Made by a program: the position numbers and the translations under genes. Of a stretch of DNA of 64,000 bases, positions 1 to 64,000 are shown piece after piece. The notes beneath the pieces are model-generated. The model was not told the origin of the DNA. It searched no databases and saw nothing but the letters and a program-made list of their open reading frames with translations. Position 1 is the first letter of the stretch, and each line of letters begins with the position of its first letter. The DNA comes from Paenibacillus sp. (GTDB lineage: Bacteria; Bacillota; Bacilli; Paenibacillales; YIM-B00363), in the NCBI RefSeq assembly GCF_035645195.1, contig NZ_DASQNA010000016.1:1-64000 (forward strand), written 5' to 3'.

Positions 1-870
1 GCCAAGCGCAAGGGCGAATGGCTCGAGCTGAAGCTGCCGGAGACGCTGGCGGCCGTGCCGCTGAACGGGCTCATGCAGCTGCTGCCGATTCCCGGCAAGG
101 TCGCCGGGCGGCTCATCTCGGTGAACGGCGTGCAGCGGCAGGGCAAGCTGCTCCGGCTGAAGCTGTTCCCAGAAGAGCGCCCGGAGTTCGAGCCGGAATG
201 GATGGAGCTCAACGTCTTGTACGAGGACGACTACTGCCTCGTCGTGAACAAGCCCGACGGCATGGAGGTCCATCCGAGCGTCAAGGGACAACGCGGCACG
301 CTCGCGCATAAAGTCGCCGCGTATTACGACATGACGAACCAGAAGTGCCGGGTTCGCCATATTCACCGGCTCGACAAGGATACGACCGGCCCGGTGCTGT
401 ACGCGAAGAACGAGCTCGCGCACTACGTCTTCGACGCCGCGATGCGCGAGAAGCGCATCGAACGGATCTATACCGCCCTGGCCGAGGGCGTCTTCAAGGA
501 CGCGAAGGGCGTCATCGACGCGCCCATCGGACAAGACCGCCACCATTCCACGCGGCGTCGGGTCAGCGAGACCGGCGAATCGGCGGTCACGCGGTACGAG
601 GTGATCGAGCGGTTCGCCGATCACACGCTCGTGCGGCTGCGGCTCGAGACCGGCCGCACGCATCAAATCCGGGTGCATCTCGCGCACCTCGGGCACCCGA
701 TCGCCGGCGACGGCTTGTACGGCGGCCATCGTCCGCTCATGCAGCGCCAGGCGCTGCACGGCGAGCAGCTCGTTTGGCACCACCCGTGGACCGGCGACCG
801 GATGAGCGTCCGGGCGCCGCTGCCGGACGATTTCGCCGCGGCGCTGCGCGCCCTGCGCGGCCGCAAATAA
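1..870 (+). CDS. RluA-family 23S rRNA pseudouridine synthase (5' partial)
   Basis: The reading frame is open from the first base, so the true start lies outside the window; 289 residues are visible. The family isomerises uridine to pseudouridine in rRNA. The catalytic motif is HRLDKDTTG, with the Asp nucleophile and Thr-Gly where Ser-Gly is commoner. A C-terminal TGRTHQIRVHLAHLGHPI segment is characteristic of RluA/RluD. The visible N-terminal part fits an S4-like RNA-binding stretch (GRLISVNGVQ). Which paralogue (RluD, YlyB or YjbO type) cannot be decided here. A strong hairpin terminator follows directly. Confidence 0.9.
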   Translation, partial: AKRKGEWLELKLPETLAAVPLNGLMQLLPIPGKVAGRLISVNGVQRQGKLLRLKLFPEERPEFEPEWMELNVLYEDDYCLVVNKPDGMEVHPSVKGQRGTLAHKVAAYYDMTNQKCRVRHIHRLDKDTTGPVLYAKNELAHYVFDAAMREKRIERIYTALAEGVFKDAKGVIDAPIGQDRHHSTRRRVSETGESAVTRYEVIERFADHTLVRLRLETGRTHQIRVHLAHLGHPIAGDGLYGGHRPLMQRQALHGEQLVWHHPWTGDRMSVRAPLPDDFAAALRALRGRK

Positions 871-873
871 TGC

Positions 874-907
874 AAAACGACGGAGCCCGGCGCTCCGTCG
901 TTTTTTT
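874..907. terminator. Rho-independent terminator, bidirectional
   Basis: An ACGACGGAGC/GCTCCGTCGT stem with a 5-base loop is flanked by an A run on the left and seven T on the right. It can end both the pseudouridine synthase gene and the convergent gene at 921. Confidence 0.9.
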
Positions 908-920
908 ATGCTCGTGAAAC

Positions 921-1310
921 TTACCCGCCCGAGCCGCCCATCCGCGAAGCGGCGTCGCGGACGGCGTCGACCAACCGGTCGAATCCGCTCCCCACGGCCG
1001 CCGCCAGCTCGGCGACCGACTGGCGCAGACCGACGAGCGCGCCCGTCTGCTCTTCGATCGCTTCGGTCTGCGCATCGATCGATGCGCTGACGCCGGCGAC
1101 TTCCTGAGACAGCCCGGCGAACGCGAGCAGGAGCGCGATGACGACCGCGGCCGTGCCGACGAGCAGCAGCAGCGCGATTACCCAGCGCTGGTTGTACCAC
1201 GGCTTCGGCCGAGCGTGCAAATCCCCTCTCGGCGGGAAGCCCCCGCCGTACGGGTCCATATAGTACATGCGATCATCCGACGGTTTCGGCGTGCGATTCG
1301 GTTCGTTCAT
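921..1310 (-). CDS. Small membrane protein with one TM helix and a coiled-coil tail
   Basis: The 129-residue protein is of unknown function. A short charged, Pro/Gly/Tyr-rich cytoplasmic N-terminus (about residues 1-40) precedes one strong membrane helix (about 45-68, VIALLLLVGTAAVVIALLL) and a heptad-like stretch rich in Ala, Glu, Gln and Val. That tail resembles the repeats of a methyl-accepting or BLOC-like helical region. The ATG at 1310 was chosen because AGGAGG lies 8 bases upstream; an upstream in-frame start has no ribosome site. It converges on the pseudouridine synthase and shares its terminator. Confidence 0.75.
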   Translation of the reverse strand: MNEPNRTPKPSDDRMYYMDPYGGGFPPRGDLHARPKPWYNQRWVIALLLLVGTAAVVIALLLAFAGLSQEVAGVSASIDAQTEAIEEQTGALVGLRQSVAELAAAVGSGFDRLVDAVRDAASRMGGSGG

Positions 1311-1488
1311 GATGTCTGACCTCCTATGCGCCGCGCTCCCGGCCAAGGGCGGGCGGCGGCGAATTTGCCACAGCATTCGGGGGACGGGCCGCCGTTTCGG
1401 TCCGTTCCCCCGCCTGTCCCCTGCATAAATGGGCGCCTTTTACACATAGTAAAAGAGGAAATTTTCCCACCCCAAGGAGGCCTACATC

Positions 1489-1743
1489 GTGAAAAACCAA
1501 GGCAACAGCATGCAGCCGCAAAACCCGAACGCGCAGGCGCAGCAATCTCTCGACCATCTGCACAACTCCGTAGCGATGGCGCAATCGCACCCGGACGCGC
1601 AAATGATCCAGCAGGCGGAAAACTCGCTCGAGAAAGCGGAGCGCTCCGTCGCCCAGATGGAAGGCGAAAGCAAGCCGCAAGCCGTCCAGCTCGCGCAGAG
1701 CGAGCTCCGGGAGGAGCAGGAAAACCTTCAATCGCTTCAATAA
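1489..1743 (+). CDS. Small Gln/Glu-rich helical protein, unknown
   Basis: The 84-residue protein starts with GTG, preceded by AAGGAGG. It is almost entirely polar (Gln, Ala, Glu, Ser, Asn), with a long predicted amphipathic helix from about residue 15 to the end and no signal peptide, Cys or membrane segment. Short proteins of this type are common in Paenibacillaceae and some are spore- or stress-associated, but no motif identifies this one. It is monocistronic, with its own terminator right after the stop. Confidence 0.7.
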   Translation: MKNQGNSMQPQNPNAQAQQSLDHLHNSVAMAQSHPDAQMIQQAENSLEKAERSVAQMEGESKPQAVQLAQSELREEQENLQSLQ

Positions 1744-1763
1744 GCTCAACATCTTCAAGACGA

Positions 1764-1790
1764 AAGAGCATCCTCGCCGATGCTCTTTTT
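1764..1790 (+). terminator. Rho-independent terminator
   Basis: AAGAGCAT and ATGCTCTT pair around a short loop and are followed by TTTTT, 20 bases after the stop of the small Gln-rich protein. Confidence 0.85.
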
Positions 1791-1858
1791 GCTTTGCCGC
1801 CGGCGCTGGCGATTCCGTCCTCCGTTGGTTACACTGAGGGGGAAAGGAGCGATCGCTG

Positions 1859-2731
1859 GTGACGGCTTGGTTCGCCGCTTGGCGGCGCTTATGGAACGAA
1901 TGGAGACGCCGGCGCGCGTCGGCTCGGTTCACCCCCGGCGCAGTGCTGAACGGCCGGTACGAAATCGTGCGGCCGCTCGGCGAAGGCAGCTACGGGCTCG
2001 CGTATTTGTGCCGCGACCGGCAAGCGGGCGGAACGCCGTGCGTCGTCAAGCACGTCCGGCCGCTCCGCGGCGGCGGCCGGGCGAAGGCCGAGGCGGCGCA
2101 CGGCATCGAAACCGCGATGCTCGAGCGGCTCCGCCACCCGGCGATTCCCCGCCTGCTCGAGAAGTTCGAGCAGCGCGGCGCTTACTTGTTCGCGATGGAA
2201 TACGCCCCGGGCCGGAGCCTGGAGCAACTGCTGTTCGAAGAGGATCGCGTCTATAAGGAGGAAGAGGCGCTCGCGCTGCTGCGGCGCCTGCTCGACATCG
2301 TGCGGGACGTGCACGAAGCGGGCATCGTGCATCGGGACATCCGCATCGCCAACGTCGTCGCGGACGGCGACCGGCTCCGCTTGATCGATTTCGGGCTCGC
2401 ACGGGAGCTGCGCGGCCGGCCGGCGGACGGGACGCCGGACGACGTCGAGCCGGGCGATCCGCCGGAGAAGCTGTTGCGCCGGCGGATCGACGTGACGAGC
2501 GACTTTTACGCGCTCGGGCATTTGCTGCTTTTCTTGCTGTACAGCGCCTACCCGGAAGACGACGCGGCGGAGGAGCGCAGCTGGGAGGAAGAGCTAACGT
2601 CGCTCGCCCCGGCAACGAAAAGGCTGCTCCGCCGGTTGCTGATGGCGGAACAGCCTTATGGATCGGCTCGAGAGGCGGCCGAGGACGTCGATGCGGCGCT
2701 GCGCGCATGCGCCGAGCGGCGCGGCGATTAG
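1859..2731 (+). CDS. Cytosolic serine/threonine protein kinase (PknB-like fold)
   Basis: The 290-residue protein contains a complete kinase domain from about residue 32. The glycine loop is LGEGSYGLAY, the ATP lysine is in PCVVKHV, the catalytic loop is HRDIRIAN and the metal motif is DFG. The usual Lys after HRD is Arg here, as in some tyrosine kinases. There is no transmembrane helix or PASTA/sensor domain, so it is a soluble stand-alone kinase rather than PrkC. The GTG start is supported by AAAGGAG upstream. The ORF ends by overlapping the tail of the convergent Gly/Tyr-rich gene by 4 bases. Substrates are unknown. Confidence 0.85.
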   Translation: MTAWFAAWRRLWNEWRRRRASARFTPGAVLNGRYEIVRPLGEGSYGLAYLCRDRQAGGTPCVVKHVRPLRGGGRAKAEAAHGIETAMLERLRHPAIPRLLEKFEQRGAYLFAMEYAPGRSLEQLLFEEDRVYKEEEALALLRRLLDIVRDVHEAGIVHRDIRIANVVADGDRLRLIDFGLARELRGRPADGTPDDVEPGDPPEKLLRRRIDVTSDFYALGHLLLFLLYSAYPEDDAAEERSWEEELTSLAPATKRLLRRLLMAEQPYGSAREAAEDVDAALRACAERRGD

Positions 2732-2919
2732 CTGCTGAAGCTGGAGTAGCCCTTCTTCTTGTAGTATCCGTGGCCGTGCTGGTTGTGCGGCGGCGCGCCG
2801 TATTTCGGTTTATGGAAATGATCGCTGCTGCTGAACTTTTTGTACCCGCCGCCGTAATGCGGCCCGTAATGCTTCTTATGCGAGGACGATAGCAGCATCT
2901 TAAGCAATTTTTTCAACAT
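2728..2919 (-). CDS. 63-residue His/Gly/Tyr/Lys/Ser-rich protein
   Basis: A perfect AAGGAGGG site precedes the ATG. After a short amphipathic Leu/Lys N-terminus (MLKKLLKMLL) the protein is low-complexity: HYGP, HYGGGYKK, HGHGYYKKKGY, ending in Ser/Phe. There is no signal peptide or cysteine. The composition resembles small spore-coat proteins of Bacillales (Gly/Tyr/His-rich morphogenetic or crust proteins), but that link is inference. Its 3' end overlaps the kinase gene by 4 bases in convergent orientation. Confidence 0.7.
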   Translation of the reverse strand: MLKKLLKMLLSSSHKKHYGPHYGGGYKKFSSSDHFHKPKYGAPPHNQHGHGYYKKKGYSSFSS

Positions 2920-3045
2920 CGCCGAGCCCTCCTTAGGTTTTAAAGTACTATACGAATCCATGGCTCGTCCGGTTGCGTACGCTGGGCGTCTTTGGTACGT
3001 TGGAAGCAACGCAGTCCCGTACGAACGGGGGAAAGGAAGAGGAAC

Positions 3046-3528
3046 ATGTCCGTTTACGACTACAGCGCCGTCTCGATTCGCGGCGAGAACGTGCCGCTGT
3101 CGCGGTACGAAGGGAACGTGCTGCTCATCGTCAACACCGCCAGCGAATGCGGGTTCACGCCGCAGTACAAAGGGCTTCAGGAGCTTTACGAGAAATACCG
3201 GGAGCAAGGCCTCGAGGTGCTCGGCTTCCCGTGCAACCAATTCGGCGGCCAAGAGCCCGGGGGCGAGGAGCAGATCGCGTCGTTCTGCGAAACGAATTAC
3301 GGCGTAACGTTCCCGATGTTCGCGAAGGTCGACGTGAACGGCGACCACGCGCATCCGCTGTTCCAGTACCTGAAGAAGGAAGCGCCCGGCGTGCTCGGCA
3401 CGCAAGCGATCAAATGGAACTTCACCAAATTCCTGGTCGATCGCAAAGGCGAAGTCGTGCGCCGGTACGCGTCTACGGACACGCCGGAAAGCTTGGAAGC
3501 GGACATCCGGGCGGCGTTGGACGCTTAA
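3046..3528 (+). CDS. Glutathione peroxidase (thiol peroxidase, BsaA/GPx family)
   Basis: 160 residues, the usual family length. It reduces peroxides, in bacteria usually with thioredoxin. The peroxidatic Cys is C35 in NTASECGFT. GFPCNQFGGQEPG (C63) and WNFTKFLVD, carrying the conserved Gln, Trp and Asn, complete the active site. It is the cysteine, not the selenocysteine, form. ATG 3046 was chosen over an upstream in-frame start because GAAAGGAAGAGG lies just before it. It is a single gene, divergent from the Gly/Tyr-rich gene. Confidence 0.95.
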   Translation: MSVYDYSAVSIRGENVPLSRYEGNVLLIVNTASECGFTPQYKGLQELYEKYREQGLEVLGFPCNQFGGQEPGGEEQIASFCETNYGVTFPMFAKVDVNGDHAHPLFQYLKKEAPGVLGTQAIKWNFTKFLVDRKGEVVRRYASTDTPESLEADIRAALDA

Positions 3529-3577
3529 GCATAAGCGAAGCGACGGCCGGCCGCCAGGCCGGCCCGGTCGCAGCCGG

Positions 3578-4198
3578 TCAGCCGCCCCACAAGGTTCTTA
3601 TTCCCGCGGCGCCGAGCGCGTATACCGCGAAGAAGTACGCGCACGTCGCGGCGAACAGCCCGTAGCCCAAGGCGATCAGCAAGCCGTCCCGACGCAGCAG
3701 CCCGAGCGACAGGAAGACGATCGCATACGCCGGGATGGCATTGGAGAGCGGCAGCGGCAGCGGCAGCATCATGCCGATGGAGCTGGCGATGATGCCGACG
3801 GCGTGCGCCGCACGCAGCGGCGGCGCGGCGGTCAAGGCGAACAGCCGCGGCTTCGACCACCCGTCGACGCGCCGCAGCAGCGCCGCGGCTTTGTCCGCGA
3901 TCAGGCGCATGTGCGTTTGTTTGACGCGAATGCGGCCGAGCCTTCGCGGAAGGCGCAGCGGCAGCCCCGTGATCATGCTGAGGCAGATCAAGACGATCAG
4001 CACGCCGAAGGGCGTGCTCGTCCCCGGAATCGATACGGGCAGCAGGAACGGCACGGTCAGCATCATGACCGCGGCCAGCATCCCTTCCTTCCCGATGCGG
4101 TCCAGCAGTTCGTTGATTTCCAACCCTTCCGGCGGCGTATCGGCGGCGATGTCGCTCAGCAGCTCGGATACGCGAACGTCCGTATGGAACGATTTCAT
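3578..4198 (-). CDS. ExoD-family exopolysaccharide synthesis membrane protein
   Basis: The 206-residue protein has a soluble N-terminus (LSDLLxDI-like region with ELLDRIGKEG) and about four membrane helices, including MLAAVMMLTVPFLLPVSIPG, a hallmark of ExoD proteins (PF06055). The motif TSTPFGVLI is also typical. ExoD was named for succinoglycan production in Rhizobium; the biochemical role is unknown. The ATG at 4198 has CGGAGG upstream, and a longer in-frame extension to 4882 would cross the riboswitch region and is rejected. It is divergent from the guanidine riboswitch/SMR unit. Confidence 0.85.
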   Translation of the reverse strand: MKSFHTDVRVSELLSDIAADTPPEGLEINELLDRIGKEGMLAAVMMLTVPFLLPVSIPGTSTPFGVLIVLICLSMITGLPLRLPRRLGRIRVKQTHMRLIADKAAALLRRVDGWSKPRLFALTAAPPLRAAHAVGIIASSIGMMLPLPLPLSNAIPAYAIVFLSLGLLRRDGLLIALGYGLFAATCAYFFAVYALGAAGIRTLWGG

Positions 4199-4322
4199 GA
4201 AGCGCACCTCCGTTGGTTTCCATGGATGTATACGAGCCTGCGCCGCCGCGGGTTCCGCTTTCCGGACAGGCGAGGCTCTTTCGGGAACGCCGGGCTCGTG
4301 GTATGATGGTACCTGTCGGTTT

Positions 4323-4419
4323 CCTAGGGTTCCTCGAATCGCTGTCCGCGGTTCGGTACGGTCCGAGAGGAAACGCGCGGCGACGCCGCGTACACGGAGG
4401 GAGAAAAGCCCGGGAGATC
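4323..4419 (+). promoter_or_regulatory. Guanidine-I (ykkC) riboswitch aptamer
   Basis: The ordered conserved blocks of the ykkC class are all present: CTAGGGTTCC (from 4324), GGTCCGAGAGG (about 4360), then ACACGGAGGGA and AAAAGCCCGGGAGA at the 3' end (about 4392-4417). A GC stem (CGCGGCGACGCCGCG) takes the place of the variable hairpin. Known members bind free guanidinium and turn on exporters or guanidine-degrading enzymes. The gene downstream is a SugE/Gdx-type SMR protein, exactly the expected partner. A TATGAT -10-like hexamer lies at 4302-4307. Confidence 0.93.
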
Positions 4420-4441
4420 CATTGCGATGTTCCGGGCTCTT
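4407..4441 (+). terminator. Riboswitch expression-platform hairpin
   Basis: The 3' end of the aptamer (AGCCCGGGA, 4407-4415) can pair with TTCCGGGCT (4430-4438), followed by CTCTTT. Using aptamer bases in the hairpin is the usual ykkC switching logic: ligand binding would free the transcript. The T tract is interrupted, so termination strength is uncertain. Confidence 0.65.
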
Positions 4442-4492
4442 TGCCGTGCGCCGCCCCGGAACATCCGCCATCCGCATTCTGGAAGGAGGAAG

Positions 4493-4816
4493 ATGCTTTT
4501 GGCTTGGCTGTACCTCGCCGCCGCGGGCGTGCTCGAGGTCGTATGGGCGCTGACGTTGAAGGCTTCCCACGGCTTCACCCGCCTCGGTCCGTCGCTGCTC
4601 ACGTTCGCGTTCATGGCGGCCAGCTTCTACTTGCTCGCGCTCGCGACCAAAACGCTGCCGATCGGCACCGCGTACGCCGTGTGGACCGGCATCGGCGCCG
4701 TAGGCGCCGCGATCTTCGGCATGCTGTTCCTGCACGAACCCGTCAGCGCGCCTCGGCTGTTCTTCTTGGCTTTGATCGTCGCCGGACTGATCGGGCTTAA
4801 GCTGACGTCGGGCTAA
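4493..4816 (+). CDS. gdx: SMR-family guanidinium exporter (Gdx/SugE type)
   Basis: 107 residues with four membrane helices, the normal SMR length. The essential glutamate of helix 1 is E15 (AGVLEVVWA); [15 protein letters not shown] and [14 protein letters not shown] are SugE/Gdx signatures. Gdx proteins are proton-coupled guanidinium antiporters that act as antiparallel homodimers, so a single gene suffices. The start is set by GGAAGGAGGA immediately upstream. The guanidine-I riboswitch in its leader independently supports the substrate. It ends at a strong bidirectional terminator. Confidence 0.93.
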
Positions 4817-4839
4817 GCGATACCGATACCGAAACAACG

Positions 4840-4870
4840 AAAGGCTCAACCCCGAAGGGTTGAGCCTTTC
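4840..4870. terminator. Rho-independent terminator, bidirectional
   Basis: A 13-bp perfect stem AAAGGCTCAACCC/GGGTTGAGCCTTT with a 4-base loop separates the convergent SMR and glnS genes. Confidence 0.85.
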
Positions 4871-4896
4871 TGTCGTCGCCACCGTTCCGGTCGGCG

Positions 4897-6618
4897 TTAC
4901 ACTTCGAACGAGCTCTTCAGCGATACGATTCGGTTGAACACCGGGCGCCCCGGTTCGGACACCTTCGGATCGACGTTGAAGTAGCCGTGCCGGAAAAATT
5001 GGAACTTGCTGTGGACGGCGACGTCCTTCATGTCCGGCTCGACGAAGCCGTTCATGACCGCAAGCGAATTCGGGTTGATGCGCTGAAGGAACGACTTGTC
5101 CGCGCCCGCCGCGCCGGCGAGCCGCTCCCCTTCCGCTTCCGGCTCCGCCGCGTCCCCGGCGTCGTCGGCTTCGTCCTCGAGAATCAGCGGCTCGTACAAG
5201 CGGAATTCCGCCGGCACCGCGCGCGTCGCCTCGACCCAGTGGATCGTCCCTTTCACCTTCCGGCCGGTAAAGCCGCTGCCGCTCTTCGTCTCAGGGTCGT
5301 ACGTGCAGCGCAGCTCGACGACGTTGCCCGCTTCGTCCTTGACGACCTCTTCGCATTTGATGAAGTACGCGTGTTTCAGGCGCACCTCGTTGCCCGGGAA
5401 CAGCCGGTGATATTTCGGCGGCGGATTTTCCATGAAGTCGTCGCGCTCGATGTAAATTTCGCGCGAGAACGGAATGTGCCGAACGCCCATCTCCGGGTTT
5501 TCCGGATTGTTCTCCGCCTCCAGCATCTCGACCTGCCCTTCGGGGTAGTTCGTGATGACGACCTTAAGCGGGTCGAGCACCGCCATCGTGCGCGGCGCCG
5601 TCAGCTTCAAGTCTTCGCGGATGTAATGATCGAGCATGCGCGCGTCGACCGCCCCGCTGCTGCGGGAGATGCCCGTCGCCAGGATGAAGTCGCGAATCGA
5701 CTTCGGCGTGAAGCCGCGGCGGCGGAAGCCCGAAATCGTCGGCATGCGCGGATCGTCCCACCCGTCGACGAATTTCTCGTCGACGAGCAGCTTCAGTTTC
5801 CGCTTGCTCATGACCGCGTTCGTCAAATTGAGCCGGCCGAATTCGTACTGCCGAGACACGTGCGGCATTTCGCATTCGCGGATGACCCAGTCGTAGAACG
5901 GCCGCTGGTCTTCGAACTCGAGCGTGCAGAGCGAGTGCGTGACGCCTTCGATCGCGTCTTCGAGCGGATGCGCGTAGGCGTACATCGGGTAAATGCACCA
6001 TTGGTCGCCCGTGTTATGGTGATGCGCGTGAGCGATCCGATAAATGACCGGGTCGCGCAGGTTGATATTCGGCGAAGCCATATCGATTTTGGCGCGCAGC
6101 ACCTTCTCGCCGTTGCCGAATTCCCCGGCGCGCATGCGCGCGAACAAATCGAGGTTTTCCTCGACCGACCGGTTCCGGTACGGGCTTTCGCGCCCCGGCT
6201 CGGTAAGCGTGCCCCGCATTTCCCGAATTTCGTCCGCCGAACTGTCGTCCACGAACGCGAGCCCTTTTTTGATCAGCAGCACCGCCCGTTCGTACATTTC
6301 CTCGAAGTAGTCGGAGGCGAAGAACAGACCGTCCCAATCGTAGCCGAGCCATTTCACGTCTTCCTTGATCGCCTCGACGTACTCGGTGTCTTCCTTCAGC
6401 GGGTTCGTGTCGTCGAACCTCAAGTTCGTGCGCCCGCCGAATTCGTCGGCGATGCCGAAGTTCAGCACGATCGACCGCGCGTGGCCGATATGGAGATACC
6501 CGTTCGGCTCCGGCGGAAACCTCGTGACGATTTCCTTCGTTCGGCCCGCCTTCAGATCTTCGACGATAATCGTCTTGATGAAGTTGGAGGATTCTTCGAC
6601 GCGTTCTGCCACTATCAT
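4897..6618 (-). CDS. glnS: Glutaminyl-tRNA synthetase
   Basis: The 573-residue class I synthetase charges tRNA-Gln directly. The HIGH motif is at residues 43-46 (after PPEPNGYL) and the KMSKS-equivalent VMSKRK at 269-274; the GlnRS-specific FDDTNP follows HIGH. The C-terminal anticodon-binding beta-barrels carry an acidic, Ala/Glu-rich linker of about 35 residues (around 495-530). Most Bacillota lack this enzyme and use GatCAB on Glu-tRNA-Gln; several Paenibacillaceae carry a glnS thought to be acquired. ATG 6618 has AAAGGA just upstream; GTG 6612 is an alternative. No T-box leader is visible in the 80-base gap upstream. Confidence 0.95.
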
Positions 6619-6700
6619 CCCATCCTTTGCGCTACCGTTTCTGCTTCGTTAATCCCTAAATCGTACCATAAAATCGAAGCAAAATAAAAATCGGCGCGCG

Positions 6701-7426
6701 TCACACTTCCTTGCGGACGAAATACGCGAAGCTTCCCGCGAAAAACAAAACGAACGAGCCGGCGACGACGAGCAGCAGCGAATCGAGAGGCACGTTGAAC
6801 GCCCCGAAGCTGAGCGCCTCCCGCGGGATCATGGCCAGCGCCGGCTGCGCCCACGGGTAATACGGCCCGTACCGTTCCGAATTGGCGATCAGCATGTTCG
6901 GCAGCGTCAGGATGACGTTCGCCGCCATCGGGCCGGCGAAGCCGGACCAAGCGGCGGACGCCCCGAGCTGCAGGGCGGCGAGCGGCAGGCTGGCGACCCA
7001 GCCGCCGACGGCGCAGCGGAGCAGCAGCTCCCACGGGGCCGGCGCGGGGAATCCGCGCAGCAGTCCGGCGAGCAGCACCCCGCCGAACACGAGCAGCTGC
7101 ACGAACGCGAGCAGCCCCGCGACGACGCCGAATTTCGCGAGGAACACGTCGCCCGGGCGCACCGGCATCGCGAGGATTTGTTTCCATCCGCCGCCGGCGT
7201 GCTCGAAGCGGCACACGAGCGCGGCGAATACGCCCGCGAGCAGCGGAAGGAATAAAAGCCCGTGCAGCAACGCTGCGCTGCCCAGCGCCCCCGTCCACGG
7301 GTCCCCTCTGCCTTCGCCCGCGTCCGCGAGGCAAACGAGCGTCGTGAGCGCCGGACTGACGAGCGCCGGCGCCCAGAGCGGGGAGCGGCGCAGCTTCAAC
7401 AGTTCCGACCGTACGCTTCTCAGCAT
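6701..7426 (-). CDS. ABC-2 type permease, bacitracin/lantibiotic-protection family (second)
   Basis: The 241-residue protein has about six membrane helices and starts with MLRSVRSELLKLRRSP, the LKLRRS lead-in typical of BcrB/SpaE/SpaG-like permeases. It shares FEHAGGGWKQILAMPV with the upstream paralogue (YEHATNAWKQTLALPV), so the two are diverged duplicates. The start lies one base after the stop of the upstream permease gene, showing translational coupling. It ends in FVRKEV. It probably forms a heterodimeric channel with its paralogue, driven by the ATPase encoded at 8144. Confidence 0.85.
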   Translation of the reverse strand: MLRSVRSELLKLRRSPLWAPALVSPALTTLVCLADAGEGRGDPWTGALGSAALLHGLLFLPLLAGVFAALVCRFEHAGGGWKQILAMPVRPGDVFLAKFGVVAGLLAFVQLLVFGGVLLAGLLRGFPAPAPWELLLRCAVGGWVASLPLAALQLGASAAWSGFAGPMAANVILTLPNMLIANSERYGPYYPWAQPALAMIPREALSFGAFNVPLDSLLLVVAGSFVLFFAGSFAYFVRKEV

Positions 7427-7427
7427 G

Positions 7428-8147
7428 TCACGACACGTCCTTCCGCTTGAAGTGAAGCGCACCCGCCGCCCACAGCGCCGCGCCCGTTGCGGCCCCCGCC
7501 GCCGCCGCCGTCGCCGCCGGAACGCCCTCGAACCAGGCGTACGGCCAGGTCCACGGCGCCCAGTCGGCGAGCATCGGCGCGAACATCGAGACGACCGTGC
7601 CGAGAATGCCGACGGTGAGCGGGGCGGCTTGGTGCTTGAGCGCGATGGACAGCCACGTCTGCAGCGCGGCGAAGGGCAGCGCCGCCGCCAGCGGCACGAA
7701 CGACGCGCCAAGCACGTCCGTGATGGGTACGGCGGCGCCGAAGCCCAGCGCCCAGCCCAACCCGACCGTCCCGATCGCCAGCAGCGCGCACGAGCCGGTC
7801 AGGAGCATCACCAGGACGGCCAGTTTCGCCGTGTAAACCGCGGTCCGGGAGACCGGCAGCGCCAGCGTCTGCTTCCACGCGTTCGTCGCGTGCTCGTACC
7901 CGGCCGCGAGCGAAGCGACGATCGCGATGCCGACCATCAAGGTCGGCACGGCGAGCCACGTGACGTTCCACAGCAGCCCGCCCCACAAGTCGGATGCGTA
8001 CAGGTCCATCAAATACTCGTAACGAATGCCGAAATGCACCGCTTGCAGCGCGATCACGCCGGTCGGACCAAGCGCGGCGAGCCCGACGGCGAACGTGCGG
8101 CGCAGCTTCAGCCGTTCGGCGGCCAAAACCCGCAGCCAGCCGCTCAT
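7428..8147 (-). CDS. ABC-2 type permease, bacitracin/lantibiotic-protection family (first)
   Basis: A 239-residue, roughly six-helix membrane protein starting MSGWLRVLAAERLKLRRT and carrying GYEHATNAWKQTLALPVSR, the conserved loop of this permease group. Its ATG overlaps the stop of the ATPase gene (ATGA), and the next permease starts one base after its own stop. The family exports or expels membrane-active peptides (bacitracin, lantibiotics) from the cell surface. No peptide-precursor gene is in the window, so resistance rather than self-immunity is likelier. Confidence 0.85.
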   Translation of the reverse strand: MSGWLRVLAAERLKLRRTFAVGLAALGPTGVIALQAVHFGIRYEYLMDLYASDLWGGLLWNVTWLAVPTLMVGIAIVASLAAGYEHATNAWKQTLALPVSRTAVYTAKLAVLVMLLTGSCALLAIGTVGLGWALGFGAAVPITDVLGASFVPLAAALPFAALQTWLSIALKHQAAPLTVGILGTVVSMFAPMLADWAPWTWPYAWFEGVPAATAAAAGAATGAALWAAGALHFKRKDVS

Positions 8148-9058
8148 AAGCTCGCCTCCCCGCCGGTCAGCTCGAGGAACAACTCTTCGAGCGACGCCTT
8201 CGCTTCCTCGACCCGGTAGACGTCTATGCCGCCCTCGACGAGCCGGCGCACGGCTCCCGCGACGGCGGCGTCCGATGCCGGCTGGAACGAGACGCCCCGC
8301 TCGATCGGCGCCGCGCCGATTCCGTCTTCCTGGAGCAGCTCCGCCGCCGCCGCGGGATCGTTCACGCGCAGCCGAATGTCGATTCGTGCCCGGCGGCGCA
8401 GCGCCTCGATCGCATCTTGATAGATGAGCCGGCCGCCGGCGATAATGCCGACCTCCGTCGCCGTCTGCTCGATCTCCGACAGCAAATGACTGGAGATCAA
8501 GATCGTGATGCCCCGCTCTTGCGGCATGCGGCGAATCAGCTCCCGGATTTCCAAAATGCCCGCCGGATCCAAGCCGTTCGTCGGCTCGTCGAGCACGAGC
8601 AGTTCCGGGCTCCCAAGCAGCGCTGCGGCGATGCCGAGCCGCTGCTTCATGCCGAGAGAGAAGCCTTTCACCGGGCGATGCGCTTCGCGGTCCAGCCGCA
8701 CTGTGCGCAGCGCTTCGTCGATCGCCGATTGCGGCGCGCCCAGCAGGCGGCGGAGCGCCTCTAAATTTTCGTAAGCGGTCAGATGTCCGTAATAGGACGG
8801 GTATTCGACTAACGACCCTACCCGTTTCAATACGGCTAGGCGCTCCCGCTGCATGTCCCGCCCGAACAGCCTCACCCCGCCGGAGGTGGGCCGGGCCAGG
8901 CCGAGCAGCATGCGAATCGTCGTCGTCTTGCCCGCCCCGTTCGGGCCGAGGAAGCCGTAAATCGACCCTTGCGGGACGCGCAGCCCGACGCCGTCCACGA
9001 CCGTGCGTTTCCCGATTCGTTTCGTCAGCGCGTTCGTTTCGATAATCCATTCCTTCAT
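8144..9058 (-). CDS. ABC transporter ATP-binding protein (BcrA/SpaF-like)
   Basis: The 304-residue protein has Walker A GPNGAGKTT, a Q-loop region, signature FSLGMKQRLGIA, Walker B LLVLDEPTNGLDP and the switch His in ISSHLL. The first ~215 residues are the nucleotide-binding domain; the rest is the C-terminal extension common in bacitracin/lantibiotic ABC ATPases. ATG 9058 was chosen because GAGGTG precedes it; the upstream ATG at 9079 has no site. It is the first gene of a three-gene operon. Direct repeats sit between it and the sensor-kinase gene. Confidence 0.92.
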   Translation of the reverse strand: MKEWIIETNALTKRIGKRTVVDGVGLRVPQGSIYGFLGPNGAGKTTTIRMLLGLARPTSGGVRLFGRDMQRERLAVLKRVGSLVEYPSYYGHLTAYENLEALRRLLGAPQSAIDEALRTVRLDREAHRPVKGFSLGMKQRLGIAAALLGSPELLVLDEPTNGLDPAGILEIRELIRRMPQERGITILISSHLLSEIEQTATEVGIIAGGRLIYQDAIEALRRRARIDIRLRVNDPAAAAELLQEDGIGAAPIERGVSFQPASDAAVAGAVRRLVEGGIDVYRVEEAKASLEELFLELTGGEASL

Positions 9059-9090
9059 GTCCTTCACCTCGGTATGCATCTTATCGCGCC

Positions 9091-9133
9091 GAGGTTAAAG
9101 ACCGTTGCGAACGGAGGTTAAATTTCGGTTAAA
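9091..9133 (-). promoter_or_regulatory. Direct repeats, candidate OmpR-type regulator binding site
   Basis: Two identical 9-mers (GAGGTTAAA, at 9091-9099 and 9114-9122 on the plus strand) are 23 bp apart, about two helical turns, with a third partial copy GGTTAAA at 9127. Spacing by whole turns is how OmpR-family regulators bind. The site lies between the two-component genes and the ABC operon, and a TAAGAT -10-like hexamer (9080-9085, minus strand) follows. Confidence 0.55.
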
Positions 9134-10499
9134 CCGTCGCTGCGGCCCGGATGATCGCGGTTGTGCCGCCGGGTCCCGTGTCGACCGACCACTGCAGGCG
9201 CATTTCGCGAAGCATCATCTCCGCGATCGACAGTCCGATGCCCGCCCCTTTGCCCGGAGAATCGCCCGTCATGCCCGGCCCCCGATCCTCGATCGAGAGC
9301 GCCGCCGCGTCGTTCGACTCGACCCGCAGCCGGAGGCCGACGTATTTCCCGTCGCTCGCATGCCGCAGCACGTTCTGAAAGACGTTGTCAATCACGCGTT
9401 CCAGCCAAGCCGGATCGATCTCCCAAAGCACGGGGCGGTCGGGCAGATCGACGTCGACCTCGAATCCTTCCCGCTCGAAGACGGGATACCAGCCGGCCAC
9501 GGACATCCGGGCAAGCCGGACGACGTCCGTCGGCTGCGGACGGTACGGATATTTGCCGGCGGACAGCAGCGTATACGACAGCAAATTGTCGATGAGCCGA
9601 TCCATTTGCCCGATTTTGCGGTCGATGAGCGCCGCCGATTCGCGGCTTTCGGCGCCGTCCGCCTCTTGGCCGAGACGATGGGCATGACCGCGGATCGCCG
9701 TCAGCGGCGTGCGCAAATCATGCGACAAATTCGCGATCAGCCGCCGCCGCAGCGACTCCTCTTCCCGTTCGCGCGCTCGGCTCCGCTTCAGCTCGGCCAG
9801 CATCTCGTTGAACGCCTCCTCCAGCAGACCGATCTCGTCCGGCCGCCTCGCCGCTACGGGCCGGGGCAGCCCGTCCTCCGCCGGCGACGTCATCGCGTCC
9901 CGCAGCCGCAGCAGCCGCCGCCGCACCAAAAAGAAGAAGAAGGCGGACAGCGCCATGAACAGCGCCAAGACCAGGAGCACCCCGACGATCGCCGCGTATT
10001 CCGCAGCTCCGTACTTCACCTTCGAAAACAGGCTTCGAGGCAGTTGAATCGCCAGAAAGCCGCCTTCCCCTTCTTCGCCGAGCAGCGCCACGACCGTGAA
10101 CGGATCGCTGTCGTAGCCCTCCTTCATGAACCGGATCGTCTCCGGCAGCGTCCACCGGTCGGGGAACGGCGTTTCGCCCGGGAGCTGCAGCCGCGTCCGC
10201 CCGGAGGCGTCCACCCACACGACCGACGCCTCGGGATAGCTCTCCTTCCACGCGGCGAGCCTTCTCTCGACGCGACCCGGCGGCGCGCCCGCCAGCGTGG
10301 ACGCCTCCTCGTGCCACAGCCGCTCCAAATCGGCCTCCGTCAGCCTCCCCCCGTTGCCGTCGGGTACGTACGTGCGAACCGGCTCATACAACAGCATCGT
10401 CATGACAATGAACGAAACCGGGAGCAACACGATAGCCAGCGCCATCAACAGCAAGTATCTCCACAGGAGCGATTTCCTACGTTTCAGCCCTCGCTTCAC
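9129..10499 (-). CDS. Membrane sensor histidine kinase (partner of the ABC operon)
   Basis: 456 residues. Helix 1 (about 12-38) and helix 2 (about 170-195) bracket an extracytoplasmic domain of about 130 residues; a HAMP-like linker follows. The H-box is NLSHDLRTPLT, the N-box DNVFQNVLRHA, G1 DRGPGM and G2 GAGIGLSIAEMM, so all catalytic boxes are intact. The large outer domain argues for direct ligand sensing rather than the small-loop BceS type. Its ATG overlaps the response-regulator stop (ATGA). Confidence 0.93.
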   Translation of the reverse strand: MKRGLKRRKSLLWRYLLLMALAIVLLPVSFIVMTMLLYEPVRTYVPDGNGGRLTEADLERLWHEEASTLAGAPPGRVERRLAAWKESYPEASVVWVDASGRTRLQLPGETPFPDRWTLPETIRFMKEGYDSDPFTVVALLGEEGEGGFLAIQLPRSLFSKVKYGAAEYAAIVGVLLVLALFMALSAFFFFLVRRRLLRLRDAMTSPAEDGLPRPVAARRPDEIGLLEEAFNEMLAELKRSRAREREEESLRRRLIANLSHDLRTPLTAIRGHAHRLGQEADGAESRESAALIDRKIGQMDRLIDNLLSYTLLSAGKYPYRPQPTDVVRLARMSVAGWYPVFEREGFEVDVDLPDRPVLWEIDPAWLERVIDNVFQNVLRHASDGKYVGLRLRVESNDAAALSIEDRGPGMTGDSPGKGAGIGLSIAEMMLREMRLQWSVDTGPGGTTAIIRAAATV

Positions 10500-11167
10500 A
10501 GCTTCACCCGATAGCCGATCCCGCGTATCGTCTCCACGATCGTCGGCGCGCTCGGATCGAGCTCGATCTTCTCCCGCAAATAACGGATGTGGACATGCAC
10601 CGTTTTATCGCCTTCGAGGTACGGCTCGCCCCAGACCGCTTCGTATATTTGCTCCTTCGTCAAAATGCGGTTCGCGTGCTTGAGCAAATACATGAAGATG
10701 TGATACTGCTTTCCCGTCAGCACGATGTCCTCTCCCGTACGCGTATCCGTTACTGCGTTGTCCTGCGGCCGAATGCGCAAATGCCCGACGCGGAGCTCGC
10801 TGCGCGACGGCGAATCGGAACGGCGCAGCAGCACCTCGATGCGCGCCGTCAACTCGTCCGGATGAAACGGCTTCGTCACGTAATCGTCTGCGAATTGCAG
10901 TCCGGTCAGCTTATCCTCCACGTCCGTGCGGGCGGACAGCATCAAAATCGGCACGCTCGGCGCTTCCGCCTTCAGCCGCCGCCCGACTGTAAACCCGTCC
11001 AATCCGGGCAGCATGACGTCCAGGACGACGATGTCGCTGTCCTTCACCCGTTCCGCGGCGCGCTCGCCGGACGGCAGCCAGTCGACCCGATACCCAGCCC
11101 GTTCCAAATGATCCTTCACCCAACCGCCGATTTCTTTGTCATCCTCGATATACAGCACCGTCGCCAT
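10496..11167 (-). CDS. OmpR/PhoB-family response regulator
   Basis: 223 residues: a receiver domain with acidic pair EDD, phosphoacceptor in VVLDVMLPGLDG and Lys in YVTKPF, then a winged-helix DNA-binding domain ending in VETIRGIGYRVKL. The GADDY motif reads FADDY here, a mild change. ATG 11167 has GAGGG upstream; a longer in-frame extension lacks a site. It is the first gene of the pair with the kinase and most likely activates the ABC operon through the repeats at 9091-9133. Confidence 0.93.
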   Translation of the reverse strand: MATVLYIEDDKEIGGWVKDHLERAGYRVDWLPSGERAAERVKDSDIVVLDVMLPGLDGFTVGRRLKAEAPSVPILMLSARTDVEDKLTGLQFADDYVTKPFHPDELTARIEVLLRRSDSPSRSELRVGHLRIRPQDNAVTDTRTGEDIVLTGKQYHIFMYLLKHANRILTKEQIYEAVWGEPYLEGDKTVHVHIRYLREKIELDPSAPTIVETIRGIGYRVKL

Positions 11168-11280
11168 TCGCACCCTCGCATCCTTGGCCGGCGCCGCCGG
11201 CCCCGTTTTCCTTATATTAAAACCGAAGTCTCCCCGCATGACCACCGACCACCGACCGGTTGTTTCCGTTCGGCGCAGCA

Positions 11281-11308
11281 AAAAAGACGCCCGAATCCGG
11301 ACGTCTTT
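11281..11308 (-). terminator. Rho-independent terminator (second hairpin after cheY-like gene)
   Basis: On the minus strand AAAGACGTCCGG pairs with CCGGGCGTCTTT with small mismatches and runs into TTTTTTG. It lies downstream of the cheY-like gene and upstream of the OmpR-type regulator gene. Confidence 0.7.
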
Positions 11309-11322
11309 CTGATGCTTCTCGC

Positions 11323-11370
11323 CTAAAAAAAAACGGCAGGCACTCCCCTAAGGGGGCCTCCGGTCTTCTG
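11323..11370 (-). terminator. Rho-independent terminator of the cheY-like gene
   Basis: On the minus strand a GGCCCCCT/AGGGGAGTGCC hairpin is followed by a run of nine T, directly after the stop at 11376. Confidence 0.75.
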
Positions 11371-11375
11371 CAGCC

Positions 11376-11756
11376 TTATTCGGCCAAGGATATCGATGGA
11401 TTCAGCACGCGGGAAATCGCGCCCAGCACGCGCTCGCTCTGGAACGGCTTCAGCACGTAATCCTTCGCCCCGCGGCGCACCGCGCTGACGATCAAATGTT
11501 TGTGCCCGAGCGCCGAGCACATGATGATCTTCGCTTTCGCGTCGTAGCGCACGATTTGCTCCAACGCCTCGATCCCGCCGAGCTCCGGCATGTTGAGATC
11601 CATGATGACGAGGTCGGGACGATGGGCGCGATATTTATCGACCGCCTCCAGTCCGTTGGCCGCTTCCGACACGACCATATGCCCGGCTCTTTCCAGCATA
11701 TCCTTCAACATCAATCGCATAAAGGCGGCATCGTCAACGACCAGAATCGTCGCCAT
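11376..11756 (-). CDS. CheY-like single-domain response regulator
   Basis: The 126-residue protein is a receiver domain only: acidic pair VDDAAFMR, phosphoacceptor in LVIMDLNMPELGG and Lys in YVLKPFQ. The DDAAFMRxMLKD start is typical of CheY proteins of Bacillota. The family binds the flagellar motor switch or works as a phosphate sink. It is monocistronic, with AGGGAG upstream and two terminators after it. No flagellar gene is nearby, but the chemoreceptor at 58.9 kb shows that chemotaxis is present. Confidence 0.9.
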   Translation of the reverse strand: MATILVVDDAAFMRLMLKDMLERAGHMVVSEAANGLEAVDKYRAHRPDLVIMDLNMPELGGIEALEQIVRYDAKAKIIMCSALGHKHLIVSAVRRGAKDYVLKPFQSERVLGAISRVLNPSISLAE

Positions 11757-11837
11757 TCCTCATCACTCCCTTGAGGCCGCAGGTAATGTTTATTTTTCCC
11801 AATTGTACCTCTCCGCGCTGAACAAAAACTGAACAGC

Positions 11838-11866
11838 AAAAAACGACCGCGTTCGACACGGTCGTT
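11838..11866 (-). terminator. Rho-independent terminator
   Basis: AACGACCG (11842-11849) pairs with CGGTCGTT (11859-11866); on the minus strand it ends in TTTTTT, just after the stop of the REC-BTAD regulator. Confidence 0.85.
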
Positions 11867-11870
11867 CTGA

Positions 11871-13001
11871 TTATCCCTTCCCGAGATGGGCTTCGTACCA
11901 AGCGGTGATCTGCTTGTCCGGTTCCTCTCCGGCCTCGTCCCGGAGCGCCTCCTTCAACTGCTCGTACGTCTTCCGCACTTCCTGCGTCTGGCCCTGCCGC
12001 AGGTACATCCGCATCAGGAGGAAGTAGCTTTCCTGTACGGACGGGAAGCGCGCCGAGATGTCGGTAAGCAGCGAGAACGCGATGCTGTTCCACGCCCGTC
12101 CGCCGAGCTCCTCCGCGATCCGCAGCGCGCACTCCAGCCACTTGATGCGCAGCCGTTCCCGCTCCTGCTCCGCCCACCAATAGCCCTCATGCTCGTAATA
12201 ATCGCCGCGATACATAGCGGCCCACGCCTCCGCCTCGCCCGCATGCACCGCGGCGCCGCTCTGCAGCTTGGCTGTTTGGCGCTCCCAGACGTCGACGTCG
12301 ACTGCGACGCCGTTCAGCTCGAGGCGGTAGCCGCCGTCCATGAAGCTGAGCTTGATCGGCAGGTCCAGCGTTTTCACGGTTTGGCGAATTTGATACACCG
12401 TCGTATGCAAGTGCGTATGCGCCTTCGCGAGATCCATGTCGGGCCACATCAAATCGAGCAGCGCGTCCTTGGACACCGTCCGGTCGCGCAAATGCAGCAG
12501 GTAGGCGAACACTTCCTTCGCCTTCGTCGTGCGCCACGGAATTTCCGCGACGCGCCCGTCCTCCGAAGCGACGCCTAGGCGCGAGAAACAATACAGCGCC
12601 GAGACGTTCGCGGCCGGCGCCGGTGGCGGGACGGGGACGGCCCGCTTCATGCGGGACCGCAGCCGCGCCAGCGTCGTTTCGAGCCGCCTCGTCTGCACCG
12701 GCTTCAACAAATAGTCTGCCGCGTTCAGTTCGAACGCGTCGACGGCGTATTGGTCGTACGCCGTCACGAAGACGACCTGGAGCTCCGGCACCGCCTCCAT
12801 CAGCCGCTCCGCGGCCGCCAGCCCGTTCATGCCGGGCATTTCGATATCGATGAACGCGGCGTCGGGCGAAAGCCGCCCCGCTTCCCGAATCGCCGCCAAC
12901 GGATCCGGGAAAGCGCCGATCACCTCGACGTTCTGCCGACGGAGCATGCGCTCCATGCCGGCGAGCGACAACGGTTCGTCGTCCACCACGATCGCTCTCA
13001 T
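11871..13001 (-). CDS. Response regulator with REC and SARP-type (BTAD) domains
   Basis: 376 residues. The receiver domain (1-120) has VDDEP, phosphoacceptor in AAFIDIEMPGMNG and YLLKPVQ. A winged-helix part (about 145-225) contains KAKEVFAYLLHLRDRTVSKDALLDLMWP-type sequence as in SARP and Bacillus SARP-like regulators. The C-terminal ~140 residues form the TPR-like bacterial transcriptional activation domain (YEHEGYWWAEQERERL). The start overlaps the stop of the hybrid kinase by ATGA, making them a coupled pair. Target genes are not evident. Confidence 0.88.
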   Translation of the reverse strand: MRAIVVDDEPLSLAGMERMLRRQNVEVIGAFPDPLAAIREAGRLSPDAAFIDIEMPGMNGLAAAERLMEAVPELQVVFVTAYDQYAVDAFELNAADYLLKPVQTRRLETTLARLRSRMKRAVPVPPPAPAANVSALYCFSRLGVASEDGRVAEIPWRTTKAKEVFAYLLHLRDRTVSKDALLDLMWPDMDLAKAHTHLHTTVYQIRQTVKTLDLPIKLSFMDGGYRLELNGVAVDVDVWERQTAKLQSGAAVHAGEAEAWAAMYRGDYYEHEGYWWAEQERERLRIKWLECALRIAEELGGRAWNSIAFSLLTDISARFPSVQESYFLLMRMYLRQGQTQEVRKTYEQLKEALRDEAGEEPDKQITAWYEAHLGKG

Positions 13002-16000
13002 GCTTCGCCCCCCTCTGCAGTCGGAATGTCGAATCGGACGACGGATCCCCGGCCGTGCGCGGACTCGATCACGAGTCCTTGCCCGTACAAATGCATTAAC
13101 CTTCGATGAATGTTCGTGAGTCCGATTCCGCCCGTATGGCGCCCGGATACGATCGCCTCCGCCGTGCCCAGCGCGAAGCCGATCCCGTCGTCCTCGACGG
13201 AAACGCGAATCGCTCCGTCGATCGGCTCCACCGCGATCGCGACGCGGCCCCCTTCGGGGCGCTTCAGAATGCCGTGCCGCAGCGCGTTCTCGACGATCGG
13301 CTGGATCGACAGCGGCGGCAGCTGGAACGAGGCGAATTCGGGCACGCGCGTTTCGATGCGCATGCGGTCGCCGAACCGGGCACGCTCCACGGACAAGTAC
13401 GATTCAACGAGCGTCCATTCCATCGCGAACGGCACGACGTCGTTCAGGTTGCGCAGGTCGAAGCTGTTTTTCAGGTACACCCCGAAATCGGTCAGCACCT
13501 CGCGCATTCGGTCGGGATCCGTCTCGCTTAGGCTCGCGATCGTATTCAGCGCGTTGAACAAGAAGTGCGGCTTGATTTGCGCTTGGATGAGCGCCATTTC
13601 CATATGCAGCTTCTCGCGCACCGATTGCTTCAGCTGCAGCAGCGTCCGCACGCGCGCCTTCAGCTCCGTCGAATCGACCGGCTTCAGGACGTAATCGTTC
13701 GCTCCCGCTTCGAAGCCCGCCATCAGGTCGGCCGGCTGGCTGCGGGCGGTCAGGAACAGCACCGGCAGCTCGTGGAACGAAAAGCGCCTCCGAATGAACC
13801 GGCACAGCTCGTAGCCGGTTTTCCCCGGCAGCGAGACGTCCAAGATGACCGCATCCCACCGCCGCGAGCCCGTGAGCGCTCGCATCGCCTCGAGGCCGTC
13901 GGAAACCGCCTCGACGCTGTACCGCTCGCTGCGGAGCAGCTCGTACACGACCTTGAGGCTGACCGGATCGTCTTCGACGAGCAGGATGCGAGGCGCGTCC
14001 GCGACCTCCTGCCGGTACGTCTTCTCGGCGACGGCCGGATCTTCCGACTCCTGACGCCGCGCCCAGCTCGGCTCCGCCGCTTGGGCGGCCCCGGCGTCCC
14101 CCGCCGCGGCTTCGTCCGTCGCCTGCGCGGGCGCGGTCGGCAGCGTGAACCGGAATTGCGTCCGTTCCCCCGGGACGGATTCGACCTCGATCTCCCCGCC
14201 CTGCAGGCGAACCAGCTTCTTCGTAATCGCGAGGCCGAGCCCGGCCCCCTTCGGCGCGGCCTCGCCTTCCGCGTAGCCTTGCCGGAATTCCTCGAAGATC
14301 ACCTCTAGCTTTTCCGGCGGAATCCCTCTCCCGTCGTCGGTGACCGACACGCGGACCGAAGTCCCCAAATCTTCGGCTTCCACGACGACCGTCGAGGCGT
14401 TCGCGTGTTTCATCGCGTTGTGGATGAGATTGAACAAAATTTGCATGACGCGCTGATCGTCCGCCCATACCCGCGGCAGCCGCTCCCCGACCCGGTTCTC
14501 GAGCTTTACCGCCGTATGCTCCGTCACGTAAGGCAGCAGCTCCCATACGCCGTCCACGGCCGTGCGCAGATCGACCGCCTTCAAGTCGGCCTGCAGCGTG
14601 CCCTCGTTCAAGCGGGACAAATCCAAGATATCCTCGAGCAAATGGGACAGATGGCGTCCGGTTGAAACGATGAGCCGAAGCCGTTCGGCCTGGCGCTCTT
14701 CGGCGACCCCTTCGTCGAGCGTCACCTGCGCCATATTGATCATGCCGTGCAGCGGCGTGCGAAGCTCGTGGGACGTGTTCGCCAAAAATTCCGTCTTCAT
14801 GCGATCCGCCCGTTCGAGCCGCCGCGACGCCTCCTCGACCTGCTTCAAGTTGTCGAAAAACCGCTGCGCCAGAAGCACGCCCATCGAGACGACGAAGACG
14901 AGCATTTCGAACGGGAAGAATACGTTCGAGGGCTGCAGGCCGACGAAGGTCAATCCGACGAACAAGTGCTCGTAGAACAAACACAACGCCCCGATGAGCG
15001 CATACACGGACTCCTGCTTGAGCGAGATGATGCCGGCCAGCAGCCAGCCTAAAATATATAAAGAAAACAGTCCCAAAAACATGATGATGACGAGCTCGAG
15101 CCTCGTAAATTCATAGACTTCCGAGAACAAACAGAGGATCGACAGGGCGGATAGCACGGTCAAAATCGTCCGCACGACCCAAGGCGCATAATATTTCGGG
15201 AACAAATGCCTGACGAACAGCAGCATCGAGATGTAAATCAAAACGGCGGACAAAAACTGCAATTTGCTTTGCCATTCGTACGGAAGCGACGGCCACCAAA
15301 CGAAAAGCAGCTTCTCTCCGTGCGTCAGCGCGAACGTGACGTACGATACGAAGAAGCCCCCGAACCAGAGCAGCTCCGGATTTTGCCGGCGCATCGCGTA
15401 CATCGCGGCGAACAGCACCCCGAACACCAAGAAAGCGGTGTCGATGGCGTACTCCACCATTTTCTCGGCTTGCGCTTCCTGGACGATGCTCTGCAGCGTG
15501 CCGAGATGGAACGTGTCGAAAATGCCGCCTTGGAAGCCGTAGTGGAAGTTCGCGACATGCACCGTAATCCACAGCTCGGCGCCGCGCACGGGCACCTCCG
15601 CGACATACGGCGTATTTTGCGGCGCCGTCGTCTCGCGCGACACGCCCGGCGAGCCGCTCCCGCCGACCGGTTCGCCCGATACGAACAGCCGATGCGCGGA
15701 GCGCACGTTGGACGACCGAATCGCGAGCGCGGCCCGCCCGGCGTCCTCTTCGGACAGCAGCACGCGCAGCTGATACGTGCCGAACCCGAACGTCGACGCC
15801 CCGCCTGGGGAGATCGCCCGATCCCACCCCCCGGGCACCTGCATCGCGATCGGTTCTGACTGGTCATATGGACCTAAAGGATTGACGTACGAATGAGGAT
15901 AAAAGTTCCATTCGCCGTCCAGGCGAACGATCCCGTCCTCCCCCAAGTCCCAATCCCTTAAATCAAGCACGCCGTCGTCCGCCTTCAGGGAAGGCGCATC

Positions 16001-16078
16001 GGCGATATACAAGCTCCAAGCCCGAGCAATCATCAATAGGGTAAACGCCGCGATGATCCATGCATTTTTACGACTCAT
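12998..16078 (-). CDS. Hybrid sensor kinase: 7TMR-DISM, HisKA kinase, receiver and LytS-type kinase
   Basis: A 1026-residue protein. Domain order: signal/anchor helix, extracellular 7TMR-DISM-like jelly roll (about 40-205), seven membrane helices (about 210-405), HisKA (FLANTSHELRTPLHGM, about 430), HATPase (LIHNAMKH, DDGRGIP, GAGLGLAITKKL), an Ala/Glu-rich linker, receiver (LLVEDDP, VILDVSLPGKTG, YVLKPVD), then a second kinase of the LytS type (QIKPHFLFNALN, IVENALRHG, DDGIGF). All phosphotransfer residues are intact. ATG 16078 is the first Met; the gene is coupled to the REC-BTAD gene by a 4-base overlap. The ligand is unknown; 7TMR-DISM domains often sense carbohydrates. Confidence 0.92.
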   Translation of the reverse strand: MSRKNAWIIAAFTLLMIARAWSLYIADAPSLKADDGVLDLRDWDLGEDGIVRLDGEWNFYPHSYVNPLGPYDQSEPIAMQVPGGWDRAISPGGASTFGFGTYQLRVLLSEEDAGRAALAIRSSNVRSAHRLFVSGEPVGGSGSPGVSRETTAPQNTPYVAEVPVRGAELWITVHVANFHYGFQGGIFDTFHLGTLQSIVQEAQAEKMVEYAIDTAFLVFGVLFAAMYAMRRQNPELLWFGGFFVSYVTFALTHGEKLLFVWWPSLPYEWQSKLQFLSAVLIYISMLLFVRHLFPKYYAPWVVRTILTVLSALSILCLFSEVYEFTRLELVIIMFLGLFSLYILGWLLAGIISLKQESVYALIGALCLFYEHLFVGLTFVGLQPSNVFFPFEMLVFVVSMGVLLAQRFFDNLKQVEEASRRLERADRMKTEFLANTSHELRTPLHGMINMAQVTLDEGVAEERQAERLRLIVSTGRHLSHLLEDILDLSRLNEGTLQADLKAVDLRTAVDGVWELLPYVTEHTAVKLENRVGERLPRVWADDQRVMQILFNLIHNAMKHANASTVVVEAEDLGTSVRVSVTDDGRGIPPEKLEVIFEEFRQGYAEGEAAPKGAGLGLAITKKLVRLQGGEIEVESVPGERTQFRFTLPTAPAQATDEAAAGDAGAAQAAEPSWARRQESEDPAVAEKTYRQEVADAPRILLVEDDPVSLKVVYELLRSERYSVEAVSDGLEAMRALTGSRRWDAVILDVSLPGKTGYELCRFIRRRFSFHELPVLFLTARSQPADLMAGFEAGANDYVLKPVDSTELKARVRTLLQLKQSVREKLHMEMALIQAQIKPHFLFNALNTIASLSETDPDRMREVLTDFGVYLKNSFDLRNLNDVVPFAMEWTLVESYLSVERARFGDRMRIETRVPEFASFQLPPLSIQPIVENALRHGILKRPEGGRVAIAVEPIDGAIRVSVEDDGIGFALGTAEAIVSGRHTGGIGLTNIHRRLMHLYGQGLVIESAHGRGSVVRFDIPTAEGGEA

Positions 16079-16177
16079 TCGTCAGGACCCGCTTCTTCAT
16101 TAAGTAGACGCTATGCTGTCTTTCATTCTAGCAGGATTGCGGCTCCGCAACTAGCGTTCCCTTGCCGAACGAGCGCA

Positions 16178-16202
16178 AAAAAGCCTTCCGCGGCGCGGAA
16201 GG
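16178..16202 (-). terminator. Rho-independent terminator of pdaA
   Basis: A 9-bp perfect stem GCCTTCCGC/GCGGAAGGC with a 3-base loop is followed on the minus strand by TTTTTT. Confidence 0.9.
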
Positions 16203-16216
16203 CCCTATGCCGAAAG

Positions 16217-17002
16217 TCACGTGCCCGGCGGCTTCTCCAACGAATCCAGCCCGTAAAATTCATACCCCTGCGCCCTGGCGTAATCGATGATCCGGCCGAG
16301 CGCGTCGGCGTTGTCCTTCGAGACCGAATGCAGCAGCAAAATCGCGCCCGGATGCAGCTGCGCCGTCACTTGTTGGAACGCGTAGTCCGCGCCCCGCTGC
16401 CGTTTCGTATCCCAATCGACGTAAGCGAGCGACCAAAACACGTTCACATACCCGAGCTTGCGGGACAGCGCCAGCGTGCGGTCGCTGAAGATGCCGCGCG
16501 GCGGCCGCATGAAGCGCATCTCCTTCTGCTTCGTGACGGCGGCTACCCCCGCCTCCACTTTCGCGAGCTCCTGCGCGAGCGCGTCGTCCGGCACCGTCGT
16601 CAAATCCGGATGGCTCCAGGAATGGTTGCCGATGATGTGCCCTTCGTCGGCCATGCGGCGCAGCAGCTCCGGCTGCTCTCTTACGTACTGCCCCGTCACG
16701 AAGAACGCGGCGGGCACCCGTTTTTCCTTCAGTACGTCCAAAATTTTCGGCGTAAAGCCGTTCTCGTACCCGTTGTCGAACGTCAAATACAGCGCTTTGC
16801 GGGTGACATCCCCGTGAAACAGCGCTCCGTGTTTTTCGACGACCGCGCGGAAGGGCTCTTGAGCGATCGAGGCGGGAGCCCCGTTCTTGCTCTTCTTGAA
16901 TCCGAAATGAAACGGCGTGTCGGCGGCCTGCGCCGCGCTAGAGCCGAACAGCGCCGCAGCGGCGAGCAGCAGGGCGGCGGCGACTAACGTTCTGCGATGC
17001 AT
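16217..17002 (-). CDS. pdaA: Peptidoglycan N-acetylmuramic acid deacetylase PdaA-like (spore cortex)
   Basis: 261 residues. A Sec signal (about 1-25, ending AAQA) precedes a NodB deacetylase domain. The metal/catalytic motifs are LTFDNGYENG (Asp), HIIGNHSWSHPD (His pair) and RPPRGIFS; the C-terminal LLLHSVSKDNADAL matches PdaA of Bacillus. In spore formers PdaA removes the acetyl group of muramic acid as the first step to muramic-delta-lactam, required for germination. ATG 17002 was chosen for AAAGGAG upstream. It is monocistronic; a forespore (SigG) promoter would be expected but was not identified. Confidence 0.9.
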   Translation of the reverse strand: MHRRTLVAAALLLAAAALFGSSAAQAADTPFHFGFKKSKNGAPASIAQEPFRAVVEKHGALFHGDVTRKALYLTFDNGYENGFTPKILDVLKEKRVPAAFFVTGQYVREQPELLRRMADEGHIIGNHSWSHPDLTTVPDDALAQELAKVEAGVAAVTKQKEMRFMRPPRGIFSDRTLALSRKLGYVNVFWSLAYVDWDTKRQRGADYAFQQVTAQLHPGAILLLHSVSKDNADALGRIIDYARAQGYEFYGLDSLEKPPGT

Positions 17003-17103
17003 GAGCTTGTCTCCTTTCGCGTTCGCGGCATAAGTTCCTCTTTGGTAATATGCCACGATCTCGCGAAGCCATGCGCCGCAGCCGGCACGAACGCGCCCGG
17101 AAC

Positions 17104-18048
17104 TTACCCGGTATGCCCGACCTTAGGCTCCTCCGCCGGCCGCTTGCGGTGCACGATGACGATGCCGGCCGCGACGAGCAGCAGGCCCAGCAGGACGAAC
17201 AGGTGGAACGGCTCGTTCAGCAGCATCGAGCTCAGCGCCACGCCGAAGACGGGAATGAGGAACAAATACATCGATACGTTGCCGACGCGGTTGTATTTCA
17301 TGATCGTATTCCACAGCACGAACCCCGCGGCCGACAGCACCGCAAGGTAGGCGAGCAGCCCCGCCGTGGCGGGGACGAAGTGGAACGTTCGGACGCCGCC
17401 GAACGCCGTCCCCGCGATCATCAAGCCGACGGCGCCGAACAGCATCTGATAGCCGGTCAAGTACGCGACGGGAATGGAGGCGGACTCCTCCTTCGCGAAC
17501 ACGTTGCCGATGCCCGCCGCAGCCATGGCGGCCAGCAAGCACGCCTCGCCGACGCCGAACCGAAACAGCGACGCGCCTTCCGTAATGTTGACCGCCGCCA
17601 CGCCGGCGAAGCCGATGAACAGCCCGGCGATTTTCCGCGCCGACAGCTTGTCGTCCTTGTACAGCATATGGGCGAACAACATTTGGAAAAAGGACGTCGT
17701 TCCGGAGATGACCGCGCCTTGCGAGCCCGTGGATAAGCTCAATCCGAAATAAAACAAGCAGTATTGCAGGAACGTTTGGAACGCACCCACCTTCAGCATC
17801 GGCAGCAGCGCCGCCCGCCGGAGCCGCACCGGTTCGTTCAGAACGCGCAGAAAGCCGAGAATCAGCAGCGAAGCGAGGAAAAAGCGCATGCCCGCGAACC
17901 AGAGCAGCTCCGACGTCTCCTCCGGACGGATGTCTAACGCCGCGTAGCTCGCCTTGATCGCGGGGAAGGCGCTGCCCCACAGCAGCGCGCACGCAGATGC
18001 GGAAGCCGCGATCCCGTAAGGATGCGTGAAAAACCGTTGAGCCGTCAT
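17104..18048 (-). CDS. DMT-superfamily (EamA) transporter
   Basis: 314 residues, about ten membrane helices in two EamA repeats, with LLWGSAFPAIKASYAAL at the start of repeat 1 and a basic C-terminal tail (VHRKRP). EamA proteins export metabolites or amino acids; the substrate cannot be read from sequence. ATG 18048 is preferred (GAGGGGG upstream) over a TTG 36 bases earlier. It is a single gene between pdaA and the cold-shock gene. Confidence 0.87.
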   Translation of the reverse strand: MTAQRFFTHPYGIAASASACALLWGSAFPAIKASYAALDIRPEETSELLWFAGMRFFLASLLILGFLRVLNEPVRLRRAALLPMLKVGAFQTFLQYCLFYFGLSLSTGSQGAVISGTTSFFQMLFAHMLYKDDKLSARKIAGLFIGFAGVAAVNITEGASLFRFGVGEACLLAAMAAAGIGNVFAKEESASIPVAYLTGYQMLFGAVGLMIAGTAFGGVRTFHFVPATAGLLAYLAVLSAAGFVLWNTIMKYNRVGNVSMYLFLIPVFGVALSSMLLNEPFHLFVLLGLLLVAAGIVIVHRKRPAEEPKVGHTG

Positions 18049-18134
18049 ACGAGCCCGAGCCCCCTCGAGGAGTAATGAATCCAAGAGTACAGGACTCGCG
18101 CCGACGGGTCAACGAGAAGCCCGAAACGAAGAAA

Positions 18135-18160
18135 ACCGCCCTCATCGAGATGAGAGCGGT
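18135..18160 (-). terminator. Rho-independent terminator of the cold-shock gene
   Basis: ACCGC(C)CTCAT and ATGAG(A)GCGGT pair around CGAG; on the minus strand it runs into TTTTCTTCG. Confidence 0.8.
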
Positions 18161-18172
18161 GCGGGTGTCTGT

Positions 18173-18373
18173 TTACAGTTTCACTACGTTTTCAGCCTGC
18201 GGGCCGCGGCTGCCTTGAACGATTTCGAACTGCACGCGCTGTCCTTCGTCCAAAGACTTGAACCCTTCGCCCGTAATCGCGCTGAAGTGCACGAATACGT
18301 CGTCCCCGCCTTCCACTTCGATGAAGCCGTACCCTTTTTCCGCGTTAAACCATTTCACTGTACCTGTTTGCAT
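18173..18373 (-). CDS. Cold-shock protein, CspA/CspB family
   Basis: 66 residues, the standard length. RNP1 is KGYGFIEV and RNP2 [23 protein letters not shown] and [10 protein letters not shown] are family signatures. It binds single-stranded RNA/DNA as an RNA chaperone. The start at 18373 has GGAGG 8 bases upstream; an in-frame Met five codons earlier is less well placed. The gene has a leader of at least 100 bases before any clear promoter, as in many csp genes. Confidence 0.95.
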
Positions 18374-18554
18374 GTTTTTTGCCTCCACATTTCAGTCTAC
18401 CGATCTTACTATGTCCATTCCCGGCGTTTTTAATCCTTCCCGAGCCGTTTTTGACGACGTCAATGTTTTCAAAACGGGTGCCTCCACCAGCGGGATAACG
18501 GCTCGCCGGGAACGGGAATACTACTTGAGGCCCGCGAGGCGAGGAGGTGCCCTG

Positions 18555-18707
18555 ATGAATATTATGGACGGGATGGACGCCGCTCGATTCACATCCGGCA
18601 ATCCGGATGCGTCCGGGGAGCGGAGATCGGCCGGCGAACGGAAGAAAACTGCGGATCGCGTCAAAAGCAAAATGCCGCAGGTGCTTCGCAACTTGAACAA
18701 TCGATGA
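18555..18707 (+). CDS. 50-residue hydrophilic protein, unknown
   Basis: A very strong site (GAGGAGG, 18541-18547) lies 7 bases before the ATG. The product is short, charged and Cys-free: MNIMDGMDAARF at the N-terminus, a basic Arg/Lys-rich middle and a possible short helix (ADRVKSKMPQVLRNLNN). Nothing identifies it. The spacing and codon use make a real small gene plausible; it is divergent from the cold-shock gene and upstream of the butanol dehydrogenase. Confidence 0.5.
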   Translation: MNIMDGMDAARFTSGNPDASGERRSAGERKKTADRVKSKMPQVLRNLNNR

Positions 18708-18803
18708 AACATGCCCCCGGCGACCCCGGGGGGATTTGCGTTCGCTGACCTTCGTCCGTATTCGATATAATGTAAATGATCAACTTTTTCGGGAGGGACG
18801 CAC

Positions 18804-19967
18804 ATGATTCCATTCAGGTACTATAATCCGACGCATCTGCTGTTCGGGAAAGACAAGCTGCAGGAGCTGCGCACGCTCGTGCCGATGTACGGCCGGAAGG
18901 TGCTGCTCGTGTACGGCGGGGGCAGCATTAAGGCGAACGGGCTGTACGATCTTGTGACGGAGCATTTATATGCCGTGGGGGCGGACTTCTACGAGCTCGG
19001 CGGGGTCGAGCCGAATCCGCGCTTGTCGACCGTACATAAAGGCGTCGACCTCTGCAAGCGCGAAGGCATCGAGTTTCTGCTCGCGGTCGGCGGCGGCAGC
19101 GTCATCGACTGCACGAAGGCGATCGCGGTCGGGGCGAAGATGGAAGGCGATGTTTGGGACGTCATTACCCGGAAAACGCCGGCGACCGACGCGCTGCCGT
19201 TCGGGACCGTCTTGACGCTGGCGGCCACGGGGTCCGAAATGAACGCCGGCTCGGTCATCACCAATTGGGAGACGAAGGAGAAAATCGGCTGGGGCAGCCC
19301 GCATACGTTCCCGAAGTTTTCGATTCTCGACCCGACGTTCACGTTCACGGTGCCGCGCGACCAAACCGTCTACGGCATGGTCGACATTATGTCCCACGTG
19401 CTCGAACAGTACGTGCACCATACCGAAAATACGCCCGTTCAGGACGGGTTCGCCGAAACGCTGCTGCGCACGGTCATCGCGACGGCGCCGAAGCTGCTTG
19501 CGGATTTGCATTCCTACGAGCACCGCGAAACGATTCTGTACTGCGGCACGATGGCGCTGAACGGCACGCTCGCGATGGGCGTGCAGGGCGATTGGGCGAC
19601 CCACAATATCGAGCATGCGGTCAGCGCCGTCTACGACATCCCGCACGGCGGCGGGCTTGCGATCTTGTTCCCGAATTGGATGGAGCATGTGATCGACGAA
19701 AACCCGGCGCGCTTTAAGCAAATGGCCGTCAACGTCTTCGGCATCGATCCCGCCTCGGGCGACGACCGCGAAGTCGGCCTCTCCGGCATACGCGCGCTCC
19801 GGGCGTTTTGGACGTCCATCGGCGCGCCGAGCCGGCTCGCCGACTACGGCATCGGCGAGGAGCATTTGGACGCAATGGCGGACAAAGCGATGGCGTTCGG
19901 CCCGTTCGGTCATTTCAAGAAGCTGCAGCGGGAAGACGTCCTCGCGATTTACCGCAAATCGCTGTAA
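18804..19967 (+). CDS. Iron-containing alcohol dehydrogenase, BdhA/YugJ-like butanol dehydrogenase
   Basis: 387 residues, normal for the family. The Rossmann part has [13 protein letters not shown] and [15 protein letters not shown]; the metal-binding half has Asp in [13 protein letters not shown] and His in [20 protein letters not shown], giving the usual Asp-His-His-His iron/zinc site. [10 protein letters not shown] is typical of NAD(P)H-dependent butanol dehydrogenases. It interconverts aldehydes and alcohols, often in fermentation. It is monocistronic, with GGGAGGG before the ATG and a strong terminator after the stop. Confidence 0.93.
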
Positions 19968-19972
19968 CAACG

Positions 19973-20021
19973 AACGGCCGCATCCGGCACCGTATCAGGC
20001 GCCGCTCGCGGCCGTTTTTTT
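19973..20021 (+). terminator. Rho-independent terminator
   Basis: AACGGCCGC (19973-19981) pairs with GCGGCCGTT (20008-20016), followed by seven T. Confidence 0.85.
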
Positions 20022-20069
20022 GTTGTTTTCCCCGCTTCCCCGTTTCGGAACATACATTTTTTGGCAAAA

Positions 20070-20588
20070 CTATGTAGTACTGAGGATGCGCCGCCTCTTC
20101 CCGCGTAAAAACCACTGTTTCGTTTTATGGTAAAAGGCGAGCGTCAGCGTTTGGGCCGCCAAGTAGATGACGAACGAATAGCCTAAATTCCACTCTTTGT
20201 AAGTAAAAATTCGGACTTGGACGCACAGCAGCTCGAAAGCCGCCGCGATCAGCGACGAGGCAAGGATATACGCCGGAATCTCCAAGCCTTGGACGCGCAG
20301 CCGATGATAGCTGTGCACGAAAATAAAGCCCGCGACCGGATAAATAAACCAGGTTAGCAGATCGGCGACGTCGAACACCGGAATTTCGTTCGTATCGTAC
20401 CAATCCAGCGGCTTGATCCCGAGCGTATGGTCGGCCGCCTTGGCGAGGCTTAAGCTGAACAGCATGATCAGCAGCGTCAACGACGTCGGGAACGTGCGGC
20501 GCAGCCGATAAACGATAAAATACCCGACGACGATGCAGCCGAGGATGAACCAGTCGTTCACGTTGAAATTATGGAATGGGAGTATCAT
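20070..20588 (-). CDS. Membrane protein, possibly CBO0543 family
   Basis: 172 residues, four to five membrane helices, a basic C-terminus (LRGKRRRI). Motifs such as HNFNVNDWFILGCI and WYDTNEIP, and the length, recall the CBO0543 family of small Bacillota membrane proteins; that assignment is from memory. It overlaps the upstream membrane-protein gene by 20 bases, so the two are translated together. Function unknown. Confidence 0.7.
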   Translation of the reverse strand: MILPFHNFNVNDWFILGCIVVGYFIVYRLRRTFPTSLTLLIMLFSLSLAKAADHTLGIKPLDWYDTNEIPVFDVADLLTWFIYPVAGFIFVHSYHRLRVQGLEIPAYILASSLIAAAFELLCVQVRIFTYKEWNLGYSFVIYLAAQTLTLAFYHKTKQWFLRGKRRRILSTT

Positions 20589-21060
20589 AGGCGATGCCCT
20601 CCTTCCAAAGCAATCTTTGGAATGCGAATGTCGCGGCGAGGCTGATCAGGAATATGCTTCCCGTCTCCAGGATCGACACGCCTAAGGACCACCCTTTCAC
20701 CGGCGCCCACGCTTTCGCGGACACCAAAGCGAAGTCGACCGCGATGCACAGCGCGACGGCGATGCCCGCATACAGCCACTTCGCGGCCATGCGGTTCGCT
20801 CCGCGCATCGCATCGATTCCCCACACGATGATGACCGGAGTGATGATGTAAAAGTTGACCAGCCGCAAAAACATCTTATTCAGCTGGGAGGACACGTCGG
20901 CCCACTCCAAATTCAAAAGCACCATCATAAACACCGTGTCCTTCAAGAATACCGCCGTCATCCAGCAGAACGCGATCGCCAACGGGTGAAGATGCTTGCG
21001 CTTCACCCAGAAGGACACGAATAGCAGGATGGCGGAGGCAAACAAGCCGACGACGTACAC
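20569..21060 (-). CDS. Membrane protein, possibly CBO0543-related
   Basis: 163 residues, about five membrane helices, with a positively charged loop (WVKRKHLHP) after helix 1. It is the first gene of a two-gene unit with the membrane protein ending at 20070, overlapping by 20 bases. Both have similar size and topology, suggesting an interacting pair. No catalytic or transport motif is visible. Confidence 0.65.
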   Translation of the reverse strand: MYVVGLFASAILLFVSFWVKRKHLHPLAIAFCWMTAVFLKDTVFMMVLLNLEWADVSSQLNKMFLRLVNFYIITPVIIVWGIDAMRGANRMAAKWLYAGIAVALCIAVDFALVSAKAWAPVKGWSLGVSILETGSIFLISLAATFAFQRLLWKEGIAYDTPIP

Positions 21061-21168
21061 GCCATCACCGCCTTTTCCGAAAATTCGGCGCCCAATAACG
21101 CTCTATATATGCCAATATGCCCAACGTGCCCCCGGATAATCAAAACAAACCTTCGACATAACAAAACA

Positions 21169-21206
21169 AGCCCCCCTAGCGGCGATACCGCCCCGGGGAG
21201 CTTGCG
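21169..21206 (-). terminator. Probable terminator of the DinB-like gene
   Basis: AAGC-CCCC and GGGG-GCTT arms enclose an inner GGCGAT/ATCGCC-like stem; on the minus strand it ends in GTTTTGTT. Confidence 0.6.
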
Positions 21207-21222
21207 CGGCCGGCCCGCCGCG

Positions 21223-21690
21223 TCAGGAGAGAAGCATTTTATACATTTTGATCGCTTGGAAATGCATGCCTTCGTGATACAGCGTGAAATTGAGGAACGC
21301 CTCCGTCGTCGCCAGCGTCATGCCCGCCGACGTCGTATACGGCTCCGGCGCGCCTTCCTGGAGCTTTCCCTGCCAGGTCTGCTCGACTCTGGCCTGCTGC
21401 TCGCGCAGCATTTCCCGAATTTCGGCCAGCGCCGGCGGCCGCTTGGTCCAAGATGCCGGCGAGGTGCCCATGCCGAACGAAGCCGTGTACGCGGGAGGCA
21501 GCTTAGCCTCCTTGCCCTGCAGCACGAACGCGAACCGTTCATGCACCACATAAATATGACCGGCGTGCCAAAGTATCGAATTTCGGAAGCCTTCGGGCAC
21601 GACGTTCGCCGTCGCTTCCGACACTCCTTCCAATGCCTTCAATGTCTGGCCGCGGACGAACGTTAATTGATCGAATAGATACGTGGACAA
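21223..21690 (-). CDS. DinB-superfamily protein (putative metal-dependent thiol transferase)
   Basis: 155 residues, a four-helix bundle. The three metal-binding His positions are suggested by ILWHAGHIYVVHE and FTLYHEGMHFQAIK. Family members use bacillithiol or similar thiols in transfer reactions. The start was placed at TTG 21690, preceded by GGGGAGGGG, since no ATG fits; upstream in-frame sequence is not conserved-looking. It is divergent from the HNH nuclease gene across a 130-base promoter region. Confidence 0.8.
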   Translation of the reverse strand: MSTYLFDQLTFVRGQTLKALEGVSEATANVVPEGFRNSILWHAGHIYVVHERFAFVLQGKEAKLPPAYTASFGMGTSPASWTKRPPALAEIREMLREQQARVEQTWQGKLQEGAPEPYTTSAGMTLATTEAFLNFTLYHEGMHFQAIKMYKMLLS

Positions 21691-21774
21691 GACCTGCCCC
21701 TCCCCTGGGAATGAAGATTTTGGAAACAGTATACCATGGCGTACGTTCCGCTGCGGAACTTTGTGAAACTGCGT

Positions 21775-21780
21775 TATAAT
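21775..21780 (+). promoter_or_regulatory. Probable -10 element of the HNH nuclease gene
   Basis: A perfect TATAAT lies 43 bases before the ATG at 21823. No good -35 is seen at 17 bp (TGCGGA), so the promoter is weak or activated. Confidence 0.4.
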
Positions 21781-21822
21781 AGGAATACAAGGCGACAACG
21801 ACAGGCGGTGTGATCCGGAACG

Positions 21823-22536
21823 ATGAGCGACGCGACAGAGACCGAACGACAATCGAAAACATGTTATTACTGCGGGCAGGACAAACCTCTTTCCGAGTTT
21901 CTGCGCCGCACGGGCAAACGGGCGGGCAAACGGTCCCGACGGGGTCCGTGCCGAACGTGCCGCAGCGAACGCAAGACGATCGCAGCCCCGCTGCACGCGG
22001 AGCCCGCCCCGCCCGCCGCTCCTCCCGCTCCGGCGCCGCTCTCGAGGCCGGTTCCCGCGCGCGCGGCCGCGCCGCGCCCTTGGAAGCGGCCCCCGCTTCC
22101 CCCTTTGCCGCCGAAGCCGGAGGGTCCCGACCCCTCGGTGCTCCGCGTCAACCGCCATGGCATCGTCGGCATGCGCGGCAAGACGGACAAAGGACGCCGG
22201 TGGTATCAGGAAACCGACCTGGAGACGGCCGTGACGCTCGTCAAGGAACGGGCCGCCGTCGTCGTCAACCGTCATACGATCCGCCGCATTTACAGCAATA
22301 AGGCGTTCCGGCGGTACATCCTGGAGCGGGATCGCTACACCTGTTACTTCTGCGGGCAGCCGGGCGATACGATCGACCATCTGCTGCCGCGGGCGAAAGG
22401 CGGGCATACGACCCCGGCCAACTGCGTGTGCGCCTGCTCCTTGTGCAATCAGAGCAAAGCGGACCAAACGCTGCAGGACTTCATCGAGCGCGACCGCCGG
22501 CCTCGGCGCGTCCCCGACGACTCGGACGAATCATAA
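21823..22536 (+). CDS. HNH endonuclease with N-terminal zinc finger and proline-rich linker
   Basis: 237 residues. An N-terminal finger (CYYCG...CRTCR, residues 14-46) is followed by about 50 residues of Pro/Ala-rich linker (about 55-105). The C-terminal HNH nuclease has YTCYFCG, then TIDHLLPRAKGG and ACSLCNQSK (Cys pairs plus the catalytic His). HNH domains nick or cut DNA. Similar single genes occur outside phages in Bacillales. No portal, terminase or integrase gene is nearby, so a prophage origin is not supported. It ends in a hairpin shared with ogt. Confidence 0.88.
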   Translation: MSDATETERQSKTCYYCGQDKPLSEFLRRTGKRAGKRSRRGPCRTCRSERKTIAAPLHAEPAPPAAPPAPAPLSRPVPARAAAPRPWKRPPLPPLPPKPEGPDPSVLRVNRHGIVGMRGKTDKGRRWYQETDLETAVTLVKERAAVVVNRHTIRRIYSNKAFRRYILERDRYTCYFCGQPGDTIDHLLPRAKGGHTTPANCVCACSLCNQSKADQTLQDFIERDRRPRRVPDDSDES

Positions 22537-22540
22537 CGAC

Positions 22541-22577
22541 AGCCCGAAGATACGCGCGGCGCGCGCAGCTTCGGGCT
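22541..22577. terminator. Bidirectional hairpin terminator between HNH gene and ogt
   Basis: AGCCCGAAG (22541-22549) pairs with CTTCGGGCT (22569-22577), with an additional GC-rich palindromic loop. The T tracts are short. Confidence 0.6.
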
Positions 22578-22583
22578 GCTTGG

Positions 22584-23144
22584 TTAAAAGCGAAACCTTT
22601 CGTGCCCCGCGTCTTTCAACGGCGGGGCGCCCTCCAGCGATAACAGCCGCTGCTTGAGGCGCAGGCCGCCGCGGAAGCCGGTCAGCGCGCCGTTCGACCC
22701 GACGACGCGGTGACACGGCAGCAGCAGCGGCAGCGGGTTGCGGCCGACCGCGGCGCCGATCGCGCGGACGGCCTTCGGCCGGCCGACGTCTCGCGCCAGC
22801 TCGCCGTACGTTCGCACTTCGCCGTACGGGATCCGGCCGAGCGCCGCCCACGTCGCGAGCTGAAAGTCCGTTCCGGCGGGATCCAGCGGAATATCCTCGA
22901 AGCCGACCGGCTCGCCGGCGAAATATCGGCGCAGCCGGTCCAAGACGCCGAATTCCTCGAACGGCGACGCGTCCTCTGCGAGCGCCGCGCCGGGACGGCG
23001 CGCCCTACGCCGCTGGACCTCCGCTTCCAGTTCCTCGGGTCCGAACAAGACGGCGCTCACGCCCCGCCCGGTCGCGAGCAGCGTCCACCGCCGCTCCAGC
23101 GATTCCGGCAGCGTGTAATAATAGTGCGTCGCCTCCGCGTTCAT
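22584..23144 (-). CDS. ogt: Methylated-DNA--protein-cysteine methyltransferase
   Basis: 186 residues. The acceptor Cys is in LLPCHRVVGSNG, followed by GFRGGLRLKQRLL; the helix-turn-helix part includes GEVRTYGELARDVGRPKAVRAIGAA with the arginine finger. It repairs O6-methylguanine by transfer to itself. ATG 23144 has AAGGAGAGG upstream; a longer in-frame extension was rejected as antisense to the MFS gene. It lies 35 bases after the MFS pump gene on the same strand and may be cotranscribed. Confidence 0.93.
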   Translation of the reverse strand: MNAEATHYYYTLPESLERRWTLLATGRGVSAVLFGPEELEAEVQRRRARRPGAALAEDASPFEEFGVLDRLRRYFAGEPVGFEDIPLDPAGTDFQLATWAALGRIPYGEVRTYGELARDVGRPKAVRAIGAAVGRNPLPLLLPCHRVVGSNGALTGFRGGLRLKQRLLSLEGAPPLKDAGHERFRF

Positions 23145-23179
23145 GCGATCCTCTCCTTCGAAGAAATTTCCGAGACGGC

Positions 23180-24640
23180 TTAATGCATCGGCTTCGCCGC
23201 AGGATGGGTCACAATGACGCGGCGAATGAACAACGCCATGACGAGGCCGAGCAGCGTGACGATCATCGCGAACGTGAATACGTTCTGCGAGCCGAACGTC
23301 ATCGCGGACACCGCCGCGTCCGGAGCGGCTGCGGCTTCCGCGTTCTTCATATAATCGTGGATTCCGTTCGTCAGGATGCTCACCGCGATGGCTGTGCCGA
23401 TTGCGCCGGCGACTTGCTGCAGCGTGTTCATGACCGCCGTGCCGTCCGGGTACAATTCCGGCGGCAGCTGGTTCAGGCCGTTCGTCTGCGCCGGCATCCA
23501 CACCATGGCGATGCCGACCATCAGCAGGCAGTGCAGCACGACGATCAACACCGTCGCCGTTCCGGCATTGATGCCGGAGAACAACCACAACGCCGCGGCG
23601 ACGATGACGAGGCCGGGGATCACGAGCCACTTCGGCCCGTATTTATCGAACAATCCGCCCATAAGCGGCGACATGAAGCCGTTCAAAATGCTGCCCGGCA
23701 GCAAAATGAGACCCGCCGCGAACGCCGTAAGCGCCATGCCGTTCTGCATGTAAAGCGGCAAGATGAGCATTGTAGACAAAATGATCATCATGCAGAACAG
23801 CACCATGAACAACCCCACGACGAACATCGGGTACGTAAAGACGCGGAGATTCATCATCGGGTGTTTCCCGTACAGCTGACGAAGCGTGAATAGCAGCAGG
23901 CCGACAAGGCCGAGCGCGAGCGAAACGAGGACCGGCAGGCTCGACCAGCCTTCTGCGCCTTCGCCCGCTTTGCTGAAGCCGAATACGATGCCGCCGAATC
24001 CGATCGTCGATAAGAGCACGGACAGCGCGTCGATCTTCGGTTTCGTGATCTGCGAGACGTTATCCAAGTAAACGAGGCCGAACAGCAAGCCGATCACGAG
24101 GAACGGCAGCGAGATCCAGAAAATCCAATGCCACGACAAATATTCGATCAATAGTCCGGCGATCGTCGGACCGATGGCCGGCGCGAACATGAGCACGAGC
24201 CCGATGACGCCCATCGCCGCCCCGCGCTTCTCCGCCGGGATAATGATCAGGATCGTGTTGAACATGAGGGGCAGGAGCAGCCCCGTGCCCGCCGCCTGAA
24301 GCACCCGGGCCACCATGAGCGTTTCGAAATTCGGCGCGAGCGCGGCGACGAGCGTGCCGACGATCGAGCAGACGAGCGACGCGACGAACAGCTGGCGCGT
24401 CGTAAACCATTGAAGAAGCAATCCCGACACCGGGGTTAAAATGCCGAGCGTCAACAAAAAGCCGGTGGTGAGCCATTGCGCCGTCGCGGCCGTAATGTTC
24501 ATCACGTCCATCAAATTGCTGATCGCGATATTGAGCGCCGTTTCGCTGAACATGCCGACGAAGCCGCTGATTAACAGCGAAATCAAAATCGGCATGACGC
24601 GGTATTGCTTTTGTTCGTACGTACCTGCAGCTTGCTGCAT
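23180..24640 (-). CDS. MFS drug-efflux transporter, DHA2 family (14 TM)
   Basis: The 486-residue protein has 14 predicted helices, typical of EmrB/QacA/LmrB. Motif A-like loop LQWFTTRQLF, motif C GLVLMFAPAIGPTIAGLL in helix 5 and SWHWIFWISLPF are present. It expels lipophilic drugs using the proton gradient. The promoter just upstream contains a palindrome overlapping the spacer, suggesting repression by a TetR/MarR-type protein; the nearest candidate is the TetR gene at 25346. Confidence 0.92.
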   Translation of the reverse strand: MQQAAGTYEQKQYRVMPILISLLISGFVGMFSETALNIAISNLMDVMNITAATAQWLTTGFLLTLGILTPVSGLLLQWFTTRQLFVASLVCSIVGTLVAALAPNFETLMVARVLQAAGTGLLLPLMFNTILIIIPAEKRGAAMGVIGLVLMFAPAIGPTIAGLLIEYLSWHWIFWISLPFLVIGLLFGLVYLDNVSQITKPKIDALSVLLSTIGFGGIVFGFSKAGEGAEGWSSLPVLVSLALGLVGLLLFTLRQLYGKHPMMNLRVFTYPMFVVGLFMVLFCMMIILSTMLILPLYMQNGMALTAFAAGLILLPGSILNGFMSPLMGGLFDKYGPKWLVIPGLVIVAAALWLFSGINAGTATVLIVVLHCLLMVGIAMVWMPAQTNGLNQLPPELYPDGTAVMNTLQQVAGAIGTAIAVSILTNGIHDYMKNAEAAAAPDAAVSAMTFGSQNVFTFAMIVTLLGLVMALFIRRVIVTHPAAKPMH

Positions 24641-24683
24641 GAGTATTCCACGTCCCTATCCTTAATAGATTCTTTCTGTCTAT

Positions 24684-24717
24684 CTGTAACAATAAATTTT
24701 ACAGTTACGAAAGTCAA
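24684..24717 (-). promoter_or_regulatory. Promoter with overlapping operator for the MFS pump
   Basis: On the minus strand TTGACT (24712-24717) and TATTGT (24689-24694) are separated by exactly 17 bp. A palindrome CTGTAA...TTACAG (24684-24689/24699-24704) and a nested GTAAC...GTTAC cover the -10 and spacer, where a repressor would block polymerase. Confidence 0.65.
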
Positions 24718-24791
24718 TACTTGGATACAAAATCCTTTTTAAAGATATCATGTCGGGAAGACCAAAGCTGTCATATTTCTTTGCGCATCCG

Positions 24792-24819
24792 AAAAGGCGA
24801 TCCAGTTCCCTGGATCGCC
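24792..24819 (-). terminator. Rho-independent terminator
   Basis: A 10-bp perfect stem GGCGATCCAG/CTGGATCGCC with a 4-base loop, then TTTT on the minus strand, ends the DUF4188 transcript. Confidence 0.85.
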
Positions 24820-24835
24820 CTCCGTTCCATCGCAC

Positions 24836-25333
24836 TTATCGCGGCGTGCCGCCGGCCGCTTGCCCTTCAGCCATCCTGCCCCGAGCCGTTTCCCGGCGTC
24901 CGGCGACGGGGACATGCCGCCCCGCCCGGGCCAAGCCATACACCGGCATATTGACGTACATGCACTCATATCGCCCAGGCTCCACCACGTAGGACTCGTG
25001 ATAAAATCCTACCGCTCCGGTGTCTGCCACATTTCTATTAAAATCCTTCCACGCTTTCAAATGCAGCCCCGCATGTCGGGAATAATGCTCCAAATGCTCG
25101 AACGATTTCCAATATTGCAAAAGCGTTACGCCCCGCCAGCTGACGAAAAACTTCATGTCCAAAAATCCGAGCTCTTTGTTGCGATACAGCTCGGTAATCA
25201 TTTTTTGCATCGATACGATGATCGGAATCCATAAATGCAGTTTCCATAACTGATGAATCCGAACGCCGATGACGAATACAGCGAACGATTCGTCCATTTG
25301 GGCCGTGTACCGGCCCGGAATCCATTTTGCCAT
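24836..25333 (-). CDS. DUF4188-family protein (monooxygenase-like dimeric alpha/beta barrel)
   Basis: 165 residues. The pattern GRYTAQMDESFAVFVIGVR near the start, LLQYWKSFEHLEHYSR in the middle and a C-terminal FYHESYVVEPGRYECMYVNMP fit DUF4188, described as a monooxygenase-family domain. No cofactor motif is evident. It follows the TetR gene by 12 bases on the same strand, so it belongs to the same unit and is a likely effector or target of that regulator. Confidence 0.8.
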   Translation of the reverse strand: MAKWIPGRYTAQMDESFAVFVIGVRIHQLWKLHLWIPIIVSMQKMITELYRNKELGFLDMKFFVSWRGVTLLQYWKSFEHLEHYSRHAGLHLKAWKDFNRNVADTGAVGFYHESYVVEPGRYECMYVNMPVYGLARAGRHVPVAGRRETARGRMAEGQAAGGTPR

Positions 25334-25345
25334 GAAAGCTCTCTC

Positions 25346-25978
25346 CTAACGGATTAAAGTTTGAAGGTGCATTTCGTACACTTTCATGATGTCGCGCTCT
25401 TGATAAATGTGCGCCGTCAAGTAAGCGCCGTAAAATATGCTGAAAACGACTTTCACCAAATCCTCGACCGGCCGATCGTCCGAAATCGCGCCGTCCTCTT
25501 TGGCCTCCGTCAAGTAATGATAAAACAGCTCGCCTAATTCGGGAGCCCGAGGGCTAACCTCATGCTCCCGCCCCGGATAGAGCAAATGGATTTCCGCCTC
25601 GGTCAGCACCGGCATCGCGGGATGCATCCGCTCTTCGGACAAGAACGAGATTAGACTGAGCATCAACCCGGGACGATCCTTCGCCCCGTTCGCGACGTCC
25701 CGGAACAAAAATCGGATGCCTTCCAATCCGCGAAGCGGCCGATCCCGAAGGTCCAACAATCGGTTGGTCAACCATAATCGCATGAAATAGACCAGTATGT
25801 CCTCTTTCCGAGGGAAAAATTTGAAGAACGTCACCTTGGACACCTCGGCCCGTTCACAAATATCCTCCAGCCGGACTTCCCGAAACGTTTTCCCTTCGAT
25901 TAATTCTACGCAAGCTTTGAAGATCGACAGCTTCGTTCTCGTTTTTTTGATTTCCCGCAATGCGATTCTCGAGGTCAT
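25346..25978 (-). CDS. TetR/AcrR-family transcriptional regulator
   Basis: 210 residues. The N-terminal helix-turn-helix (about 15-60) reads FREVRLEDICERAEVSKVTFFKFFPRKEDIL, the classic TetR signature, with Phe-Phe-Lys-Phe-Phe in place of the commoner YYHF. The ligand-binding C-terminus is unassigned. It lies between the 2TM protein (6-base gap) and the DUF4188 gene. It may act on its own cluster or on the MFS promoter at 24.7 kb. Confidence 0.92.
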   Translation of the reverse strand: MTSRIALREIKKTRTKLSIFKACVELIEGKTFREVRLEDICERAEVSKVTFFKFFPRKEDILVYFMRLWLTNRLLDLRDRPLRGLEGIRFLFRDVANGAKDRPGLMLSLISFLSEERMHPAMPVLTEAEIHLLYPGREHEVSPRAPELGELFYHYLTEAKEDGAISDDRPVEDLVKVVFSIFYGAYLTAHIYQERDIMKVYEMHLQTLIR

Positions 25979-25984
25979 ATTGCG

Positions 25985-26248
25985 TTATGAATTTCCTTTC
26001 TCCATATATTCTTTGATCTTTCGTTCCTTCCAGGAAGAAGCCCGCCCGTGGGCGAAGACGCTCAACCCGTGAGCAGCGAGCCCGATGCCCCAGCCGAACA
26101 ACGGATAGACGAACCACCACGTGCCATTAACGACGTTCAGAAGAATCAACCCGATATTGATGATGACATATACCGCCAGATGCTGATAAAATTCCGCCAG
26201 CTTTTTCACTTGCGCGTGCGCTTCTTCATACGTTACCCGATTGTTCAT
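25985..26248 (-). CDS. 2TM-domain small membrane protein
   Basis: 87 residues with two adjacent helices (about 23-42 and 46-66). The pattern EEAHAQVKKLAEFYQHLAVYVIIN followed by NGTWWFVYPLFGWGIGLAAHG is the 2TM domain, often found next to or fused to regulators and kinases. Its start overlaps the end of the Lnt-like gene by 23 bases. Function unknown. Confidence 0.85.
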   Translation of the reverse strand: MNNRVTYEEAHAQVKKLAEFYQHLAVYVIINIGLILLNVVNGTWWFVYPLFGWGIGLAAHGLSVFAHGRASSWKERKIKEYMEKGNS

Positions 26249-27812
26249 GGTTCAACGCTCCATTCTTTCGATGATTAAATTTAGCCGATCCGATCAACCC
26301 TAGCGCAAACACCAAGCATCCCCAAGCGAACCAATCGCCCCAAGCGGCATATAGCGTCCCGCCCGTTCCCTGCGGGCTCAACTGAACGACCAGCGCCTTA
26401 TCCTCGCTCGTGCTGTGCCGCATGCCCCCTAGCTCGTTCCCGAGCGCGTCGACCGCCAAAGAGTACGTGCCGCTCGTCTGCCGCAAGAGGGAGTACCCGT
26501 TCTCGATCGCCCGAAACATGGCCATATGCGTATGCAAAGGTTCCAGCTCCGCCCATTCGTTCGAAGGGACGAACATGAAGTCGACATTCAGCCTGCCGGC
26601 TTCGCGCATCAGCTCCGGGTGATCCGCATCGAAGCAGATCGCGATGCCCATCCTCCCGTAAGGGGTATCCAGCGTATGGACGCCGTCCCCCGCCTTGTAC
26701 GCCTCCGCCTCCCAACCCGGCACTTGGATCGTCTTCACGTACACGTCCGCCAACCGGCCGCTGGGATCGAACGTCAACTGCTTGATTTCATCCTGCTTTT
26801 CGCTAGATGCCATAATTTCATTGACCCCGGCGAGCAAGTAAATACTCTCTTCCTTCGCGACGGCCGCAGCTTTCGCCATGAATCGTTCCATATCCGCCTC
26901 CAATACCGGGGCGTTCGCCTCGGCCCACACGACGAACCGCGCTCCCGCCCGGGCCTCCAGACGCGTTCGGTCGAGCAATTCGTCTTGGTTTGCGATGGTA
27001 CGCTCCCGGAACTGCGCCAGCTCCTCGGCGCTCAGTCGCCCTCTGACCGCTTCGCTGGCTTGGCGCTTGAAACCATCCTCGGCCTGCAGCGTCAAGGCGG
27101 CTACCCGGACGGCCGGGGCGGACGGCCGGAGCGCGAGAAGCTGCGCGGAGCCGGCCAGAAGAATCGCCGCAAGCACGGCCGCATAAAGCGTCGCCCCAGT
27201 CCGAATCGCAACCCACCGTCGGCGCCGCGCCCAACACCAGCTGCCGGCGGAGGCTCCCCACATGATCATGAAGGTCATTCCCCATAATCCTGTGAAGCGG
27301 GCTAGCTGCATGAATGGGAGATTGCCGTATTGCGTGTAAGCCCAAGAGCCCCAAGAACCGAACGGGCTGAGCGAGGCCGCCGCATACTCCAGGGCGACGT
27401 AAGCCGTCGGGAACGCCAGCGTCGCCATAAATCCCGGCAGCCGGCGAACCGCCCACCGGTCAAGCAGCATCGGCATAAGAAAAAATGCGCCGAAGCCGAT
27501 GCAAAACGCCGTAAACCCGATCCCGTCCAGTGGAATGACTCCGCGGAAGGACGCGTACGTCGCCGCCGCGACGACGGCCGCCGCCGCCATGGGTGCGGTC
27601 GCCCCTTGGCTTCTTCTCATAAAATGAAGCATCAGCATCGGGGCCAGCCAGGCGGCCAAAGGGAAGATCCATTTTCCGTGCGCGAACAGCCATAGCAATC
27701 CGGCGGCGCCTAAAATCAGCGCATCGACTATCAACCGCTTTACGGTTACGCGCCTTTTTTCGGCGTTTCCCCGTAATACCTCCTCTTTTTGTGATCCTGA
27801 CAACGTCGTCAT
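26226..27812 (-). CDS. Lnt-like membrane nitrilase (apolipoprotein N-acyltransferase family)
   Basis: 528 residues: about seven membrane helices (to ~residue 225), then a nitrilase domain. The candidate triad is E298 (VVWAEANAP), K360 (YVKTIQVPGWE) and C393 (IAICFDADHPE), matching the Lnt arrangement Glu-Lys-Cys; CFD replaces the usual CYE. Lnt adds the third acyl chain to lipoproteins in Gram-negatives and is classically absent from Bacillota, so the substrate here is open. ATG 27812 sits directly on AAGGAG; TTG 27803 with a 9-base spacing is an alternative start. It leads the unit with the 2TM, TetR and DUF4188 genes. Confidence 0.8.
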   Translation of the reverse strand: MTTLSGSQKEEVLRGNAEKRRVTVKRLIVDALILGAAGLLWLFAHGKWIFPLAAWLAPMLMLHFMRRSQGATAPMAAAAVVAAATYASFRGVIPLDGIGFTAFCIGFGAFFLMPMLLDRWAVRRLPGFMATLAFPTAYVALEYAAASLSPFGSWGSWAYTQYGNLPFMQLARFTGLWGMTFMIMWGASAGSWCWARRRRWVAIRTGATLYAAVLAAILLAGSAQLLALRPSAPAVRVAALTLQAEDGFKRQASEAVRGRLSAEELAQFRERTIANQDELLDRTRLEARAGARFVVWAEANAPVLEADMERFMAKAAAVAKEESIYLLAGVNEIMASSEKQDEIKQLTFDPSGRLADVYVKTIQVPGWEAEAYKAGDGVHTLDTPYGRMGIAICFDADHPELMREAGRLNVDFMFVPSNEWAELEPLHTHMAMFRAIENGYSLLRQTSGTYSLAVDALGNELGGMRHSTSEDKALVVQLSPQGTGGTLYAAWGDWFAWGCLVFALGLIGSAKFNHRKNGALNHEQSGNV

Positions 27813-27915
27813 CTCCTTCGTTTCGTTCGTCCCGATCGTCGGGGATTACGCAATCATCGTACGCATTCCCTCGTCACGAGAGCTAGTGACGCCGTGTCAT
27901 CGTATCGAGTGACAT

Positions 27916-27937
27916 AAAAAAAACCCGCTGACGCGGG
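27916..27937 (-). terminator. Rho-independent terminator
   Basis: CCCGC-TGAC-GCGGG with eight T on the minus strand, just after the stop of the sensor-LuxR protein. Confidence 0.88.
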
Positions 27938-27939
27938 CA

Positions 27940-29865
27940 TCAACCGGCTTGCTCTTGATGCGGGACGAGTCCGAGCCGTACCGCCTTCTCCACTGCTTGG
28001 TCGCGGTCCTCCGCGTTAAGCTTGGCATAAATGCCGGACAAGTAATTACGCACCGTTCCTTCCGACAGAAACAGACTTGAGGCGATCTCCCTGTATTTTT
28101 TCCCTTTGGCCAGCAGCTCGAGAATTTGCAGTTCCTTCTCCTTCAGACCGTATTCCTTCATCACGGCTTGCGAAACATACTTTCTCTCCAACCGCTCCAA
28201 CTGAGCGCCCCGCAGCACTTGGCTGGCGAGCATCGCCGTCGTTTGGCGGGACAGCAGCGTCCCGCCGTCCATCAGATGGCGGACGGAAGCCGCTAAGTTC
28301 CTCGGGTTCATGGACTTCAATAAATACGCATCCGCCCCGGCTTCGACAGCCTCCGCGACGATTCCAACTTCGTGGCGGTGGGTGAACAGAATGATTTGGA
28401 TTCCCGGATTCGCCGTTTTGATCGACCGCATCACCTCGATGCCGTCCATGCCGGGCAGGTTGACCTCCATCAGCACGACGTCGGGACGTTCCCGCCGGCA
28501 ATAATCGACCGCTTCCGGACCGCCGTCCAACGCCCCGGCAATGACGATGTCGTCCTCTTCTCCGAGGATGAGCGCGACGCTCTCTCGGACGAACGGGTCG
28601 GGATCGACCAGCAGCACCGCGATGCGGTTCGCCCTCTCCTGCGGGACCGGCAGCGTGATGTCCCATACGCTCCCCTTGCCTCGGAACGATTTTATATCAA
28701 ATGTGCCGTTCAGTTCGGTACATTTCTTGTGAAGCGGCTCCGCCGCCTCCATGCGGCCTTCCCCCGGTTTGCCCCCATTGTCGGTTAACGTCAATCGAAC
28801 GACGCCAGATCGATACTCCAGCGCCGCCTCCACATCCGACGCTTGTCGATCCATGGCCGCCCCGATCATGAAATCCTGGAGCGCCCGCAGCAGCGTGACA
28901 TTATGCGACCGCGGCAACGCGTACGGCTCTCCTTCCGCGCGAACCGCCACTTCCATGCCCGTCGTTTCCTGAAATCCCACAGCCCGTTCCCGAAGCTCGG
29001 CTTCTAAGCCGTCCTGCGACACGAAGCCCTCTTCGACGCCGGCGAGACGTTCGACAACGTCGTCGATGTCCTTCCATATTCGGACCGCCGCGTTTTCTAA
29101 CGACTCTTGTCCGGGTTCGCCCTGCTTCTCCCTCGCCGCGCGCGCCAGTTGTTTCAGTTCTTGCCGAAGGCTTGCGCCGATCCTGCCGCGTTCCTCCCGC
29201 TTGGCTAACGTTTCCACCTGCCTGGCATAGGTTTCGAGTACTTTGTTCTGCCGTTCGATAATGCGCAGCTGCGTTTCGTTCTCCCGAAGGAGCCGGGCAA
29301 GGCGGTCTTTCGTTTCCACGATAATCGCGTAGCTGGTGCCGATTTTGGAAGAAGCCCACAGCACCAACGTCGTTTCGGCCAAAATGCCTATTGGGATATT
29401 GATCGTACTGGGCTCCAGGTAATGAAAACCCGTTCGATGAAAAGCGGCGCCCGCGACGGCGGTAAACAACAAAGAAATCGCGCCGACATATAAGGTCAAT
29501 CGCCCGTTCAAATAAATTAGCGTCAAAGCCAAATTAAAATAAAACACTTGATAAACGGCCGGAAGCTCGCGAAATAAGACGGCCTGATTCATCGCGTGCA
29601 GCAACAGCAGCGTCATCATAATATACTTGAACGCACCCTCCAACCGTTCGATCCGGTTGAGAACGAGCCCCAACGAAAAAATCGATGCGGATGCGCCGAA
29701 AAAAATGAGATGCTCCCGACTGAGCGGTTCATGATTGATGAGAACGTTCGCTTCCGCCAGCGCGTAGGTTAGCCCCACGACAAAAAGCAGCAAGTGGTTT
29801 CGATGCTTCTCCCGCTCCAAATGGCGAAAACAATGGTTTTTAATCCAGTTCAACAAAGCGATCAC
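27940..29865 (-). CDS. Membrane pseudokinase-receiver-LuxR fusion regulator
   Basis: About 641 residues from GTG 29865 (GAGGTG 6 bases upstream; GTG 29874 is an alternative). Six or so membrane helices (about 25-175), a coiled coil, a HisKA_3-like region, a degenerate HATPase, a receiver and a NarL/FixJ-type HTH (LKEKELQILELLAKGKKY...GTVRNYLSGIYAKL). The phosphoacceptor His position reads Arg (RIGASLRQE), the N-box Asn region reads LQDFMIGAAMD, the receiver acidic pair is DP (LLVDPDP) and the phosphorylated Asp is Glu (VVLMEVNLPG, codon GAG). The receiver Lys remains (YLLKS). It probably works without phosphotransfer. It is divergent from the DUF3231 gene. Confidence 0.88.
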   Translation of the reverse strand: MIALLNWIKNHCFRHLEREKHRNHLLLFVVGLTYALAEANVLINHEPLSREHLIFFGASASIFSLGLVLNRIERLEGAFKYIMMTLLLLHAMNQAVLFRELPAVYQVFYFNLALTLIYLNGRLTLYVGAISLLFTAVAGAAFHRTGFHYLEPSTINIPIGILAETTLVLWASSKIGTSYAIIVETKDRLARLLRENETQLRIIERQNKVLETYARQVETLAKREERGRIGASLRQELKQLARAAREKQGEPGQESLENAAVRIWKDIDDVVERLAGVEEGFVSQDGLEAELRERAVGFQETTGMEVAVRAEGEPYALPRSHNVTLLRALQDFMIGAAMDRQASDVEAALEYRSGVVRLTLTDNGGKPGEGRMEAAEPLHKKCTELNGTFDIKSFRGKGSVWDITLPVPQERANRIAVLLVDPDPFVRESVALILGEEDDIVIAGALDGGPEAVDYCRRERPDVVLMEVNLPGMDGIEVMRSIKTANPGIQIILFTHRHEVGIVAEAVEAGADAYLLKSMNPRNLAASVRHLMDGGTLLSRQTTAMLASQVLRGAQLERLERKYVSQAVMKEYGLKEKELQILELLAKGKKYREIASSLFLSEGTVRNYLSGIYAKLNAEDRDQAVEKAVRLGLVPHQEQAG

Positions 29866-29877
29866 TCCGCTCACCTC

Positions 29878-29895
29878 AGTTTACAAAGGTAAACT
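29878..29895. promoter_or_regulatory. Palindrome upstream of the sensor-LuxR gene
   Basis: AGTTTAC-AAAG-GTAAACT, 7-bp perfect arms, lies immediately upstream of the ribosome site within an AT-rich stretch containing TATAAT-like hexamers. It is a candidate autoregulatory operator. Confidence 0.45.
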
Positions 29896-30038
29896 TATAA
29901 ACAATTATTAATTATACGTCCGGTCATTCCGTTTTGTCATTCTCTTTTTCGCTTATCATCCGTCCGGCTGCATACACTCCGCCGTTCCGGCAAAAGCTAC
30001 CGCGTAAACGAATCCATTTTTGCTGCGGAGGAAGACCC

Positions 30039-31043
30039 ATGACTGCGACTCAGCCGAATCGGCTATCTTCGTCGGAAATCGCCAATCTGTGGAACATCTA
30101 CATGATCGAAAGCCTGCTGATCCCGTTCAAAAAGCCGCTGATCCGCGCCTCGCAGCAGCCGATGATCCGCTCCGTCGTCGAGGTCGCGCTGGGCATGAGC
30201 ATGGAATACGTGGAACGGATCGCCGAGCTGTTTCGCGCCGAAGGACTTCCGGTGCCGCGCGGGTTTTCGGACGACGATATGAACCTTGAAGCGCCCGCCC
30301 TGTACACGGACAACTACACGCTCCGCTATATTCATGAGATGGCGAAGCTCGGGCTGCACACGGTTCCGCAGGCGGCGGCGACGTCCAACCGGGAGGACGT
30401 TCTTGATTTCCTTCGCAAGGCGTACGAAGATTACGATCGGCTGTACCGGCAATCGCTCGAGCTGTTGATCGCGAGAGGCATCTACGCCCCCGCGCCTCCG
30501 ATGCCCTCCCCGGAGCCGCCCGAGTACATCCAAGGGGACAGCTACTTCTCGGGCTTGTTCGGACCGCGCCGGCCGATGAACGCCATGGAGATCATGAACG
30601 TACATTATACGATCCATGAGAACGCGGTCAGCAAGGTGCTGCTGCGCGGCTTCGCCCAAACGGCTCGCGATCCGGAGCTTCGCGACCACTTCGACCGAGG
30701 CGCGCGCATGGCCGCCGACATCATCGATGAGCTGGAGAAGCTGCTGTCGGACGAGCGCATCAGCTTGAGCCCGACGTACGACAGCGAGCTGCTTCCTTCC
30801 AATGTCCCCCTGTTTTCGGACAAACTGATGCTGGCGACCGTCACGCAAATGGGGAGCGGGTCCCTCGCCATCTACGGCATCCGGCTCAGCATGGTGCACC
30901 GCAGCGATTTGGCAGCGACGTTCATGAAGATGATCAAGAACGCGCTCCTCTACGCCGAGGACGGGGTCGACTTGCTGGTCAAGCGCCGCTGGCTGGAACA
31001 GCCCCCTACGCCCCGCGCGGCGCCCGAACCAGTCAACGCATAA
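30039..31043 (+). CDS. DUF3231-family protein (duplicated ferritin-like/CotF-like helical domains)
   Basis: 334 residues, all alpha, no signal peptide. Two related halves are visible: LSSSEIANLWNIYMIESL near the start and AMEIMNVHYTIHENAVSK in the second half, each followed by long helices with His/Glu. DUF3231 proteins are abundant in spore formers and resemble spore-coat CotF helical bundles; no activity is established. GCGGAGGA precedes the ATG at 30039. It is monocistronic. Confidence 0.85.
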   Translation: MTATQPNRLSSSEIANLWNIYMIESLLIPFKKPLIRASQQPMIRSVVEVALGMSMEYVERIAELFRAEGLPVPRGFSDDDMNLEAPALYTDNYTLRYIHEMAKLGLHTVPQAAATSNREDVLDFLRKAYEDYDRLYRQSLELLIARGIYAPAPPMPSPEPPEYIQGDSYFSGLFGPRRPMNAMEIMNVHYTIHENAVSKVLLRGFAQTARDPELRDHFDRGARMAADIIDELEKLLSDERISLSPTYDSELLPSNVPLFSDKLMLATVTQMGSGSLAIYGIRLSMVHRSDLAATFMKMIKNALLYAEDGVDLLVKRRWLEQPPTPRAAPEPVNA

Positions 31044-31083
31044 AAAACAGGGTACCCGCTCTATCGCGAGTACCCTGTTTTTA
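31042..31083. terminator. Bidirectional Rho-independent terminator
   Basis: AAAAACAGGGTAC and GTACCCTGTTTTT form a perfect stem around a 14-base loop. It serves the DUF3231 gene and the convergent RidA-like gene. Confidence 0.92.
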
Positions 31084-31144
31084 TGTCACGGGAAACGAAC
31101 TGGGCCGATCGTGTTGATTCGATTCGAAGCCAACGGTGTTTTTG

Positions 31145-31624
31145 TTATTCGAATTCGATCTGCGCGGATATGACGAGAGGCAGGTTTTGAGGCAGCGCTT
31201 CGACGCCGATCGCCGTTCTCGCATGGCGGCCGACGTCCGGACCGAACAATTCGAGAATGAGCTCGGAACACCCATTGATCACATGCGTCGTACGGCTCTC
31301 GCCGGGGAGGGCGTTCACGTAGCCGTGAATCGCAATCCAGGCTCGAATCCGGTCCAAGTCGCCGATCTCCCTACGGATCGTCGCCAGCATCGCGACCGCC
31401 GTCCCTCTCGCGAAACGATGCGCCTCCTCGTAAGACACGTCCCGGCCTACTTTCCCGAACACCGGCGGCATCGTCCCGTCCGGGTTCAACGCGCTGTGAC
31501 CGGAAAGATACGCTCGGCCGCCGCTCGCGCGAATCCATTCGAACGGCACACTCACGCCCGGAGGCACCACAATCGGACCGGGCAGCGCGATGCCCATCTC
31601 GGCCAGCTTCCTCTCGACGATCAT
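31145..31624 (-). CDS. RidA-family protein (YjgF/YER057c)
   Basis: 159 residues, longer at the N-terminus than the classic 125-130. Family elements are AYLSGHSALNPDG and a C-terminal TAIGVEALPQNLPLVISAQIEF with the ligand-proximal region; the arginine of canonical imine deaminases (CRxxL) is not evident, so it belongs to a Rid subgroup of uncertain activity. The start overlaps the NmrA gene stop (ATGA), and AAGGAGGG precedes it. Operon of two with the NmrA-like reductase. Confidence 0.85.
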   Translation of the reverse strand: MIVERKLAEMGIALPGPIVVPPGVSVPFEWIRASGGRAYLSGHSALNPDGTMPPVFGKVGRDVSYEEAHRFARGTAVAMLATIRREIGDLDRIRAWIAIHGYVNALPGESRTTHVINGCSELILELFGPDVGRHARTAIGVEALPQNLPLVISAQIEFE

Positions 31625-32547
31625 CGGACGCCGCCCTCCTTCCGCGCCGCTTCGGCGAGGAGCTGCTCCCAAGGCGCGTTCGCGAGGAACGTGCGGAATG
31701 GCGTCAGCCGGACAGGCAGCTGCCGAAGCGTCTCGAACAAGTTCGGAACGTCCAGCGGGGACGAGTCCAATCCGCTCTGCCACCGGTACAGGCCGGTCAC
31801 CTCCCGGCTCGCCTCCTCTCCGATCGCGGAGGACAGCTGCCGCTCGAACAGATCGAGCGGAATCGGCAAGTACCCGATCTCCCGCCCCAACCGGGCGCCG
31901 AGCAGCTTCGCGACCTGCGGACCCGTCAACGCCTCCGGGCCTCCGAGCTGAAACTCCGCGCCGGAGAGCTGCGGCCGCCGCAGCGCCTCGGCGACGAAGC
32001 CCGCCATGTCGTCCAGCGCGATCCACGACACTGCCATATGTTCCGGTATCGGATATGCGAACGTGCCCTGCTGCAGGATGCCCGGCGCCGTCCACGGCCC
32101 TAGCACGTTCTCCATGTACGCCGTCGGTTTCAGAACGATATACGGGATGCCGCTCGCGGCTAGCTCGCCAATGACCCGCCGCTTGATGCGAATCGGCGCC
32201 AGATCGACCTGTTCCGGCACGATGCTGCTCGTGTTGAACACGATCAACGAAACGCCTTCTTCCTTCGCGGCGCCGATGATGTTGCGCGCGTACCCGACGG
32301 CCTTCGCCTCGTCATGCTCCTGCGGCAGCTGGAAGACGACCTTCTTCGCGCCTCGCGTCCCCTCCCGCAAGCTGTCCGCGTCTTCGTATCGGCCGATTCC
32401 CGCCTCGATCCCCCGCATGCGCAGCTCTTTCGCGGTTTCTTCCTTCCGCACGATCGCCTTCACGGCGAATCCTTCCTTGATCAGCCGCCTCGCGACGGCC
32501 CCTCCCTGCTCCCCGCCGGCGCCGTACACAAGCACTTTTTCCTTCAT
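31621..32547 (-). CDS. NmrA/SDR-family NAD(P)-binding protein
   Basis: 308 residues. The Rossmann motif is VLVYGAGGEQGGAVARRLI (GxxGxxG), followed by VFQLPQEHD and the NmrA-like substrate region (LKPTAYMENVLGPW). There is no clear Tyr-xxx-Lys catalytic pair, as in many NmrA redox sensors and quinone reductases. The gene faces the HxlR regulator across a 130-base region with palindromes. This reductase-next-to-HxlR layout is typical of quinone/aldehyde stress units. The ribosome site GAGGGG lies inside a 13-bp inverted repeat. Confidence 0.87.
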   Translation of the reverse strand: MKEKVLVYGAGGEQGGAVARRLIKEGFAVKAIVRKEETAKELRMRGIEAGIGRYEDADSLREGTRGAKKVVFQLPQEHDEAKAVGYARNIIGAAKEEGVSLIVFNTSSIVPEQVDLAPIRIKRRVIGELAASGIPYIVLKPTAYMENVLGPWTAPGILQQGTFAYPIPEHMAVSWIALDDMAGFVAEALRRPQLSGAEFQLGGPEALTGPQVAKLLGARLGREIGYLPIPLDLFERQLSSAIGEEASREVTGLYRWQSGLDSSPLDVPNLFETLRQLPVRLTPFRTFLANAPWEQLLAEAARKEGGVR

Positions 32548-32559
32548 TCGGTTGCAACT

Positions 32560-32603
32560 CCCCTCGTGAATTCAAGCTCAACCTAACTGTAATTCACGAG
32601 GGG
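32560..32603. repeat. 13-bp perfect inverted repeat covering the SDR ribosome site
   Basis: CCCCTCGTGAATT (32560-32572) and AATTCACGAGGGG (32591-32603), spacer 18 bases. It could be an operator or, in the minus-strand mRNA, a hairpin that buries the GAGGGG ribosome site. Confidence 0.7.
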
Positions 32604-32619
32604 AAATCACGTAAGTACG

Positions 32620-32638
32620 CACAATTTTGTGATATAGT
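32620..32638 (+). promoter_or_regulatory. Promoter/operator of the HxlR gene
   Basis: An extended -10 (TGATATAGT, 32630-32638) overlaps the palindrome CACAA-TT-TTGTG (32620-32631), placed 40 bases before the ATG. This is a likely autoregulatory HxlR site. Confidence 0.5.
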
Positions 32639-32677
32639 ATTAAAAATGAAACCGCCCTCGGAAAGGAGCCGCCCCCG

Positions 32678-33013
32678 ATGTCCGAGAAAACATGTCCGGT
32701 GGAAACCGCGGTGAATTTGGTCGGAGCGAAATGGAAAATCATGATTATCTACCGCTTGATGGACGGGACGAAACGGTTCAACGAGCTTCGCAGACTGCTG
32801 CCCGGCGTCACCCAGCGCATGTTGACGCTTCATCTGCGAGAGCTGGAGAACGACGGCTTGATCGCGAGAACGGTGTATCCCGAGGTGCCTCCCCGCGTGG
32901 AATATACATTGACGGAGGCCGGGCAAAGCTTAACCCCGATTTTGACGCAGCTCGGCGACTGGGCCGCGGCCTACGAAAAGAAGCGCGCCCCGCAATCGCC
33001 GACGACTTCCTGA
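32678..33013 (+). CDS. HxlR-family transcriptional regulator
   Basis: 111 residues, a winged helix. CPVETAVNLVGAKWKIMIIYRLMDGTKRF is the family start; C6 corresponds to the redox-sensing cysteine of YodB/HypR-type members that respond to quinones, diamide or hypochlorite. The wing and ELENDGLIARTVYPEVPPRVEYTLTEAG region are intact. GGAAAGGAG precedes the ATG. It probably represses the divergent NmrA-RidA operon and itself. Confidence 0.92.
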   Translation: MSEKTCPVETAVNLVGAKWKIMIIYRLMDGTKRFNELRRLLPGVTQRMLTLHLRELENDGLIARTVYPEVPPRVEYTLTEAGQSLTPILTQLGDWAAAYEKKRAPQSPTTS

Positions 33014-33046
33014 TTCCGGAAGCCGCGACCTGCAGGGCGCGCCGAT

Positions 33047-34618
33047 TTATTCCGTCCGCTCTTCTCGCGAAGCTTCCTCCTCCGCGATCCACCGTTCGAT
33101 CCGCTGAATTCTGCGTTTCTCCTTGCGCGCCATATCCCGGATTTCCTCGCTCAGCGCTTTATTGATGGCGAACGCCATCAACAGCAAGATGAGTGCGAAC
33201 GGCAGCGCGATGACGATCGAAGCGGTCTGCACCCCGCTCAGCCCGCCGGTAAGCAGCAGCACCGAGGCGATGCCGGACACCGCCACGCCCCAAATCAGCT
33301 TGGTCGACAGCTTCGGATGCAGCGAGCCTTGGGAGGTCAGCATGCCTAAGACGAATGTCGCCGAATCGGCCGACGTCACGAAGAACGTCAGGATCAGCAG
33401 CGTCGCGACGACGACGAGCACCCCGCCGAGCGGGAGCTGTTCGAGCGTTATGAACAAAGCCGTCGTCACATCTTCCTGTACGGCCGCGGCGATCGCTTTC
33501 CCCTCGAACATTTCGTAGTACAGCGCCGTGCCGCCGAAGGCGGAGAACCACACCATGCTCAAGACGGTCGGCACGAACAGCACGCCCGCCACGAATTCCC
33601 GAATCGTCCGCCCTTTCGACACCCGGGCGATGAAGCTGCCGACGAACGGCGCCCACGAGATCCACCACGCCCAATAAAAAATCGTCCACGATCCGACGAA
33701 GGTGCCCCCCGTGAACGGCGTCATTCGGAAGCTCATGGGGATGATGCTTCCGATGTACGCGCCCATCGTCGTCGTCAGCGCGTCGACGATGAAGAACGTC
33801 GGCCCCGCGAACAGGACGAACAGCAGCAGCAGCGAAGCGATGCCTAAATTGACATTGCTTAAAATCTTGATGCCCTTGTTCAAACCGGTAGAGGCCGACA
33901 ACAAGAACAACACCGTCACGACGGCGATGATGCCGAGCTCGGTCGCCGTCGACTGGGGAAACCCGATCAGGAAGTTCAGCCCCCCGTTGATTTGCATCGC
34001 GCCGAGGCCCAAAGATGTCGCGACGCCGAAGACGGTGGCGATGACGGCCAAGGTGTCGATCGCTTTGCCGATCGCTCCCTCGGTACGTTCGCCGAGGATC
34101 GGATAAAGCGTCGCGCTGATCAGATTCGATCTTCCTTTGCGGAAATGGGCGTAGGCGAGACAAAGCGCGATCACCGTGTAGATCGCCCACGGCTGCAGCC
34201 CCCAGTGGAAGAAGGAATACCTGAGCGCGGCCCGCGCCGAGTGCACGGTGCTTCCTTCCAGCCCTTCCGGAGGGGACAAGTAGTGGTAGACCGGCTCGGC
34301 GACGCCCCAGAACACGAGCCCGATGCCCATGCCGGCGGAAAACAGCATCGCGAGCCACGTCCAGAACGGGTATTCCGGCTCGTCGTCGTCGCGGCCCAGA
34401 CGGATTTTGCCGTACGGGCCGAAGGCGAGCGCGAACGCGAAGACGAGCAGAATGAACGTCGCCGTCAGGTAAAACCAGCCGAACGAGCGCGTAATGAACG
34501 ATAGCGCATGTCCGGCGGCGGCGGTAACCTGCTCCGGCATCAGCGCTCCCCAAACGACGAAGGCGGCGGTCACTCCGATCGAAATGTAAAATACCGGTCC
34601 CAATCTTCCTTGGTTCAA
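33047..34618 (-). CDS. BCCT-family betaine/choline/carnitine transporter (OpuD-like)
   Basis: 523 residues, 12 helices. The family Trp-rich signature is in FYWAWWISWAPFVGSFIARVSKGRTIREF, and GMGIGLVFWGVAEP is the glycine-rich helix of sodium-coupled betaine carriers (OpuD/BetP). The basic C-terminal tail (ARKEKRRIQRIERW) may sense osmotic state. Start chosen as TTG 34618, 7 bases after AAGGAGGG; the ATG at 34648 has no site. It imports compatible solutes. A CTCCCG/CGGGAG hairpin (34653-34668) lies just upstream. Confidence 0.92.
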   Translation of the reverse strand: MNQGRLGPVFYISIGVTAAFVVWGALMPEQVTAAAGHALSFITRSFGWFYLTATFILLVFAFALAFGPYGKIRLGRDDDEPEYPFWTWLAMLFSAGMGIGLVFWGVAEPVYHYLSPPEGLEGSTVHSARAALRYSFFHWGLQPWAIYTVIALCLAYAHFRKGRSNLISATLYPILGERTEGAIGKAIDTLAVIATVFGVATSLGLGAMQINGGLNFLIGFPQSTATELGIIAVVTVLFLLSASTGLNKGIKILSNVNLGIASLLLLFVLFAGPTFFIVDALTTTMGAYIGSIIPMSFRMTPFTGGTFVGSWTIFYWAWWISWAPFVGSFIARVSKGRTIREFVAGVLFVPTVLSMVWFSAFGGTALYYEMFEGKAIAAAVQEDVTTALFITLEQLPLGGVLVVVATLLILTFFVTSADSATFVLGMLTSQGSLHPKLSTKLIWGVAVSGIASVLLLTGGLSGVQTASIVIALPFALILLLMAFAINKALSEEIRDMARKEKRRIQRIERWIAEEEASREERTE

Positions 34619-34712
34619 TGCAAAACCCTCCTTATGCCATACCCACATTGTTCTCCCGAAACCGGGAGGTCATGCGCGGCGGCGAGGAGGGTCTTTTAAA
34701 GAATACAGAATC

Positions 34713-35519
34713 TTATACGATTTTCCTGCGAATATAACCCGAGACGAGATCGATCGCGGTCACCATAACGATGATGCCGAGCAGAATGACGCCGACCCGG
34801 TCCCAATTTCGCGTCGTGAGCGCGAAGATGAGCGGCGTCCCGATGCCGCCCGCCCCGATGACCCCGAGGATCGTCGCCGAGCGGACGTTGATTTCGAACC
34901 GATACAGCGTGTAGTTCAGGAAGCCCGGCAGCACCTGCGGCACGATCGCGAACCACCAAATTTGCATCCGGTTCGCGCCCGACGCGACGAGCGTCTCGAT
35001 CGGACCGGCGTCGATGTTCTCGACCTCTTCCGAGAACAGCTTGCCCAGCATGCCGATCGAATGCAGGCCGAGCGCGAGCACGCCCGCGAACGCGCCCGGC
35101 CCCACGGCTTTGATGAACAGGATGGCCATGACGATCTCGGGGAACGTGCGGATGAGGCTCAACATGAACTTCCCGGACCCCGACCAGCTCTTCGATTTCC
35201 CCCGCCCCGCCGCCGCCCAGAACGCGAACGGAAGGCACAGCACGCAAGAGATGACCGTTCCCATGACGGCGATGGCGAGCGTGTCGAGCAATCCCCGCAG
35301 CAAATCTTCCCCGTCGGGCAAATACACGTAATCCCAATCCGGAGCGAACAAGCCGCTTACGATCGACCGCGTCACCTGGCCGGCCGTCTCTTTGACGCCG
35401 TCGAACGGGATGCCGGCGAACGCCCATATGTAAACGACCGCCAATGCGCCATAGATGGCGAAGCGGGCCGCCTTGTTCCGTTTCGGTTTCGGCACTTTCG
35501 TGTCCCAAGTTCGGCTCAT
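34713..35519 (-). CDS. phnE: Phosphonate-type ABC transporter permease (second)
   Basis: 268 residues, six or so helices, with the EAA-like loop IGMLGKLFSEEVENIDAGPIETLVASGA, characteristic of PhnE. It is the last gene of phnD-phnC-phnE-phnE and overlaps the first permease by 4 bases (ATGA). PhnE-PhnE heterodimers are common in Bacillota phosphonate/phosphite importers. RSATILGVIGAGGIGTPL matches its paralogue ([15 protein letters not shown]). Confidence 0.9.
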   Translation of the reverse strand: MSRTWDTKVPKPKRNKAARFAIYGALAVVYIWAFAGIPFDGVKETAGQVTRSIVSGLFAPDWDYVYLPDGEDLLRGLLDTLAIAVMGTVISCVLCLPFAFWAAAGRGKSKSWSGSGKFMLSLIRTFPEIVMAILFIKAVGPGAFAGVLALGLHSIGMLGKLFSEEVENIDAGPIETLVASGANRMQIWWFAIVPQVLPGFLNYTLYRFEINVRSATILGVIGAGGIGTPLIFALTTRNWDRVGVILLGIIVMVTAIDLVSGYIRRKIV

Positions 35520-36304
35520 AGCAACTTCTCCCGCAGCCTCATGCTGATGTAGTCGATCGCCAGCACGACCGCCAGCGTGAATAGGATGATGGAATTCGTT
35601 TTATCGTACTCCAGAAAACCGAGCGTCACTTCGAAGTAATGGCCGATGCCGCCCGCTCCGACCAAGCCCAAAATCGCGGCTGCGCGGACATTGATCTCGA
35701 ACGTATACAGCACGTAAGAGGCAAATTGCGCGCTCACCTGCGGCACGACGCCGAAAGCGATCCACTGCGGCCGGTTCGCGCCGACGGCCGTCATCGCCTC
35801 GAGCGGCCCCTTGTCGATCGTCTCGATCGTCTCGTACGTCAGCTTGGCGATCAGCCCGGCCGAGAAGACGGCGAGCGCCAGCATCCCCGGCAGCGCGCCG
35901 AGGCCGAAGACGGCGACGAACAGCGACGCCAGCAGCAGATCCGGCACGGTGCGGATCAAGTTGAGCGCGAATCGGGCCGGAACGTTGAGCCACGGGGACG
36001 GCGCGATGTTGCGGGCCGACGCCAGCGCGATCGGCACGGCGGCGACGGCGCCCAGCGTCGTGCCTACGATCGCCATTCGGATCGTCTCGAGCATCGCCGG
36101 CGCGATGTTGTCGAAATAGTTCCAGCGCGGGGGGAACATCTCGACCAGCAAATCGAGCATGTTCGGCGCTCCCGCCCACAGCTCCGCGAAGGTGAATTCC
36201 GTCTTCGCCGCGCTTCCCCAGACGAGGAGCAGGACGAGCGCCGCCGTGAGGTAATGCTTCGTTCGGCTCGGCGGCGGCGGCCGATGCGCTGCGCGGTCCT
36301 TCAT
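35516..36304 (-). CDS. phnE: Phosphonate-type ABC transporter permease (first)
   Basis: 262 residues, about six helices, EAA-type loop [27 protein letters not shown] and [18 protein letters not shown]. It overlaps phnC by 4 bases upstream and the second permease by 4 bases downstream, so the whole set is translationally coupled. It forms the membrane channel with its paralogue. Confidence 0.9.
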
Positions 36305-37074
36305 CGTCCGGCATCCTCCGCTCCGTCGTCCGACCTTAGCGTGCTGCCGTAAATCTCCATAAACTTCTCGTCCGTCGCCTCCGCCGTCGGCCCGTCGAAC
36401 ACGATCTCGCCCGCGCGCAGCCCGACGATGCGGGTCGCGTACGCCCGGGCCAAATCGACGTCGTGCAGATTGACGATCGTCGTAATGCCGAGCTCCTGAT
36501 TGATGTTCTTCAGATCGTCCATCACCTGCCGGGTTGTCAGCGGATCGAGCGACGCCACCGGCTCGTCGGCGAGGATGATCTTCGCTTCCTGCGCCAGCAC
36601 CCTCGCGATCGCGACCCGCTGCTGTTGGCCCCCGGAGAGCTCGTCCGCACGGTTGTAAGCCTTCTCGACGATGTTCACCCGCTCGAGCGCCCGGAACGCG
36701 AGATCGACGTCTTTCTCGGGAAACAGCCCCAAAATCGTTCGCAGCGTGGAATGGTAGCCGACGCGGCCCGCCAGCACGTTGCGCAGCACGGAGGAGCGCT
36801 TGACGAGGTTGAAGCTTTGGAAAATCATGCCGATGTCGCGGCGGATGCGCCGCAGCTGGGCGCCTTTCGCCCGGGTGATGGACTGCCCGTCGACGAGAAT
36901 GTCGCCGGACGTAATTTCGTGAAGCCGGTTGATGGAGCGGAGCAGCGTCGATTTGCCGGCGCCCGACAAGCCGACGATCGCGACGAACTCGCCCTTCTCG
37001 AACGTCAAATCGATGTTATTGAGCCCTTTCGTGCCGTTGCCGTATACTTTCGTCACGCCTTGCAGTTGAATCAT
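36301..37074 (-). CDS. phnC: Phosphonate ABC transporter ATP-binding protein
   Basis: 257 residues. Walker [10 protein letters not shown], signature [15 protein letters not shown], Walker [13 protein letters not shown] and switch His in [30 protein letters not shown] is the PhnC-specific Q-loop segment. ATG 37074 was chosen as the start of the conserved domain ([11 protein letters not shown]); a GAGGGG lies upstream at a long spacing. A hairpin separates it from phnD. Confidence 0.93.
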
Positions 37075-37117
37075 GCGTGCGTCTTTCCCCTCTTCGGCGA
37101 TTTTCCCCACAAATAAG

Positions 37118-37154
37118 CCAGCCAGCCCAAGCGTGGAGCGGCTTGGCTGGCTGG
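37118..37154 (-). terminator. Intra-operon hairpin between phnD and phnC
   Basis: CCAGCCAGCC (37118-37127) pairs with GGCTGGCTGG (37145-37154), extended by AAGC/GCTT. On the minus strand only TTATTTG follows, so it is a leaky terminator or 3'-end stabiliser giving more PhnD than transporter. Confidence 0.6.
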
Positions 37155-37171
37155 ACGCGCGTTCTCGTCGA

Positions 37172-38113
37172 TTATTCCGTCTTGACCTTCTCCCCGTACT
37201 CGCGCACGATGTCGAACACGCTGTCTTCGGAAACGACGTAGCCTTCATGCGAATAGATTTCCTTGATGATCGCATGGCCTTCTTCGTCTTTGCCGATATC
37301 GATGAACGCGTCTTGAATTTTCTTCACCCATTCCTCATCCATGTCCGACCGGACGGAGACCGTATCGTTCGGAATCGGCTCCGTGAACGTCAGCACGCGC
37401 GTGTCTTCGAAGACCGTCGGGTAATCGTTCTTGACGATGTTCCGGGCGTCTTGGAAAATCGCCGCCGCGTCTACGTCGCCGTTCAGGACGGCGAGGACGG
37501 CTTGGTCGTGGCCCTTCAGCGTGACGCTTTCCACGTCCTGCAGCGGGTCGACGCCTTCTTCCAGCAGCTTGCCTGCCGGCCATACGTAGCCTGCGGAAGA
37601 CGTGACGTTTTGGTAGCCCATCTTCTTGCCTTTCAGGTCCGCGACGCTTTGAATGTCGGAATCCTTCTTGACGATGATCATCGCTTTGTAGAAATCGACG
37701 AGGTCCTCCGTCGGCGCGCCCGTATCGTCTTGGACGCCGAAGCGCTGCGCCTGCAGGATGACTTCCGCGGCGCCCTTCTCCTTCGCGAGCACGTAAGCCG
37801 TCGGCGGCAGGAAGCCGACGTCGACTTGCTTCGAAGCCATGGCCTCGATGATCGTGTTGTAGTCGGTGGAGACGCTCACTTCGACCGGAATGCCGAGGCG
37901 TTCGCCGAGCAGTTCCTCGAGCGGCTTCGCTTTCGCTTCGAGCGTGTCCGCGTTCTGGGACGGGACGAATTGGACGGTCAGCTTCTCCGGCGCGTAGCCG
38001 GCTGCAGCCGCGCCGCCGTTCTCCGCGTCCGTTGCGGCGTTGCTGGCGCAGCCGACGGCGAGACCCGCGACGACGGCGAGCGGCAGCATCATTTTTGCGA
38101 TGTTACGGTACAT
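37172..38113 (-). CDS. phnD: Phosphate/phosphite/phosphonate ABC transporter substrate-binding lipoprotein
   Basis: 313 residues. Lipoprotein signal with lipobox LAVGC (Cys at about 22). The mature part has [39 protein letters not shown] and the PhnD-specific [13 protein letters not shown] with the ligand-binding Ser-Ser. Ligand could be alkyl-phosphonate, phosphite or hypophosphite; no C-P lyase or ptx gene lies in the window to decide. First gene of phnDCEE. A PhoP-box-like triple repeat lies 80-108 bases upstream. Confidence 0.92.
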
Positions 38114-38193
38114 TCGGTTTCTCTCTCCCTGGATTTGTTTTTTTTCCACGTTAGACAAGGTATCACATTTAGTTGGGACAAGTTCCCAATGTT

Positions 38194-38221
38194 TGTAAAA
38201 CCGGGATGAAGGTTTTGTAAA
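38194..38221 (-). promoter_or_regulatory. Candidate PhoP box between phnD and the metallophosphatase
   Basis: On the minus strand TTTACA (38216-38221), TTCATC (38205-38210) and TTTACA (38194-38199) are each 11 bp apart, matching the TT(A/C/T)ACA repeats with 5-base spacers bound by PhoP dimers in Bacillus. It could serve phnD and, divergently, the gene at 38301. Confidence 0.55.
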
Positions 38222-38300
38222 TCCCCTGGCGGCGTTCCCGTTTTGGTATATGCTTCTATTTGGCGAAACTTGGAATGGGAAATTAGAGGAGGAATGGCGA

Positions 38301-39932
38301 ATGGGAGCGGACGAGAATTCCCTTACGATAGACATTTTGGTCACCAGCGACCTTCACGGGCACTTGTTCCCGACCGATTACCGCAGTTCGGAGGAGCGCC
38401 CTTTCGGCTTGGGCAAGCTGGCGGCGCTGATCGAGCGGGAACGGAGGGGCGCAGAGGCAACGCTGTTGATCGATAACGGCGATTTGCTCCAAGGGTCGCC
38501 TCTCGCTTACTACTGCGCCAAGCTGGCCGGCGGCGGGGAGCATCCGTGCGTGGCGGCGCTGAACCGGCTGCGGTACGATGCGGCCGTAATCGGCAACCAC
38601 GAGTTCAATTACGGCCGCGCGCTGCTGGACCGCGCCGTCCGGGACGCGGCGTTCCCCTGGCTGTCGGCTAATACGGTCGACCTCGCGACGGGCGGGCCCG
38701 CGTTCGGGAAGCCGTATATCGTGAAGACGTTCCGCGGCGGCGTCAAGGCGGCAGTGCTCGGCGTTACGACGCATTATGTGCCGAACTGGGAGCAGCCGGA
38801 GCATATCGAAGGGCTCGAATTCCGGGACGCGCTGTCAGCGGTGAAGCAGTGGGCGGAGTACATTCGGCGGGAAGAACGGCCGGACGTCCTGATCGTCGCC
38901 TACCACGGCGGCTTCGAGCGCGATCTCGAAAGCGGGCGTCCGACGGAGCCGGACACCGGGGAAAATCAAGGCTATGCCATGCTGCTGGAAGCGGCGGGCA
39001 TCGACGTGCTGATTACGGGGCATCAGCACCGGTCGATCGCCGCGGTCGTTCGCGGCGTCGCCTGCGTGCAGCCAAGCTGCAACGGCCAAGCGCTCGGGAA
39101 GGTCAGCGTGACGCTGACGCGAAGGGACGGCGGCTGGACCGTTGCGCGCAAAGACGTTCGGCTGCTCGAGCCGAATGCGGAGACGCCGGCGGACGTAGAC
39201 GTGCTGTCCGTCGCGGACGAGCTGGAGCGGCGGACGCAAGCGTGGCTGGACCAGCCGCTCGGCGTCGTCGAGGGCGCCATGTCGATCGCGGATCCGATGG
39301 CGGCGCGGGCCGAGGAGCATCCGTTCATCGAGTTCGTCAACCGGGTGCAGATGGAGGCCGCGTCGGTCGACATTTCCTGCACTGCGCTGTTTGCGGACGA
39401 ATGCCGCGGCTTCGGCGAACAGGTGACGATGCGCGACATCTTGGGCAACTATATGTTCCCGAATACGCTCAAGGTGCTTCGGCTGTCCGGCCGGGACATC
39501 CGCGCCGCCTTGGAACGCTCGGCGGCATATTTTACGGTCGGTGCGGACGGCCGGCTTTCCGTGCATCCGTCGTTCCTCGCTCCGAAGCCGCAGCATTACA
39601 ACTACGATATGTGGGAAGGCATCGACTACCGCTTGGACGTCTCGAAGCCGGTCGGCGAGAGAGTCGTTATGCTGGAGCGCCATGGCCGGCCGATCGACCC
39701 GGATGCATCCTACGACGTGGTCATGAACAATTATCGCGCGGCCGGCGGCGGCGAGTACCCGATGTTCCGGGATAAACCGGTCGTGAAAGAGATCCCTTTC
39801 GACATGGTGGAGCTGCTGGCGAACGCCATCATGGAACGGCGCGTCGTGGTCGCGGCGTGCAATCGGAACTGGGCCGTCGTGTATGGAGCGTCCGCGAGCC
39901 CGCCCGTTCCCTGCGTCCAAACAAAACTTTAA
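38301..39932 (+). CDS. Bifunctional metallophosphatase/5'-nucleotidase, cytosolic type
   Basis: 543 residues. The metallophosphoesterase domain has DLHGHLFP, DNGDLLQG, GNHEFNYG and GHQH (the two-metal site); the C-terminal 5'-nucleotidase domain has YMFPNTLKVLRLSGRDI and a substrate-stacking NYRAAGGGEYP. Unlike secreted UshA/CpdB it has no signal peptide, as in YunD. ATG 38301 has GAGGAGG 9 bases upstream; an earlier in-frame ATG is rejected. Divergent from phnD, suggesting a joint role in phosphorus salvage. Confidence 0.92.
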   Translation: MGADENSLTIDILVTSDLHGHLFPTDYRSSEERPFGLGKLAALIERERRGAEATLLIDNGDLLQGSPLAYYCAKLAGGGEHPCVAALNRLRYDAAVIGNHEFNYGRALLDRAVRDAAFPWLSANTVDLATGGPAFGKPYIVKTFRGGVKAAVLGVTTHYVPNWEQPEHIEGLEFRDALSAVKQWAEYIRREERPDVLIVAYHGGFERDLESGRPTEPDTGENQGYAMLLEAAGIDVLITGHQHRSIAAVVRGVACVQPSCNGQALGKVSVTLTRRDGGWTVARKDVRLLEPNAETPADVDVLSVADELERRTQAWLDQPLGVVEGAMSIADPMAARAEEHPFIEFVNRVQMEAASVDISCTALFADECRGFGEQVTMRDILGNYMFPNTLKVLRLSGRDIRAALERSAAYFTVGADGRLSVHPSFLAPKPQHYNYDMWEGIDYRLDVSKPVGERVVMLERHGRPIDPDASYDVVMNNYRAAGGGEYPMFRDKPVVKEIPFDMVELLANAIMERRVVVAACNRNWAVVYGASASPPVPCVQTKL

Positions 39933-39996
39933 CACCGCGGAAAAAATTCCCTCTGTATAATGGGAGCTGTAAATTTACCCATGCAGAGGAGGAATC

Positions 39997-42120
39997 ATGA
40001 TGTTGTTTCGAAAAGGCATGCTCGCGCGTGCCGGCAGAGCGGCGCTCGCCGTTCTGTTGTCCGTCGCCGCCGCCGCGGGGCTCGCGGGACAAGCCGTTCC
40101 GGCGTTCGCCGAAGGGCCGGAAGATCCGGCCCCGGTGCTGCTCCCGGTCGGAACGGCGAACGGCAAGAAGGTGCTGTTCGACAATACGCACGGCCAGACG
40201 GCCGGCGCGGCGGATTGGGTCATCGACGGCGCCTTCTCCGATTTCGGGAACGCGCTCGCGGCCGAAGGGTATTACGTCGCCGAGCTGCGGAAGTCGACGC
40301 CGATCGCGCTGAGCGATCTGTCGGACTACGACGTCTTCGTCATTCCGGAGGCGAACGTACCGTACAAAGCCAGCGAACAGGCGGCCCTGCTGCAGTACGT
40401 GCAGGACGGCGGAAGCATCTTCTTCATCTCCGATCACTACAACGCAGACCGCAACAAAAACCGTTGGGATTCTTCGGAAGCGTTCAACGGTTACCGCCGC
40501 GGCGCATGGACCGACCCGACGAAAGGCATGAGCGCGGAGGAAGCCGGCTCCGACGCCATGCAGGACGTCGTCAGCTCGGATTGGCTCGGGCAAAACTTCG
40601 GCGTCCGCTTCCGGTACAACGCGCTGAATCACGTGACGGCCAACATCATCGTCGAGCCGTCCCAGTCGTTCGGCATCACGAGCGGCGTCTCCGCCGTCGC
40701 CATGCACGCAGGCTCGACGCTCGCCATTATGGATCCCGAGAAGGCGAAAGGCATCGTGTACGTGCCGACGAACCCGGAGCCTTGGCCGCACGCGGTCGAT
40801 CAAGGCGTGTACGAGAACGGCGGCATCGACGAGGGCCCGTATGCGGCCATCGCGAAGGTCGGGCTCGGCAAAGCCGCGTTCATCGGCGACTCGTCGCCGG
40901 TCGAGGATGCCACCGAGAAATATGTCCGCGAAGATACCGGCGGCGGCAAAACGACGTACGACGGATTCCTCGAGCTCGACGACGCCGAGCTGCTCGTCAA
41001 CATCGTCAACTGGCTCGCGCAGCAGGAAAATTATACAAAGCTGTCCGAGGTGCCGGGTTTGCAGTTAGACCAGCCGACGTCGCTCCTACCTATGGAGGAT
41101 CCGGCGGCGTCCACCGAGCCGGAGCCGGAACCTTGGGCGGCGCCGCCGGCCGGCTACAAATGGTGGGATCGCTGTACGTTCAAGGCCGGCTCTTACGGCT
41201 ATAAGTCTTGCGGCGGGGGCGGGGGCGGCGGTACGCCGACGGGCGGCCTCTTCATCTCCGAATACGTCGAAGGCGGCAGCTACAACAAAGCGATCGAAAT
41301 TTACAACGGCACCGGCGCGTCCATCGACCTGTCCGGGTACGCGATCGCCCAATCCAACAGCGCGTCCGACATCGCGCTCAGCGGCACGGTAGCCGCCGGT
41401 GACGTATTCGTGCTGGCGCATGCGTCGGCGTCGTCCGCGATTTTGCATGTCGCCGACCAAACGTCTTCGGCCATCGTGTTCAACGGCGACGACGCGGTCA
41501 CGCTCAAGCAAGGCGGGACGATGCTCGACGTCGTCGGCGCGGCGGGCGCGTCGTTCGGCGCCAACAAGACGCTCGTCCGGAACGCCGACGTCGCGTCCGG
41601 CACGACCGTATACGACGCGGCGCAATGGACGGCGCACCCGCAGGACACGTTCTCGTACTTGGGATCGCATACCGTCGCCTCGACGCCGGCGCTCGCCGAA
41701 ACCTACGAAACCGGGTCCAAGGGCGCCTACGCCGACGGCAGCGTCGCGCTTTCGTCCGGCACGTGGTGGTTCGCGAACGCCTTGATCGGCAACCTGAGCA
41801 GCGATAAGAAAACCGGCGCGCAAGCCGCCCGGATTCGCGCCGCGGGCAGCATCGCCATGAGCTTCGACGTCTCCTCGGCGTCGACCGTCTCGCTTTCGGT
41901 CGCGAACTTCGGCAGCGACACCGGCGCGACGTGGAAGCTGCAGAAGTCGACGAACGGCGGCTCGAGCTGGACCGACGTCACGTCCGCCGCCTCCGCGACG
42001 TCCTCGCTGGTCAGGCACACGATCGCGGTGAACGAGACGGCGCCGGTGCGCTTCCGCATCGTCGCGGGCGGCACGTCCGGCCAACGCATCAACGTAGACG
42101 ACTTCGAAATTTATCAATAA
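39997..42120 (+). CDS. Secreted protein: GAT-like domain, Gly-rich linker, lamin-tail domain
   Basis: 707 residues. Sec signal (1-38, cleavage after AFA). Residues about 50-350 form a class-I glutamine-amidotransferase-like/DUF4350-type fold (VLFDNTHGQTAGAADWVIDG, DVFVIPEANVPY, GGSIFFISDHYN). An aromatic motif YKWWDRCTFK and a run of seven Gly lead to a lamin-tail domain (about 408-550: LFISEYVEGGSYNKAIEIYN), then a beta-rich C-terminal domain (RINVDDFEIYQ). Lamin-tail domains occur in secreted nucleases and phosphoesterases, but no nuclease motif is seen. AGAGGAGG precedes the ATG; ATG 40000 is equally possible. Exported, unknown role. Confidence 0.8.
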   Translation: MMLFRKGMLARAGRAALAVLLSVAAAAGLAGQAVPAFAEGPEDPAPVLLPVGTANGKKVLFDNTHGQTAGAADWVIDGAFSDFGNALAAEGYYVAELRKSTPIALSDLSDYDVFVIPEANVPYKASEQAALLQYVQDGGSIFFISDHYNADRNKNRWDSSEAFNGYRRGAWTDPTKGMSAEEAGSDAMQDVVSSDWLGQNFGVRFRYNALNHVTANIIVEPSQSFGITSGVSAVAMHAGSTLAIMDPEKAKGIVYVPTNPEPWPHAVDQGVYENGGIDEGPYAAIAKVGLGKAAFIGDSSPVEDATEKYVREDTGGGKTTYDGFLELDDAELLVNIVNWLAQQENYTKLSEVPGLQLDQPTSLLPMEDPAASTEPEPEPWAAPPAGYKWWDRCTFKAGSYGYKSCGGGGGGGTPTGGLFISEYVEGGSYNKAIEIYNGTGASIDLSGYAIAQSNSASDIALSGTVAAGDVFVLAHASASSAILHVADQTSSAIVFNGDDAVTLKQGGTMLDVVGAAGASFGANKTLVRNADVASGTTVYDAAQWTAHPQDTFSYLGSHTVASTPALAETYETGSKGAYADGSVALSSGTWWFANALIGNLSSDKKTGAQAARIRAAGSIAMSFDVSSASTVSLSVANFGSDTGATWKLQKSTNGGSSWTDVTSAASATSSLVRHTIAVNETAPVRFRIVAGGTSGQRINVDDFEIYQ

Positions 42121-42123
42121 GAT

Positions 42124-42162
42124 GAAAAGCGGGAGCGCCGCGATCGGCGCCCCCGCTTTTTT
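42124..42162. terminator. Rho-independent terminator, bidirectional
   Basis: AAAAGCGGG-A-GCGCCG-CGAT-CGGCGC-C-CCCGCTTTTTT, a long near-perfect stem between convergent genes. Confidence 0.92.
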
Positions 42163-43217
42163 CATTTTTTCACGCTGTTTAACAGCTCCATCATCAGCCG
42201 GTACGGCAAGCTCGGCTGCGCGACCTGATTGACCGTCCCGGCGAAATAAACGTCCTTCGCGGGGCAGTAGTACGCGAAGGCGCCGGACAGCCCGGAATGC
42301 CCGATCAGCTCGGGAAACAGACGAAACATCGTAAAGACGCGAGGCATCTGAAATTTCGCGACGCCTACGCCGTATTGCAGCGGGAAAAAGATGCGGTTCC
42401 ATGCGTACAGCGACGGCAGCGCCGATTTCGCAAACAGCCTTCCCTCGAAGAACCCCCGCAAGAACGCCATCAATTCGTCCGCGGTCGACACGATGCCGCC
42501 GTCCGGACCGAAGGACGCCATCGCCTGCGGAACATGCAGCGGTGCGTCGTTGCAATACAGCGGCACGTCCGGATCGTCTCCGTCGTTACGGAACAGATAG
42601 GTGTTCTCTAGCCCGAGCGGTTCGTAGACGTACGAGCGGAACGCCTCTTCGACGGTGCCGCCTGTCGCATGCTCGATGATCTTCCCCAGGAGCTGATAGT
42701 TCGTGTCGGAATAATGTGCCTTCCCCGGGGTCCCGGGGGCAAAATGCGGCTTCAACCGTTTGGCGTCTTCGACCGCCTGCTCGAACGTCCACGCCCGGTC
42801 GCGTCCCGCCTGGATGTGCTGCAGCAAGCTCTTCCCGTCGTCGCGTGCAGCTTGGAAATAATCGGGCAGCCCCGACGTATGCGCCATCAGCTGCCGAATC
42901 GTCAGCTTGAACGATTCGTCCTTCCCGTTGTACCGATGAATCCCTTCGAGCGCGCCGCGGTCGACGTAATCCGCCGCCGGATCGTCCAGCCGCAGCCGGC
43001 CCAGCTCCTGCAGCTTCAACAACGACGCCGTCACGTACAGCTTGGTGGCGCTGGCGATGAAGAAGCGGCTGTTCCGCTCGACGCCGCCCGCCGCCCCGCA
43101 CCACGAAAGCGAACCGTCGCCGGATTCGACTCTGGCAACCGCGCCGATAATCAGTTTGTGGGCCGTCGCTTTTCGGAACGCCCGCTCCAATCTCTGCTCC
43201 GTAGGCCGTTCGGCCAT
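42162..43217 (-). CDS. Serine beta-lactamase-like hydrolase (class C/esterase family)
   Basis: 351 residues. The Ser-x-x-Lys box is SATK (FFIASATKLYVTA), the Tyr motif YSDTNYQLLG and the third motif HSGLSGAF. No signal peptide is visible, so it is likely a cytoplasmic esterase, peptidase or amidase of this fold rather than a true beta-lactamase. ATG 43217 has AAGGAGGG; an upstream in-frame extension is rejected. Monocistronic, sharing the terminator at 42124. Confidence 0.88.
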   Translation of the reverse strand: MAERPTEQRLERAFRKATAHKLIIGAVARVESGDGSLSWCGAAGGVERNSRFFIASATKLYVTASLLKLQELGRLRLDDPAADYVDRGALEGIHRYNGKDESFKLTIRQLMAHTSGLPDYFQAARDDGKSLLQHIQAGRDRAWTFEQAVEDAKRLKPHFAPGTPGKAHYSDTNYQLLGKIIEHATGGTVEEAFRSYVYEPLGLENTYLFRNDGDDPDVPLYCNDAPLHVPQAMASFGPDGGIVSTADELMAFLRGFFEGRLFAKSALPSLYAWNRIFFPLQYGVGVAKFQMPRVFTMFRLFPELIGHSGLSGAFAYYCPAKDVYFAGTVNQVAQPSLPYRLMMELLNSVKK

Positions 43218-43301
43218 ACCCGCGTCCCTCCTTGCTCTCGCCCGTTCTGATCCTAGCGCTAATCTTACTTCCGCGGGCCGCGTTTGCAAGTGAAGTTTTC
43301 G

Positions 43302-43991
43302 TTAATCGCCGATGCCGGTGTCTCCGACGTAATGCGCGAACAACGTTTCCACCGGCTTGAAATATAAGTATCCGTCGTCCTCCCACGGCTGGAAATGCAG
43401 GTCCATCCGCGAGTCGGTCCAAGGATCCGGCGTCCCCTTCGTCCGCAGACGGCCCGGCACGACGGGCGGCTCGACCGTTTTCGGAAACTCCTGATATCCG
43501 AACAGCAAATTTTCGTGCATGGCGATGATTTCGTACTTATCGCCGTGGAACGCCCGTTCCTCTTGCAGCTGATAATGGTAGTAAATATAGCTTGCGGCCA
43601 TTTCGGGCAACAGATGCGCGACCCGGCCGCCGCGCCGCTCGACGGGCTGCTTGCGCAGCCAATGCTCGTAGCTCGCCGGTTCGTTGAAATGAAAGACGTC
43701 GATCATCTCGATCCAATACCGCGGCTCCTCCCGTCCCGGCCATTCCGCCAGAAACGGAGCAGCCTCGGCGGCGACCTCCTCGGGCGGCACGTCCCGCGTC
43801 ACGCATTCGTAGTAGAGAAACAGGTTGCTCTTCCATGCGAACGCGGCCGCCGTCATCAGCTCGCCGGACGAGACGAGCGCCCGCGCCGCCGCGCCGTCCC
43901 CCAGCGCCGCGCGGCCGGCGGCTTCGTTCCCTCGCGCCCACGCCGCGCGATATATTTTCCTCCGGATCATGACCCTCAGCTCCCTATTCAT
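43302..43991 (-). CDS. Unknown protein cotranslated with the STAND-LuxR regulator
   Basis: 229 residues, soluble. Recurring aromatic/acidic patterns (NLFLYYECVTRDVPPEEV, EEPRYWIEMIDVFHFNEP, FQPWEDDGYLYFKPVETLF) suggest an alpha/beta barrel related to mutarotase or monooxygenase-like dimeric folds, but no family is certain. Its ATG lies inside the end of the LuxR gene (8-base overlap), so the two products are made together; MIRRK at 43970 is an alternative start. It is a plausible effector or enzyme partner of that regulator. Confidence 0.7.
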   Translation of the reverse strand: MNRELRVMIRRKIYRAAWARGNEAAGRAALGDGAAARALVSSGELMTAAAFAWKSNLFLYYECVTRDVPPEEVAAEAAPFLAEWPGREEPRYWIEMIDVFHFNEPASYEHWLRKQPVERRGGRVAHLLPEMAASYIYYHYQLQEERAFHGDKYEIIAMHENLLFGYQEFPKTVEPPVVPGRLRTKGTPDPWTDSRMDLHFQPWEDDGYLYFKPVETLFAHYVGDTGIGD

Positions 43992-46065
43992 TGTTCCTTT
44001 CGACTCCGACGGACCGGACGCCCGAGGCCACCGCCTTAATCAGCGCGCCGCGGTTTTTCAGTCCCGTCTTCTGGAAGATCGACGTCAAGTGCTTCTTCAC
44101 CGTCACCTCGCTGACGAACAGCCGCTCCGCGATTTCCGGATTCGTCAGCCCTTCGGCCACCAAATCGACGACCTCCAGCTCCCTCGCGGACAGCTGCCCC
44201 GACAGGCCGGACGGCGCCGGCGCGGCCGGCTCGGGGGCGGCCTCCCCCGCCGGCGCCAAATCGGACACGAGCCGCTTCAAGTACGCCCCGAGCCGCGGCC
44301 CCCGCGTGTCGAGCACGAACGTCGGCGCCGGCGTCCGCCCGTCGTAATCCCGGTGGTACAAGTCCGGCATCTCTTCGAAACCCAAACCGCGGTATACGTC
44401 CTGGAACAGCGGCACCGGCGGCGGCGACACGACGATGAGCCCGCCCCGCAGCAGCAGCGAGAACAGCGCCTGGAACGACGTGAACGTTCCCTGCGGATCG
44501 CCCGGCCGCGCCACGTTGACGCCGCGAACGAACCAGCCCGCCGGCTGCGAGCGCGGCGTCCGCAGCGCCGCCTCCTGCTCGGGCGTCCGGCTCTCGAAAT
44601 ACGCCCGCGAATACGGCTGGCTGCGCAAATAATCGAACGTCCCCTCATGGATCGGGACGATCGCGTAAAACCCGGCGATGTCGCCCGCCGCGTCCCGATA
44701 CAGCCGCACGGCGTCCGGCTCCAGCGCGAGCATCTCCTCGAAGTCGATCGAACGGATGACGGGAGCCTCCTTATCGACATGGAACGACAGATCGATCTCC
44801 TCGCCCGATTCCGGATCGACCCACCGCTCGCGGTGCAGCCCCGCCTGCGCGCCCCAGCGCTCCTTGTAGGCCGTCGCTTCCGCGACGTTCTCGGCGCTGA
44901 GCGGCTCTAGGTAATAAGAAGCATATGTCAGATGCTTGTTCATGTACGCCCGCATGATGGAGCTGCCGAGATAGCCGACCATCTCCGCCATCTCCCACGC
45001 CATCGATTCTTTGCGTTTCGACCCGACGATACGCTGATAGTAATGGCGCGCGATCCGCCCCACCAGCCGCTGATACAGCTCCGGGGAACGCAGCCGCAGC
45101 TGCTTCGCGACCGCTTCCCGGACAAGATCGTGCACCATCCAACCCCGTTGCGTCGTCCGCACGAACGACAAGCCGGCCAGGCGCTCGAATTCCGCCGCGT
45201 CGACCGGCCGGCCGAGCGCCGCCGACAGCGTCTCTTGGTTGAAGCTGCGCAGCGCCGCGGCCGCCTCCGTCAGCTCCCGGAGCGGCTCCGGCACCTCCCG
45301 CAGCCATACCTCGGCGAGCGACAGCGACAGCTCGGAGTCGCCCGCGAAGCCGCCTTCGTCCGCCGCTTCGTCTTGCCGGATCCGATAATAGTGCGCCGCG
45401 AGCGACAGCGACAGCGGATGCCCTTGAGTCCGCAGCAGAATGGAGGCGACGACCGCCGGGTCTTCCACCCCCTGCCGCAGCAAATACGCCTTCGCCTCCT
45501 CCGCCCGGAGCTGCCCGAGCGGCATGCGCAGCGTCACCTGCCGCCACGCCGGAGATGTCACCCAGCCGCCGCGCAGCGAATGACGCCCCGCCAGCACGAG
45601 CGCGATGCGAATATCGAGCATCGGCAGGAACGTCTCCCGCAGCCAATGCTCGAGGTCGCCGAATTCCTCGAACGTGTCGAACGCGAGGAATACCTTCCGG
45701 CGATTCGCCTCCTCGTTCAGCCGCCACACCGCGTAAGCGATGCCTTCCTCCCCGGCAGCCTCTCCGCCGGCAGGCGCCGCGAGCGCGGCGAGCCTGCCGT
45801 GCAGCGCGCGGCCCAAATCGTCGGGAGAATGGTGGAAATCCCGGCTGTCCAGCGCGAGAAACAGCGCGCCGCCGTCGAGCGCCATCCGCTCGAACCGGCC
45901 GAGCAGCGTGCTCTTGCCCATGCCCCCCGTACCGTAAATGTTGAGGATGCGCACATCCTCCAGCTCCCCGCGCAGCAGCCGGGCGAACTTCGCCGTCTCC
46001 TGCTCGCGTCCGACGAAAAACCGTTCCTCCAAGGCGTCTATGCGGTTGCGAAACCGTTCGCTCAC
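43984..46065 (-). CDS. STAND-ATPase LuxR-family regulator with GNAT-like middle domain
   Basis: 693 residues from GTG 46065 (GAGGGTGGGAG upstream). An N-terminal AAA/NACHT-like ATPase has Walker A GTGGMGKST (about 45-53), Walker B KVFLAFDTFEE (about 123) and a winged-helix segment (MVHDLVREAVAKQLR). Instead of the TPR superhelix of MalT, residues about 435-605 look like a GNAT acyltransferase fold (DAAGDIAGFYAIVPI, FQDVYRGLGFEEMPDLYHRDYDG). The C-terminal HTH is LSARELEVVDLVAEGLTNPEIAERLF. Likely a ligand-activated one-component switch. Divergent from the cupin gene. Confidence 0.85.
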   Translation of the reverse strand: MSERFRNRIDALEERFFVGREQETAKFARLLRGELEDVRILNIYGTGGMGKSTLLGRFERMALDGGALFLALDSRDFHHSPDDLGRALHGRLAALAAPAGGEAAGEEGIAYAVWRLNEEANRRKVFLAFDTFEEFGDLEHWLRETFLPMLDIRIALVLAGRHSLRGGWVTSPAWRQVTLRMPLGQLRAEEAKAYLLRQGVEDPAVVASILLRTQGHPLSLSLAAHYYRIRQDEAADEGGFAGDSELSLSLAEVWLREVPEPLRELTEAAAALRSFNQETLSAALGRPVDAAEFERLAGLSFVRTTQRGWMVHDLVREAVAKQLRLRSPELYQRLVGRIARHYYQRIVGSKRKESMAWEMAEMVGYLGSSIMRAYMNKHLTYASYYLEPLSAENVAEATAYKERWGAQAGLHRERWVDPESGEEIDLSFHVDKEAPVIRSIDFEEMLALEPDAVRLYRDAAGDIAGFYAIVPIHEGTFDYLRSQPYSRAYFESRTPEQEAALRTPRSQPAGWFVRGVNVARPGDPQGTFTSFQALFSLLLRGGLIVVSPPPVPLFQDVYRGLGFEEMPDLYHRDYDGRTPAPTFVLDTRGPRLGAYLKRLVSDLAPAGEAAPEPAAPAPSGLSGQLSARELEVVDLVAEGLTNPEIAERLFVSEVTVKKHLTSIFQKTGLKNRGALIKAVASGVRSVGVERNNE

Positions 46066-46121
46066 TGGACTCCCACCCTCAACCTTTTCAATCTCTGACA
46101 AAAGTATACTGTTGTTTTCTA

Positions 46122-46141
46122 CTCTCGGATAGTACCGAGAG
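46122..46141. promoter_or_regulatory. Palindrome between the STAND-LuxR and cupin genes
   Basis: CTCTCGG-ATAGTA-CCGAGAG, 7-bp perfect arms, midway between the divergent starts (46065 and 46184). Position and symmetry suit a LuxR-type HTH dimer controlling both genes. Confidence 0.5.
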
Positions 46142-46183
46142 ACAATTGTTTCCTGTAATCTGAGGACAAAAGGAGTGATCGCG

Positions 46184-46738
46184 GTGGCAAATAAATCAAT
46201 GAAGGCGCGCACCATCAAAAACCCCGTCATCGGGGACGAAGTGACGTTCCTCGTCACGGCGGAGGAATCCGGCGGCGAATACGGCCTCATGGAGCTGCGG
46301 CTCTCGCCGGGCGGAAGCAACGAGCTTCACTTTCATACGACGTTCGAGGAGCGCTTCGAAGTGCTTGAGGGGGTGCTGCACCTGGAATGCGACGGCAAAC
46401 AGCTGACGCTGCAGCCGGGGGAAACGTTCCTCGTCAGACGCAATGCGATGCACAAATTTTTCAACCCCGGGACGACGCCCGTCACGTTCCTCGTCGAAAT
46501 TCGCCCCGCCCGCGAATTCGAAGCGTGCCTGCGCATGGCGTACGGCCTCGCGCGCGACGGGCGCACGACGGACAAAGGCGTACCCAACAAGCCGCTGGAA
46601 ATGGCCGTCTTGTTTCGCCTGAGCGAAACGTACGTAGCCGGCATTCCGCTGCCGCTGCAGAAGGCGCTCGTCGGGATCTTGTACGGCGTCGCGAAAATGG
46701 CCGGCGTCGAACGAAGACTCCGGCGGAAATATTGCTGA
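46184..46738 (+). CDS. Cupin-domain protein
   Basis: 184 residues. The first cupin motif is GGSNELHFHTTFEERFEVLEG (two His and Glu metal ligands) and the second PGETFLVRRNAMHKFFNP. A C-terminal extension (about 110-184) has hydrophobic stretches (IPLPLQKALVGILYGVAKMAG) like a membrane-associated helix. GTG 46184 is favoured by an 8-base spacing from AGGAG; a GTG at 46175 is too close. Function unknown; its promoter region is shared with the LuxR regulator. Confidence 0.85.
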   Translation: MANKSMKARTIKNPVIGDEVTFLVTAEESGGEYGLMELRLSPGGSNELHFHTTFEERFEVLEGVLHLECDGKQLTLQPGETFLVRRNAMHKFFNPGTTPVTFLVEIRPAREFEACLRMAYGLARDGRTTDKGVPNKPLEMAVLFRLSETYVAGIPLPLQKALVGILYGVAKMAGVERRLRRKYC

Positions 46739-46770
46739 ATGATAATGCCCCCTGAATAGGCCGTCTCAAC

Positions 46771-46823
46771 GAACGAAAGCCGACGAAGCGCGCTTGTCTT
46801 GCGCTCCGTCGGCTTCCTCGTTC
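46771..46823. terminator. Bidirectional hairpin between the cupin and DUF916 genes
   Basis: GAACGA/TCGTTC and AAGCCGAC/GTCGGCTT arms form one long interrupted stem; T tracts are poor. Confidence 0.55.
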
Positions 46824-46837
46824 CTGCGTCGGTCGAA

Positions 46838-47920
46838 TCAGCCCGGCGCTTTGCTCTTGCGCCGGCCGAACCAATACATCGCGCCGACGGCGGCCGCGGC
46901 GCCTAGAATCGCCCAGACCCATCCCGGGACGCCGCCGCCGGTCGCCCCCACCGCGGGCGCGGTCGGGTTGTTCTCGCGATACCGCTCCAGCTCCTCGGCG
47001 CCGATGCGGAACGCGCCTCCCCCTTCGAACGTTCGACCGTTCGCCCGCGCCGTGACGAACAGCCGGTAGTCCCCGTTCTCGAGACGCTCGTGCCCCCAAG
47101 GAATCGGATACCGGATCGCCGTCATCGGCGCCATCTTGAACGGACCGAACGCCCCCTCGAACAGCGTTGCGCCCGCAGCCGTTGCGACGCGGTAGGTTCC
47201 TTCGATCCCCTCTTGAATTAACTGGGCGTCGTTTCTCATTTCGATGTACAGTCTTGCGTTCTCCGCGACGTAGCCGCTCTCCCCCAACGCGAAATTCGGC
47301 GCCGCCGCCCCCGGAAAATTCAACTGAATCGCCAAGTTGAAGGCGGTCTCCGTCTCGATGACGAAGCGCGCTTCGTCTTCCCGCGCTTCGCCGACATCGG
47401 TCGCCTGCTCTTGGCGCTGCCCTTTCGCCGTGAACCTGATCCCGCCGAGGGCCGTCCCTGCGCCTTCCGTCGGCGCGGTCACCGTGATCGGCACGATTCG
47501 TTCTTCCCCCGGCGGAAGAGTAAGCGAAGGCTCGACCCGAATCAGATCGCGCACGAACACGCCGTCCCCGATCAATGTCGCGTCCGCGGTGTCCAGCTCG
47601 GGAACGTACAGCATATCGCCTTCCGGGCTCGTATACGCATGCACGGCTTGGATCGTAATGGGGAGCGGGTCGGACGTAAGATTCCGAAGGCGCACCTCCA
47701 GCGTTTGCGTTTGATTGGGCGTCACGTCCAGACTGTAATACCCTTTCACGCCTTCCCGATGGTTGGCCGGATAGATCGGCTCGACCGCCAAAGGCATCCC
47801 GCCCTCGAAAGGCCGGAACCGCAGCGTTTCCTCGCCGCGCGCCGCCGCCGTCGACGGGATCAGCAGCGCAGCGATGAGAAGCAGAGATATAAACCATTGT
47901 TTTCGTTCCGCGTTCGGCAT
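46838..47920 (-). CDS. DUF916/DUF3324-type WxL-associated cell-surface protein
   Basis: 360 residues. Signal peptide (1-28, STAAA), two Ig-like domains (YYSLDVTPNQTQTLEVRLRN; FNLAIQLNFPGAAAP) matching the peptidoglycan/WxL-binding DUF916 pattern, and a C-terminal membrane anchor (GWVWAILGAAAAVGAMYWFG) with a basic tail. Such proteins form Csc-type surface complexes with WxL proteins. ATG 47920 has AAGGAGG with 6-base spacing. Divergent from the WxL-like gene at 48005, the expected partner. Confidence 0.83.
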   Translation of the reverse strand: MPNAERKQWFISLLLIAALLIPSTAAARGEETLRFRPFEGGMPLAVEPIYPANHREGVKGYYSLDVTPNQTQTLEVRLRNLTSDPLPITIQAVHAYTSPEGDMLYVPELDTADATLIGDGVFVRDLIRVEPSLTLPPGEERIVPITVTAPTEGAGTALGGIRFTAKGQRQEQATDVGEAREDEARFVIETETAFNLAIQLNFPGAAAPNFALGESGYVAENARLYIEMRNDAQLIQEGIEGTYRVATAAGATLFEGAFGPFKMAPMTAIRYPIPWGHERLENGDYRLFVTARANGRTFEGGGAFRIGAEELERYRENNPTAPAVGATGGGVPGWVWAILGAAAAVGAMYWFGRRKSKAPG

Positions 47921-47950
47921 GCTCATCCTCCTTGTCGTCATTACGATACC

Positions 47951-47964
47951 CCTCTGTATAGAGG
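47951..47964. promoter_or_regulatory. Short palindrome in the divergent WxL promoter region
   Basis: CCTCT-GTAT-AGAGG lies between the two surface-protein genes; a possible operator, short enough to be chance. Confidence 0.3.
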
Positions 47965-48004
47965 ACTATAAATTGCAGGACAATACTGTCGAAGGAGGGA
48001 GCCC

Positions 48005-48742
48005 ATGAATATTAGGAGCCACGAAGTCCATAAACACGAAAACGATTATGTCGAGGTTATCCTGCATCTCGACCCGGGAGACATGCTGTCGGAATTTGCG
48101 ACCGAGCTCGGCGCAGCCCCGGAGAAGGAAATACACCAGTCGGCCCTGCGATACGTTCGGGATCGGCTGCCGCAAGTGAAATATAAGCAAATCAAAGTCA
48201 TGATCGGGGGCTTGCTCGTCGCGACGATCGTCGGCACGACGCTGGCGCTCACCGGCGGCAACACGGCCCAAGCGGCGGAAACTCAAATTTCGGCCGGTCC
48301 CCTAGGCGTACAGGACATCACCGTCGGCAACTTCACGGCGGTCGTGCTGAACGGACGGACGCAGAATACTTTCTCCACCGTCAGCAATTTTAACGTAACG
48401 GACGCGACGGGAGCGGGCGCAGGCTGGAAAGTGTACTTAACCGCTACGCAGTTCAAATCGGCCGAAGGCAACACGCTGCCGCTCGGCTCCTTGTCCGTCA
48501 GCGAGCCGACGGTCGCGCTGGACGACCCGAACTCCTCGCCGGTCACCACCGTTGCGACAGCAGCCGGCGATATCGACACGACGACGGGACTCAAGCTGCT
48601 GAGCGCTTCGGAGGGCGGCGGAATGGGCACGTACACGGTTTCGTTTTCGCCCAACTCCTTGACGCTCAACTTGCTGCCGAAGGACGTCAAGGCAGGCACC
48701 TACACTTCTACCATTACGGTATCGATCAGCTCGGGACCGTAA
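48005..48742 (+). CDS. WxL-like surface protein with long cytoplasmic-type N-terminus
   Basis: 245 residues. Residues 1-63 are hydrophilic and structured-looking (YVEVILHLDPGDMLSEFATELG), then one hydrophobic helix (65-83) with a signal-peptidase-like AQA-A at 88-91. The outer part is a WxL-type beta domain: NFNVTDATGAGAGWKVYLTATQF, LPLGSLSVSEP and a C-terminal TYTSTITVSISSGP. Both WxL motifs are degenerate (WKV; TVSI). GAAGGAGGGA precedes the ATG. Likely displayed with the DUF916 protein encoded divergently. Signal cleavage versus retention is unclear. Confidence 0.75.
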   Translation: MNIRSHEVHKHENDYVEVILHLDPGDMLSEFATELGAAPEKEIHQSALRYVRDRLPQVKYKQIKVMIGGLLVATIVGTTLALTGGNTAQAAETQISAGPLGVQDITVGNFTAVVLNGRTQNTFSTVSNFNVTDATGAGAGWKVYLTATQFKSAEGNTLPLGSLSVSEPTVALDDPNSSPVTTVATAAGDIDTTTGLKLLSASEGGGMGTYTVSFSPNSLTLNLLPKDVKAGTYTSTITVSISSGP

Positions 48743-48754
48743 CGCATATACGCC

Positions 48755-48786
48755 AAAGCCGCCGGCCCTTGAGGGACCGGCGGCTT
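48755..48786. terminator. Hairpin terminator between convergent genes
   Basis: AAGCCGCCGG and CCGGCGGCTT pair with small inner mismatches around TTGA; followed by CCTTTG. Confidence 0.75.
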
Positions 48787-48800
48787 CCTTTGTGTACGGG

Positions 48801-49619
48801 TTATTTCGGGAACAACCGCCCCGATCGTTCTTCAACGAAGTCGAGCGCTTGCAAGACCAAATCCGACTGAAAGCCGAACGTCCAACGGAGCATCTCGATC
48901 CACTCCGCTTTCGACGTATATTCGTGCATCTCCGTGCCGGCGTCGGTTTTGACGAACAGCTTCTGGTTGATGACGGAATAGGCCGCTCCCGGCTTGAACG
49001 ACGTCGCGACGATGCGGCGCATGAACGGGTTGTCGTCCTCGTCCCGCAGCGAATGCGCGATATCCGCATCGAAGCTCTCCAGCGTCACTGGACGCCATTC
49101 GATCTGCTTCGCGACGATCGTTTGCCCGTTCGCCCGGCGGTCGATCAAATACCGGCCCGGCGTCAGCTTCGCAATCTTAATCTCTTCCCCGCGCCGGGAA
49201 AACTGCGGCTGCTCCTCCGGGTCGAGCGGCTCGAACAGCGGCGCCCCGTACCCGACGTCGACGTAATACGACCGCCCGTCGACCGTCACCCGGTTCGCCA
49301 AATGCGCATTCCCCCCAGTCGCCCGCACGTACTCGACCTCGAAGCCGAGCTCCCGCAGCAGCCTGCCGAAGTGCGCGTTCAGAATGTAGCAGTTGCCCCC
49401 GAAGCCGTACGAGTTATAATGTCCCAGGAACGCTTCTCCCGACGGCAGCCAGGGCAGCCCTTCGCGCGACCGGTGCAGGTAGTAGTGGATTTTGCTGATG
49501 TTTTCGAACGGAAACCGATGCAGATGCCGATGCGTCAAAGCGCGAAGCAGTTCAAGCCCGGGCGGGGCCGCTTCCAACTCTAGGGCCGCTAAATAGGCAT
49601 CTCGAAATGCGGCGGTCAT
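48801..49619 (-). CDS. Arylamine N-acetyltransferase
   Basis: 272 residues, normal for NAT. Catalytic triad: C77 (YGFGGNCYILN), H106 (TGGNAHLANRV) and D121 (YYVDVGYGAP). It transfers acetyl from acetyl-CoA to arylamines and hydrazines. GGGGGAG precedes the ATG. It is followed convergently by the WxL-like gene and lies 13 bases downstream of a small membrane-protein gene on the same strand. Confidence 0.94.
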   Translation of the reverse strand: MTAAFRDAYLAALELEAAPPGLELLRALTHRHLHRFPFENISKIHYYLHRSREGLPWLPSGEAFLGHYNSYGFGGNCYILNAHFGRLLRELGFEVEYVRATGGNAHLANRVTVDGRSYYVDVGYGAPLFEPLDPEEQPQFSRRGEEIKIAKLTPGRYLIDRRANGQTIVAKQIEWRPVTLESFDADIAHSLRDEDDNPFMRRIVATSFKPGAAYSVINQKLFVKTDAGTEMHEYTSKAEWIEMLRWTFGFQSDLVLQALDFVEERSGRLFPK

Positions 49620-49632
49620 TAGACGCTCCCCC

Positions 49633-50127
49633 TTATCGCGGCTTGACGATCATCAACAGCAGGATCAAGAAGCTCAGCACGCCCGCGGCCGCGTGATACC
49701 GGCGCACCCGCGCGTACAGGGCGCAGCCCGCCGCCGATGCCTCCCGCTGCATCGTTTCGCCGGCCTCCGCGAGCGACGCTCGCAGCTTCTTCGCCGCGGG
49801 AGTCATCAGAGCGATGACCAGCACCTGAACGGCGGCGAACAGCAGCAAGCTTCCCGCGATCCACACTTGGGCGAAAGAGCCGTACGAACCGAAAATGACG
49901 AGGGCTACGCCCGAGAGCAGCGCCAGCGTACCGAAAATTTTCGGAAATACTTCCAACCGGTCGACGAGGTCGAGACAGCTAGCCATCTCCGCCGCCGACG
50001 ACGTCGGCCGCAGCACCCACGGAAAGGCGAACGCAGGTCCCAGCGCCAGCACCGCCGACACGACATGAACGACAACTAACCACATCATATGCAACACCGC
50101 TTTCTTGAGAATATTCACGATTCTCAT
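49633..50127 (-). CDS. Membrane protein, DUF2269-like
   Basis: About 164 residues (ATG 50127, no good ribosome site; TTG 50151 is an alternative). Four membrane helices with a cytoplasmic loop (PAAKKLRASLAEAGETMQ) between helices 3 and 4; general layout like DUF2269 integral membrane proteins. It lies between the LuxR-type regulator gene and the arylamine acetyltransferase on the same strand, so it is probably part of that transcript. Function unknown. Confidence 0.6.
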   Translation of the reverse strand: MRIVNILKKAVLHMMWLVVVHVVSAVLALGPAFAFPWVLRPTSSAAEMASCLDLVDRLEVFPKIFGTLALLSGVALVIFGSYGSFAQVWIAGSLLLFAAVQVLVIALMTPAAKKLRASLAEAGETMQREASAAGCALYARVRRYHAAAGVLSFLILLLMIVKPR

Positions 50128-50163
50128 CTTAGCGGCTTCGGAACGTTTCAAGTATCGGTAGGT

Positions 50164-51327
50164 TTACGTATTTTCCCCTTCATCGGCCGGCTCCGCCTGT
50201 AATCCGCGCTCCGTCATGTACCGCGCCAAGGAGGTGCGGGAATTGATATCGAGTTTTTGAAAAATTCTCTCCAAATGCGTCGTCACGGTCCGAGGGCTGA
50301 CAAACAGGAGCCTAGCGATTTCAGCGTTCGTTCGTCCCTGCGCCGCGTGCATGGCCACCTGGCGTTCCCGGGGGCTGAGCAGCGCGTAGAACGGTTCGCT
50401 TTGCTTTTCCCACTCCAGCTTTGTTCTTTCCACGGCTTGGCCGAACCACTGCTTCCGTTCCGTCTCCGGCACCGACGCCACGCTCACCATCGCCTCGCCG
50501 AGGCTCGCGGCCAATTTCGTAAGGAGCGGCTCCGGCACCGATCGGATCGTCTCGGACGATACGTCCGACGCCTCGCAGCAGACGATGCCGACGATCGTGC
50601 CGACGGCATGCAGCGGGATCGCCAGCATGTCGTTCGGAAAATCGTCCCATCCGGGCGACACCTGTTCCATCGTCTTGATATATCGCATCTGCGAGCGAGC
50701 GTCCGTAAGCCGGATCCAACGGTTTTCCCGCTTCGCCAGCATCGCCAGGCGCCGCATCGGCTCGAACGCGCCGCCGTGGATCCCCGCTCCCGCTACTCCC
50801 CGCGAGGCGAGCAGCGAGGGCGCCTCGCCCTCCTCCATCGGAGCCCAATAGGACATCCGAGACCAGCCGAACGCCTCCGAGAGCACCTCCAGCAAGTCTC
50901 CGTACGCCTCCGGTCCCGTTCGCAGGTGGAGCGCCTCTTCGGCGCCTTCCCTCGCGGCGAGCACGCGAAACACGAGCACTTCGCGCAGATCGAAGAACGC
51001 CGATCCGCCGGAGATCCAATACAGCGTATGGAGGTCCCTCCTGACGGCGTCGAACAGCGCTCCCGTCGACTCGGCGCGTTCGAGCCGGACCGACAGCTCC
51101 CAATGCGTCTTTCGTTTCGGTTCGATGAGCCGCAGCAGCGCGTAAGGATTTTCATATAAATTCCGGGCGGTTTTGCTGAGCAGTTGGTTGGCGATCGCCA
51201 CATGCTCCGCGTCGACGTACCACACCCGGGATAAGTTCGATACATTGGGAACGCCGTCGCCGGAGACGGTCGCGATAATGGAAGGGAACCGTCCCTCGAA
51301 TAACGGCATCATGTCTTCCGCCAACAT
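50164..51327 (-). CDS. Split-barrel (PPOX)-GAF-LuxR transcriptional regulator
   Basis: 387 residues. N-terminal flavin-type split-barrel (about 5-115: FPSIIATVSGDGVPNVSNLSRVWYVDAEHVAIANQLL), a GAF-like domain (about 150-290: MLAIPLHAVGTIVGIVCCEASD) and a NarL-type HTH (LSPRERQVAMHAAQGRTNAEIARLLF). Fusion of a pyridoxamine-oxidase-like barrel to a LuxR HTH suggests flavin, heme or small-molecule sensing. ATG 51327 lies 4 bases after the stop of a separate split-barrel gene; GGGGGGAG is upstream. No receiver domain, so it is a one-component regulator. Confidence 0.85.
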   Translation of the reverse strand: MLAEDMMPLFEGRFPSIIATVSGDGVPNVSNLSRVWYVDAEHVAIANQLLSKTARNLYENPYALLRLIEPKRKTHWELSVRLERAESTGALFDAVRRDLHTLYWISGGSAFFDLREVLVFRVLAAREGAEEALHLRTGPEAYGDLLEVLSEAFGWSRMSYWAPMEEGEAPSLLASRGVAGAGIHGGAFEPMRRLAMLAKRENRWIRLTDARSQMRYIKTMEQVSPGWDDFPNDMLAIPLHAVGTIVGIVCCEASDVSSETIRSVPEPLLTKLAASLGEAMVSVASVPETERKQWFGQAVERTKLEWEKQSEPFYALLSPRERQVAMHAAQGRTNAEIARLLFVSPRTVTTHLERIFQKLDINSRTSLARYMTERGLQAEPADEGENT

Positions 51328-51331
51328 ACGG

Positions 51332-51805
51332 TCACGCTCCCCCCTCGGCCAACGGCCTGCCGGCTCCCGATCCCGGGGACTGTACATAGACCGCGTCGAC
51401 CGACATTTCGATCACGACACAGTCCCGCGGCTGCGCTTGAATGATTTCAACGAGCGACGGCACCCATTGCGCGGTCGATTCGATCTGCCGCTCGATACCT
51501 CGGCGGTCCTCCGGCTCCGGCGCTCGGAACCCGAGGAACCGCCCCTTGATTTGGTAAGATTCGTTATCCTTGCCCGACGTCATCAGCGCGGCGACCATCG
51601 GATTCGTCTCGATATGCTCCTGCAGCCGAATCATTTGGCTCTTCATAATAGCGATGCATAACGGTCCTTGAGCGGGGTCCTTCAGGCGAAACCCGTATCC
51701 TCTGCAGGCGAAAGGAACCGCTCCGGGAACGCCGGCGGCAAAGTGGGTATAGATCGGGACGTCGCGCTCGAAAAACCGCAGCAAGGCAGGTGGGATGCGA
51801 TCCAT
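51332..51805 (-). CDS. Pyridoxamine 5'-phosphate oxidase-like (FMN split-barrel) protein
   Basis: 157 residues. The barrel pattern is GPLCIAIMKSQMIRLQEHIETNPMVAALMTSG with IKGRFLGFRAP, common in flavin/F420/heme-binding split barrels. GGAGGAG precedes ATG 51805; TTG 51826 is less likely. First gene of a unit with the PPOX-GAF-LuxR regulator (4-base gap). It may produce or bind the same ligand that the regulator senses. Confidence 0.8.
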   Translation of the reverse strand: MDRIPPALLRFFERDVPIYTHFAAGVPGAVPFACRGYGFRLKDPAQGPLCIAIMKSQMIRLQEHIETNPMVAALMTSGKDNESYQIKGRFLGFRAPEPEDRRGIERQIESTAQWVPSLVEIIQAQPRDCVVIEMSVDAVYVQSPGSGAGRPLAEGGA

Positions 51806-51947
51806 AATCTCCTCCGTGCTTAACAATTGATTTCCGGGCCGGGGATGTCTGGTTGATAAGAATCGGAACGCCCCTTCACTCTATGAATAAATATACCAAG
51901 AAATGTTACTCGTGATAAGTTTTATCCTGTCGTCGAGAAAAAGGAAG

Positions 51948-51976
51948 AAAACTCACCTGAAGGTTAGGTGAGTTTT
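51948..51976. terminator. Bidirectional terminator
   Basis: AAAACTCACCT/AGGTGAGTTTT, 11-bp perfect stem with T-rich flanks on both sides; overlaps the stop of the gene ending at 51964. Confidence 0.85.
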
Positions 51977-52200
51977 CTTTTCAGCGTTGCTCTGCCGTTC
52001 AGGGGTCTTACCGAAATGATTTCGCTAATTCTTATGGCTATAGGCCGCTGTTCTGAAATGATAACGAGCACGTCTTTACCGACCAGTCTTAAAACACCGT
52101 CGAATTCAGCTGAACCGGCTTCCTCGACGGCGAGTGCGGTTGTGGAAATAAATACTCGTCTTCCTAAAAATCTTCGCATTCTCTGCCGGAAAGTTACCAT
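51964..52200 (-). CDS. Small beta-rich protein, tandem paralogue B
   Basis: 78 residues. Shares with its upstream neighbour the frame FLG-RV-I-TT...F-GV-R-VG-D...I...R-I--I---RP, consistent with an Sm-like or small barrel fold of five strands. GGGGGAG precedes the ATG. Ends in a basic tail (RATLKRKLT). Lower GC than flanking genes. No known family recognised; spore or surface association would be speculation. Confidence 0.65.
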   Translation of the reverse strand: MVTFRQRMRRFLGRRVFISTTALAVEEAGSAEFDGVLRLVGKDVLVIISEQRPIAIRISEIISVRPLNGRATLKRKLT

Positions 52201-52226
52201 AGAAACTCCCCCTTCTTTGCGTTTAC

Positions 52227-52475
52227 TTAAGGTCTCCTTCTATTTCTTGTGCTCGATCTTTGCGGAACCAAAGCAACGATCTCATCGTTTCTAAGAACGA
52301 CGCGTCTTCTCCCATTTACAATAAAACAAATGAAATCATGGCCTACTTCGCGGATCACGCCTTGGAATCGGGCAGGTTCCAGGGTTCCGTTCAAGCCGCG
52401 GGGCGAGCCTGTTGTAAAAATAACGACACGACTACCGAGAAACATCCTTGCGAAGTTTTTGAAAGTAAAATTCAC
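52227..52475 (-). CDS. Small beta-rich protein, tandem paralogue A
   Basis: 82 residues, GTG start preceded by GGGGAG. MFLGSRVVIFTTGSPRGLNG, then FQGVIREVGHDFICFIVNG and VLRNDEIVALVP align with the downstream paralogue. Basic C-terminus (STRNRRRP). Two genes 26 bases apart on one transcript indicate a duplicated pair, possibly forming a heteromer. Confidence 0.65.
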   Translation of the reverse strand: MNFTFKNFARMFLGSRVVIFTTGSPRGLNGTLEPARFQGVIREVGHDFICFIVNGRRRVVLRNDEIVALVPQRSSTRNRRRP

Positions 52476-52801
52476 AAATAATCTCCCCTTTCTATAGATA
52501 GCAGCTATGCTGAACAGGAGGGTTGATTTGGATCGTTTTCATTCCGCGATCAGGTAGTACAACATATGTGGATAACGAAGAAAAGGAAACGGCGCAAAAA
52601 AGACAACGCTCCGCAGACTGCCCGCCGTGTGGTAGTTATGGAGGAGGATATTGATGCGATTATCCGCTCGGCGTACCAGTTCTGCGTCGCGCCTAACAAA
52701 CATACATTATTTTTATCTTGTTTTTGATTTCATAATTTAATATAGTTAATTACTATGGTAAGGCTATCGCCTGATTTTGCCAAAAATAAACTATAGAATG
52801 G
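52476..52801. other. Low-GC intergenic stretch with a weak 53-codon ORF
   Basis: AT-richer than the surroundings. One ORF (52566-52727, plus strand) would give a 53-residue product with a basic start (MWITKKRKRRKKD) and MEEDIDAIIRSAYQF; it lacks a good ribosome site, so it may be spurious or a remnant. TATAGT/TAATTT-like hexamers near 52740-52800 could be the promoter of the DUF4234 gene. Nothing else is visible. Confidence 0.3.
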
Positions 52802-52813
52802 GTGCGAAAACAG

Positions 52814-53152
52814 ATGATGCAACAACGCAGTGTCGGGTTGGCAATCATTTTAACTTTAGTTACTTGCGGACTGTACAGCATTTATTGGATGATCGTGATG
52901 ACGAACGAAGTCGGCAAACTTAGCGGGGACGAATCGTTTACGGGGGGCAAACATTTCCTCTTGTCCTTGGTCACTTGCGGGATCTGGAGCTTGGTGTGGT
53001 CTTATCAAATCGGCAAATTGGTCGGAGAAGCGCAGAAGCAGCGCGGCCTTCCGGCGACCGACAATTCGGTGCTGTACCTCGTGTTGACGTTCTTCGGTCT
53101 CGGCATCGTCACGTTCGCATTGGTGCAATCCGATGTCAACAAAATGGTGTAA
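52814..53152 (+). CDS. DUF4234-family membrane protein
   Basis: About 112 residues from ATG 52814 (GTG 52802 and ATG 52817 also possible). Three helices: VGLAIILTLVTCGLYSIYW (first), LLSLVTCGIWSLVWSYQIGKL (second) and a third near the end. The repeated TCG-(L/I)-(Y/W)S-(I/L) motif is typical of DUF4234. Paired with a DUF2752 gene immediately downstream. Confidence 0.82.
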   Translation: MMQQRSVGLAIILTLVTCGLYSIYWMIVMTNEVGKLSGDESFTGGKHFLLSLVTCGIWSLVWSYQIGKLVGEAQKQRGLPATDNSVLYLVLTFFGLGIVTFALVQSDVNKMV

Positions 53153-53546
53153 TCATAGATTTCATCTCAGAAGGAACCCCAAGCTGATTTGGGGTTCCTT
53201 GTTTGCAGCCGGGGGCGTTGTATACTTGAAGGTCTGGCTTCCGTTGACGAACCTGGGCATCCCTTGCGTGTTTCGCGAAGCGACCGGACTGTATTGCCCG
53301 GGCTGCGGCATGACGAGGGCGGCCGTCTCGCTGCTGGAGGCGGACGTGCAGCAAGCGTTCCGGTACAATCCTTTGCTGTTTATTATCGCCCCGATGCTGC
53401 TCGCTCATACGCTCGCTTCTCGAGGCGGGCTGCGGCGGACATCCCAGGCGATCCTGTTCGCCGCGGTGACGGCGGCCGTCGCGTTCGGCGTGCTGCGCAA
53501 CGTCCCGGCATGGGCTTGGCTCGCTCCGACGACATTAGGATCCTAA
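53133..53546 (+). CDS. DUF2752-family membrane protein
   Basis: Up to 137 residues; the family motif CPGCGMTRA is present after GIPCVFREATGLY, with two or three helices. The annotated start (ATG 53133) lies inside the DUF4234 gene and has no ribosome site. Other in-frame options are CTG 53184 (AAGGA 8 bases upstream) and TTG 53199, both within or at the edge of the hairpin at 53171-53198. Start is therefore undecided. DUF2752 genes often accompany DUF4234 or TM2-type genes. Confidence 0.75.
   Translation: MSTKWCNHRFHLRRNPKLIWGSLFAAGGVVYLKVWLPLTNLGIPCVFREATGLYCPGCGMTRAAVSLLEADVQQAFRYNPLLFIIAPMLLAHTLASRGGLRRTSQAILFAAVTAAVAFGVLRNVPAWAWLAPTTLGS
53171..53204 (+). terminator. Hairpin between DUF4234 and DUF2752 genes
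   Basis: GGAACCCCAA-GCTGAT-TTGGGGTTCC then TTGTTT; either a leaky terminator of the first gene or a translational control hairpin over the start of the second (AAGGA is in its left arm). Confidence 0.6.
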
Positions 53547-53551
53547 GAACC

Positions 53552-53589
53552 GGACCGGTACGCTTCCGATGAAGCGCGCCGGTCCTTTT
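53552..53589 (+). terminator. Rho-independent terminator
   Basis: GGACCGG (53552-53558) pairs with CCGGTCC (53579-53585) with an inner GCTTC/GAAGC stem, then TTTTC. Confidence 0.8.
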
Positions 53590-53657
53590 CGCGTTGGCGG
53601 TTGATCTCCGGCCGGCTCGATTATAGAATGGGAGAATATATAATTGGAGGGATCCCT

Positions 53658-53951
53658 ATGATTCAACGCACCGTACTGCTCAAGTTCGCGGAGACGACGA
53701 CCGAGGAGCAGATGCAGGAAGTCGTTACGCGATTCACAGCCTTGAAGAGCGCGATCGACGGCATCGTGGAAATTCACGCCGGCCGCAATATCGCCGAGCG
53801 GAGCAAAGAGTTCCAAGTCGTCTTGATGGTCCGCTTCGCCGACCGCGCCGCGCTCGAGGCGTATACCGTCAACGAGCAGCACCAAGCGGTCGCGGCGTTC
53901 ATCCGCGAAGTCGGCCGTCTGGACAGCATCGGCGTAGATATCGAATTGTAA
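53658..53951 (+). CDS. Dabb-family (stress-responsive alpha/beta barrel) protein
   Basis: 97 residues, the usual length. MIQRTVLLKFAETTTEEQMQEV, then DGIVEIHAGRNIAERSKEF and HQAVAAFIREV are the Dabb pattern. Dimeric ferredoxin-like barrels of this kind bind small hydrophobic ligands; no enzyme activity is assigned. ATG 53658 has TTGGAGGG; the longer ORF start is rejected. Confidence 0.88.
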   Translation: MIQRTVLLKFAETTTEEQMQEVVTRFTALKSAIDGIVEIHAGRNIAERSKEFQVVLMVRFADRAALEAYTVNEQHQAVAAFIREVGRLDSIGVDIEL

Positions 53952-54250
53952 TTCAAAGCATTGCAACCCCCGGTCCCTCGTAGCCGCGCCGAACCGGCCT
54001 GCGCTCGAGGGGCTTTCTTACGCCCTTTCTGGCGCTTGCAAACAAGTGGAATCCTCGGAAGAAGGATCATCAAGGCCTTATTTCCTAGGAAATCGATGCT
54101 AGAAATCGATTCCTTTGGTAGATTCAAGGTCTTCCAATCCGCAGATCGCCCCCCTTCCAATCGCCAATTCTTCCTTCTCGTTGCTATAGTCCAAGCTATA
54201 TTTACAAGGAATTCATATTCTGAAATATAGATTGATAGGGGGTGTATCGA
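53952..54250. other. Intergenic region with hairpin and 14-bp palindrome
   Basis: A CCCTCG...CGAGGG hairpin with TTTCTT (about 53976-54020) probably ends the Dabb transcript. ATTTCCTAGGAAAT (54079-54092) is a perfect 14-bp palindrome, followed by the direct repeat AAATCGAT (54090 and 54103). TATAGT and TATATT hexamers near 54185-54200 are possible -10 elements for the kinase-like gene. No gene seen. Confidence 0.5.
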
Positions 54251-54739
54251 ATGAGCCGCTATGTAACGAGAGGCGATATTGCAAGCATCGAGCGCTGGAT
54301 TCAGAAGCTGGAGAGCGGCGATGCGAAGAAAATTTCGGACGGTTATGTCGCCAAAAAACTAGATTTGCCGTACCGGGTAATCGGCTCCGGAAAGCATAGA
54401 ATAGTATATGACCTCGAGAACGGGTATGTGTTGAAAGTAGCCAAAGCCGACTCCGGCATTGTCGGCAACGACCGGGAAAAAAGTCTCTATTTCGGGGTGT
54501 CGCCGCCGCTGCAAAAGCATCTATGCAAAATTGTCGATTACGGTCACGGCTGGCTCGTGATGGAGAAATTGGACCGTCAGATCCCGAAGGGGGACAGCCA
54601 TAAAAAGCAATTGGATCAAATCGCTTCGCGGTTTTCGCAATTGCGAATCAAACTATCCGATTTGAAACGGGCGAACCTCCGGTACAACGACGACAAGGAC
54701 GTCGTCATCGTCGACTACGCCAACTACAAATCGGCATAA
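54251..54739 (+). CDS. Minimal protein-kinase-like protein (162 residues)
   Basis: Start ATG 54251 has GGGGGTG upstream. Kinase elements in order: glycine-rich loop GSGKHRIVYDL (45-55), Lys in YVLKVAK (K62), acidic residue in DREKS (E76), hinge GWLVMEKLD (100-108), a D-x-K-x-x-N segment DLKRAN (137-142) and DYA (155-157) where DFG would be. HRD is absent, and the C-lobe is reduced to about 60 residues. Either a reduced kinase/phosphotransferase or a pseudokinase. AT-richer than neighbours, no partner gene, ends at a strong convergent terminator. Confidence 0.75.
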   Translation: MSRYVTRGDIASIERWIQKLESGDAKKISDGYVAKKLDLPYRVIGSGKHRIVYDLENGYVLKVAKADSGIVGNDREKSLYFGVSPPLQKHLCKIVDYGHGWLVMEKLDRQIPKGDSHKKQLDQIASRFSQLRIKLSDLKRANLRYNDDKDVVIVDYANYKSA

Positions 54740-54745
54740 TCTCCG

Positions 54746-54787
54746 AAAAAAATACCGCGTCCCGGCCAAGCGGCCAAAGACGCGGTA
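54746..54787 (-). terminator. Rho-independent terminator of the sugar ABC operon
   Basis: TACCGCGTC (54753-54761) pairs with GACGCGGTA (54779-54787); seven T follow on the minus strand. The inner GGCC/GGCC loop adds stability. Confidence 0.88.
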
Positions 54788-54811
54788 CGCGCGTTTCCGA
54801 TATAGAACGAT

Positions 54812-56032
54812 TTACCCTCTCTTCTTGCGTGTCATCACGTCGAAAATGACCGCCGCCGCGAGCACGCCGCCGCGAATCATATACTGGTACGAAATGCCTA
54901 CGCCCAGGAGGTTCATGCCGCTCGAGAGCGATGCCATGACGATCGCACCGATGATGGCGCCCGTCACTTTGCCCACGCCCCCGGCGGAGGAGACGCCGCC
55001 GACGTACGCGGCCGCGACGGCGTCAAGCTCGAACAGCGTGCCCGCCGTCGTCGTCGCCGACTGCAGACGCGACGTAAACAAAATGCCGCAAAGCGCCGAG
55101 AGCATCCCCATCGAACCGAACACGATGTAGGTGATTTTCTTAACGTTGATTCCGCTCAAATGCGCCGCTTCCGGATTGCTGCCGACAGCGTAAATGTGAC
55201 GTCCGATGACCGTTCTCGTCGTGAAGAAATGATACACGACGACGACCAGCAGCATAATGACGACCGTCCAAGAGAATCCGTTGTACCCTGCGAGAATCCA
55301 AGTGATGTACGCGATGATGGCGGATACGAAGACCAGCTTCAGTACGAAAATCGGCGTCGAGACGACCTCGAACTGGTATTTGAGCTTATTGCGGCGAGCG
55401 GCCACTTCGCTGTAAATGTACAGCGCGATGCCCGCGAGGCCCAGCAGAAGCGATAGCAGATGCAGCCCGTTCACGACCGCGAGCGACGGAATGAACCCGT
55501 TGCCGATCGCGTTGAAATGTTCGTCCTTAATGATGATCGTTCCGGACTTCTCCGTAATTTGCAGCAGGGCGCCCCGGTAAAAAAGCCAACCCGCCAGCGT
55601 CGCCACGAACGACGGAATGCCGATTTTCGCGACGAGCACCCCGTTGACCAAACCGAGGACGACGCCGAGCGCCAAAATGACCGGGATCGTAATCACGACG
55701 GGCACGCCCATTTGCGTAAGCATTATGGCCGCGATCGCGCCCATGAATCCCGCCGCGAAGCCGACGGACAAGTCGATATGCCGAATAACGATGACGAGGG
55801 TCATGCCGACGGCGAGCACGGCAATATACCCCGTCGCATCCAACAAGTTGCTTATATTTCGGGAGGACATAAACAGTCCGTCCGTCATGATCGTAAAGGT
55901 AAGCATGATCACGAACAAGGCGATGTACATGCCGTATTCGCGGATATTCGTCTTGAGTAATCCACGGGCTTCTTGAAGGAAGCCTGTCTGCGTCCCGGTC
56001 GCAACGGCCTCCTGCGCACGTTTCAATTCCAT
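54812..56032 (-). CDS. Sugar ABC transporter permease (MmsB/GguB/XylH type)
   Basis: 406 residues, about ten helices. Family motifs DLSVGFAAGFMGAIAA, KIGIPSFVATLAGWLFYRG and VGSNPEAAHLSGINVKKI (the EAA-like cytoplasmic loop). It imports monosaccharides with the ATPase at 56045 and the ChvE-like binding protein at 57656. Starts 12 bases after the ATPase stop, AGGAGG upstream. Last gene of the operon. Confidence 0.93.
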   Translation of the reverse strand: MELKRAQEAVATGTQTGFLQEARGLLKTNIREYGMYIALFVIMLTFTIMTDGLFMSSRNISNLLDATGYIAVLAVGMTLVIVIRHIDLSVGFAAGFMGAIAAIMLTQMGVPVVITIPVILALGVVLGLVNGVLVAKIGIPSFVATLAGWLFYRGALLQITEKSGTIIIKDEHFNAIGNGFIPSLAVVNGLHLLSLLLGLAGIALYIYSEVAARRNKLKYQFEVVSTPIFVLKLVFVSAIIAYITWILAGYNGFSWTVVIMLLVVVVYHFFTTRTVIGRHIYAVGSNPEAAHLSGINVKKITYIVFGSMGMLSALCGILFTSRLQSATTTAGTLFELDAVAAAYVGGVSSAGGVGKVTGAIIGAIVMASLSSGMNLLGVGISYQYMIRGGVLAAAVIFDVMTRKKRG

Positions 56033-56044
56033 GATGTCAACCTC

Positions 56045-57565
56045 CTATTGCGTAGCTAACTGCATAATTTTTTCTTGATCGGCTTCGGCGATATCCAGTT
56101 CCCCTTTGATCTCGCCCTCGGCCATAACGTATACGCGATCGCTCATCCCGAGCACCTCGGGAAGCTCCGACGAAATCATGATGATGCTCATGCCTTCGCT
56201 GATCAGCTTGTTCATGATCGAATAGATTTCGAATTTAGCCCCGACGTCGATGCCGCGCGTCGGTTCGTCCAAGATGAGCAGCTTCGGCCCGACGAACAGC
56301 CACTTGCCCAGCGACACCTTCTGCTGGTTGCCCCCGCTCAGCTTGCCTACGAGCTGCTCTACGGAAGGCGCTTTGATATACATAGAATTCTTATACTCGT
56401 TAGCGACTTTGACTTCTTCGTTGTCGTTGATAATCCCGTTCGAAGCAATGCCCCGCAAATGCGCGGCGGTGATGTTGCTCTTAATGTCTTGGGCGAGGAA
56501 CAGCCCGTTGCCTTTCCGGTCCTCCGTCACGTAGGCGATGCCCGCCTGAATCGCGTCGCTCGTGTGCGCGAATTTCCGCGGCGCGCCTTCCAGCAGCAGC
56601 TCGCCTTGCAGCTTGTAGTCCTTCGGGTTGCCGAAGATGCTGAGCGCCAGCTCCGTGCGGCCCGATCCCATCAGCCCGGCGATGCCTACGATTTCGCCTT
56701 TGCGCACGCGAAGGCTGACGTTCTTCGCCACCTGCCGGCCCAGCTTCGGATCGTACGCGGACCAATTCCGCAGCTCGAGGACGGTGTCGCCGAACCGCTT
56801 GTCATGCCGTTTCGGATAAATATCCTCGATCTCCCGGCCGACCATGTTTTTAATAATCGTATTTTCCGTAATTTCTCCCTTGGAACCGTCGAGCGTGCAA
56901 ATCGTCTGCCCGTCGCGAAGCACCGTCGCCGAGTCCGCGATGGAGATGACCTCTTTCAGCTTGTGGGAAATCATGATGCAGGTGATGCCCTGGTTCTTCA
57001 ACTCTCGCAGCAGCTGGAGCAGGTTCTCGCTGTCGTCCTCGTTCAGCGCCGCCGTCGGCTCGTCGAGAATCAACAGTTTGACGTCCTTGCTGAGCGCCTT
57101 TGCGATTTCGACGAGCTGCTGCTTGCCGACGCCTAAATCTTTGACTAGCATTTCCGGATTGACGTCGAGCCGCACCTTTTGGAGCATTTGTCCCGCTTTC
57201 GCGATCGTTTGGTTCCAATCGACGATGCCGCCCCGCTTGACTTCGTTGCCTGCGAAAATATTTTCATATACCGTAAGGTCCGGGAAGAGCGCCAGCTCTT
57301 GATAAATGATGACGATGCCCGTTTTGACGCTGTCGGAGATCTTGCCGAATTTCTGCACTTCGCCCTCGAACACGATGTCCCCTTCGTACGTGCCGTAAGG
57401 GTAAACGCCGCTGAGCACTTTCATCAACGTCGACTTTCCCGCTCCGTTTTCGCCGATCAGGCAGTGGATCTCGCCTTTTTTTACTTTGAAATTGACGTTG
57501 GAGAGCGCCTTGACCCCCGGGAATTCTTTGGAGATGTTTCGCATTTCTAAAATGTATTCGCTCAT
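56045..57565 (-). CDS. Sugar ABC transporter ATPase, two-domain (MmsA/GguA type)
   Basis: 506 residues with two nucleotide-binding domains. Domain 1: Walker A GENGAGKST, Walker B LLILDEPTAALN; domain 2: GLMGSGRTEL in place of Walker A (Lys missing, normal for CUT2 second domains), signature LSGGNQQKVSLGKWL, Walker B LLILDEPTRGIDVGAK. CUT2-family ATPases drive xylose, ribose, galactose or arabinose uptake. AAGGGGGG precedes the ATG. A perfect 16-bp hairpin separates it from the binding-protein gene. Confidence 0.94.
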   Translation of the reverse strand: MSEYILEMRNISKEFPGVKALSNVNFKVKKGEIHCLIGENGAGKSTLMKVLSGVYPYGTYEGDIVFEGEVQKFGKISDSVKTGIVIIYQELALFPDLTVYENIFAGNEVKRGGIVDWNQTIAKAGQMLQKVRLDVNPEMLVKDLGVGKQQLVEIAKALSKDVKLLILDEPTAALNEDDSENLLQLLRELKNQGITCIMISHKLKEVISIADSATVLRDGQTICTLDGSKGEITENTIIKNMVGREIEDIYPKRHDKRFGDTVLELRNWSAYDPKLGRQVAKNVSLRVRKGEIVGIAGLMGSGRTELALSIFGNPKDYKLQGELLLEGAPRKFAHTSDAIQAGIAYVTEDRKGNGLFLAQDIKSNITAAHLRGIASNGIINDNEEVKVANEYKNSMYIKAPSVEQLVGKLSGGNQQKVSLGKWLFVGPKLLILDEPTRGIDVGAKFEIYSIMNKLISEGMSIIMISSELPEVLGMSDRVYVMAEGEIKGELDIAEADQEKIMQLATQ

Positions 57566-57601
57566 CGTTTTCCCCCCTTCACCCTTGCCGCAATGACAAT
57601 T

Positions 57602-57637
57602 GCGGAATAGCGATAGAAAGGTCTATCGCTATTCCGC
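57602..57637 (-). repeat. Perfect 16-bp hairpin between binding-protein and ATPase genes
   Basis: GCGGAATAGCGATAGA-AAGG-TCTATCGCTATTCCGC, no T tract. Likely protects the upstream (chvE-like) mRNA from 3' decay or attenuates the transporter genes, giving excess binding protein. Confidence 0.8.
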
Positions 57638-57655
57638 GCCGCGCATCTCTATTGA

Positions 57656-58762
57656 TTACAGTCCGGTAAACTCGCTTGCTTCGTAGTAGCCGGAGTCGAT
57701 CAGTTCGGCTTTTACGTTGTTCTTGTCGACGACGATGACGTCGGTTTGCTTCGCCTTCACGTCGATGGTGCCGTTGTTGTACGAACCCGTCGTTTCCGGC
57801 GTGTTGCCGTCGAGGATCGATACCGCCATGCCCATCGCGTCCTTCACCAGCGTACGCACGTCTTTGAATACCGTCATCGATTGCTTGCCGTCGATAATAT
57901 ATTGGATGGATGCCTTCTCCGCGTCTTGGCCCGTGACGAGGTAGCTCGTTACGGCGCTGTCCGTCCCGAATACGTCGGCGATCGAGCGGGCCGTGCCGTC
58001 GTTCGGCGCCAAAATCGCGACATTGCCTTTCATGTCGGCCGGCGCGGCCGTCAAGTGCGTTTGCGCTTTGTTTTTCGCTTCGTTCGGATCCCAGTTCGTC
58101 GTGACTTGGCCGATGATGGCGCCCAGCTGGTCGCGAGTCAGTTCAGCCGTACCTTTCAGAGCTTCCGCCTCGCTGGAGTTTGCGATTTTGAACGTGCCGT
58201 CCGCGATTTTCGGCTGGAGCACTTTCCATGCGCCTTCGAAGAACAGGAACGCGTTGTTGTCGGACGCGGCGCCTGCGTACAGGTACAGCGGAACGCCCGT
58301 GCCTTGCGCGTTGTCGACCAGGTATTGCGCTTGCGCCGCGCCGACCGCGAGGCTGTCGAACGTGACGTAGTAGTCGACCGCGTCCGTGTTCGTAATCAGA
58401 CGGTCGTACGCGATGACCGTGATGCCTTCCTTCTTGGCCGCTTCGACCGCCGCCGCCGCCGCCGCGCCGTCGTGCGGGCAGATGATCAGCACTTGGATGC
58501 CCTTGTTGATGAGCGTCTCCACGTTCTCCTTCTCTTTCGCGGAGGAGCCTTGGCTGAACAAAATTTCCGTCGTATACTTCGTGCCGGACAACGCGTCTTT
58601 GAACCGCTGTTCGTCCTGCACCCATCTCGGCTCGTCTTTCGTCGGCAGCACGATGCCGACGCTCACTTTGGCGCCGCTTCCGCTGTTTCCGCAAGCTGCG
58701 GCGATTACGCCAACCATCAATACGACCAGCATCAGAGCAATCGGCTTGATGAATCTTTTCAT
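57656..58762 (-). CDS. chvE: Sugar-binding lipoprotein, ChvE-like
   Basis: 368 residues. Lipobox VIAAACG (Cys 24). Periplasmic-binding type I fold: VGIVLPTKDEPRWVQDEQRF, LIICPHDGAAAAAAVEAAKKEGI, ITVIAYDRLI, YLYAGAASDNNAFLF, VTGQDAEKASIQYI; the Arg and Asp positions suit aldose binding. It feeds the CUT2 transporter and could dock to the chemoreceptor encoded just upstream. A -10 TATAAT and a cre-like site lie 75-95 bases before the start. Confidence 0.92.
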   Translation of the reverse strand: MKRFIKPIALMLVVLMVGVIAAACGNSGSGAKVSVGIVLPTKDEPRWVQDEQRFKDALSGTKYTTEILFSQGSSAKEKENVETLINKGIQVLIICPHDGAAAAAAVEAAKKEGITVIAYDRLITNTDAVDYYVTFDSLAVGAAQAQYLVDNAQGTGVPLYLYAGAASDNNAFLFFEGAWKVLQPKIADGTFKIANSSEAEALKGTAELTRDQLGAIIGQVTTNWDPNEAKNKAQTHLTAAPADMKGNVAILAPNDGTARSIADVFGTDSAVTSYLVTGQDAEKASIQYIIDGKQSMTVFKDVRTLVKDAMGMAVSILDGNTPETTGSYNNGTIDVKAKQTDVIVVDKNNVKAELIDSGYYEASEFTGL

Positions 58763-58836
58763 TTTTATAACCCCTCTCGAAAATGTGTGTGTGGTTTGCT
58801 TGCTTACACGTTCACTATATCACCGGCTGCGGGCTG

Positions 58837-58856
58837 TGAAAGCGCTGCATTATAGC
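58837..58856 (-). promoter_or_regulatory. -10 element with overlapping cre-like site (CcpA) for the sugar operon
   Basis: On the minus strand TATAAT (58851-58856) is followed at once by a sequence whose plus strand reads TGAAAGCGCTGCAT (58837-58850); its first ten bases fit the cre consensus TGWAARCGYT, the last four mostly do not. A cre here would block initiation when preferred sugars are present. Confidence 0.5.
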
Positions 58857-58882
58857 ACTCTTTTAATATCGTCTTCACTTTT

Positions 58883-60964
58883 TTAATCTCCTTGCGGAGA
58901 TACACCTCTGAATTTGGAAACCGCCTCCTTCAATGCCAGCACCATGGCAGCCAGCCACTCGGCTTGCGCGGACACCTCCATGAGCGAGTTCATCTGCGTC
59001 TCGACAGAGGAGGCGATTTCCTGCGTGGAAGCCGTCGTCTGCTCGCTGACGGACGCGATCGTTCCGATCGACGCGACGACCGTCCCCCGCAGCGCCTCGA
59101 CGGTCTCGATCGTCCGAACTTCGTCCTCGATATGGCGCTTGATCATGTCGAGCGACTCGCTCATCGTTCGCATCGAACCGCTGACGAGCGCGACCGCCTC
59201 CTTCTGCGTCCGGTTGACCTCGTTCGTGCGGCCGACCACCGAGACGAGCTCGTCGGTTTGCGTCAGGATGGACGAAATCGTCCGTTGGATATGCTGGGCC
59301 GAAGCCTTCGTCTGCTCCGACAGCTGTCTGATTTCGTTCGCGACGACCGCGAATCCTCGGCCGTGCTCGCCCGCCCTCGCCGCTTCGATGGAGGCGTTGA
59401 GGGACAAGATGTTCGTCTGTTTCGCGATGTCGGCAATGGCTGTCGTTACGGAAAGAATCGTTTGCGATTGGCGATGGAGATCCTCGACCAGTTCGGTCAC
59501 CTGACCGAACGCTCGATCGACCTGAAGATACGCGCGCTCCAAATGGCCGACTTGGTCGTTGCCAGAACGAACTTGCTCTCCCGCCGCCGCGAGGGTGCGC
59601 TCGATCGCTTCCGATTGCTCGACCAGCGTCTCGACGGACCCGCTCAACCGACGGACGGCGTCCGCGCTTCGCTCCGCCTCCGCGGATGCGTCCGCCGCGC
59701 CGGCCGCGATCTCCTCCGCCGCCCGAGCCACCTCCGTGCCGGACACGACGTTCGCGCCGGAGATTCTCGCCACGACGCCCGCGGACTCCTCTACGGCCGC
59801 GACGCTGTCGTGTACTTGTCGAATCAGCGCCCGCATGCTCCGCAGCATCCCGTTGTAGCTCTCTGCCAACTCGCCGATCTCATCCTGCTGACCGTAATCG
59901 AATTCGGTCGTCAAATCCCCCTCGGCGGTTTTGGCGATGACCGATCGCAGCTGCCGGATCAGCTTTACGAGCCGGGCGGCGAGGTAGAACGCGGCAAGCG
60001 CGCCGATGCACAAGCCTCCGGCCAGCGCCAGCGCGCTCGTGCGAAGGAAATCGAGCATATCGCGGTACAGCGCATGTTTGTCGATGAAGGAGACAACCGT
60101 CCAATTCATCGCGTACACGAAAGACACTTCCCCCCTATAATCGATGCCTTCCCAGCGGAAAGCGAGCCCGGTTCGCTGGCCATCGGCGATGTCTCGCACC
60201 CAGGCGAACGTTTCCTCCATCGTCGATGCGTCCGGCAACACGTCCGCGGCGGCTGGCCCGCCGCTTGCCCCGGGGTCGATATTTCTTCCTTCCATCCCTT
60301 GCAGGAAGGAGGTTACGATACGGCCTTGATTGTCGTAGACGACCAACTTGTTCTTGCCGAACTTTTCGTTCGATTCCCGCAGCTGGCCGATCCCTTGCAA
60401 GTCGATGTCGTAGCCGGCGACGCCGATCCACCGCTCTCCGGAACGAACGGGCGTCACGACCGAGACCGTCATCCGGCCGGCATGCTCGTCCCAACGCACG
60501 TCGGTCCATGCCGTGTCCTCCGTCTGGAGGGCGAGCTTGTACAGGTCGGATGCTCTGGCGTCTCCTCGATCCCGCTCCGGCAACGGGTGCGCGAGCAGCT
60601 TGCCTGTCGAGGCCGGTATGAAATAGACGCTTAGCAGTGACTGATCTTGAGTTGCGGTCGCCCGCAGCAATTCGGCGATCGCATCCTCCGTCTCCTTCGT
60701 TTCCGAGTCTGCACCCGAGATCTCGATCATCTCCGCGACGTACTCGACGGACTTTTCGTATTGCCCGATCATCATCCGCATTTCCCTGGTAGCGCTTTCA
60801 ACCTGAACCGCGTTGCCGTCCGCGAACGCCCGTTGGAGAGACGATTGCATGGTAGCGAAGAGCATCATTGTGGATCCCAGCAGCGCGACAAGAACGGCCG
60901 CCGAAATCAACGCCATCCATTTGAACCGAAGCGAGCGTCTGTCGATGGGAAATGTTATTCGCAT
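58883..60964 (-). CDS. Methyl-accepting chemotaxis protein (dCache, HAMP, signalling domain)
   Basis: 693 residues. Helix 1 (about 17-37), a dCache-type outer domain (about 45-300: [17 protein letters not shown]), helix 2 (about 310-332), HAMP, and a long coiled-coil signalling domain with the hairpin tip [37 protein letters not shown]. It directs swimming via CheA/CheW. Located upstream of the ChvE-like operon on the same strand, with 120 bases between, so a sugar or sugar-loaded binding protein is a plausible signal. The tip is complete. Confidence 0.94.
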
Positions 60965-61150
60965 AGCGGACCCCCCTGATTTTGTTTCTTAGGTAGAGTA
61001 GAGCCCCCACATTGTAAATCGACTCGCGGAACCTATGACGCGCGATTCTATGAACAAATTTGTTATACGTAGCATTTTTTTGCGGTTTGGCGCGAAGAAC
61101 GCCTTCCCGCCGGCTTCCTCCAGTTTCGCCGCGCACTTTCCACTCCGCCA

Positions 61151-61480
61151 CTCCGCCTCGACGCGCACTCCTCCAACCGCACATCATTTGCGCTATTCCC
61201 GCCGAACCGCACAAAATATGTGCTGCCAGCCCGGCGCCGCCTCCCTCTCGCACACATTCCACGCCAAATCCACCCCTCCGCCTCGCCGCGCACTCCCCGA
61301 ACCGCACAATATTTGCGCTCTTCCCGCCGAACCGCACAATATTTGTGCTGTCAGCGCGGCGCCGCCTCCCTCTCGCACACATTCCACGCCAAATCCACCC
61401 CTTCGCCTCGACGCGCACTCCCCCAACCGCACAATATTTGCGCTCTTCCCGCCGAACCGCACAAATATTGTGCGCTCCCG
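61151..61480. repeat. 125-bp tandem repeat, 2.6 copies, with paired palindromes
   Basis: Copies begin at 61151, 61276 and 61401 (each CTCCGCCTCG or CTTCGCCTCG), exactly 125 bases apart; the third stops after about 80 bases. Every copy contains two short palindromes about 28 bases apart of the form GCACAA-TAT-TTGTGC, the first usually with TTTGCGC. The last element is inverted in its spacer (ATA). The unit also contains GGCGCCGCCTCCCTCTCGCACACATTCC-like pyrimidine-rich sequence. Confidence 0.9.
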
Positions 61481-61505
61481 ACAGGAGACGCCCGGCAGCC
61501 GACGC

Positions 61506-61538
61506 AAAAAAAACCGCCCGGGCACATTCCCGGACGGT
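61506..61538 (-). terminator. Rho-independent terminator
   Basis: ACCGCCCGGG pairs with CCCGGACGGT (one wobble) around CACATT; eight T follow on the minus strand, after the stop at 61558. Confidence 0.88.
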
Positions 61539-61557
61539 CTCGCATCGCATCGTACCG

Positions 61558-62688
61558 CTATTTCGTTTCTACACTCCTATAAACATCTTCCCGCTTATGA
61601 AACCCGTCGGCGATGATCGTCTCGTCGACCGTCGACCGGTCGACGGCGATCGGCTCGAGCAGCAGCGACGGCACCTCGATCTTCCCGTTGCTGATCGTCC
61701 GGTTCGCCGTCGCGGCCTCGCCCGTCGCCAGCTTCACCGCCAGCTCGGCCGCCGCCTGCGCCAACGCCTTAATCGGCTTATACACCGTCATCGTCTGCCG
61801 GCCTCCGACGATATGCTGCGCCGCCGTCAAATCCGCATCCTGCCCCGCGACCGGCACCTTGCCCGCCAGCCCTTGCTCCGCCAACGCCCGAATGACCGCG
61901 TCGGCCGTCGCGTCGTTCGCCGCGATGACGGCGTCGACGTCGTTGCCGTTCGCCGCCAGCGCCGCTTGCATGTTGGCGTACGCGTTCGCCGTCACCCAAT
62001 TGTCCGTCCACTGATCGTACACGATACGGATGTCCCCGCGGTCGATCAACGGCTGGAGGACGTGGAACACGCCCTTCTTCAGAAGGCGCGCGTTGTTGTC
62101 CGTCTCCGCCCCTCCGATATAGACGTAATTCCCCCGAGGCACCAGCTTCGTAATGGCCAGCGCCTGCAGCTCCCCGACCCGCTCATTGTCGAAGGAAACA
62201 TACATATCGACGCTCGCATTCCGCACCAGCCGGTCGTATGCGAGCACCTTGATGCCGGCCGAGTGCGCTTTCTCCACGATCGTTGCCATCGCCTCGGCGT
62301 TATGCGGCACGACGACGAGCAAATCGATCCCTCGGCTGATCAGCGTTTCGGCTTGCGCGATTTGCAGCGCGTCGTCCCCGTTCGCCGCCATAATGTCCAC
62401 TTGCGCGCCTAACGACTCCGCCGCCGCTTTGAACAGCTCCCGATCCTTCAGCCACCGCTCCTCCAGCAGCGTATCCATCGAAAACCCGATTTTCACCTTG
62501 CCCGCGCGGGCCTGTTCGCCGCCCGGCGCCGTTGCCCCCTCCTCCGAGGGAGCGGAGGCGGCGGGTTCGGGCTGCCGTTCGGCGCCGCCGCCATCTTCGC
62601 ATGCCGACACGACCGCGACCGTCCCGAACGCCAACAATAACAAGCTTCCGTAAAGCATCATCCTGCCCCGAGACCGAAGCCGTCTCAT
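61558..62688 (-). CDS. Second sugar-binding lipoprotein (XylF/ChvE-like)
   Basis: 376 residues. Lipobox VVSAC (Cys 30), then an Ala/Glu/Pro-rich linker of about 30 residues and a type I periplasmic-binding fold: VKIGFSMDTLLEERWLKDRELF, LLVVVPHNAEAMATIVEKAHSAGI, VLAYDRLVRNASVDMYVSFDNE, VAGQDADLTAAQHIVGGRQTMTVYKPI. Related to XylF. No transporter genes follow it; the YesN-like regulator precedes it on the same strand, so it may act as a sensor subunit for that system rather than for import. Confidence 0.9.
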   Translation of the reverse strand: MRRLRSRGRMMLYGSLLLLAFGTVAVVSACEDGGGAERQPEPAASAPSEEGATAPGGEQARAGKVKIGFSMDTLLEERWLKDRELFKAAAESLGAQVDIMAANGDDALQIAQAETLISRGIDLLVVVPHNAEAMATIVEKAHSAGIKVLAYDRLVRNASVDMYVSFDNERVGELQALAITKLVPRGNYVYIGGAETDNNARLLKKGVFHVLQPLIDRGDIRIVYDQWTDNWVTANAYANMQAALAANGNDVDAVIAANDATADAVIRALAEQGLAGKVPVAGQDADLTAAQHIVGGRQTMTVYKPIKALAQAAAELAVKLATGEAATANRTISNGKIEVPSLLLEPIAVDRSTVDETIIADGFHKREDVYRSVETK

Positions 62689-62740
62689 CGTTTACCCCCC
62701 CTTTCCGCACTGCGCCAACTCTAACCCTAGCCTGATTCCG

Positions 62741-64000
62741 CTATACCGATTCTTTCCTTCCTTGCAAAAGCGCTTTCCGATATTCCGTCGGCGACAGCTC
62801 GCACATCTTCTTGAACACTTTGCTGAAATAGTTCGGGTCGTGGTATCCGACTTCGAACGTGATTTCCTTCAAGCTTTTCTCCGGATCGGCCATCAGCCGC
62901 TTCGCCTTTTCGATGCGGCATTCCGTCAAAAAATCGATATAGTTGATGCCGAGCTGCTCTTTGAACATTTTACTGATGTAAAAAGGACTCAGCCCCACCC
63001 GCTTGCCGATCGCCTCCAACGAAATATCCTCGTGCGAGTGCTCCTCGATAAACTGCTTAATCCGTTGAATCGTATCCGGCTCGAGCCGGCTGTAATGTTC
63101 CGCGTACGCCTCCCGCAGCCGATCCACGATCAGACCCGTTTCGGCCCGCAGCTGCCGGTAATCCTGCGCTTGGAACGAGTACACCGGCGCTTCCGCGTCG
63201 ACGCCCATGTCGTTCAGCATCCGGGACGCGACCCATAGCAGCTCCAGCATGCGCTGCTGCGCCAACACTAAATTCGCGCCTTCCCGCTCATACCGTTCGA
63301 TGACGTCCATCACGTTCGCTCTCACCGAATCCCATTGGCCGAGACGGACGTCGTCGAGCAGCTGTTTTTCCCGCTGTTTGCCCGCAGCCGATGCGGCCGC
63401 GGTCGCGCTCGCCGCGTTCCGGGTCGGGACGTCCTCGTAAAATCGGTATTTGACAGCCGTCGTCGTATCCATCGAAGCGGCGAGCGACTCTTGGTACGAC
63501 TGCCGAATTTGCTGCAGCGAAGCGCACACCCCGCCGATGCCGACGAACCAGCCGGCCCCGCGTACCGCGCCTGCCGCGGACAAAATGTCCTGCGCGAGCG
63601 AAACCGCCTGCGAACGGAACGACCGGTTCGGCTCGCGAAAGACGATGATCGGAATATGACGGCCGTACATCGCGCCGACCCAGCCGCAGCCCGCCTGCCG
63701 CACCTTCTCCTTCACCGCGGAATACAGCGACTCCGAGCCCGGCGGCAGCGTTACGTTCATGACGAACATTTCGTTCGCCGTCCGCGTATCCAGCAGCCCG
63801 ACCAACTCCTCCAGATGCACCTCGTGGACGTGGTCGAACAGCAGCTGCGTCACGACGTCGGTTTCGACGAGCGGCATCGCCTTCTTCAGCGCGGCCTGCT
63901 GCAGCAGGGCGATCTCTTGCGTTTTGCGTTCCTCTTCGATTTGCTTGAGCACCTTGCCTACGGTCTCTACGATTTCGCGCGCTTTGCTCGGCTTCAGCAG
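62741..64000 (-). CDS. YesN-like response regulator (REC-AraC), 5' partial
   Basis: The frame is open to the right edge; 419 residues are visible. The edge begins in the receiver's last part (LLKPSKAREIVETVGKV, with the conserved Lys-Pro), followed by a middle region and a C-terminal AraC HTH pair (HSHEDISLEAIGKRVGLSPFYISKMF; KSLKEITFEVGYHDPNYFSKVFK). YesN-type regulators are activated by YesM-type membrane kinases, whose gene is presumably just beyond the window. It probably controls the sugar-binding protein and ABC genes downstream. Confidence 0.92.
   Translation of the reverse strand: MLKPSKAREIVETVGKVLKQIEEERKTQEIALLQQAALKKAMPLVETDVVTQLLFDHVHEVHLEELVGLLDTRTANEMFVMNVTLPPGSESLYSAVKEKVRQAGCGWVGAMYGRHIPIIVFREPNRSFRSQAVSLAQDILSAAGAVRGAGWFVGIGGVCASLQQIRQSYQESLAASMDTTTAVKYRFYEDVPTRNAASATAAASAAGKQREKQLLDDVRLGQWDSVRANVMDVIERYEREGANLVLAQQRMLELLWVASRMLNDMGVDAEAPVYSFQAQDYRQLRAETGLIVDRLREAYAEHYSRLEPDTIQRIKQFIEEHSHEDISLEAIGKRVGLSPFYISKMFKEQLGINYIDFLTECRIEKAKRLMADPEKSLKEITFEVGYHDPNYFSKVFKKMCELSPTEYRKALLQGRKESV

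Follow-up and report, generated by a model that had tools for sequence, protein, structure and literature searches.

The 64,000-nucleotide stretch of Paenibacillus DNA analysed here (the window) carries on its minus strand a gene whose single product joins a membrane sensor, a histidine-kinase-like region, a receiver and a LuxR-type helix-turn-helix (HTH) (Table 1). The frame is open across 644 codons (27940-29874), and the GTG at 29865, which has GAGGTGA just upstream, is most likely the better start; it agrees with the gene end given in an earlier reading of the letters of this DNA (the sequence-only reading). With a promoter-like site 46-75 bases before this start and a hairpin with a T run after the stop codon, the gene probably forms a transcription unit of its own; in the scanned region the numbers of such sites do not clearly exceed those in shuffled sequences, either for promoters (6 versus 3.5 +/- 2.0) or for terminators (8 versus 7.3 +/- 2.6). 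Third-position GC is 0.69, slightly under that of three neighbours (0.73-0.83). With the ATG at 30039 taken as the start of a DUF3231 gene, 29866-30038 is a divergent intergenic region of 173 bases, in which a perfect 7-base inverted repeat (AGTTTAC/GTAAACT, 29878-29895) is either a candidate regulator site or a chance occurrence. Elsewhere in the window, 26226-27812 encodes an apolipoprotein N-acyltransferase-like protein (LNT_N and CN_hydrolase) in this genome of Paenibacillus kin, scoring 107.3 bits and thus under the NCBIfam lnt cut-off of 132.9, and four consecutive receiver-like stretches on the minus strand at 10823-14011, one of them with stops, suggest that receiver genes or hybrid kinase genes are clustered there.

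Table 1. Coordinates of the fused regulator gene, its domains, its motif sites and its flanking signals in the window.
Feature	Position	Strand	Basis and remarks
Whole gene	27940..29865	minus	GTG start, 641 aa; membrane sensor + pseudo-histidine-kinase + pseudo-receiver + LuxR HTH
DUF4077 membrane domain, six predicted helices	29338..29850	minus	Pfam; AlphaFold2 helices
Coiled helix and DHp-like region (HisKA_3 position)	28975..29334	minus	Alignment; AlphaFold2 helix 152-247
His site, R234 (CGG)	29164-29166	minus	Alignment and codon check
HATPase-like region	28639..28974	minus	Predicted fold (AlphaFold2) and alignment; N-box Asn and ATP-lid glycines lost
N-box Asn site, G335 (GGG)	28861-28863	minus	Alignment and codon check
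Pseudo-receiver domain	28282..28617	minus	Pfam Response_reg, about 2.5e-24
Acidic pair, D421-P422	28600-28605	minus	First position kept, second is Pro; codon check
Phosphoacceptor site, E467 (GAG)	28465-28467	minus	Alignment and codon check
LuxR/GerE helix-turn-helix	27985..28140	minus	Pfam GerE, 1.9e-14
Sigma-70-like promoter	29911..29940	minus	ATGACA-18-TATAAT, 11/12; consensus match only
Terminator-like hairpin with T run, immediately past the stop codon	27916..27938	minus	Consensus match only

Pfam places DUF4077 at residues 9-179 (3.1e-24), Response_reg at residues 420-531 and GerE at residues 579-630, all in the 644-codon numbering. There is no Pfam match to HisKA_3 or HATPase at E <= 0.1 in this protein, and the kinase-like region is detectable solely through alignment to relatives and in an AlphaFold2 model. 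The model, built with an input of 45 sequences (mean pLDDT 77.9, pTM 0.34; domain placement unreliable), predicts membrane helices at 19-44, 50-71, 79-97, 102-116 and 121-145 and a sixth from 152, which continues as one helix to 247 into the DHp position; a HATPase-like fold, a receiver and an HTH are predicted after it. Sensor, DHp, CA, receiver and HTH all lie in one frame, the kinase part by alignment and model only. The domain order of the sequence-only reading is confirmed in all its parts, with the proviso that the kinase-like ones are visible only by these two routes, and its six membrane helices are present in the model but clearly marked for only four in a crude hydropathy scan. The best Foldseek matches are the full-length NarL-type regulators VraR, ChrA, LiaR and DesR, of which only some were solved in the activated state; whole chains superpose poorly (target TM 0.54-0.64) and the receivers alone fit closely.

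The motif sites of Table 1 are numbered on the protein of 641 residues, and their codons were checked directly. The kinase region was aligned first with four DUF4077 fusions and one kinase of its own genome, and later with 83 other fusions. The letters read earlier are right: the His is Arg (RIGASLRQE), the N-box Asn is lost (LQDFMIGAAMD), the acidic pair is DP and the phosphoacceptor Asp is Glu (VVLMEVNLPG). The claim that every phosphotransfer residue has been replaced went too far, however, as D421 (the first acidic residue), T495 and K517 are kept in the receiver, and the alignment finds the G1-box Asp and Gly kept in the kinase-like region. Alignment with relatives also shows the ATP-lid glycines and about 10 residues after the His site to be absent. 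A D-x-x-x-H stretch following the His serves HisKA_3 enzymes as phosphatases, and in the alignment this stretch too is missing. We considered a sequencing frameshift as the source of the lost motifs and rejected it: each motif is flanked on either side by sequence that aligns in frame, and no H-box turns up when the DHp stretch is read in its two other frames.

As far as the sequence itself tells, then, domain order and losses can be read off directly. The phosphorylatable His and Asp of hybrid single-chain two-component systems are absent (R234 and E467), and with no Pfam match to HisKA_3 or HATPase_c and with the H-box, N-box and G2 box lost, the protein falls outside the functional HisKA_3 kinases. 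It belongs with the pseudo-receivers, or aspartate-less receivers, by its Response_reg match with Glu at the Asp site, and with the NarL/LuxR-type DNA-binding regulators by its GerE HTH. Because donor, acceptor, N-box and lid are all lost, no route for His-Asp phosphotransfer within the protein is evident, and it is very probably incapable of it.

DUF4077 is rare, occurring at E <= 1e-3 in 2 of 8 genomes of the family and 10 of 392 of the order, and at 1e-8 in 3/104 and 3/394 genomes of two other families and in 1/299 genomes of the phylum (the window's own), in samples that overlap. Seven of the matching proteins, the window protein included, are histidine kinase-receiver-LuxR fusions, and four are chemoreceptor-like, as recognised from their tail. 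Fusions are present, for example, in Paenibacillus thermotolerans, P. planticolens, P. alginolyticus and Cohnella lubricantis; we judge that of P. thermotolerans YIM B05602 to be the same-genus one. Four of the five other congeners searched gave no DUF4077 match, one of the four being only 81% complete. Since His, Asn and Asp are intact in all six other DUF4077 fusions, parsimony places the losses on the lineage of the window, and its protein looks like a lineage-specific pseudokinase and pseudoreceiver, the losses being restricted to this lineage among those sampled.

No conserved neighbourhood was found around these genes. None of nine neighbour proteins in the window matches the six DUF4077 loci (one of only 3.5 kb), apart from a weak NmrA match in L028. 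A CPBP/Rce1-like membrane protease gene lies near the fusion in three of six loci with longer flanks (L027:8291-8950, L030:8115-8777 and L127:5171-5821; mutual identity 42-50%); L028, L029 and L130 have none near the fusion, the flank of L029 being under 1 kb on one side. This gene is absent from the window, and in the same genome seven stretches covering all 8 PF02517 matches hold none like the three at E <= 1e-4. The protease is a possible target or processing partner.

Single-chain fusions of kinase, receiver and LuxR domain are common in the order to which the window protein belongs. A profile of five DUF4077 fusions, the window protein included, matches 124 of the 392 order genomes at E <= 1e-90; among the matches listed, most are single frames of about 600 codons and some are adjacent kinase and regulator genes separated by stops. 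Part of the listed matches was fetched (the loci of the order search and 60 further stretches), leaving out of the counts identical sequences, frames shorter than 550 codons or not spanning both ends, and separate kinase/regulator pairs. In the first alignment, of 84 distinct single-frame fusions, the His is kept in 83, the Asp in 83, the N-box Asn in 80 and the lid glycines in 83, and the second acidic residue is Asp in 78. With 13 fusions added later, twelve from a class-wide search and one from the DUF4077 search, the values become 96/97 for His, 96/97 for Asp, 93/97 for the N-box Asn and 91/97 for the second acidic residue, and the sole exception at both His and Asp is the window protein. 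A Pfam scan of 45 fusions (the window protein, five other DUF4077 fusions and every second one of the remainder, one short frame omitted) finds HisKA_3 in 44 and HATPase_c in 44; the window protein is the one with neither. Five other fusions (L094, L100, L103, L109 and L124) are partly degenerate, three with the N-box Asn changed to Thr or His and the second acidic residue to Gly, two with the second acidic residue changed to Asn; all five keep His and phospho-Asp.

The sequence-only reading had linked fusion with loss. That link is not supported: fusion is common in the order, and all other fusions examined keep His and Asp. Homologues that mostly keep both residues are what that reading had itself named as its refutation, which thus applies to the family. 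The sample was mostly drawn with a profile of four live members plus the window protein, or with the window protein itself, and covers part of the matches listed, by which dead fusions could be missed; the DUF4077 search is independent of the kinase region. A class search with the protein, in which 17 of 398 genomes matched at 1e-60, gave besides the protein itself only partial-length matches of 31-36% identity, and no full-length relative above 34% identity was found in six genomes of the genus. A hidden class of dead fusions among weaker matches was rejected as far as it was checked. Twelve genomes have their best match between 1e-90 and 1e-97, and in all five that were searched again this match has an internal stop, with kinase and regulator in separate frames. 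The frames inspected were those of seven of eight loci (all except L154), and L157, with a regulator match in a 660-codon frame, passed nothing through the motif filter.

A gene that has lost so much might simply be in decay, its role gone, its constraint relaxed and its open frame a residue. In a tree of the cytoplasmic part of 19 fusions (six with DUF4077 and 13 others), the window protein stands next to its five DUF4077 relatives, which group at support 100, on a branch of 1.66 substitutions per site that is long enough to be misplaced, compared with 0.11-0.42 in the relatives. Distances from the window protein to the relatives, divided by those among the relatives, are 2.35 for the membrane domain, 3.85 for coil and DHp, 2.48 for CA, 3.16 for the receiver and 2.57 for the HTH; every domain is thus faster than in relatives, DHp most, and as receiver and HTH are among them, relaxed constraint is possible. 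The absence of DUF4077 from most congeners searched and the unconserved neighbourhood also favour decay. Against it, 641 codons contain no stop or frameshift where neutral drift yields several: in 200 simulated runs starting from this gene, with substitutions but no indels and no selection, a mean of 2.5 stops had arisen by 90% identity and 7.4 by 70%, and the runs still free of stops numbered 12 at 90%, 2 at 80% and none at 70% or lower. Given a stop-free frame despite such divergence, we infer that selection maintained the frame along most of the branch; full-length relatives are only 31-34% identical, which puts selection after the losses beyond the reach of dN/dS. Pfam still recognises the HTH and the membrane domain, and GC is lowest at the second codon position in each of the five domains, as expected of coding DNA. 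Mean identity to the relatives is 35% for the membrane domain, 28% for DHp, 25% for CA, 35% for the receiver and 50% for the HTH (47-52% to the five DUF4077 relatives). Even with evolution this fast in all domains, an uninterrupted frame that still encodes the HTH and the membrane domain speaks against simple decay, which we regard as rather unlikely.

The protein could instead serve as a decoy or partner, its pseudo-receiver and HTH forming heterodimers with a live regulator of the NarL type, for example that of contig C51, or competing with it for DNA. Among receiver-LuxR paralogues in the genome, the C51 regulator is the closest to the window protein (42% identity over residues 417-632); its paired kinase has intact motifs, and WhiI and BldM are known to form mixed dimers (PMC12632262). 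A protein tethered by a kinase-like helix of its own should, however, tend to pair with itself, and the two genes lie on different contigs, so that such a role seems unlikely. The C51 pair itself (37500-45000) has CPBP-type membrane protease genes on both sides. Some phosphate control might also survive, with the receiver still modified or the kinase-like region binding nucleotide as its sensor, and the kept G1-box Asp and Gly, D421, T495 and K517, and the predicted HATPase-like fold fit this; with the His and the stretch after it, the N-box Asn, the lid glycines and the Asp all lost, we consider it very improbable.

On balance, we think that the protein is probably a phosphorylation-independent, membrane-tethered transcription factor descended from a live single-chain histidine kinase-response regulator. 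The anatomy of a tethered factor is present, with membrane sensor and HTH in one chain (Pfam, AlphaFold2), and the parts still recognisable are those needed for membrane seating and DNA binding; the pseudo-kinase may act as a dimeric lever. The ancestor would have been an ordinary membrane-bound regulator of the DesK-DesR/NarL type that lost phosphate transfer at both ends on its own branch. For the present protein we infer a dimer that binds DNA while tethered: a cue within the membrane or at its surface would be sensed by the DUF4077 domain and relayed along the long helix of the inactive kinase dimer, changing how the pseudo-receiver and LuxR domains pair or are exposed on DNA. With Thr and Lys still in place, the Glu that replaces the phosphoacceptor Asp may keep the receiver active-like, with the membrane domain and dead kinase acting as a brake.

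Mimicry of phosphorylation by Glu is plausible because Thr and Lys are kept. Whether Glu at this site mimics phosphorylation depends on the protein (PMC12632262, PMC4395418). Glu is the commonest replacement in aspartate-less receivers (26%), an Asp-to-Glu change alone is often insufficient, and ChxR still bound DNA when its Glu was replaced by Asp or Ala (PMC4395418). That a single lineage remade the fusion as a transmembrane transcription factor free of phosphate, with a dead kinase lever, a Glu-locked receiver and direct membrane-to-LuxR sensing, we offer only tentatively. The phosphorylation independence proposed by the sequence-only reading is thus tenable for this one protein, very probably without His-Asp transfer and with membrane and DNA-binding domains kept, but not as a trait of the family, and release from the membrane gained no support from this analysis.

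Among known systems, the fusions of the same order share the domain order, and in six of them the homology, DUF4077 sensor included, extends over the whole length; all those sampled keep His and Asp, and the remaining motif residues are kept by nearly all, whereas the window protein has lost them. A profile of 45 fusions finds DesK to be the closest solved kinase, and VraR/LiaR, DesR and NarL the closest solved regulators; DesK-DesR differs in being two separate proteins with live phosphotransfer. The Bacteroides HTCS carry an AraC-type HTH. They likewise combine a membrane kinase with a DNA-binding regulator in a single chain, and in the cited passages one of them, BT4236, has Gln for the kinase His and is suggested to be phosphorylation-independent (PMC11253607). 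BT4236 is the nearest precedent we have seen, but it comes from an unrelated lineage, and only the His change is reported in those passages (PMC11253607), compared with both ends in the window protein. Fused regulators need a means of silencing the HTH; in HTCS, according to the same passages, a receiver-HTH contact keeps it quiet, and substitutions there gave phosphorylation-independent binding (PMC11253607). ChxR resembles the window protein in having Glu at the Asp site, and DNA binding without phosphorylation is reported for it (PMC4395418, PMC3960148). It differs as an OmpR/PhoB-type regulator without a fused kinase or membrane part. DivL is not known to have a DNA-binding domain. It has a kinase fold without kinase activity that is used as a sensor module, but differs in binding a phosphorylated regulator, DivK (PMC4211667).

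Among the titles and abstract openings listed from the open-licence literature, none reports a regulator with DUF4077, or a single-chain one in which both His and Asp are missing; the domain's name occurs in 2 papers of that literature. According to the sections of a 2025 review cited here, 0.3% of HisKA_3 domains lack the His (56/16,025) and 2.0% of receivers lack the Asp (3,111/152,269) (PMC12632262). Joint loss should be rare given these values, although losses within one chain are not independent. The complete loss looks unusual, the one-chain architecture itself is common, and the dead version has so far been seen in one lineage. Intact relatives carrying the same sensor allow a direct comparison between the live and the dead form of one architecture. 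The switching of bacterial pseudo-receivers is termed a mystery in the same sections of that review (PMC12632262), and a pseudo-kinase and a pseudo-receiver together in one chain bear on this question.
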